Below, one piece after another: positions 1 to 34,451 of a stretch of 34,451 bases of DNA. The DNA lies in assembly GCA_018653605.1 (NCBI GenBank), contig JABHYY010000027.1:1-34451 (forward strand). Direction: 5' to 3'. The stretch is from an archaeon. Its GTDB lineage: Archaea; Nanobdellota; Nanobdellia; SCGC-AAA011-G17; GW2011-AR17. Position numbers and translations under genes: made by a program. The stretch's first letter is position 1. Each line of letters opens with the position of its first letter. The notes beneath the pieces were generated by a model. It was not told where the DNA came from. It searched no databases and saw only the letters and a list, made by a program, of their open reading frames with translations.

Positions 1-79
1 AGATTACATCAGCATCTTCTAAAGTATACAACCTTAAAACAATTTCATCATCAACAATTAATTCAACTGGAACAACCAT
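1..79 (-). CDS. Partial CDS (N-terminus only), possible GNAT-type acetyltransferase
   Basis: Minus-strand reading from ATG at 79: MVVPVELIVDDEIVLRLYTLEDADVI..., running off the window; 'LRLYTLEDAD' resembles GNAT/RimJ-like N-termini. Confidence 0.45.
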   Translation of the reverse strand, partial: MVVPVELIVDDEIVLRLYTLEDADVI

Positions 80-140
80 ATAAAACCAAAATAAACTTCT
101 CTTATTTAAGCCTTTAGAACACTAAAAAAATAAAGAAAAA

Positions 141-1061
141 TTACTCTTCATCCCTTTTAACTTTCTTAATCTGATCCTTAAGATTCAACTTCTTCAAAAG
201 TTCTTTGTACCGATTCCGAATTGTAACTTCAGTAACACCAGCAATATCTGCAACCTCTCGCTGTGTTCTCTTCTCATTGTTAATCAGAGCAGCAACATAA
301 AGTGAAGCAGCAGCAATTCCAGTTGGTCCACGACCAGAAGTCAATTCAGAATTTTGAGCCATCTCTAAAATCTCAACAGCTTTAGATTGTGTATCAGCAG
401 TCAAACGCAAAGCACTAGCAAACCGAGGTATGTAATCAATAGGATTTGAAGGCAAAATTCTAATCTGCAACTCTCTTGTCACAAACCTATAAGTTCTACC
501 AATCTCTTTCTTATCAATACCAGAAGCTTCTGACAACTCATCAAGTGTCCTAGGAACCTCATGACGCCTACATGCAGCATACAAAGCACCAGCAACAACA
601 GACTCCATTGACCTACCCCGAACCAATCCTCTCTGTACAGCTAAAGTATAAATACGAGCAGCCTCTTCCTCAACACTCTTAGGCAACTTCAAATAAGAAG
701 CAACTCTTTTCAGCTCAGCAAGAGCCAACTTCAAGTTTCTCTCAATAGCAGTTGATATTCTATACTGCCATTTTCTCAATCTAAAAAACTTATTTTTACC
801 TTTCCCAGCCAACTTATAGATATCCTGCTTCTGACCAACATCAGTACCAAGACCTCTATCATATTTAGTATAACTCAAAGGAGCACCTGTTCTCCTTCTT
901 TTATTAGCATCATCAGAATCAAACTCTCTCCATTCCTGACCAAAATCAATCATTTTGTCTTCAATAACCAAACCACACTTTCTACAAGTAACTTCACCTT
1001 TATCAGCATGAACAATTAATCTTGTGTTTCCACATTCCGGACATTTTTTTATTTGTGCCAT
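141..1061 (-). CDS. tfb: Transcription initiation factor IIB (TFB)
   Basis: N-terminal zinc ribbon CPECGN...CRKCGLV, 'IDFGQEWREF', two cyclin-like repeats (GRSMESVVAGALYAACR; GRGPTGIAAASLYVAAL). Confidence 0.97.
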   Translation of the reverse strand: MAQIKKCPECGNTRLIVHADKGEVTCRKCGLVIEDKMIDFGQEWREFDSDDANKRRRTGAPLSYTKYDRGLGTDVGQKQDIYKLAGKGKNKFFRLRKWQYRISTAIERNLKLALAELKRVASYLKLPKSVEEEAARIYTLAVQRGLVRGRSMESVVAGALYAACRRHEVPRTLDELSEASGIDKKEIGRTYRFVTRELQIRILPSNPIDYIPRFASALRLTADTQSKAVEILEMAQNSELTSGRGPTGIAAASLYVAALINNEKRTQREVADIAGVTEVTIRNRYKELLKKLNLKDQIKKVKRDEE

Positions 1062-1184
1062 TTTTTATATAGAACCCCCAACAACAATCTTTATAAACAG
1101 TTTTAATTCATCATTTATAAACTTTTCGGTTTGAGCTTGCATTCAAAGCGCCAAATACCCTCTAAAACACACAAATAGTAAGCT

Positions 1185-1562
1185 TTAAACAAGAATACCA
1201 TTCAAAACAGCTTCTTGACCAGGTCTAGAAGTAATTCGAACCTTACCCAAAGGAGTTTCAACAACAGCACCTTTTGTAACAATGTTCCTTCTTACAAAGT
1301 GCCTATTAGCTGCATTCTCTAGAATAGTTTTAACTTCAACTTTAGAATACTTTTTTTTCTTAGGATCAAAAACATTAACAAGCTTGTCACTCATAAGAGC
1401 TTTCTTTACACTACCACCAGCAATTCTTGTAACTTTAACTTTTCTTTCACCAATCTTAGTAAGCATAGGCCTATTCCTAATTTCAAAAACTCTCTTACCT
1501 CTATAAGCTTTATATCTAGCTCCAGTAGATTGTCTCTTTGATCTTTGTGATGTTAAAACCAT
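1185..1562 (-). CDS. rps8e: Ribosomal protein eS8 (S8e)
   Basis: Archaeal S8e pattern: N-terminal KRQSTGARYKAYRGKRVFEIR, C-terminal GAVVETPLGKVRITSRPGQEAVLNGILV. Confidence 0.95.
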   Translation of the reverse strand: MVLTSQRSKRQSTGARYKAYRGKRVFEIRNRPMLTKIGERKVKVTRIAGGSVKKALMSDKLVNVFDPKKKKYSKVEVKTILENAANRHFVRRNIVTKGAVVETPLGKVRITSRPGQEAVLNGILV

Positions 1563-1600
1563 ACCTATAACAAAAAAATAGCACTTTAAAAACTTTTGGG

Positions 1601-1912
1601 TTAAGGCCTATCTAATAAGAACCTAAAAGGTAACATTTTTCTTGCAAGGGATATCCCCATTCCTTCATTAACAGTATCAACAACATGTTGAGGAATTTCT
1701 TCAAAAGCCAACCTAGCCATATAATCATCTAATATTGAATCTGAATCAGCCTCTGAATGAACAACAGGCCTTTCAAGCATCATATCAAAAATTTCTTCCA
1801 TTGCATCAGATCTATTACTATCCATTTCAAATCTCCTTTGCAATCTTTGTTGATACCGGCTGCTAGCTTTACCACCAATACCACCGAACATATCTATATA
1901 AACATCTGACAT
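1601..1912 (-). CDS. Hypothetical protein (start probably MSDVYIDMFGG...)
   Basis: ORF 1601..1951; the first 13 codons read through a TATA-like tract (tatatata), so the internal ATG at 1912 is the more plausible start. Confidence 0.5.
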   Translation of the reverse strand: MSDVYIDMFGGIGGKASSRYQQRLQRRFEMDSNRSDAMEEIFDMMLERPVVHSEADSDSILDDYMARLAFEEIPQHVVDTVNEGMGISLARKMLPFRFLLDRP

Positions 1913-2007
1913 AAACAAATTAAAAAACCACTTATATATATAGCTTGCCATTAGAAAGCTTTAAAAACAATAACCTTTTTTTCATAGACATTAAGGAGGA
2001 TTTAAAC

Positions 2008-2235
2008 ATGGTTGAAACAGAAAGACCCTTGGACGCATTGAATCAGGCAAGAGGAAAAAGAGTAATAGTAGAACTAAAAAATAAGTTACAATTAATTGGA
2101 AACTTAAAGGCATTTGATATTCATATTAATACCGTTCTAGCAGAAGCAGAAGAATGGGAAAATGGTGAAATGAAAAGAAAACTTGGTACAACATTTGTTC
2201 GTGGTGACACAATTGTACTAATTTCTCCAGCATAA
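2008..2235 (+). CDS. LSm/Sm-like RNA-binding protein
   Basis: ATG at 2008 preceded by SD-like aaggagga; [50 protein letters not shown]... Sm1 and Sm2 ([12 protein letters not shown]) motifs. Confidence 0.95.
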
Positions 2236-2237
2236 AA

Positions 2238-2402
2238 ATGACAAAAGGAACACCTTCACAAGGAAAGAAATCAGGTAAGACTACTCACATCAGATGTAGA
2301 AGATGTGGGAAAGCATCTTACCACAAAATTAAAGGAGTTTGCTCTAGCTGTGGCTATGGTAAAACTGCGAAAATAAGAAAGTATACTTGGCAAAAGAAGT
2401 AA
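2238..2402 (+). CDS. rpl37e: Ribosomal protein eL37 (L37e), 54 aa; absent from the ORF track
   Basis: [54 protein letters not shown]; CxxC...CxxC zinc ribbon; 2 nt after the LSm stop codon. Confidence 0.95.
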
Positions 2403-2463
2403 TTTTTTCTTAATTTTAAATTATATAACAAAGATTATTAAATAATAAAAACTCTATAATCTT

Positions 2464-3129
2464 ATGAAGTTAAACAAAGATTTTGTTTATTTAATTGGAA
2501 CTATTTATGGTGATGGTTATATTAAAGATGGAACCAAATCCAAAAGAGATTTATCAAGAGATTATAAAATTAGTTTTGAATTGACTGATATAAATTTTTT
2601 AGAAGAGATAATATTGCCCATATTTAAAACAATAATAAAAACAAAATCAAAAGTAAGAACTAGAAAAAGAAAAAACAAACAAAGGAGTGGTATTTTAGAA
2701 ATTAGAAATAAAAAACTATACCTTTTTTTAACTGAAAACCTCAAAACACACAAAGGTCCCAAAACAAGAGACGTTAAAATTCCTAAAATAATGAGAAATT
2801 GGCCTAATTCATTAAAATCTGAATTTATAGCTGGATATTTTGATACTGATGGAGGATTTAGAGGGAATACAATAGGTTTTTCAACAAAAACAAAAGATTT
2901 CCAAGAGTATACAATACAAATACTTAGAGAAAAAGGAATAATTTCTTCAAAAGAAAAATGGTTAAACAAAAAATATAATGAATATTATTATGGAATAAGA
3001 ATTAAAAAAGACAATATAGATAAATTTTTAAATACCTTCAGATTACGAAACAGTAAGAAACTAGAAAGTATCAATGCTAGATTCCCATGCACGGGTGCCG
3101 GAGCGGTCAAACGGGCTGGAAGATGTTAA
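2464..3129 (+). CDS. LAGLIDADG homing endonuclease, two motifs
   Basis: LAGLIDADG-like helices 'VYLIGTIYGDGYI' and 'FIAGYFDTDGGF'; the last 13 residues are encoded by the 5' half of tRNA-Leu. Confidence 0.9.
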   Translation: MKLNKDFVYLIGTIYGDGYIKDGTKSKRDLSRDYKISFELTDINFLEEIILPIFKTIIKTKSKVRTRKRKNKQRSGILEIRNKKLYLFLTENLKTHKGPKTRDVKIPKIMRNWPNSLKSEFIAGYFDTDGGFRGNTIGFSTKTKDFQEYTIQILREKGIISSKEKWLNKKYNEYYYGIRIKKDNIDKFLNTFRLRNSKKLESINARFPCTGAGAVKRAGRC

Positions 3130-3201
3130 GTAATTAATGTCTGGCTATGCTTAGGACCCAGTGGCTTAGTGTCTACGCAGGTTCGAACCCTGTCCCGTGC
3201 A
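3089..3201 (+). tRNA. tRNA-Leu(UAG) with a non-canonical 29-nt intron (predicted 3120..3148, position 30/31)
   Basis: Acceptor GCACGGG/CCCGTGC with A73; D-arm CCG-GAGCGGTCAAA-CGG; after intron removal the anticodon arm is CTGGG-CTTAGGA-CCCAG; long variable arm; T-arm GCAGG-TTCGAAC-CCTGT. Confidence 0.88.
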
Positions 3202-3249
3202 GATCTTTTTTTAACAAAATATTTAAACTTAAAGAAGTATAATAATATT

Positions 3250-3438
3250 ATGGAAATTGAAATAATAAACTTAATTGTATCCATTTTAACAACAGTTCTA
3301 TTAATTATTTGTTATATATTAACTATAAGAAGTTCAAAAATGCTAAAAGAGATTAAACCTGAATTTGATGAACTAAATAAAAAATTAGATGAAATCCATA
3401 GCGACCTAAAAAAGCATATTTCTAAAAGCAAAACATAG
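3250..3438 (+). CDS. Small single-TM protein (62 aa)
   Basis: The ORF track start (3169) lies inside tRNA-Leu; ATG at 3250 gives MEIEIINLIVSILTTVLLIICYILTIRSSKMLKEI... with TM helix and charged coiled-coil-like tail. Confidence 0.55.
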   Translation: MEIEIINLIVSILTTVLLIICYILTIRSSKMLKEIKPEFDELNKKLDEIHSDLKKHISKSKT

Positions 3439-3461
3439 CCGTCAAAGCTTATACTAACCCT

Positions 3462-4022
3462 TCAAAAATAAAGGATCTTAATTCTTTTCTCAATTCTATT
3501 TGTCATTTCAGCAAGAACCTTTGGTTCATCAAAATTTACCCAAACATCATAAGGAATTAAAAAGCCTTCAACAATATAGGACACAATAACTCTTCTAACA
3601 AAATCATCATCATCTAACCCTACATGCTCTTTCAAATAAGATTTTATCTCTAAAAATTCCTTCAAACTAACATGGTCCCAAAAATCCCTATAAACCAATT
3701 CAAACTTTTTCTTATATTGATTCATGTCAACAATTTCTGAAAACAAAACAACCTTTGATTTACATCTTCTTTGCAATTCTTCTTTATATTTTTTAAAAGA
3801 AAAATTTTGTTTAGCAAGAATTGATGCATTTGTATCAGCAATAATTTTAACATAATTCTTACCAACAAACTTTTCTTCAATCTCCTTAAACTCTATAAAC
3901 TTAGGAAGTTCTGTAAATTCATCTAATCTTTCACCATTAAAAATTTTAGCTAAATCTACATCAAAATCTAACTTACCATTCTTCAACACCCTTGGTGGAC
4001 ATTCCCAACTAAAGTATATCAT
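3462..4022 (-). CDS. Uncharacterised protein, paralogue of the upstream gene (WECPPR / ADTNASIL motifs)
   Basis: Shares 'F/Y-x-WECPxR' and 'K(I/F)(I/L)ADTNxxIL' with the 250-aa ORF; start overlaps that ORF's stop (ATGA). Confidence 0.75.
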   Translation of the reverse strand: MIYFSWECPPRVLKNGKLDFDVDLAKIFNGERLDEFTELPKFIEFKEIEEKFVGKNYVKIIADTNASILAKQNFSFKKYKEELQRRCKSKVVLFSEIVDMNQYKKKFELVYRDFWDHVSLKEFLEIKSYLKEHVGLDDDDFVRRVIVSYIVEGFLIPYDVWVNFDEPKVLAEMTNRIEKRIKILYF

Positions 4023-4771
4023 CTTCTACCTCCTTCATACAAAACAAATAACCATGGACCTCTATTCTTATTTCCTAAATAACAATTAGCTAAAACAGGA
4101 AATGTAAACATTGCCTCATTTGGTATTGCAACAGGATTTTGAAACCAAGCTTCACGAGATAAGGCCGTCCTAATAACATATTCTTCAGCAGCATAACTAC
4201 TAATGGTCCTTATCCCCAGTTCTATTAGTCTTTCATCCATTTCATTCACTCCAGTATGTTTTAATAATTCGTCTAATTCACCCTTAAATTTATTTTTTCT
4301 TAAATATTGAGTTTCAGGGACATTATCTCTCCTAAGAGCAAAACTATACTTAACTCTATTAAACACTTCCATATACTCCCTATTAAACTCACAAAGAATT
4401 TTAGAAAAAGGGAAAACTCTAATCACACCATTTGAAATCTCATCAGCCTTGTCTTGTAGTTGTTGAGAAAAATTTGTCATAAACCTACTAACCTGCCTTC
4501 TTTTAGTATCACTATCAACAGTTGCAGGATACAAAATCAAAGGGTTAGTATCAGCTAAAAATTTATAATAATTAACTTTGATTCCATCTTGCCTCAAAGG
4601 CAAAATGACTCTTTCAACAAACTCTCTTTCTAATTCAGATAATTTAACCATCCTAGTTTTTTCAACATCATCAACCCAATCACATTCATATTCTAAATCT
4701 CCTGCAACTTTCAAATCAGTTCTAATAGGACATTCCCAATTATAGAAAGTTATTGGCCTGCCATTATCCAA
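4019..4771 (-). CDS. Uncharacterised protein (WECPIR / ADTNPLILYP motifs); 5' end uncertain
   Basis: Long ORF; coding-like sequence continues upstream in frame (LIVFIDVRDYFVLNEKRTAIEDRVFLGN) with no ATG start; listed start is TTG. Confidence 0.7.
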   Translation of the reverse strand: MDNGRPITFYNWECPIRTDLKVAGDLEYECDWVDDVEKTRMVKLSELEREFVERVILPLRQDGIKVNYYKFLADTNPLILYPATVDSDTKRRQVSRFMTNFSQQLQDKADEISNGVIRVFPFSKILCEFNREYMEVFNRVKYSFALRRDNVPETQYLRKNKFKGELDELLKHTGVNEMDERLIELGIRTISSYAAEEYVIRTALSREAWFQNPVAIPNEAMFTFPVLANCYLGNKNRGPWLFVLYEGGRR

Positions 4772-4840
4772 ATTACCAAGAAAAACTCTATCTTCAATAG
4801 CAGTTCTTTTTTCATTTAAAACAAAATAATCTCTTACGTC

Positions 4841-4854
4841 GATGAATACAATCA
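4841..4854. repeat. Copy 1 of 14-bp word GATGAATACAATCA
   Basis: Exact match; preceded by tc, as in copy 3. Confidence 0.9.
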
Positions 4855-4937
4855 GTGCTCTGCACCTTAGCCTCAGTTACTTTCATTTTACTTTCTCCTG
4901 CATTTTAAGTCTGCTTGACTTTTTAGAAAAATCTTTT

Positions 4938-6179
4938 TTAATGATGAATACAATCACAACTTTTAAGTTTCTCAACAACACCAGAAACATCTAACTTATC
5001 TTCAATACCAGTTTCCATATTCTTCAAACTAAACTTGGCAGCTTTCAATTCATTCTCACCAACTACCAAAGCATATGGAATACCCATCTTGTTAACATAA
5101 TCCAAATTTTTAGAAATACTTTTACCTTTCAAATCAATATCACACTTAACACCAGCCACCCTCAACTCCTTAACAATCTTCAAACTTTCATTAAAACATT
5201 TTATTGGAATAACATAAACTTCAGTAACAGACTTACGAACTTTTTCCTTCCTTTTCAAAATTTCATAAATCGGTTCCAAACCAAAACTAATTCCAACAGC
5301 AGGCACTTCACCTTTACCCAAAAAACCACCAATCATTTTATCATATCGACCACCACCAGCAACAGAACTATCCAGCTCTTTACACTGCACTTCAAAAACA
5401 GTTCCAGTATAATAAGCCAAACCTCTAGCTAAAGTAAAGTCAATTTTATAATCACTAACTCCAAACAATTTCAAAAAATCTTCTAACTCATTCAACTCAT
5501 CCAACCCTTCATTATTTTTCAAACTTTTTTGCTTAACAATATCTAAAACTTTTTCACCATCAATACCTTTCTCTTCAAACTCTTTCTTAACACCTTCCTC
5601 ACCAATCTTTTCCAATTTATCCAAAGTTAAAATCGCACTATCTCTTTTACCCTCTTCAACACCAGCCTCTTCCATCATTGCATCCAACACTTTTCTATTA
5701 TTTATTCTAATAACAACTTTCAATCCAACCTTCTTAAAAAAATCAGAAGCAATAGCAACCATCTCTGCATCTACAAGCATAGACTTACAACCAGCCACAT
5801 CAACATCACACTGCCAAAACTCTCTCATCCTTCCTAACTTAATAGGCCCATCTCTAAACACTTTCTCAATCTGATACCTTTTGAAAGGCATCCTTAACTG
5901 AGGATTCATTGCAATAACCCTACAAAAAGGAACAGTCAGATCATACTTCAAACCAAGCCTTCTATCACCTTGATCTCGCAACTGAAAACCCTCTTTAAGT
6001 ATTTCAGCACCACCTGCATACTTTGCAGATAAAACATCCATTCTTTCCAAACAAGGTGTCTCTAAAGGAGAATAACCATACAACTCAAAAATCTCTCTTA
6101 ACTGATCAACAATCTTCTGCCTTAAGATTTTTTCCTCAGGCAAGAAATCCTTTGTTCCTTTAGCATTTAGTATTTTCAT
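4938..6179 (-). CDS. hisS: Histidyl-tRNA synthetase
   Basis: Class II aaRS motifs: motif 2 FRDGPIKLGRMREFWQCDVD, histidine motifs LARGLAYYTGTVFE and GGGRYD; ATG at 6179 (MKILNAKGTKDFLPEE) preferred over the listed ORF start, which reads into tRNA-His. Confidence 0.97.
   Translation of the reverse strand: MKILNAKGTKDFLPEEKILRQKIVDQLREIFELYGYSPLETPCLERMDVLSAKYAGGAEILKEGFQLRDQGDRRLGLKYDLTVPFCRVIAMNPQLRMPFKRYQIEKVFRDGPIKLGRMREFWQCDVDVAGCKSMLVDAEMVAIASDFFKKVGLKVVIRINNRKVLDAMMEEAGVEEGKRDSAILTLDKLEKIGEEGVKKEFEEKGIDGEKVLDIVKQKSLKNNEGLDELNELEDFLKLFGVSDYKIDFTLARGLAYYTGTVFEVQCKELDSSVAGGGRYDKMIGGFLGKGEVPAVGISFGLEPIYEILKRKEKVRKSVTEVYVIPIKCFNESLKIVKELRVAGVKCDIDLKGKSISKNLDYVNKMGIPYALVVGENELKAAKFSLKNMETGIEDKLDVSGVVEKLKSCDCIHH
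4944..4957. repeat. Copy 2 of 14-bp word GATGAATACAATCA (3' end of hisS)
   Basis: Exact match. Confidence 0.9.
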
Positions 6180-6202
6180 TGTCCACCTCTTTGAATATAA
6201 AG

Positions 6203-6304
6203 GACACCGGGCGAGAGTCGAACTCGCGTCTCGGGATCCACAATCCCAAATTCTAACCAATATTCCCCAAAGGGCGAACCCTTAAAGTTTAAACTACCGG
6301 TGTC
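6203..6304 (-). tRNA. tRNA-His(GUG) with a predicted 29-nt D-loop intron (6260..6288) and encoded G-1
   Basis: GACACCGG/CCGGTGTC acceptor (G-1:C73); anticodon arm TGGGA-TTGTGGA-TCCCG; T-arm GCGAG-TTCGACT-CTCGC; the D-loop carries an insertion that folds as a BHB; spliced length 73 nt. Confidence 0.87.
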
Positions 6305-6353
6305 ATATGTAAATAAAATATTCATCCACTTATAAAATTTTCCAAGAAAGTTC

Positions 6354-6403
6354 AAACTAACAAAGCCATCGATGAATACAATCACCACTTATATTGTTAG
6401 TTT
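6354..6403. repeat. 10-bp perfect inverted repeat upstream of tRNA-His
   Basis: AAACTAACAA (6354-6363) and TTGTTAGTTT (6394-6403), 30-nt spacer. Confidence 0.8.
6371..6384. repeat. Copy 3 of 14-bp word GATGAATACAATCA (upstream of tRNA-His)
   Basis: Exact match; lies between the arms of a 10-bp inverted repeat. Confidence 0.9.
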
Positions 6404-6465
6404 TCATAAAAACAATGGATGCAGAACTCCTATTTAAACCTTTCTACAGCCCCCTTATTAGTTAT

Positions 6466-7227
6466 TTATCTAATATATATAGCCTTAACAAACTTCTCTC
6501 TAATCAACCCAAGAATTAACACTAAAACCAAAACTCCAAGCACCATACCAACCCAAGCAAACCCAAAAAAGCTAGAAGTAATACTCCTAACAAACAAAAC
6601 TCCTAACAAAGCCAAAGCAAGACTAAAGCAAACAAACAAACCCAAGAAAGGAACAAACACCTTAACAAATCTCTTTCTAACCAATAATCTAAATCCTTTC
6701 AAACTCTTAATAACACTTTTCTTAACCAACAACACACCAAGAGTATACCATACAAAACTTATAACAAAAATCAAAATTAAATACACAGCAAGACTTAAAA
6801 AATCCCACCAAGAGTTAAATGAAAACAATAACAAAGTAAACACTTTATTCAAAATGTAAACAAGGACTACAACAAAAGGCAAACCAACTAAAAAATATTT
6901 TAAAAAATATCTCAAACTAAACTTCTTATCCAACAAAATAGAAAATGTTCTTCCTTGTGAAAGCAAAAATAACAAGTACCACCCCAATGGCAAAACTATA
7001 ATGATAAAAAAATAAGCTAAGTAAACAAGGCCAGAAAAACTTTGAACCAAAGTTTCAAACTGCATCAAAGTTGCATAAGTATTATCAGTCAAATTCAAAG
7101 AATCAAACTGGACAGTATACTCTTCAATCTGCCCCATCAAAATTCCAACTTTCATTTTAACATAAACAGCTAATAAGAAAGCCAATCCCAAGGCAACAAC
7201 ATCATACAAAAAAGGTCTCCACTTCAT
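6466..7227 (-). CDS. Polytopic integral membrane protein
   Basis: Multiple hydrophobic helices across 253 aa; same strand and just downstream of the giant secreted-protein genes. Confidence 0.75.
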   Translation of the reverse strand: MKWRPFLYDVVALGLAFLLAVYVKMKVGILMGQIEEYTVQFDSLNLTDNTYATLMQFETLVQSFSGLVYLAYFFIIIVLPLGWYLLFLLSQGRTFSILLDKKFSLRYFLKYFLVGLPFVVVLVYILNKVFTLLLFSFNSWWDFLSLAVYLILIFVISFVWYTLGVLLVKKSVIKSLKGFRLLVRKRFVKVFVPFLGLFVCFSLALALLGVLFVRSITSSFFGFAWVGMVLGVLVLVLILGLIREKFVKAIYIR

Positions 7228-7283
7228 ACTAGAAAAAAAGATCTAAACATTTAAATTAATATCGCTATTAAAAAAGAATTATT

Positions 7284-10200
7284 TTAACTTGAAACAACTG
7301 CAGAACAAATTCCTTCTCTAGAACTTCCTAAGATTCTTACATCATCATCATTTTCTAGACCACCACTTTCACAATCTTCTTTAAATCCTTCCCACATTGT
7401 AGTCCCATATTCAAAGTGCCAAGCTTCTCTACTATATCTTACCCAACCAACCTCATACATAATATTAGTCAACTCATTACTAGAATCCATAGAATGCAAT
7501 TCACCATCAGAATCATAATACTGGATATCTACAGCTCCCCCCTGTACATGAGGACAACCACTTCCATCAGTACCAGGGTCACAAGCTATATTCCCATTTC
7601 CACTTTGATACAAATCCCAAAAGTATAATTGATCATCATAACTCCTATAAGCTGAAATAACATTAATATTATAACCCACATCTTCAAACTCTTCTTCAGC
7701 CACTAACAATTTTTCATAAGCTTCAGAAGTCAACATACAACCATCACCAGTACATTCAACTGAATCAATATCTACAACCACTACATTAAAAACTCCTTCA
7801 GAACCACCACAATAAGAGTTATACAATTCATCAACATCCTGAGCATTAACATTTTCAACATAATTAGGATCACCAGAACAAGCAACACTTCTATCACAAG
7901 AAGGCCAACCATTATAACCTCTTAACCCAGCATCCCAACCAGTATAAGTTTTTTTATTCCCTGATTGTCCACTATAACAACAGTATTCATTACCATCTTC
8001 ATACTGATCTTTTCTATATACCAAATGACCAATACCTAAAATAATATTACACTCCATATCATAAGCATTATCACCAGAAGAACAACTTTTACCATTAGTA
8101 GAAGCTTCAGTTAAAATTGCACCACCACTATTAAACCAATCACCATGTGAACCTAAGTTTAACTGCATTACACCATAATCATTAGTAGAACTTCCATAAA
8201 CTTCACTTTGAGAATCACAATCAATTCCACTATCATCACAATGTTTAAAACTTGATTCTTGTTGAGCAACTTTCAAAGCAAGTTTTTTTCCTTCAGCATC
8301 TAAACCCAATTCATCAGCAACTTCACAAATTTTCTGAACAATTAATTTTTGATTAGCAGTATAACTACTAGCACTAGCATCATTAGAACCACTAGAATCA
8401 CCAACCTCACTACAAACACCACCACTATAACTACAAACTTTACCAAACTGACTAGTACAAATTTCAGACTCACACCCCTCTTGATCATCACTTAAATCAG
8501 TACACTCATCAGCATCTTTACAAGAATAACAATAATCATCAACAGAATACTTCTTCTCAACATAATAACAAGTACTACCAACATCATGACAACTATCAAC
8601 ACCACAAAAACTAACCCAACCATCACCACAAGATTCACAATCAAAAACAATTTGTTCCTCAAGCTCTTCTGTGCTAAAAGACAAAGTCCTCTTCAACAAC
8701 TCACTATCATACCTATCCAAGACAAGCAACTCAACTTCATCATCTCTACTTCCTGCAGTATAACCACAAATAACCTTACCACTATCTTCCTCACACTCTC
8801 TGCCACCTATGTAAGCTTTATCATTAGCTAACAAATTAGTAAACTCAAATCTAAATTCATCACCAACATCAACAACAAACAATAAATCATTAGTTACATC
8901 CTCTTCATCAGACTGGCCCTGAGATATTTTTAATCCAGTGTATTCAATATCCCCTCTACCTTTAACTTCACAAGCACCAGGAACAAATGACACTGCTTCT
9001 GCAAGAGAATACTGACCAGCAGCAGCATACTCAAAACTCATTGTATCTTCAATAAACACACCCCATTTTTGAATTAAATCAACAACATTTTTACAATTTC
9101 TTTTCTCTTCATCTTTATGCTCAGCCAACAACCTAGTAAATTCTGAAGAACTTTCTTCATCAGCCAAATAACTATCCAACCCAAGTGCTTGCTTACTCAA
9201 GTCCCAATTAGTTTCAGCTAATTCATCAGCAACAATTTCATTTTTCTCAGCATCCCTAATACTAAAACTACCTGAGTTAAGCCAACAATAACCAAGGAAC
9301 CTTCCAACATCATCATAATCACAAGTACCAATCATTCCCCAATCACCAGAAATTCCTTGACCCTTTCCAGGATTATCAACACTACAAACTCTTTGCACAC
9401 CAGTAGACAAAGCACCAAATTCATAAGGCAACAAAGAAGCTCCTCCAACATTTGCATTAGAAACATCATTCAAAGCAGGACTCATAGTTGCAGCATCAGG
9501 ATAACACTGTTCAGCACTAGAAATATTTTTTAATACCTCTCCAGCAACTAAACTATCTTTCATATAATCCAATGCAAACGAAGTACTAACCATTCCAAAG
9601 CCACACTGTTCTTGACCATTAATTGTAATACATAACTCATCAAACCCACTCTGTGTTACACAGTCCATAGTTTCATCAGCCATTCCAGCCTTCTCAATTG
9701 TACCACTAGTACCACCACATTCACTAGTCAAACCATAAGTCTGACCAGTCAAAGAGTTTCTCAAATAAACAGAATAAACAACCCTATCAATGTTAGCATT
9801 ATCACCAGCATAGATATGATAGAAAACTTGGTAAGCACTCTGTCCTAAAGTTTCTGAATAAGGTTTAACAGTCATATGTCCAGTAAACTGAGTAGGATCT
9901 TCAGGTGTTGCAATTTGATCAATAAAATCTCCAAACCAAGGAGTCTTAGCATATATTGCTTGCTTACAAATTTCAGTACCAACCTCTTGCATACTTCTTC
10001 CTCTAAATGCAGCAAACGCTTGGTTAGAATATTCAGTTGTAAAGTAAGTAAATGAGGATTTCACATTTTCCATATTCTCTTTAAACTGGAAGAACTCTCC
10101 ACCACCAGCTTGATCACCAGCACCAAACATCTTACCACCAAGGAAATCAAGTATTCCACCACTACCCTGGAAAATTGCAACTATCTCTCTAGTAAACAAC

Positions 10201-13200
10201 TCACACATATACAAACTATAAATACTATCACAAATTCCAACATACTCACCATCGAACTTTGCTGTCTCTAAACATTGAACCATTCCATCCACTTGTGATT
10301 CCCAGAACTTCAAACTAGCAAGTACACCAGTTAAACAAATAGGAACAGGATCACCACTTCCTTGAGGAAGAACAACAGATCCAACAAACCCACTCTGAAC
10401 AACATCATCAACATACCATCTTCCACCCAAGTTAAACCTTGATGGTGGACACATTACAGGATCACAAACAGTAAACAACAATTTACAATCACTAGGATTC
10501 ATAACTTCATAACATCCAGCAACACTACCAGTTTGTACACCAGAAGATTTTCCACTACTTACAGGAAAATCATGATTATCAATTGTAACTCTAGTATTTT
10601 CATTAAACTCAGTTCTTACAAACTGATGTATATGTGAAACATATTCATTATACATTGTAGTACTCAAACTAATTTCCGTTTCATGATGCACTTGCACATC
10701 ATCAGTTGTACATAACTTTCCATCAGCACCAACATTCCAAACAGAGAACCTACTAGCTTCATTTGTTTTTGAATACTCTTCAATCTTAACAAAATTACCA
10801 TCTTCATGAGGCAAACAATAAGGCATTCCAGAAAATTCACCAGTTCCCCAAATTTCAATAGTTGCATCATCAGCCCAGGTTTGTCTCAACTCACCAGAGT
10901 TAAATGCTTCCTCTCCCATGAAAATAACTTCTTTAGTTGATGTTATATACAACTTCTGTCCACTTCTAGTAGCAAGCTCTTGACTAACTACTGAAGCACT
11001 TTGTAATACTGCAGAATCAAAAGCTGCAAGCTGAGTATCAATAGTTGTTATAATTCCATCATAACCTTCACAACTTCCAGCACTTGTTTTAGTATAAGTT
11101 GCTTTCCATTCAGTTAAATAAGTTTTCAAATCAATAGTACTCATAACACTAACTTCGACTGAAGAACCACTATCAGTATAAACAATTCTATCTCTTGTTG
11201 AAGAACCAGTAAATATCTTTCCTGCTGACCTTATTGTCGCACTTTCAGATTCACACTTTTTTTCAAATGTAACAATATCATTAAGTATTGGATAACCTGC
11301 AACATCAACATCAAGTTCACCACCAGAAACATGTTGTTCATAAATACCGTTAAACATATTTTCTCTAGCATCCTCATCCAAACCATCAGCATTTTCTAAA
11401 GCTTCAGAAGCAGCAATACAAGCAGTAGTTCTTTGATCTAAATTATTCCCACCATAACCAGTTGTTAAATCATTAAGATACTGTTCATTCCCCGGTTGCA
11501 TCTCAGCACTTAACCTATTTTGTGCACCATAGAAAGCTTGATATTCTTGTTTTGTAGCATCAGACATAAACACACCAGCACCAACATACTCTTCACAATC
11601 CTCCAAACTCCCATTAAACTTACCACTCAAATCACTTTCCCAATTACCATAAATCCCAGCATCAGCATCATCCCTAGCCTGTCCATAAGCATCCATATCA
11701 TTTTCAATATCACTTGAATGATCCAACATACACTCATCATAAGTATTATACTCTCTAGTAGAATAATCCCCACTACTTCTTTCATGACAATAAGACTGCC
11801 AACCACTAGCACCATCAGGTCCAGAGATTGCATCACCACGAGCTTGTGCAGAAGTTGAACCAAAACTACTCTTTAAAGTTACAAAAGCAAACACAGCATA
11901 ACAAACCTTATTCCAATTTGTAACAAGCTTATCCAAAAAGTCAACAGTTTTCTCTAACTTCTCTTTCAAACTTTTAAACTTCTCTAACTTTTCATCAATC
12001 TGTTCAGGGTTCAATTCAAAAGCTCTTTGCTCAATAGGAATATGAATTGAAAAATTAGTTTTACTTTTCAAAGTTTCACCAGAACCAGGAATGATAGTCA
12101 AATGCACTTCCTTCTTAACATCAATATCCTTAATTTGAATTTGATGACTACTCAATGTAGCAGTCCCACCCTCAGCAACACTATCTTTAGATTTACTAGA
12201 ACTATACCCTTGAGCATCTTCAAGAACCTCTTTAGTAAAATAAACATAATCATCTTTAATACTACTAATCAACCAATTTACATTCTCACCATTATCATAA
12301 ACAGCAGAAGTAAACAAGTAATCACCTTCATAATAAGTTTCACTAATTCCATTGTCACTAATCACAGCACTAGTTAACTCTTCATCACTAGCATGTTCAA
12401 TTCTTAACAACTTAACTTGAACTTGCCTTGCAGAATCATCAATAGTAACTTCACCATAACTAAAATCACCAGACATAGTATTCATTAACTCAACAACTTT
12501 AGCATTAATATCTGAATCACCAACATACTGTCCTCTATTATCAACACGAGTGTAATAGTGTAAAGCTTTTTCATTAGCAACCATCTTATCATTTGCAGAA
12601 TCAAAATTACTAGCTAACAACTCATACAACTCACCAAGTTTAACCTCACCAAGATCCAGATAAGAAACTCCTTCTAAAGTTTCTTCATCACTAAAATCTT
12701 CAACCAAAACTTTATACTCAGCAATTGCAGAACAAATCAACTGATTCAAAACATTATCATCCAACTGAGCACTCTCATCAAATACAGTAGGCAACTCATC
12801 TAAATAATAAAACCCAATATCATTACAAGGATCACCAGACCCATACTCTTCAATCACAATAGTTTCACCATCAATAGAATAAAAATATCCAACAGGCAAA
12901 ATACTAACCAAAACTTCTTTCACAGTATACCCATCAACCATATTAAACCTATTTGTAGAGTCTAAAGCATTAGCAACATTAGTAACATCAACTCTAACCC
13001 CATACTGATTAAACACACTATCCAACTCATTCACAGGAACAGAATCAATTGTTTTATCAGTATAAATTATACTATCTCCACTCCTTGCAGAAGAATAAAA
13101 CTGTCTATTCAAATCAGTAGACTCACCTGACATACCCATAACAGTTGTAATAGTTTTCTTGTTACCTTTTTTATCTCTAATCTCCAACACATACTCAGTT

Positions 13201-14222
13201 CCACCACTTCCTCTTTGTTCATACAAATTTGAAACAGTCCAAGTTGAACCAGGGAAAAGAGACATATCTTCATTCAAAACCATTTGATAAGAATCACCAT
13301 CTACCATAACACTAGCAACAGCTCTTTCCTTTGCAGGATCTTTCAAAGAATCCAACCTAACCCTAAACTTAGAATTAGTCAAAGCAACCTCTTCAAGATC
13401 ACCCAAGTCAAAATAATTTGAAGTTTCACCAACATTCAAAGTTAAATCAGCAATAGCTCGAGGAGCACCAATGATTGGCCAGAACAAATCTTTGTTACTA
13501 TAAATTGTCAAATCAACTTGATTATCCATGATCTCTTTAGCACGAATAATTCCTCTTCCACCAAAAAAAGTATACCTACTACCTTCAGACTGCAACTTAT
13601 CCTCCCACTCATCCACATCCTCATCCTCAGGCAAAACTAAATAAGTTTGAGCCAAAGTAAACAACCTTTGCGCTTCAGTAAAATGAATCTCTGCACTAAA
13701 AGTCAAATTAACTTCATCAGGCATTTCAATTTCATTCTCTTGTTGTTTCAATGTAATCACAAGATAACCCAAAGTATCCAAATCCTGCTCAAGTGGCTTA
13801 ACATACTTAGGCTCACCACGAACAGCATCTTTTGTTTGAATATCAGCAGGCTTAACTTTAACTTTTTCAACTTCAATACCACCATACAAAGGTTCAGTTC
13901 CATCTTCATACCCAGTCAAAGTATTAACTAAAGTACCAGCAGTCAAACCAGAAAGAAACGCATAAACTCGAACATCATTATCAGCAAGTAAATTAGAAGT
14001 CAAAATTGTAGGCTCATAACTTCGAACAAAAATAGGAATTGTATCACCAGTATCATCCTCTTCAAAATTTTGCAAAGCCCTTTGTTCTTCTTCATCTTCC
14101 CAATCTAAATTTTCACCAGCAACAGCCTCTAATTCTTCATCTGAAATATCATCAGCAACAGCAAATGGCATGCTTACTAACAAAACCAATACAAATATTG
14201 CTAACCACCTTTTTACATTCAT
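7284..14222 (-). CDS. Giant secreted protein (2312 aa) with C-terminal SLT-like lytic transglycosylase and VanY/M15-like peptidase domains
   Basis: Signal peptide MNVKRWLAIFVLVLLVSMPFAVADD; domain motifs given in the two domain features below. Confidence 0.9.
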   Translation of the reverse strand: MNVKRWLAIFVLVLLVSMPFAVADDISDEELEAVAGENLDWEDEEEQRALQNFEEDDTGDTIPIFVRSYEPTILTSNLLADNDVRVYAFLSGLTAGTLVNTLTGYEDGTEPLYGGIEVEKVKVKPADIQTKDAVRGEPKYVKPLEQDLDTLGYLVITLKQQENEIEMPDEVNLTFSAEIHFTEAQRLFTLAQTYLVLPEDEDVDEWEDKLQSEGSRYTFFGGRGIIRAKEIMDNQVDLTIYSNKDLFWPIIGAPRAIADLTLNVGETSNYFDLGDLEEVALTNSKFRVRLDSLKDPAKERAVASVMVDGDSYQMVLNEDMSLFPGSTWTVSNLYEQRGSGGTEYVLEIRDKKGNKKTITTVMGMSGESTDLNRQFYSSARSGDSIIYTDKTIDSVPVNELDSVFNQYGVRVDVTNVANALDSTNRFNMVDGYTVKEVLVSILPVGYFYSIDGETIVIEEYGSGDPCNDIGFYYLDELPTVFDESAQLDDNVLNQLICSAIAEYKVLVEDFSDEETLEGVSYLDLGEVKLGELYELLASNFDSANDKMVANEKALHYYTRVDNRGQYVGDSDINAKVVELMNTMSGDFSYGEVTIDDSARQVQVKLLRIEHASDEELTSAVISDNGISETYYEGDYLFTSAVYDNGENVNWLISSIKDDYVYFTKEVLEDAQGYSSSKSKDSVAEGGTATLSSHQIQIKDIDVKKEVHLTIIPGSGETLKSKTNFSIHIPIEQRAFELNPEQIDEKLEKFKSLKEKLEKTVDFLDKLVTNWNKVCYAVFAFVTLKSSFGSTSAQARGDAISGPDGASGWQSYCHERSSGDYSTREYNTYDECMLDHSSDIENDMDAYGQARDDADAGIYGNWESDLSGKFNGSLEDCEEYVGAGVFMSDATKQEYQAFYGAQNRLSAEMQPGNEQYLNDLTTGYGGNNLDQRTTACIAASEALENADGLDEDARENMFNGIYEQHVSGGELDVDVAGYPILNDIVTFEKKCESESATIRSAGKIFTGSSTRDRIVYTDSGSSVEVSVMSTIDLKTYLTEWKATYTKTSAGSCEGYDGIITTIDTQLAAFDSAVLQSASVVSQELATRSGQKLYITSTKEVIFMGEEAFNSGELRQTWADDATIEIWGTGEFSGMPYCLPHEDGNFVKIEEYSKTNEASRFSVWNVGADGKLCTTDDVQVHHETEISLSTTMYNEYVSHIHQFVRTEFNENTRVTIDNHDFPVSSGKSSGVQTGSVAGCYEVMNPSDCKLLFTVCDPVMCPPSRFNLGGRWYVDDVVQSGFVGSVVLPQGSGDPVPICLTGVLASLKFWESQVDGMVQCLETAKFDGEYVGICDSIYSLYMCELFTREIVAIFQGSGGILDFLGGKMFGAGDQAGGGEFFQFKENMENVKSSFTYFTTEYSNQAFAAFRGRSMQEVGTEICKQAIYAKTPWFGDFIDQIATPEDPTQFTGHMTVKPYSETLGQSAYQVFYHIYAGDNANIDRVVYSVYLRNSLTGQTYGLTSECGGTSGTIEKAGMADETMDCVTQSGFDELCITINGQEQCGFGMVSTSFALDYMKDSLVAGEVLKNISSAEQCYPDAATMSPALNDVSNANVGGASLLPYEFGALSTGVQRVCSVDNPGKGQGISGDWGMIGTCDYDDVGRFLGYCWLNSGSFSIRDAEKNEIVADELAETNWDLSKQALGLDSYLADEESSSEFTRLLAEHKDEEKRNCKNVVDLIQKWGVFIEDTMSFEYAAAGQYSLAEAVSFVPGACEVKGRGDIEYTGLKISQGQSDEEDVTNDLLFVVDVGDEFRFEFTNLLANDKAYIGGRECEEDSGKVICGYTAGSRDDEVELLVLDRYDSELLKRTLSFSTEELEEQIVFDCESCGDGWVSFCGVDSCHDVGSTCYYVEKKYSVDDYCYSCKDADECTDLSDDQEGCESEICTSQFGKVCSYSGGVCSEVGDSSGSNDASASSYTANQKLIVQKICEVADELGLDAEGKKLALKVAQQESSFKHCDDSGIDCDSQSEVYGSSTNDYGVMQLNLGSHGDWFNSGGAILTEASTNGKSCSSGDNAYDMECNIILGIGHLVYRKDQYEDGNEYCCYSGQSGNKKTYTGWDAGLRGYNGWPSCDRSVACSGDPNYVENVNAQDVDELYNSYCGGSEGVFNVVVVDIDSVECTGDGCMLTSEAYEKLLVAEEEFEDVGYNINVISAYRSYDDQLYFWDLYQSGNGNIACDPGTDGSGCPHVQGGAVDIQYYDSDGELHSMDSSNELTNIMYEVGWVRYSREAWHFEYGTTMWEGFKEDCESGGLENDDDVRILGSSREGICSAVVSS
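7380..7760 (-). other. D-Ala-D-Ala carboxypeptidase/endopeptidase-like (VanY, peptidase M15) domain within the 2312-aa CDS
   Basis: NVISAYRSYDDQ...; HxxGxAxD zinc motif as PHVQGGAVDI; ExWHxE motif as EAWHFEYG; boundaries approximate. Confidence 0.85.
7800..8350 (-). other. SLT-like (lysozyme-fold) transglycosylase domain within the 2312-aa CDS
   Basis: KVAQQESSF (catalytic-Glu context), YGVMQLN (GxMQL motif), AGLRGYNGW...DPNYVENVN (YNxG...Y-x-x-x-V motif); boundaries approximate. Confidence 0.82.
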
Positions 14223-16228
14223 CTTAACTCAGGTTCCACCATTCCTAATGAAGCTTCATACAAAGCATAAGCCTCTTCAACATCTTCAGCACTATCAACT
14301 TCCATTGGCGCTGCAATGTAAAATGTAACATGCGTTGCATCATAAAGATCAGCCCTGTTAGGCTCCCACACCAACTCAACACTACCACTCAACACACTAT
14401 CAAGCTCATAGTCACTCATATCAACATCAACACAACTTTCACCCATCCCAAATATTCCAGTCAACCCAGACACAGGATTTGAAGTACAACTTTGCAAAGT
14501 TTGCGCAGGCACATTAATATCAAACCCACCCTCTTGCATCATTACACCTTGAACATCATAAGTTCCAGGAATAATCTCCAAAACACCAGTACCATCATCA
14601 GGATAAAACACACTAGTTGAATAACCAGTACTCTGTTCAGTCAATCCAATGTAAGCTGTTTCATCACTCTTCAAACTTCTAGTATTTCCATCACCATCCA
14701 CAACCTTAATATCATAACTCAAATTCACTTCCTGCTCTAAAATCACAGTAACAGTACTTTCTTCAAAAGTTGAAACCATCTCTCTACCTTCAACATACCC
14801 TTCTTTGTTCACAACAACAAAACCATTAGAACAAACAGGGAACATTGCATAAAGAGAAGCATCACCAATTCTACCTGAAGTAATACCCATATCACAAACA
14901 TAGTTTATACACTCAAAACTAACATCAGCATCAACTAAATCAATAAGCCCACCATCACTCTCAACACCAGAAGCATAAACAGTCATTAGAGTAACAGCTT
15001 CATCACAAATAGCATCACTCTCAACCTCACCAAAATCTTCATACACAATTTCATTAGTTCTAGCTTGATTATTATTAATTATAACCATTGTAGCAAACTG
15101 AAAAACATACCCTGTATCATCATCACTTAAAGTAATCAAAACAGGAAACTTAACATCATAAATAAATTTGTAATCCTTCAAACAAAACAAACTTCTTAAC
15201 ACAGCACCAATCATACCAGAGTCACCACCAGAGTTAGAAGTCATAACACCATCTTCATTTGGATAAACACCCATCTCAAAAGGCCAAGAAGTAAAATACA
15301 ACAAATTTGCACTATACTCTTTAAACCCAGAACCTAACACATCCCACTCATAATAATTCTGCATAACTTCATCACTTATACTATAATCTAAACCACCAAT
15401 TTTAATGTAAGGAATATTATTTGCCAAACCTTGCTTCAACTCTTCCTGCACTTCTTCAACATCCCACTCTTCTTTATCACAATCAAAATTAGTTTCAGAC
15501 ATTGGAACACCCTCTTGAAGGAACATCACATCATAAGCCATATCTTCCAAATAAAAATCTTCATTCTCTTTCATTTGAATTGTAACTGCAGCTTCATACA
15601 TTTCACCCAAAGGCACATCAACACTTTCATAAAAATAAGGAAACTCAAAAACAAACTCATCCACTGCAACCTTAACAGGATAATCAACAGTAAACAAAAC
15701 TTCATCATTTAAAATTTCAACTTCAGTATAAACATCACCAGCAGAAATGTTATACTCTTCATACAAAGAAAAGTTTGAAGCACACCTAGCTAAGTTTTCA
15801 TCAACATAAACACCAAGCTCAACTTCCATCTCTTCTTTCAAAGGAATCTGTGAATATTGCACAGCATTAGAAGCTTCATAAAACCAATAAGTTGTTTTCA
15901 TACCAGAACCTTCAAAGATTTCTAAAGAATTTGAAAAAGGATTGTAAACAGTAGAGGGTATTGGATCATCAGGAAGATCAATATAACCACCCTGCATACC
16001 TAAAATATCAACAGCTTCAATAGTTAATTCTTCAACACAAGCACTAATAGACTCATGCACTTCTTCAGCTTGACTTGGAATTGCTAAACTATCAGCAAAC
16101 CCTTGTTCCCATTCAGATTGAAACAATTCAGCCCGAAAATAATAACCTAAAACAACTAGTGAAACTACAAGAATACCAATTATAATAAACAAAGTAACCT
16201 GCCCTCTTTTTTGCATATAAAAATTCAA
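14219..16228 (-). CDS. Membrane-anchored extracellular protein (669 aa)
   Basis: N-terminal 'MQKRGQVTLFIIIGILVVSLVVLGYYF' anchor/signal; carboxypeptidase-regulatory-like segment (YDIKVVDGDGNTRSL...GVLEIIPGTYDVQGVM); stop overlaps the start of the 2312-aa gene (ATGA). Confidence 0.8.
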   Translation of the reverse strand: MNFYMQKRGQVTLFIIIGILVVSLVVLGYYFRAELFQSEWEQGFADSLAIPSQAEEVHESISACVEELTIEAVDILGMQGGYIDLPDDPIPSTVYNPFSNSLEIFEGSGMKTTYWFYEASNAVQYSQIPLKEEMEVELGVYVDENLARCASNFSLYEEYNISAGDVYTEVEILNDEVLFTVDYPVKVAVDEFVFEFPYFYESVDVPLGEMYEAAVTIQMKENEDFYLEDMAYDVMFLQEGVPMSETNFDCDKEEWDVEEVQEELKQGLANNIPYIKIGGLDYSISDEVMQNYYEWDVLGSGFKEYSANLLYFTSWPFEMGVYPNEDGVMTSNSGGDSGMIGAVLRSLFCLKDYKFIYDVKFPVLITLSDDDTGYVFQFATMVIINNNQARTNEIVYEDFGEVESDAICDEAVTLMTVYASGVESDGGLIDLVDADVSFECINYVCDMGITSGRIGDASLYAMFPVCSNGFVVVNKEGYVEGREMVSTFEESTVTVILEQEVNLSYDIKVVDGDGNTRSLKSDETAYIGLTEQSTGYSTSVFYPDDGTGVLEIIPGTYDVQGVMMQEGGFDINVPAQTLQSCTSNPVSGLTGIFGMGESCVDVDMSDYELDSVLSGSVELVWEPNRADLYDATHVTFYIAAPMEVDSAEDVEEAYALYEASLGMVEPELR

Positions 16229-16277
16229 GGTTTTTTACTTTAAATAGCTTTTGTTATTAAATAATTAAAATATATAA

Positions 16278-16907
16278 TTATAAGAGATATTTATGAACAA
16301 GGTCATCTAAATCACCTTTTTCCCAAGCTTTAACTCCATCTTCTCCAGCATCAACAATTCTAGTGTAAAAATCCTCACCAAGATGCCCATCAGCAAAAGC
16401 ATCTCGTACAGGACCTGAAAAAAATCTCTTCCTAATGTCATGCCAAACATTTCTTTCAATCCCATGCTTTCTTCCCACCCCTTTTACATAAAATGGTAAA
16501 CCAACTGAATAAGCACTTGATTGTGCAGCTTGTGCAACAGAACAAACAACAACTTTTGCACCTTCAGGAATTTTACCCTTAAGATGATCAAAATAAAAAG
16601 CAACAAAATCATCACATCCACTCCCAGGATGTCCAACATAATCCCTTATTTCAACTCTTTGACCTTCAACTAAATCTGCAACAAATCTCCCCAACCAATT
16701 TTTATCAGGACCACTCACATCTGGAACATCAGCATCCAAAACATATAAATCAAATTCCTGATCAGCAACAATTTCAGCACCTTCATTAGTATCAAAAGCA
16801 AGAGTTGTTCTTTGCATTAATTCAGAAAAACCAGGATGCAACCCTCTCTGCAACCAAGGCAAAAATATTGGATAATCATCCAACCAAAAAATTCTTTCAA
16901 AATCCAT
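16278..16907 (-). CDS. Response-regulator receiver-like protein (divergent)
   Basis: Acidic 'IFWLDDYP', 'DLYVLDADVPDVSG' (candidate phospho-Asp strand), 'KVVVCSVAQ'. Confidence 0.5.
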   Translation of the reverse strand: MDFERIFWLDDYPIFLPWLQRGLHPGFSELMQRTTLAFDTNEGAEIVADQEFDLYVLDADVPDVSGPDKNWLGRFVADLVEGQRVEIRDYVGHPGSGCDDFVAFYFDHLKGKIPEGAKVVVCSVAQAAQSSAYSVGLPFYVKGVGRKHGIERNVWHDIRKRFFSGPVRDAFADGHLGEDFYTRIVDAGEDGVKAWEKGDLDDLVHKYLL

Positions 16908-16947
16908 AATTAAAAAATAGAATAAAACTATAAAAAGATTATTGTGA

Positions 16948-17019
16948 TGGGCCTGCCAAGAATCGAACTTGGTACCTCTTCCACGTCAAGGAAACGTCAT
17001 ACCACTAGACCACAGGCCC
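16948..17019 (-). tRNA. tRNA-Val(GAC)
   Basis: GGGCCTG...CAGGCCC-A73; anticodon arm TTTCC-TTGACGT-GGAAG; T-loop TTCGATT; no intron. Confidence 0.93.
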
Positions 17020-17056
17020 TTATAAAAATTAATTTTTTTAACAATTAAAAACATTT

Positions 17057-18982
17057 CTATTCAGCAAAAAATAAGAAACTAAATAATCCAGTTATTGCAC
17101 CAGTTGCTCTTGGCCTTCTTTGTTGTTGAGTTCTTGAATCTGCAGTTGTAGAAGTTCTAGTTGGTCGTTCAGTAGTAGCTGTTCTTGTTGGAGCAGTTCG
17201 AGTAGGTCGATCTGCAGTAGCAGTAGCAGTTCGAACAGGTCGATCACTATCAGCAGTAGTCCTTGTAGGCCTTGTTGAAGTTGTACCATCAGCAACAGTT
17301 CGAGTTGGTCGATCAGTAGTAGATTCTACAGCTGGTCTTGTTCGAGTTGGTCTGTCAGTATCAACAACAGCAGTTCGAACAGGTCTATCACCAGCAACTT
17401 CAGGTCTTGCTTTCAAAGGAGTAGTACCAACACCTCTCTCTGCAAACTTAGCTTCTAAACCTATTTTCTCGCCCTCAAAACTTTCAACTTTTCTATCTTT
17501 AAACTGCATTTTACTTGTATCTCTGCCAGCCATTTCCATCTTTTCAAAAACAACATCAACATCACTTTCCAACCTTTCCTTAAACCTTGTATCACCCTCA
17601 CCAACCTCTTCAATCATTTTAGCTTTCATAGCCATTTCCCTACCACCACCAACCATTCCACCCACTTTTTTTTCTAATTTTTCAAACTGAACACTATCCA
17701 TTTTATCTTTATTTTTTTCAACAAACTTTTCACTTTTAGTAGCAGTCTTTGTCATCTTTCTATCAACTCTTTTCATATAATTAGAACACTGTTCATCTTC
17801 AGTTTCAACACACAATTGTTGAGCTTGTTTATACTCTCTTTCCCTCTCTTTCATCTGCTTTTCTAAAACTTTAGCATTACCTTCTTTAGTAACAGCAAAA
17901 GCTCTTTCAAAACCTTCATTCCAACTTTTCAAAAAACCAAAACTACTATCAGCACCAAAATTAACATCAGTATCTATATATTCAATACAATAACCTTCAT
18001 CACAATAAAATCCTTCAGAACAAGGATAAGCAGAATCACAATATTCCAAACCCTCGTCAGCCGCAACCTCTGAAGCCAAATCACAATACCCTTCTAAACT
18101 ACAAAAATAACCTTCATCACATTCAATATCATCAAAACAAACTTTTAATTCTTCTAACTCACAATAACCATCAACACAAAATTCTCCTTCATAACAATCA
18201 TACTCATCAACACAAGATAAATAAGAAGATTCATAATCAGTACTTGCAGAAGAAGAAGAAGAACTAGAAGTAACACTCTCTTGAACACAAACACCACTCA
18301 CACAATCTAAATCCTGATCACAATCTAATCTAGTCACACAAACAGCACCTTCCTCACCAGTTTCACAATCATCAGAACAATAATAGGGTGAGTTCACATT
18401 TTTTTCAGCACCTTTACAAAATCCATCACCACAAACAAACCCAGCACTTGTTCCAGAAGTAGCACAGTAACTTCCTTCACATTCATAATCATCACCATAT
18501 AAGGAAACACATTCAAAATCAGCTAAACACTCAGAAGGTTCAGTATCAAAAACAGCATCACTATATACACAAGCTCCAGCAGAACTGCAACTTGCACCAT
18601 AAATCCCATAGTATTCATAATAATAAGGACAATCATCATCAACAATACAACCTTTTGCATCAGCAATACAAGCACCAGCAGGAGAACACAAACCAGAACC
18701 TGAAGCAGTACAATCAGAATCAGAACTACACGCACTTGCAGAAATTTTTTCTTTTACAATACAATAATTATCACTGTCACAAATAGTTCCATAAATTTCA
18801 TAATAATCATAATAGTCATTACAATGAGAATCTTCATAACAAGTATACTCATCATTAATACATGCACCAGTTGGAGAACATAAAGGTGCACTTGGAGAAG
18901 TACATTCACTATCTTCAACACAAGCTAAAACTAAATTTAAACTTAAAACTAATACAAACAAAACTAATAACCCTCTTTTCAT
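17057..18982 (-). CDS. Secreted Cys-rich repeat protein with a C-terminal (D/E)RP(T/V)RT repeat tract and hydrophobic tail
   Basis: Signal peptide MKRGLLVLFVLVLSLNLVLAC; repeats such as CVDEYDCYEGEFCVDGYC / CFDDIECDEGYFCSLEGYC / CDSAYPCSEGFYCDEGYC; C-terminus GAITGLFSFLFFAE. Confidence 0.85.
   Translation of the reverse strand: MKRGLLVLFVLVLSLNLVLACVEDSECTSPSAPLCSPTGACINDEYTCYEDSHCNDYYDYYEIYGTICDSDNYCIVKEKISASACSSDSDCTASGSGLCSPAGACIADAKGCIVDDDCPYYYEYYGIYGASCSSAGACVYSDAVFDTEPSECLADFECVSLYGDDYECEGSYCATSGTSAGFVCGDGFCKGAEKNVNSPYYCSDDCETGEEGAVCVTRLDCDQDLDCVSGVCVQESVTSSSSSSSASTDYESSYLSCVDEYDCYEGEFCVDGYCELEELKVCFDDIECDEGYFCSLEGYCDLASEVAADEGLEYCDSAYPCSEGFYCDEGYCIEYIDTDVNFGADSSFGFLKSWNEGFERAFAVTKEGNAKVLEKQMKEREREYKQAQQLCVETEDEQCSNYMKRVDRKMTKTATKSEKFVEKNKDKMDSVQFEKLEKKVGGMVGGGREMAMKAKMIEEVGEGDTRFKERLESDVDVVFEKMEMAGRDTSKMQFKDRKVESFEGEKIGLEAKFAERGVGTTPLKARPEVAGDRPVRTAVVDTDRPTRTRPAVESTTDRPTRTVADGTTSTRPTRTTADSDRPVRTATATADRPTRTAPTRTATTERPTRTSTTADSRTQQQRRPRATGAITGLFSFLFFAE
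17120..17400 (-). repeat. Degenerate coding repeat encoding (D/E)RP(T/V)RT units
   Basis: Recurrent plus-strand gttcgaacaggtcgatc / gttcgagttggtcgatc words; protein has DRPVRT, DRPTRT, DRPTRT, TRPTRT, DRPVRT, DRPTRT, ERPTRT. Confidence 0.8.
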
Positions 18983-19014
18983 AAATAATTAATAGAATAA
19001 TAAGTATAAAAACT

Positions 19015-21228
19015 TTACGCTATCAAACCAAACCATTTCAAAAACTTAATCCACATGGAATCATCAGGATTTTCAGCAGCAGCCATAGGAGGAGGAGTAT
19101 AATCACCACATGAGATTATAGTACACGATGCATCAGCTACAAGACCACTAGGAAGACAAGTGCAAGTATTACATCCATCACCTGCATCAAAAGTATCACC
19201 AGGAGTACAATAAACACTATCTGCTTCAGCTTGATTTTCCATCTCCTCTTCTATATTTCTATACTCTTGATAACCTTCATCCCTCTCAGAATCATCACTC
19301 GGATCAGAACAATCAGGATCAGGCAACAAATATCTTCCTTCTAAAATTTCACAATCTAAAGTGTAATTAACAACATAATGTGTTGTTATTGGAGGCAGTC
19401 CAGCACAACCATACTTCCCATTACACAATTCTTTTTGCATAGTTTCAGTTAATGGATCAATCCAACCATTTTGATCCAAATCACAACCACAAACATAATC
19501 AATTGCATAATCATGATCAACATCACAACCACCAGTAAAATCAGCAGTAAAATCCCAATCATTGTCTCTTCTATCACCACACCTATTCATTTCAGTTGTA
19601 TCATCATTACTTTCACAACCAGGATCACCATTAACATAATATGCATCATAATTTATTTTACAATATTCATTACATGAAAGCAAATCAACTTCACATTCTA
19701 AAGGTTCAACCATAATTTCACCATCAAAACAACCACCAGTAAAATCATAACCACCATCACCATCATTGTCAACACCATCACTACAAGCTGGAGTTTGTAA
19801 AGTTGGTTCTATCGTGAATATTGGTGCAAGATCAAGACTTTCAATTCCTTTATCTTCAATTATTGAAGCATCAGGATCATAAGAATAAACAAACCATCTA
19901 TCTCCCATCTCTGCCCTAGTACCAATAGCAAATTCATCCTTTCCATCGCCATCAACATCTCCAGTTGCAACAGCTGAAGGATAAGAAGGAATTTCATCAT
20001 CAGTAATCATGCAATCATAAGAAGAACTTCCTCCTCCACAAAACATTAGTTCTAAATTATTTTCAGAAAAATCATAAGCATACCATCTAGGATGACTTGA
20101 ACTCCAATCCAAATAATCAACAGTAACAATAAATTCATCAATATTATCTCCATCAATATCACCAAATTCAACACCATTTGCAAACCATCCTTCACCAAAA
20201 TCAAAAGTAAAGGCCCCACCATAGTATTCAAAACATTTTCCAGAAGCTTCATAATAAAAATTTAAGGAATCTGAAACATCACTTGTAACAACTCCTAAAA
20301 TAGGATTACTCCAACCCTCACCACCGAAAGCAATATCCAAAAAATCACCTTCAGAATTAATTTCACATATTTCGTCAATATCATCTTCAGTACTTCCTTG
20401 AAGAACAACTACTTTATTCCCCTCAGCACTAGTTTTTATTAAAGCAAACTCATCATTTCCAGTAGATCTACTAAAATCTCCTGTTGCAATTTTTGAAGTA
20501 TAATAATTTGAAAATTCAACACCAGTTGAAGTACATTCATTTGTTTTTGAAGTTGGAGCTCCACCACAAAAAAGCAAATCCTCCTCTGCACTCCCATAAT
20601 CATATACAAACCAATCTCCAACAGTATTTAAAGAAGTACTCATACCAACAATAATTTCTTCATCACCATCACCTTCTAAATCTCCAGAAGAAACACTTGT
20701 AGAATAACCATCATTCAAATCAACAATACTTCCCAGAAAACCTCCTTGGCCACCACTATAAACTCTAACTCTATCATTCTCATTAGTAAAAACAGTAATT
20801 AAAAGTTCTTCACCAGCTTGCCGATTATCAATTTCTCCAAAAACAATATCAACTGCATAAACCCCATCATCCCAACTACTACCAGTAGAAAGAATTTCTT
20901 CAAAATTCCTTTCTCCAGAACCAGATTTTATACCACTACCAAACATTTCAGAAGGAGAATAATCAACAACAAAAACACCTTTATCTAATTCGTCACTCTC
21001 AGAAATTGAAAAAGCTAATTCATCATCACTATCTCCATCAAAATCCCCAAATTCCATATCTTTTACATAATTATTATCCCAAGTTGAAGCATCATTATCA
21101 GTAGGACCTCCAGTCATAATTTTCTCAACTTTTAATTTCCCAATATAACTTCCACTTTTCCCTTCCTCAGCAGAAACCACCAAACTACAAAGAACCATAA
21201 AAGCTAAAATTAAAGCAACCTTTTTCAT
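19015..21228 (-). CDS. Secreted FG-GAP/integrin-alpha-like beta-propeller protein with Cys/Asp-rich C-terminal modules
   Basis: Blade motifs FGDFDGDSDDELAF, SGDLEGDGDEEIIVG, FGDIDGDNIDEFIVT, TGDVDGDGKDEFAIG; signal peptide from MKKVALILAFMVLCSLVVSAEEG. Confidence 0.85.
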   Translation of the reverse strand: MKKVALILAFMVLCSLVVSAEEGKSGSYIGKLKVEKIMTGGPTDNDASTWDNNYVKDMEFGDFDGDSDDELAFSISESDELDKGVFVVDYSPSEMFGSGIKSGSGERNFEEILSTGSSWDDGVYAVDIVFGEIDNRQAGEELLITVFTNENDRVRVYSGGQGGFLGSIVDLNDGYSTSVSSGDLEGDGDEEIIVGMSTSLNTVGDWFVYDYGSAEEDLLFCGGAPTSKTNECTSTGVEFSNYYTSKIATGDFSRSTGNDEFALIKTSAEGNKVVVLQGSTEDDIDEICEINSEGDFLDIAFGGEGWSNPILGVVTSDVSDSLNFYYEASGKCFEYYGGAFTFDFGEGWFANGVEFGDIDGDNIDEFIVTVDYLDWSSSHPRWYAYDFSENNLELMFCGGGSSSYDCMITDDEIPSYPSAVATGDVDGDGKDEFAIGTRAEMGDRWFVYSYDPDASIIEDKGIESLDLAPIFTIEPTLQTPACSDGVDNDGDGGYDFTGGCFDGEIMVEPLECEVDLLSCNEYCKINYDAYYVNGDPGCESNDDTTEMNRCGDRRDNDWDFTADFTGGCDVDHDYAIDYVCGCDLDQNGWIDPLTETMQKELCNGKYGCAGLPPITTHYVVNYTLDCEILEGRYLLPDPDCSDPSDDSERDEGYQEYRNIEEEMENQAEADSVYCTPGDTFDAGDGCNTCTCLPSGLVADASCTIISCGDYTPPPMAAAENPDDSMWIKFLKWFGLIA

Positions 21229-21296
21229 ATTACACACCATCTTTTTATTAATTAATAGAAAAGAACTATTTAAAGTTTATTGTTTAAAATAAAATA

Positions 21297-21368
21297 AGCC
21301 TCAGGAGAGAGTTGAACTCCCAACCTCTTGATTACAAGTCAAGTGCTCTACCATTAAGCTACTGAGGC
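21297..21368 (-). tRNA. tRNA-Thr(UGU)
   Basis: GCCTCAG...CTGAGGC-T73; anticodon arm CTTGA-CTTGTAA-TCAAG; T-loop TTCAACT. Confidence 0.93.
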
Positions 21369-21460
21369 ATGTTCTAAAAAACAGATCAAATCCTTAAAAA
21401 GCTTTCTATGCCAAAAAATAGCAAGCCAACTACAACAAATTACTAATTTAAAAAAAACAA

Positions 21461-22039
21461 CTAAAGCTTTCTCAAAGCTCGAACATCCACATTTAACATA
21501 GGATGAATCTTCTTACATTCAGACCTAAGCTCTTTTTGCAAATTACCTTGCAAAATCATACCAACAATTTCAGAATATTCTTTTTCTTTACACAATTTAG
21601 CCATATGATCTCTTACTTTTTTACGCAAAGAAGTTTGAACAGAATGTTGAACAGTTGCTTTAATCAACAACATAGGTTTAAACCTAAATTTAACTTTATC
21701 TTTAGTCTCCAAAACAAAAGAATCATCAACTTTCCTTTTAGCTCTCTTAACTAACCTTTTAATAAAACCACCAGCCATCTCATAACCAACAAACTCAGTA
21801 ATACAATTATTACCTTTAACTTCAACAGTTTTGAAACTTACAGAAATATTATTCCCACGAACAGCCCGATTAACAACACTCAAAGCAATATTAAAAACTC
21901 TACCTTTCAACAAATCAGGATCACTTGCAGGGGTTTCACCAAAAATAATACTATTCAAAACTTTAGGAGCTTCAACACTATACCATCTCTTCTTCTTAAC
22001 TGAAATTCTAGATTTTTTAGTAATTTTTTTCTGTACCAT
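21461..22039 (-). CDS. rps3ae: Ribosomal protein eS1 (S3Ae)
   Basis: KKKRWYSVEAPKVLNS...; MVQKK start 2 nt after the uS15 stop. Confidence 0.93.
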   Translation of the reverse strand: MVQKKITKKSRISVKKKRWYSVEAPKVLNSIIFGETPASDPDLLKGRVFNIALSVVNRAVRGNNISVSFKTVEVKGNNCITEFVGYEMAGGFIKRLVKRAKRKVDDSFVLETKDKVKFRFKPMLLIKATVQHSVQTSLRKKVRDHMAKLCKEKEYSEIVGMILQGNLQKELRSECKKIHPMLNVDVRALRKL

Positions 22040-22040
22040 T

Positions 22041-22496
22041 TTATGCAACTAATAATTTTGCCCTTGTCTTATCATACTTCCAATCTGCAGGCAAAACTCC
22101 TTTATTTTTATAATACTTAGCTAACCTTCTAACTTTAGCTTCAGTCAAACCCAATCCTCTCTTTGCAACCATATCATGCTTATTCTCTTCAAAATGCTTC
22201 ATCTCTCTGATATGTTTATGAATTAAAAATGTGATATCTTCAGGCAATTTCCTAGCAAGATCCTTCTCCTTCAAAACTTGAACAATCTTCTTACCAGTAA
22301 CAAGCTTAACATCAGGAATACCATAACTATCTCTAAGAACCAAACCGATCTTACTAGAAGTCATATCCTGCTTAGCCAACTTTACAATCAAAGCTTCAAT
22401 CTCTGCAGGCTTGTAACTAACCCAAGTAGGTTTATCCTTATTTACAGGCTTAGTACTACCAGCCTTTCCTCTCTTCCTTGAATACATTCTTGCCAT
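22041..22496 (-). CDS. rps15: Ribosomal protein uS15 (archaeal type)
   Basis: MARMYSRKRGKAGSTKP...PTWVSYKPAEIEALIVKLAKQ...IPDVKLVTGKKI...HFEENKHD...KGVLPADWKYD. Confidence 0.96.
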   Translation of the reverse strand: MARMYSRKRGKAGSTKPVNKDKPTWVSYKPAEIEALIVKLAKQDMTSSKIGLVLRDSYGIPDVKLVTGKKIVQVLKEKDLARKLPEDITFLIHKHIREMKHFEENKHDMVAKRGLGLTEAKVRRLAKYYKNKGVLPADWKYDKTRAKLLVA

Positions 22497-22513
22497 TTTA
22501 TATTTTTAAGATG

Positions 22514-22621
22514 TTAAACCAGAAACTTATCCCCGGCATGAGTCTGCTTCCACATTCTCATCCATCCTTTACTTCTAGGAAAAATCTGAGGTTTATAAAC
22601 CTTCCTCTTCTTTAGGACCAT
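22514..22621 (-). CDS. Candidate 35-aa basic micro-protein (not in ORF track)
   Basis: MVLKKRKVYKPQIFPRSKGWMRMWKQTHAGDKFLV*; starts within the 3' end of the 75-aa gene in another frame and fills the gap to uS15. Confidence 0.5.
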   Translation of the reverse strand: MVLKKRKVYKPQIFPRSKGWMRMWKQTHAGDKFLV

Positions 22622-22820
22622 ACCTTTCACCAGCTCTTTGAACAATCCCCAGTAAAAAAGGATACCCTAAAGTTGCCCCAACAGAATTAGGATCTAAATC
22701 TTCAACAGCCTTATCAAAATAAGCCTCACCTTCTCTCTCAATATCTACTGCAATTTGTGCAAATGCTTTACCAAAAGCGTTCTGAACCACTTCACCCAAG
22801 TCAAAATCAATATCAGACAT
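22593..22820 (-). CDS. Small hypothetical protein (75 aa)
   Basis: Compact ORF upstream of and same strand as uS15/eS1. Confidence 0.6.
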   Translation of the reverse strand: MSDIDFDLGEVVQNAFGKAFAQIAVDIEREGEAYFDKAVEDLDPNSVGATLGYPFLLGIVQRAGERYGPKEEEGL

Positions 22821-22891
22821 TTAATATCACCTCAAGAAAATCATAAACTAAATCACTTAAATATTTTGTGTAGGAAAATTATAAGCAATGA

Positions 22892-25800
22892 CTACTTTAG
22901 TAAATCATAAAGTTGTGTAGATATAACAGTTGGATGCACTGACCTTAGCTGTTCAGGTTTAATCAACACCTTCTTACCACTCATATCAACAAGTAAACCA
23001 CCAAACCCCTTTTTTGAAACAACAATCTCAACAACCTTACCAACAGTTTCACCATCAGCACTATATACATCATTACCCAACAACACTTCAGAAGACTCAG
23101 CCTTCTTTTTCTTAAACAACATTTTTTCAAGTAAATTTCTAAAGAACTCTTTAACCATTTCAAAACCATAAAGGAATTCAATTTTAATAAATCTCAAATT
23201 TAAAGAAACACCTTCATGCTGCATAACTTTTCTTCCAACAAACACTCCAACTACAATAAAAACAATAAATCCTAAAACATAATATATCCAACTAAAATTT
23301 TTAGAAGTTGGATCTCTAGGTGCCTGATAAACTAACTCACTCTCTTCAATTTTAATCTCACCACTAATAGCCTCAAATTGCACATGAGCTTGACCATTTT
23401 CAACTTTCTCCAACATAACAAACACATCAAAGAAACCATCACCATCCAAATCAAGATTCTGTCCCTGTCCAACACTTAAAGTAACTTCCTGAGAATCAAT
23501 CACAAAAGTTGCACTAGTTAACTGTAAATCAATAATCTCTAAAGGATAAGTTTCAATTGAATCTTCTTGAATAATCTTAAGATTAATCTCTTCTCCTTCA
23601 TCCATAATTTCAATTAATTCTTTTACTCCTTCCTCAACAACCTCTTCTATTTTCTCTTCCTCTTCTTCATCCCCATCACAAACAGTATTATTATTCTGAT
23701 CTAAACAACACTCAATCCCATGCCTTATGTAAGGAGGATCACAAACAACCTTTTGTGTTGCACCACCAGTAATTCCACTTCCACCACCACTACTTCCACC
23801 ACCAGAACTTTCAACAGCACCTTCAACAACAAAACTATCATAAGCAGGTGCAGTTCCACCAGCCCAAGTTACAATAATTCTAAACCTATAATCACCATTA
23901 CTTGAAGGAGAAGTTAAAGTTGCAGTAAAGTTAGTAGTACTATTTGAACCAACATAAATTGTTTGTTGACCAGAAGTATAATTTGTATCTTCAGCATCAT
24001 TAGTAATCCAATAATCAATAATAAAATCTTGACCAATATCAGGATTTTGATTAATCACTGAAACAACAGTATCAAAATCAACAGAAACATCAACAGAAGA
24101 TAAAGCATAAACAGTTGCATCAGCAGGACCACCATAACCAGGAATTCTAACAGTAGGTCTATTAGAATAGAACACAGTTAAATCAGTAGTAGTTGCAGTA
24201 CCCAAAGCAAACTGATGATTTGAATTACTTGCAGCTTTATCAATCAGAGTCAAATTAGACAACATTGAAGAAACACCTTCAGACAAATTCAAAGTAAAAG
24301 CAGTACCATTCAAATCAGTATCAACATAACTAAAATTAGCAATATCCTCACTTCCAGAATTATACAATGTAACTGAAACATTATATGTAACATTCAAAGA
24401 AGTTTCATTAACATAAACAACATTCTTTACAATAACCATTTGTTTTCCAGCTTCAGTATCAGGTATAGTCAAATTTAACTCAGTAGAATTTGCACTAATC
24501 ACAGTTCCAGAATAAGAATCAGTTCCATTCACAGTTGCCACAGACAACAACTGATAAACCAAAGTATCCTCTCTAGTAAAATTTGCAAGATAACTTCTAA
24601 CAACAGAAGAGTTTGCATTCACAGTAGACAAATCATAAGACCTTGGATCATCAGTTAAATTAACAGAAGTTGCATCAGCCAACCCTCTGTTAGTAACTCT
24701 CAAAGTAATATTATAATTAATAGTAGAATTAGAAATATTGAAAATTGTAGCAACTTTATCCAAAACAAACAATGCAGAACCACCAATTGAAAAAGTATCA
24801 ATACAAGGAATATCAGAACCTTGATAAGAAGTACTAGCATTCAAAGTATAACTACCAGCACTCAAATTATAAATTAAAGTTTCATAAGACCCATCATCAT
24901 CAGTTGTCAAATTACGAGAAATGTTCAAAACACCATCTGAATCATAAACACTTGCATTCACACCAGTTGCAGCCAACACACCAGAAGCATTTGAAACATC
25001 ACCCTGTACTAAAACCAAAGCACCTTGCTGATAAGGCCCACCAACATTACAAGTAAAATTCAAAGTACTTAAATTAAAAAATTGTATAGTAGAAGTATTA
25101 GTCCTTTCATCGTTAACAATAACAGTCCAATTATAAGCACCAGCATCAGAAATTTCCCAACTATAACTCAAAGTTGTACCATTAGTTTGATTATAAGAAG
25201 TGTTCAAAAGAGAATAAGTTCCACTAGCATTCCCCCCATAGAACCAAACTGTAAGATTATTTAACCCAGTATCAACATCATACACAGTTGCATTCAAAAG
25301 AAGAGATTCTACATTAGAAAAAAGAGAATTATTAGAAGGATAATTCATAACAATTGTAGGGGCAGTATTTCCTTGAATAGTAATTGACCTCTGTTCAGTC
25401 ATGTTCAAATTACCAAAACTATCATCAGCATAAACTTGATAAGAATAATTTGCATCATCTAAAGCAGAAGTTCCATCCTTAGATTGATTAACATATAAAC
25501 CCCACAAAGTAGAATTAACTTTATACAAATTAGTAAAATACAACTGAGAAACTTCTTCATCAGTCAAACCATAATCAAGTAAAACAAACTCATCTAAAAA
25601 ACCATCAAAATACTGATCAGACCCAGTGTACCACATTCCTAAATAAACATTATCAATTGAAGCAGGCAAATCCTTAGAAGTAGAACTTGTTCCTTCACTC
25701 ACACCATTAACATACAACTCATGATCAGTAGCATTTCTTGAAACAAAAACAAAATGATTCCAACCAGTTCTTGTTGCATCATCCTCATTAATCAAACTCA

Positions 25801-28800
25801 CACCATCATACCAAATCCTAACACCATTCCCACCAAAAGATTCATAAGGATAAAACGAAAATAAGTTACTTGCATCAGTTCCATCTCTAATTGCAAAAGC
25901 ACAAGCATTAGCACTATAGTCATCATCCCAAGCCCAGAAAGAAACAGTAAAACTACTTGCACTCTGTAAAGCAGTAATAGAACCCATATCAATATGATCA
26001 CCATCCCCACCATAAAGGAAACAATTTCCATACACACAAGAAGTATTAAGAACAACTCCACTTCCTGTTCCATTATTAGTATTCAAACCAATGTCAGCAA
26101 CCTGATTATCACTCTCACTCAAAGCACTTCTATTATCAAAATTCATCATAACAACAATTGAATCATTAAACATTGTATAATTTGTACCATTCCAATTATA
26201 AATCAAAGAACTCAAATCAGACTCAACAATTGAAACATTAGTAATTGCAAAATTATCCAAAGTTGTAACACCACTTGCTAAAGTAGGAGAAGTAAAATTA
26301 ATCAAAGGAGAATCAACATCAATAGAAAACACTGCAGACCCACTACCAATTGTATTATTAGTCAAGTTACAATAAACAGTCCAAGTGTTACTTCCAACAA
26401 CAGAACTCAAACCAGTAAAATTAATCCCATAGTCGACATAACTAGAATTAGTTGCCCCACCATCAATTGAATACCAACACACACTCAAGTTTTGTCCAAC
26501 AACAGTATAATTTAATTCAGTAACAGCACTTCCATATTCTCCAGCATGAACAGGATAACGAAGAGTAACAGTAGGAGGAGCAATACCAGTCAGGTTATTA
26601 ATTGTAACATTCCATTTTTCAGTAATTGCACCTATACTTAAATCTGAAGTTGTGTTAGCAAAAATAAAGAAAGTATAATTATTTCCAATAACACCAGTAG
26701 CATTTACATTCCAAGTTATAACTTGAGACTCACCATTATTCAAAGTTAAATTATAAGGATTTTGATTATAAGTATTAAAAGGAGTTGCAGATATGTTCAT
26801 TGACACCAACCCTGACTTAGAATCACCACCAACATAAATAACAATATCATCACTATCAGAATAAGATGAACCAGAAGACTCATCATAACCACAAGTTAAA
26901 GAAGTTGATGCAGCACTATAAATATTAATTGCCCTTATTGTATGATTACCAACAACATCATCTAATACAAAAGTTTTAGAATAATTCTTAAGACCACTAG
27001 CAATATCAACAGTCCTACCCATTTGCCTAAAATTCCCTTCACCAGCACTATCATTCGAATAAGCCCAAACAGCGTCTGGGCTACAACATCCAACACTAGT
27101 TGTAAATGTAACATTAACAGTATCACCACCTTCAAACTGAGAATTGTTTAAATCTTCAATGCTAATCCACCTAACTTGGAAAGGATAAGTACAAGTACTA
27201 CCATCAGCACAAGTATCAACAGTTCCATCACCACTTTCTTTACAACCATTAGCTAAACTACCAGAAGTATAAGGTGAACTGGTTGCCGAATCAACCTCAG
27301 GATCCAAACTCACATTAACAACACCACAATCAGTATTCGAACATGAAACATTCACACTAACAACAAATGATTTGTTCTGACTAGCATTTATATTACCAAT
27401 TGGAGTAATCATATTCAAATCCAAAATAGGACGAAGAGAAACATTCACAAACATAGAAGAATAATTAAAATTATTAGCAGTATCATTAACAGAAATATTC
27501 AACCAATACAACCCAACACCTAACAAAGAATTATTTTCTAAATAACCAGAACAATTAATTTTAAAATCACTATCATTCACACCAAAACAAGATATTGGAA
27601 AAGTATCATTCACACTAATTTGAACACCAAGAGAAACATTTTGATTAAGACTTTGATTTGTAATGTTAGTAAAAGCAGGAGAAGTCACATCAGGATTTAT
27701 TTCAATAGATCTATTACTACTCCAATTAAGATTTTCTAAAGTATCATAAACCAAACAATTCCAAGTGTAATTTCCATTTTCTAAACCAACAGTCCAAGTA
27801 ACTTCAGAACTCAAACCAGAAACAGCAGTAGACTGATTTGCAACAAAACTTGAATTTGTATTATCAGTAATATACAAACTAATATTTTTTACACCAAAAT
27901 TATCATAACCAGTACAATTAAAAGTAACATTTTTCACTCTATGATAATTAGTCGTATAAGTGGCAATAGGTTCATTCAAAGTAACATTAGGTTTTACAGT
28001 ATCCACAATAAATTTTACATCTTCACTACCGGTGTTTTGCCAACTATCATTACAATAAACAGTCCAATTGTTCCACCCTTGCAAAACATTAATACCCGTC
28101 CAATTTAAACCAGCACTTTGTGTTGTAGAATTCCAAAAACCAGAAGAGTTTGTCCACCAACAAGTATTAACTTGAACATTATCAGTAACAGAATAATTCA
28201 ATTCACTAACAAGATAAGAATAATTTGTTTTATTCAAAGGATAAGTAATATTAATTATAGGAGGAGTTCCATCAGTAACATTTGCAGTTATGATTGTAGA
28301 ATTTTGATGACCAACACTATCATTAACAGTAATATTCAACCAATAAAAACCAACAGTTAAAAGAGTATTATTTTCCAAAACTCCAGCAGTATTTATTTTA
28401 AAATTAGTAGTATCATTTACAGCAAAAGAATCAATTTTTCCATTATCAGTAGCATCAATGTCGTAAACTAATCCATCAGCATCATTAAATGTTTGATTTG
28501 CAATTGAACTAAAAGCAGGAGTATCAGTATCAACATAAAAAGTAATTGAATGATTATGAAGAGTGTTATCAGTCTGATTACAAAACAAAGTCCAATTATT
28601 CCATCCATCCAAACTTGTAACTCCTGCAAAATTTGTTCCTGCAGAAACAGCACTAGAATTAGCAGTAGAGTTTGACCACCAACAAGAATCCCAGGTAAGA
28701 TTTCCTACCAAAGTATAATTTAATTCAGTAACATTCAAATAAATTTCTTCAGCAACAGGGTAAGAAACTCTTGCTTTAGCTAAAAGATTTTCAACACCTA

Positions 28801-29956
28801 ACTGATAAAGCATATTATTAGTAGAACCAAAATAAAGAAACCCTCTTGCAACAACTGGTCCACCATTAATTGTTCCACCAGCAGTATAAGTAGAAATCAA
28901 GTGGCTTACATTAGTAGCATTAAACTGATACATAATATTAGATGCAGCAATAAAAACATAATCAGGAGTTACCAAAGCAGGTGTTGTCATATAAACCCCA
29001 ACACTATAATTTGCAATATGTTGAGAAATGTTAGAAGCATTAAACTGGTAAAGATTTGTACTACTCTCACCAAAGTAGATATAACCATTTCCTAAAACAG
29101 GTCCTCCTTTCCAAAGTAAATTTCCAAAATTATTGCTAGCAATTAATTGAGTTATATCTGAAGCATTTAGTTGAACAGTGTATGAACCAGCCAAATCATT
29201 CCCACAACTTTTATACACATAATCATCATCAACTGCAAATATTCCTTGATTATATGAAGAACAAGAATAATAACCAAAGTCCTGAGCTAAATTTGAAGCA
29301 TTCAACAAATAAATTCTACTAGATGAAGCCCCATAAGCATAACCATTCAAAACAGGAGTTGAATCATAGATCCTACTACCAGAACTATGAGTTGATTGTA
29401 TATGACTTATGTTAGAAGCATTGAATTGACGAATCTTAGGCCAATAATTTCCATCTCCAACATAAACAGAATTATCATAAACAGTTGGTGTTGCTTGATA
29501 AAATGCATCAGTAATAGATTCTGTATCAATTATTTGACTTAAGTTTGAAGCATTTATTTGCCTAAGGTTACTATCAACATGAAAAAATAAGGAGTCTCTA
29601 TAATGTGTCATAGAAGTAGTCATTTCATAAGTACCAGTACTCATAGCTATAATTTGACTAACATTAGAAGCATTTAATTCATAAGCTTCATCATAATTAT
29701 TACTATCAGGAATAATAAAAAGTGATTCTCCAACAATTACAGGACTGTTATCAACATCCTGCCCAAGAGTAATTGTTTTAACAGAGGCATTTGAAATATT
29801 AGCCGGTGCATTTGCAGTTGTATACCTATGAAAACCAGTGTCCCCTCCAAACATCCACCACTCATCAGCAGGAGAATCAGAAGTTGTAGGAAGAGCAGAA
29901 ACACAACTTACAAACAAAGTTACAAGAAGTATAATAAGCAAAAGATTCTTATTCAT
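22892..29956 (-). CDS. Giant surface glycoprotein-like protein (2354 aa): propeller repeats, Cys/Trp Ig-like repeats, LamG-like domain, TM helix, cytoplasmic PRC-barrel
   Basis: Signal peptide MNKNLLLIILLVTLFVSCVSA; many N-x-S/T sequons; TM helix WIYYVLGFIVFIVVGVFVGRKVM; other domains in separate features. Confidence 0.88.
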   Translation of the reverse strand: MNKNLLLIILLVTLFVSCVSALPTTSDSPADEWWMFGGDTGFHRYTTANAPANISNASVKTITLGQDVDNSPVIVGESLFIIPDSNNYDEAYELNASNVSQIIAMSTGTYEMTTSMTHYRDSLFFHVDSNLRQINASNLSQIIDTESITDAFYQATPTVYDNSVYVGDGNYWPKIRQFNASNISHIQSTHSSGSRIYDSTPVLNGYAYGASSSRIYLLNASNLAQDFGYYSCSSYNQGIFAVDDDYVYKSCGNDLAGSYTVQLNASDITQLIASNNFGNLLWKGGPVLGNGYIYFGESSTNLYQFNASNISQHIANYSVGVYMTTPALVTPDYVFIAASNIMYQFNATNVSHLISTYTAGGTINGGPVVARGFLYFGSTNNMLYQLGVENLLAKARVSYPVAEEIYLNVTELNYTLVGNLTWDSCWWSNSTANSSAVSAGTNFAGVTSLDGWNNWTLFCNQTDNTLHNHSITFYVDTDTPAFSSIANQTFNDADGLVYDIDATDNGKIDSFAVNDTTNFKINTAGVLENNTLLTVGFYWLNITVNDSVGHQNSTIITANVTDGTPPIINITYPLNKTNYSYLVSELNYSVTDNVQVNTCWWTNSSGFWNSTTQSAGLNWTGINVLQGWNNWTVYCNDSWQNTGSEDVKFIVDTVKPNVTLNEPIATYTTNYHRVKNVTFNCTGYDNFGVKNISLYITDNTNSSFVANQSTAVSGLSSEVTWTVGLENGNYTWNCLVYDTLENLNWSSNRSIEINPDVTSPAFTNITNQSLNQNVSLGVQISVNDTFPISCFGVNDSDFKINCSGYLENNSLLGVGLYWLNISVNDTANNFNYSSMFVNVSLRPILDLNMITPIGNINASQNKSFVVSVNVSCSNTDCGVVNVSLDPEVDSATSSPYTSGSLANGCKESGDGTVDTCADGSTCTYPFQVRWISIEDLNNSQFEGGDTVNVTFTTSVGCCSPDAVWAYSNDSAGEGNFRQMGRTVDIASGLKNYSKTFVLDDVVGNHTIRAINIYSAASTSLTCGYDESSGSSYSDSDDIVIYVGGDSKSGLVSMNISATPFNTYNQNPYNLTLNNGESQVITWNVNATGVIGNNYTFFIFANTTSDLSIGAITEKWNVTINNLTGIAPPTVTLRYPVHAGEYGSAVTELNYTVVGQNLSVCWYSIDGGATNSSYVDYGINFTGLSSVVGSNTWTVYCNLTNNTIGSGSAVFSIDVDSPLINFTSPTLASGVTTLDNFAITNVSIVESDLSSLIYNWNGTNYTMFNDSIVVMMNFDNRSALSESDNQVADIGLNTNNGTGSGVVLNTSCVYGNCFLYGGDGDHIDMGSITALQSASSFTVSFWAWDDDYSANACAFAIRDGTDASNLFSFYPYESFGGNGVRIWYDGVSLINEDDATRTGWNHFVFVSRNATDHELYVNGVSEGTSSTSKDLPASIDNVYLGMWYTGSDQYFDGFLDEFVLLDYGLTDEEVSQLYFTNLYKVNSTLWGLYVNQSKDGTSALDDANYSYQVYADDSFGNLNMTEQRSITIQGNTAPTIVMNYPSNNSLFSNVESLLLNATVYDVDTGLNNLTVWFYGGNASGTYSLLNTSYNQTNGTTLSYSWEISDAGAYNWTVIVNDERTNTSTIQFFNLSTLNFTCNVGGPYQQGALVLVQGDVSNASGVLAATGVNASVYDSDGVLNISRNLTTDDDGSYETLIYNLSAGSYTLNASTSYQGSDIPCIDTFSIGGSALFVLDKVATIFNISNSTINYNITLRVTNRGLADATSVNLTDDPRSYDLSTVNANSSVVRSYLANFTREDTLVYQLLSVATVNGTDSYSGTVISANSTELNLTIPDTEAGKQMVIVKNVVYVNETSLNVTYNVSVTLYNSGSEDIANFSYVDTDLNGTAFTLNLSEGVSSMLSNLTLIDKAASNSNHQFALGTATTTDLTVFYSNRPTVRIPGYGGPADATVYALSSVDVSVDFDTVVSVINQNPDIGQDFIIDYWITNDAEDTNYTSGQQTIYVGSNSTTNFTATLTSPSSNGDYRFRIIVTWAGGTAPAYDSFVVEGAVESSGGGSSGGGSGITGGATQKVVCDPPYIRHGIECCLDQNNNTVCDGDEEEEEKIEEVVEEGVKELIEIMDEGEEINLKIIQEDSIETYPLEIIDLQLTSATFVIDSQEVTLSVGQGQNLDLDGDGFFDVFVMLEKVENGQAHVQFEAISGEIKIEESELVYQAPRDPTSKNFSWIYYVLGFIVFIVVGVFVGRKVMQHEGVSLNLRFIKIEFLYGFEMVKEFFRNLLEKMLFKKKKAESSEVLLGNDVYSADGETVGKVVEIVVSKKGFGGLLVDMSGKKVLIKPEQLRSVHPTVISTQLYDLLK
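22895..23100 (-). other. PRC-barrel-like domain (cytoplasmic tail of the 2354-aa protein)
   Basis: SSEVLLGNDVYSADGETVGKVVEIVVSKKGFGGLLVDMSGKKVLIKPEQLRSV. Confidence 0.8.
25540..26020 (-). other. LamG/concanavalin-A-like jelly-roll domain within the 2354-aa CDS
   Basis: GDGDHIDMGSITALQSASSFTVSFWAWDDD...GWNHFVFVSRNATDHELYVNGV...GFLDEFVLLDYGLTDEEVSQLY. Confidence 0.85.
28790..29820 (-). repeat. Propeller-like tandem repeats (PQQ/WD-like) at the N-terminus of the 2354-aa protein
   Basis: Seven phased units carrying (E/Q/L)-(L/I/F)-NA(S/T)(N/D)(V/L/I). Confidence 0.75.
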
Positions 29957-30105
29957 TTTTTAACCTTAACTCCTCTTTTTTTCAAATGTTCAACTAACAA
30001 CTTCTCAATCAATTTTGAAGAATTAACACACTCCTCATTAGCATACTTTTTCCAAACCTTAAGAATATCCTCTTCTATTGTTACACTAAGTACTTTCTTT
30101 ACCAT
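29953..30105 (-). CDS. Ribbon-helix-helix (RHH)-type DNA-binding protein, 50 aa (not in ORF track)
   Basis: MVKKVLSVTIEEDILKVWKKYANEECVNSSKLIEKLLVEHLKKRGVKVKK*; short beta strand then two helices; stop overlaps the giant gene's ATG (ATGA). Confidence 0.75.
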   Translation of the reverse strand: MVKKVLSVTIEEDILKVWKKYANEECVNSSKLIEKLLVEHLKKRGVKVKK

Positions 30106-30128
30106 AATATAAATAATATTTATATTAT
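30104..30128. promoter_or_regulatory. Perfect AT-only palindrome, candidate operator
   Basis: ATAATATAAAT-AAT-ATTTATATTAT: 11-bp arms, 3-nt centre; covers the RHH start codon and the topoisomerase stop codon. Confidence 0.6.
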
Positions 30129-31162
30129 TTAGTATTTAAAGCTTTGCTTTTGATTTTCTCAACCAAATTAGGTTCAATATAATGATTCAAAGTAACAGTA
30201 AAACTATCTTCCCACAACCCACTCTTCTTAGAAAACTTCTTATGCCCTAAACCCTGAGCCACTGACAAGAAAAACAAATTCATTTCATCCTTAGTACATT
30301 TCCTGTGCTCTTTCAAAAACTCCTTAGCTTTAGCAGTAGCATAATAAGACCTAATAATATGAGGATAAAACTCCTTCCCACAATAGTTCCTAAAAGCTAA
30401 CTTAAACATATGATCATTAAGAACATGTCCTCTATCACTAACAAAAACATAATCTTTACATTTTTTCAAACAGGCCTTCAACCTCTTAACATAAGAAGCA
30501 GGAAAAGTTTTTCTAATATTAATAGGAACACCATCTTTACCTATAAAATCAAAAACAACATCATTACCAACAATCTTAATATCCTTCTTCTTTAATGTTG
30601 CCAAACCTTTATGTTTATGTGCTTTGTAATAAATTTCATTCCCAACACGAATATGAGTTTTCAAAAGTGTATACATCGGCAAAGCCATATAATCTTCTTT
30701 GTTCCTTAATGCAGAAGTAACTTTCTTCTTTAATATAGGATAAACCTTTTCAAAAGCTTTAACTTTCTTATACTTTCTATCTTTAGCTTTAGCTTTTTTA
30801 TCCAAAGTGTAAACATAAGAATAAGTTCCACCTTTGTTCTGGTATATAACATCCCAATGCTCATTTGATGTTTGATCATGAACACACAAGTTTTTTGCAA
30901 ATAGAGAATAAGCTTTGTCTAACTTTCTACCATCTGGCAAAATGTTTATTCTAGCACCTTGTTCTTTTCCTTCTGAAAGCTGGCCCTTTAGAAACCTTGA
31001 ATCCTTTTTATCTATCAGAAAATCAAAGTTTTTATGAGCTTTGAAAAGTTTAATAACTTTTTTTGCTTCTGGGAAAGTATTTTTACTCTTTTTCCAAGAC
31101 TTTTTAGTTTTTTCATAAACTTGCAAATTTATTTTAATTCTAAGTGTTCCTGGTTGTAGCAT
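30125..31162 (-). CDS. DNA topoisomerase IB family protein
   Basis: THIRVGNEIYYKAHKHKGLATLKKKDIKI...FIGKDGVP; IIRSYYATAKAKEFL; VAQGLGHKK; LNHYIEP: R-K-R-H-Y active-site set in order. Confidence 0.88.
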   Translation of the reverse strand: MLQPGTLRIKINLQVYEKTKKSWKKSKNTFPEAKKVIKLFKAHKNFDFLIDKKDSRFLKGQLSEGKEQGARINILPDGRKLDKAYSLFAKNLCVHDQTSNEHWDVIYQNKGGTYSYVYTLDKKAKAKDRKYKKVKAFEKVYPILKKKVTSALRNKEDYMALPMYTLLKTHIRVGNEIYYKAHKHKGLATLKKKDIKIVGNDVVFDFIGKDGVPINIRKTFPASYVKRLKACLKKCKDYVFVSDRGHVLNDHMFKLAFRNYCGKEFYPHIIRSYYATAKAKEFLKEHRKCTKDEMNLFFLSVAQGLGHKKFSKKSGLWEDSFTVTLNHYIEPNLVEKIKSKALNTK

Positions 31163-31202
31163 AGTATTTGAATGTTGTAATAATTTAAAAAGTTTAGCTT
31201 AA

Positions 31203-31523
31203 TCACTCATCAAACTCTTTTTCAATATCACAATTTGCTTGTACCCATGCAACATCAACTTGAGATTCATAATAACTTTCACCACCAATAGTCATATAAC
31301 TTCTCTCCTCACTACAATCATCTACACAAGGTTCAGCATTTTCCCACCAATATTCAGGACAAGCTTGAATCAATTCAATACATTCTCCATCAACACAAAT
31401 ATATCCATCTCCACAGTTCTGATCCTCAAGACAAGAAGGCCCTATCTCTCCAAGACCAGGTTGTGTATTTGTACAACCCGATACTACAAGCAATCCAATC
31501 AGTATTAATATTATTCTTTTCAT
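31203..31523 (-). CDS. Small Cys-rich lipoprotein
   Basis: MKRIILILIGLLVVSGC lipobox; CLEDQNCGDGYICVDGEC module. Confidence 0.7.
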   Translation of the reverse strand: MKRIILILIGLLVVSGCTNTQPGLGEIGPSCLEDQNCGDGYICVDGECIELIQACPEYWWENAEPCVDDCSEERSYMTIGGESYYESQVDVAWVQANCDIEKEFDE

Positions 31524-31584
31524 AGAATTAAACAAGTATAACTTCTTAATAAAGGCTTTTATAGGTTTAAAACAGATTGAAGTT

Positions 31585-31607
31585 TAGCCTCACCAGGATT
31601 CAATCCT
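31585..31607 (-). pseudogene. tRNA-Gln 3'-end remnant
   Basis: tagcctcaccaggattcaatcct versus tagccccaccaggattcgaacct of the intact gene at 32599..32621: 20/23 identical by eye. Confidence 0.6.
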
Positions 31608-31629
31608 AATAAAGAAAAAAGAATAAAAA

Positions 31630-32514
31630 TTATTCTTCAGGTAAAAGGTATTCCCTTAATTCAGCAGCACCTTCATAAGAAGGAATATTCCTAGAAACAG
31701 CATTTACAGTTTTATTCAAAGTTGCAACATCATCTCTGCATAATATTGTATCATTTCCTAATCCCTCTAAACTTCTTATTCCTTTTCTACCAATATGTTG
31801 ATGAACATGGTCAACTAATCCCTTCACAAGTTCTGCAGCCCTAGTCGCCCTTTCAATTGAAGGATCATGTATGCCTTCAAAAGTTACATAACTACCAGAA
31901 TGCTCTGTTTCAAAAGGATTATACATCAAAGGATCAGGAACTTCTTCTCCAATAAGCATAGCAAATAATAAATGCTCATATGCAGCTCTCCTATCTCCAC
32001 CATGATATGGAACAAGAGAATCTCTTCTAGGATGAACACCATCAACAATATAACCTCCAGTATGTGTCATAACCACATGAGTAATTTTCTCCACCCCTCT
32101 AGGGTCTTTTAAATCAGACAACTCCAAACCATCTGCAAATGTTTCCCATCCACCCATAGGAGAAGCAGGCCTAAATCCTCCAATACAAGAGACAAGCCTC
32201 CCAGGATTTTCAATAACATCTCCCTTAAAAAACCCTAAAGAACCAGTTAATTTTGCCGGCACTTCAGGCAAAGCTAAAACCCAATAAACAGCAGCAGAGT
32301 CCATCACAGATTTATATCTCATTTTTAAATCTACTGCGCCAAACCCAGTATAATCTGGAAGAAGAGCTTGCATAACCTTATCTATTTTTCCAATATCTCG
32401 CATCCCAGATTCAAATTCAACAGGTAAAGAATCACCTCCAAAATGTATAAGTGTACCATGAGATTTACTCCCATTATCATAAACAATATTTTCAACTTTT
32501 CTATTCGCATCCAT
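31630..32514 (-). CDS. Hypothetical protein (294 aa)
   Basis: Long ORF; only gene between intact tRNA-Gln and its 3'-end remnant. Confidence 0.65.
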   Translation of the reverse strand: MDANRKVENIVYDNGSKSHGTLIHFGGDSLPVEFESGMRDIGKIDKVMQALLPDYTGFGAVDLKMRYKSVMDSAAVYWVLALPEVPAKLTGSLGFFKGDVIENPGRLVSCIGGFRPASPMGGWETFADGLELSDLKDPRGVEKITHVVMTHTGGYIVDGVHPRRDSLVPYHGGDRRAAYEHLLFAMLIGEEVPDPLMYNPFETEHSGSYVTFEGIHDPSIERATRAAELVKGLVDHVHQHIGRKGIRSLEGLGNDTILCRDDVATLNKTVNAVSRNIPSYEGAAELREYLLPEE

Positions 32515-32598
32515 TTTTTAAATCCTCCTATAACAACCTCTTTTAGTAAGGGATTTTAACAATAGTATATAAACTTTATCAAGAAAGATTAAAAAGGA

Positions 32599-32671
32599 TA
32601 GCCCCACCAGGATTCGAACCTGGGCCTTCACCTCCAAAGGGTGAAATCATTGGCCACTAGACTATGGGGCT
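32599..32671 (-). tRNA. tRNA-Gln(UUG)
   Basis: AGCCCCA...TGGGGCT-A73; anticodon arm TCACC-CTTTGGA-GGTGA; T-arm CCAGG-TTCGAAT-CCTGG. Confidence 0.93.
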
Positions 32672-32728
32672 GTAATCCTAAGAAACAAGTTGTCATTTTT
32701 AAATTTACCTATACCAGCAAAAAGAACC

Positions 32729-33481
32729 CTACTTCAATTTACACAAAAAATAGACCTCAGTTCCAAACTTCTTCCTCTCTACAATGTTAGCAAACTCCTT
32801 AAACCACTTCAACCTTCGCTCACTAATAGTCTTCTTTCCACCAAGAGATTTAGTAGCAAAACTCACCAAAGCATAATCACAATCCAACTCAGCAAACATC
32901 TTCTCAGAAAACCCTCTCTCCAAAGCTTCAAACCCCTCCAACACCTTAAACAAAAACACAATATCAGTCTTAACAACCTTGTTAAAACTCAAAACATCAC
33001 CCCACCGAACACCACCAGTCAACCCATACCTATACATATAAGTGTTACAAAAATCAACATCATCCTTATTCACCTCAATACCATAATACCCAACCTGCCC
33101 AAGCCAAGGCATACTAAAAACATTAAACCCACACCCAATATCCAACACAGTACTAAACTCAACATTAGACCTCAACCACTTATACAACTTATCATAATAA
33201 TCTATTCTTTCCTTAGTAGACAAATGACAACCCAAAATATTTCTACAACCTTCTTTATCATCCCACCCAGCCAAACTTTCCAAAAACTTTTCTTTTTTTC
33301 TATATAGAGGGGTCCTGAACGCACCATAAAGATCTCTGAGTTTCGCTCTGACAACTTTCATAAGCTCTTTTTTTTGCTTTGGTAACTCATACTTACCTGA
33401 AAAGCTAACTATCACTCTTGAAACAAAATCATCATCCAAGTTTTTATACTCTTTCTTCCTTTTTACTTCATCTAATAACAT
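32729..33481 (-). CDS. ArmA/Rmt (FmrO)-family-like 16S rRNA methyltransferase
   Basis: SAM motif VLDIGCGFNVFSMPWLG; 'YKNLDDDFVSRVI', 'STKERIDYYDKLYKWL', 'IVFLFKVLEGFE', 'YALVSFATKSLGGKK...LKWFKEF' align by recall with ArmA (YENLDSDIVEKVV, SSTNERVATLNDFY, LDFGCGFNPLAL, VVFLLKMLPVL, FVISFPIKSLSGKEK...LWFESF). Confidence 0.8.
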   Translation of the reverse strand: MLLDEVKRKKEYKNLDDDFVSRVIVSFSGKYELPKQKKELMKVVRAKLRDLYGAFRTPLYRKKEKFLESLAGWDDKEGCRNILGCHLSTKERIDYYDKLYKWLRSNVEFSTVLDIGCGFNVFSMPWLGQVGYYGIEVNKDDVDFCNTYMYRYGLTGGVRWGDVLSFNKVVKTDIVFLFKVLEGFEALERGFSEKMFAELDCDYALVSFATKSLGGKKTISERRLKWFKEFANIVERKKFGTEVYFLCKLK

Positions 33482-33518
33482 GTTTAGGAATAAACTGTGG
33501 TGCTATTTAAATCTTTGT

Positions 33519-34259
33519 TCAGAAAGGTTCATGAGTTACAGTAATATACTCATTTTCAAATTCAAAAGTTTCAAAAGGTCTTTCTTCCCATGCCCCCATC
33601 AAAGCAGTTTCATAATCTCCTTGAGACCCACTAAGATTCCAAAGATTTAAACTATTGAAATCCTCTATTTCACTTGAAGGATTATACTTAGTTAAACCAA
33701 ATCCACAAGCAACATAATTAGTAAGAGACCCACCATTACCAACCAAATCTTTTCTCCAAGCATACAAACCAGCCATTGCATGAAAATCATACCTATTAGG
33801 AGAGCCAAGAATTAACAAAGAAAGATTACCAACCTCTGCTCTAAAAGGAATCTCTCCCCATCCTTCATCTTCAATAGACTCTCCAGTTGGCTCCAAAATA
33901 GAAGGTAAAGGAGGATGATAATGTGCAAAAAACACAGAATCATATTTTATAAGCAAACCTTCAATAAAATCATAATCCGGAAAAACTTGAGTAATCCCTT
34001 CACTAAAACTTTCCTCACCACCAACCTCAAGCCACATCCCTTCTTCAGGAATATAAGCAAAAAACTCTTCATAATAACTAGCATCCCAAATATTTTCTAA
34101 ATCCTCAATACCCTCATCAAAACTTTGAAAAGTAACAATTCTTTCAGTGTTCAAAGTATTACTTTCTAAATTACTTCTCAAATCCCAAATTCTTTCATCT
34201 TCAGGTGGAGTACAACTAGCTAAATATCCTAATCCTAACAAAAGTAATGCTCTTCTCAT
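33519..34259 (-). CDS. Lipoprotein of unknown function (HxHP motif)
   Basis: MRRALLLLGLGYLASC lipobox; VFFAHYHPPLPS and SPNRYD motifs. Confidence 0.6.
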   Translation of the reverse strand: MRRALLLLGLGYLASCTPPEDERIWDLRSNLESNTLNTERIVTFQSFDEGIEDLENIWDASYYEEFFAYIPEEGMWLEVGGEESFSEGITQVFPDYDFIEGLLIKYDSVFFAHYHPPLPSILEPTGESIEDEGWGEIPFRAEVGNLSLLILGSPNRYDFHAMAGLYAWRKDLVGNGGSLTNYVACGFGLTKYNPSSEIEDFNSLNLWNLSGSQGDYETALMGAWEERPFETFEFENEYITVTHEPF

Positions 34260-34294
34260 AAAATTGTGTTTAAAGAACTTTCTTTTAAGCTTTA

Positions 34295-34451
34295 CTAACG
34301 ACCAAACTTAATCTTATTCTCTAACCATCTAAACACATTAGAATGTGGTGAACCTTCCAACAACATTTCCAAAGCCTGCTTAGCTAAAGCAACACTTTCC
34401 AATTCACCAATCAGAGCAACAGTTTTACCATAAACAACAATATGAGTTTCA
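34295..34451 (-). CDS. Partial CDS: C-terminus of a Dim2/Pno1 (Krr1-like) KH-domain protein
   Basis: Minus reading ...THIVVYGKTVALIGELESVALAKQALEMLLEGSPHSNVFRWLENKIKFGR*. Confidence 0.8.
   Translation of the reverse strand, partial: ETHIVVYGKTVALIGELESVALAKQALEMLLEGSPHSNVFRWLENKIKFGR

Follow-up and report, generated by a model that had tools for sequence, protein, structure and literature searches.

Organisation of the locus

The window (i.e., the whole 34,451-nucleotide stretch of archaeal DNA that we analysed) carries a gene for a giant secreted protein, which lies between genes for a prepilin-like protein and a membrane protein that we refer to as 'pre' and 'post', respectively (Table 1). 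The archaeal origin of the contig, already argued in the initial annotation, was confirmed by archaeal genes that Pfam detected throughout its length (TFIIB, eS8, S3Ae and S15), and bacterial contamination can thus be ruled out. A search against Rfam returned three tRNAs and nothing else, while scans for sigma-70-type promoters and terminators gave results at chance level.

The window also contains several other unusual genes. A second giant (22892-29956, minus strand; 2354 aa) has a signal peptide, N-terminal repeats and a Laminin_G_3 domain, and appears adhesin-like; it is rich in N-glycosylation-like motifs and carries a hydrophobic segment close to its C-terminus. A secreted FG-GAP protein that ends in a Pacifastin-like (protease-inhibitor) domain lies beside a Cys-rich secreted protein of 641 aa (together 17057-21240, minus strand). 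Two adjoining proteins (3462-4771, minus strand) are alike in sequence, starting near WECP.R, and have no convincing Pfam match. Further genes encode a LAGLIDADG homing endonuclease (2464-3129, plus strand), situated in an AT-rich stretch among minus-strand genes, the catalytic core of a eukaryotic-type topoisomerase IB (30125-31162, minus strand), and an archaeal member of the FmrO-type rRNA methyltransferase family (32729-33481, minus strand), relatives of which confer aminoglycoside resistance.

Table 1 Coordinates of the giant gene, its domains and its two neighbours in the window
Feature	Position	Strand	Remarks
Giant secreted protein	7284..14222	(-)	2312 aa, 60 Cys
Signal peptide, residues 1-24 (hydrophobic stretch 3-21)	14151..14222	(-)	single hydrophobic N-terminal segment
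N-terminal block, residues 41-365	13128..14102	(-)	conserved
Internal exchange slot, residues 366-600	12423..13127	(-)	variable region; TPR-like by eye in the window
Middle block, residues 601-845	11688..12422	(-)	conserved
Cys-rich core, residues 1090-1700	9123..10955	(-)	conserved; without PDB relative
Cys-rich linker module, residues 1859-1940	8403..8648	(-)	occurs, also in repeated form, in other giants of this family
SLT/GH23 lytic transglycosylase domain	7818..8360	(-)	catalytic Glu1989 at 8256-8258
M15/VanY peptidase domain	7398..7760	(-)	His2225, Asp2232, Glu2266, His2269
'pre'	14219..16228	(-)	669 aa; N-terminal KRGQVTLFIIIG (class-III/prepilin-like); stop overlaps start codon of giant
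'post'	6466..7227	(-)	253-aa membrane protein, about 7 hydrophobic segments; after giant

Two hydrolase domains at the C-terminus of the giant

The initial annotation had described the giant as a 2312-residue ORF with a signal peptide that ends in a lytic transglycosylase (SLT) domain and an M15 peptidase domain, both with their catalytic residues apparently intact. Profile comparison and motif residues and, for the M15 domain, Pfam bore this out: the two domains fill the last ~370 residues of the protein, the catalytic glutamate and the zinc ligands are in place, and the only SLT and the only VanY match in the window genome both fall within the giant.

For the SLT domain, the window sequence alone scored 17.8 bits in Pfam against a cut-off of 21.3, and 21.8 bits when neighbouring matches were counted. 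Its motifs comprise Glu1989 (E-S motif), G-x-M-Q at residues 2017-2020 and Tyr2103 (C-terminal Y-N motif). In an alignment of 11 archaeal SLT tails, Glu1989 was invariant. When compared with the PDB, the profile of these 11 tails matched MltC, Slt70, MltE and goose lysozyme (8.6e-17 for the best, MltC-type hit and 4e-10 for Slt70). An AlphaFold model of the tail pointed in the same direction, as its SLT half resembled GH23 structures in Foldseek (probability 1.00, E 6e-3), with a GH23 chitinase as the best fold match. The assignment to the SLT/GH23 family therefore holds, and cleavage of murein glycan strands is the predicted activity.

For the M15 domain, Pfam VanY matched the tail alone with 26.3 bits (E=6.8e-6) and the full-length giant with 23.8 bits, the cut-off being 25 bits, and the NCBIfam D-Ala-D-Ala dipeptidase model matched with E=1.7e-7, yet far under its own cut-off. 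The expected residues are present as H-x6-D (His2225, Asp2232) and E-x2-H (Glu2266, His2269). The M15 half was modelled with low pLDDT from an alignment that contained no homologues for it. It was also the only half of the tail to find phage matches by tblastn; these were phage endolysins or a carboxypeptidase, 29-37% identical to it. Among 102 genomes of the order, the other VanY matches lie in frames of 219-1055 aa, none of them giant-sized.

A conserved and widespread scaffold with two exchange sites

Upstream of its terminal enzymes, the giant consists of a scaffold of ~1900 aa, which is conserved in the three blocks at residues 41-365, 601-845 and 1090-1700 and variable elsewhere. A search with the whole giant found relatives in 52 of 60 related genomes, while a profile of the core matched 247 stretches in GTDB contigs (nearly all sources being metagenome assemblies, with domains assigned by profile). 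Among the best 80 of these 247 matches, core identity ranged from 34 to 63% with invariant cysteines, and the records were named Woesearchaeota, Pacearchaeota, Nanoarchaeota/Nanoarchaeia or simply archaeon, apart from one on a contig binned as Omnitrophota. The latter (L152) encodes a giant core together with an SLT domain and is probably a misbinned archaeal contig. Weaker homologues were found class-wide, bringing the total to 197 of 371 genomes of the phylum; in 20 distant loci that we examined they were mostly single frames of about 1700-2300 aa. We also considered a known fold for the core and a viral origin of the scaffold, and rejected both: the core had no sequence relative in the PDB and its 1096-residue model (pLDDT 74.8) no clear fold match there, while searches of viral contigs returned no relative of the scaffold and comparison with viral folds gave nothing convincing.

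Unlike the scaffold, the C-terminal tails could not be aligned among giants (mean column identity 6%). In 74 tails, Pfam detected SLT domains (14/74) as well as SGNH/GDSL, 3D, Amidase_3, M23, Amidase_2, NlpC/P60, DPBB_1 and SH3_3, which across relatives form C-terminal sets of NlpC/P60, Amidase_2, Amidase_3, SLT, SLT+M23, 3D+SGNH or, as a separate type, DPBB. Even within the window's own family, the SLT+M15 pair of the window is replaced by NlpC/P60 (L079), Amidase_2+SGNH (L093), 3D+SGNH (L082-L084) or SLT alone (L092). Pfam recognised no clear enzyme in three further tails of this family (L080, L081 and L085); by eye, those of L080 and L085 resemble a bacterial lysozyme-family protein and that of L081 a lambda-lysozyme-like and M15 pair, but Pfam confirmed neither, and both are left out of the argument here. 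Outside the family, more than half of the tails have no Pfam enzyme. A particularly close comparison is that of L084 and L085, whose cores are 91% identical and whose tails are 73% identical over ~300 residues, after which all similarity ends.

In addition, we found a second, internal slot near residue 380, occupied in relatives by an SLT domain or a metallophosphoesterase (e.g., a calcineurin-like metallophosphoesterase between two conserved blocks in L082, L084 and L085). Our own SLT profile, iterated from four seeds and run on 87 giants, matched 28 of them, or about 27 once L093 was left out because the motifs were absent; 10 of these SLT domains are internal (within residues 370-840, including that of AR20, CP010426) and the rest C-terminal. 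In the window giant, the idea of a decayed SLT domain at residues 470-605 was rejected, as a profile-profile comparison with internal SLT domains gave a probability of only 0.1. In a tree of the core, the window falls into a fully supported group of four giants, each with a different type of tail, and the tree implies at least 19 changes in tail type, 9 in C-terminal SLT and 4 in internal SLT, counts which are approximate since tails scored as 'none' may hold unrecognised enzymes. These sequence comparisons establish the C-terminus of the giant as an exchange site for enzymatic domains. The terminal enzyme pair of the initial annotation is thus retained, but its picture of a lone protein is not: the giant is one version of a widespread scaffold that has two exchange sites and a prepilin-like partner.

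A prepilin-like partner and an unfused version of the system

This partner, 'pre', has an N-terminus (KRGQVTxFIIIG) that appears prepilin-like by eye. It is present in 70 of 81 close loci (window counted). Of the 20 distant loci, 19 have it as the gene immediately upstream of the giant, and in the remaining one (L165) the contig ends inside the giant. Relatives of 'post' were less frequent (28/81 loci, window counted). The N-terminal signatures, read by eye, may point to a link with a type-IV-pilus-like system. One T2SSE-type ATPase is encoded elsewhere in the window genome.

In 11 of the 20 distant loci, the giant is followed by a ~185-aa gene with another prepilin-like N-terminus (KKxxxxxE-type start, by eye), and in all 11 a hydrolase gene lies next to this gene or one gene further downstream. 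In six of these loci a domain clearly of murein type exceeds its Pfam cut-off: M15_4 after an enolase gene (L160), SGNH+Amidase_2 (L163), deacetylase+SGNH+SLT (L165), SLT and then M15_4 (L168), M23 and then SLT (L171), and SGNH+SLT (L172). In the other five the hydrolases are weaker or less specific, namely SGNH under the cut-off (L159), DUF2272 (L161), a metallophosphoesterase (L164), SGNH+DUF218+metallophosphoesterase with a weak SLT region (L166) and a sub-threshold glucosaminidase (L170). These unfused loci belong to sister lineages of the window's group. That a similar kit is part of the giant in one lineage and encoded by separate genes in another is a classical gene-fusion argument that the parts share a function.

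Probable target and possible role

We found no Mur ligase in the window genome (G000) and just four single matches among 61 relatives, so the window genome bears no sign of its own murein synthesis. Since, in addition, most of the exchanged domains are of murein type (SGNH, metallophosphoesterase and deacetylase domains not being murein-specific), the bacterial wall is the best-supported target. Of the targets proposed in the initial annotation, bacterial walls are hence favoured, while nothing was found in favour of pseudomurein; among the roles proposed with them, the sequence does not separate predation, attachment and defence.

Our preferred reading, to which we assign a probability of roughly 0.6 from the sequence data, is that of a pilin-associated surface scaffold which presents interchangeable murein hydrolases to bacteria. 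Secretion and surface anchoring, the stalk, assembly in the manner of pilins, the encounter with a bacterium and the combined action of both enzymes are inferred. 'pre' (prepilin-like, with a single anchor) is encoded as an overlapping pair with the giant (with a Sec-type signal peptide) and would anchor or assemble the scaffold at the cell surface, possibly via type-IV-pilus-like machinery. The Cys-rich core would form a disulfide-stabilised stalk, the Cys-rich linker module may possibly bind the wall, and the enzyme tip would contact the bacterium, where SLT cleavage of glycan strands and M15 cleavage of stem peptides would jointly open the murein. Such an opening could serve the small archaeon for attachment, for uptake of material or for the insertion of other proteins, and exchange of tips between lineages would track a change of target bacterium or evade resistance.

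Other explanations can account for part of these observations. The archaea might scavenge nutrients, as their small genomes suggest, using secreted or surface depolymerases to digest the murein debris of dead bacteria while leaving living cells unattacked, and an identical kit of domains (SGNH esterase, NodB-type deacetylase, SLT, M15 and M23) would serve this purpose. However, scavenging would not call for a ~1900-aa scaffold that has been inherited together with a prepilin-like partner throughout the class, and frequent exchange of tips is more in keeping with a target that changes than with a polymer that stays constant, which makes this explanation unlikely. Alternatively, bacterial-type enzymes may have been re-aimed at the archaeon's own envelope or that of an archaeal partner (S-layer glycoprotein or pseudomurein). 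The wide presence of the scaffold in the order would suit such a housekeeping or general-host role, and GH23 folds can work on chitin; on the other hand, a single site has received seven or more types of enzyme whose bacterial counterparts act on murein, the window genome yielded no Mur ligase, and the bonds cut by SLT enzymes and D,D-peptidases are, by established chemistry, absent from pseudomurein. We therefore regard remodelling of an archaeal envelope as distinctly improbable.

The prepilin-like genes could also belong to a DNA-uptake or conjugation-like machine, in which SLT domains (e.g., VirB1-like) are the usual wall-opening helpers. Yet scans of the window genes and of neighbouring genes turned up no relaxase, coupling protein or VirB4-like gene, the enzymes are carried on an extracellular scaffold, and an archaeon would have no need to breach murein in its own envelope; we accordingly give this explanation very little weight.

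For most Woesearchaeota and Pacearchaeota it is obscure which organisms serve as hosts or prey. Should the device breach bacterial walls, its tip enzymes could be expressed and assayed on murein of candidate bacteria, such that a genome would predict the type of partner. It would then also represent a rare archaeal platform of exchangeable effectors and a source of archaeal murein-cutting enzymes. A broader and more tentative proposal, to which we give somewhat less than an even chance, is that of a class-wide archaeal contact device, coupled to pilins, which breaches bacterial walls and exchanges its tips in the manner of polymorphic-toxin effectors. If this is true, the spread of the device would imply that bacteria, and not archaea, are what many Woesearchaeota and Pacearchaeota live on or off.

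Relation to known systems

Type IV pilus PilX-PilY1 operons pair a minor pilin with a tip protein, and the present loci are similar to them in that prepilin-like genes are co-encoded with a large secreted protein; PilY1 is not known to carry hydrolases that are exchanged. The catalytic SLT domain is homologous to those of bacterial GH23 enzymes (MltC, Slt70, MltE) and of phage wall-cutters (T7 gp16, tape-measure SLT), which differ from the window giant in their carrier protein and in the domain of life. The SPEARE proteins of Nanohaloarchaeota (PMC6642349) are likewise giant proteins on the surface of DPANN archaea, with a presumed action on a second cell, but their domains (serine protease, laminin-G adhesion and type III restriction-enzyme) were not found in the window giant by Pfam.

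The core idea is not new, because a giant secreted transglycosylase of these archaea has already been published. The family fam00969 comprises Woesearchaeota and Pacearchaeota proteins that reach 3000 aa and contain a murein-like transglycosylase domain, proposed to bind, degrade or attach to bacterial walls (Castelle et al. 2021, PMC8204110). Our giants fit fam00969 in lineage, size, extracellular location and SLT domain (internal in the AR20 giant, CP010426), a likeness at the level of description. Wall-degrading enzymes in DPANN and other archaea have also been reported (Vigneron et al. 2022, PMC9723730), as have modular, domain-shuffled and bacteria-directed archaeal peptidoglycan hydrolases, many of them in Nanoarchaeota and two, from a haloarchaeon, shown to be bactericidal (Strock et al. 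2025, PMC12352652). The latter survey demanded a known wall-binding domain in each protein, whereas the window giant uses a lineage-specific scaffold without one.

The accessible accounts of fam00969 name only the transglycosylase domain, and in the available parts of all three papers (PMC8204110, PMC9723730 and PMC12352652), with subscription literature little covered, we found no description of tip exchange, a second slot, 'pre' or unfused loci. Relative to these accounts of fam00969, the present analysis adds the M15 domain, the other hydrolases and a conserved scaffold encoded behind 'pre', with C-terminal and internal exchange sites and an unfused version in sister lineages.
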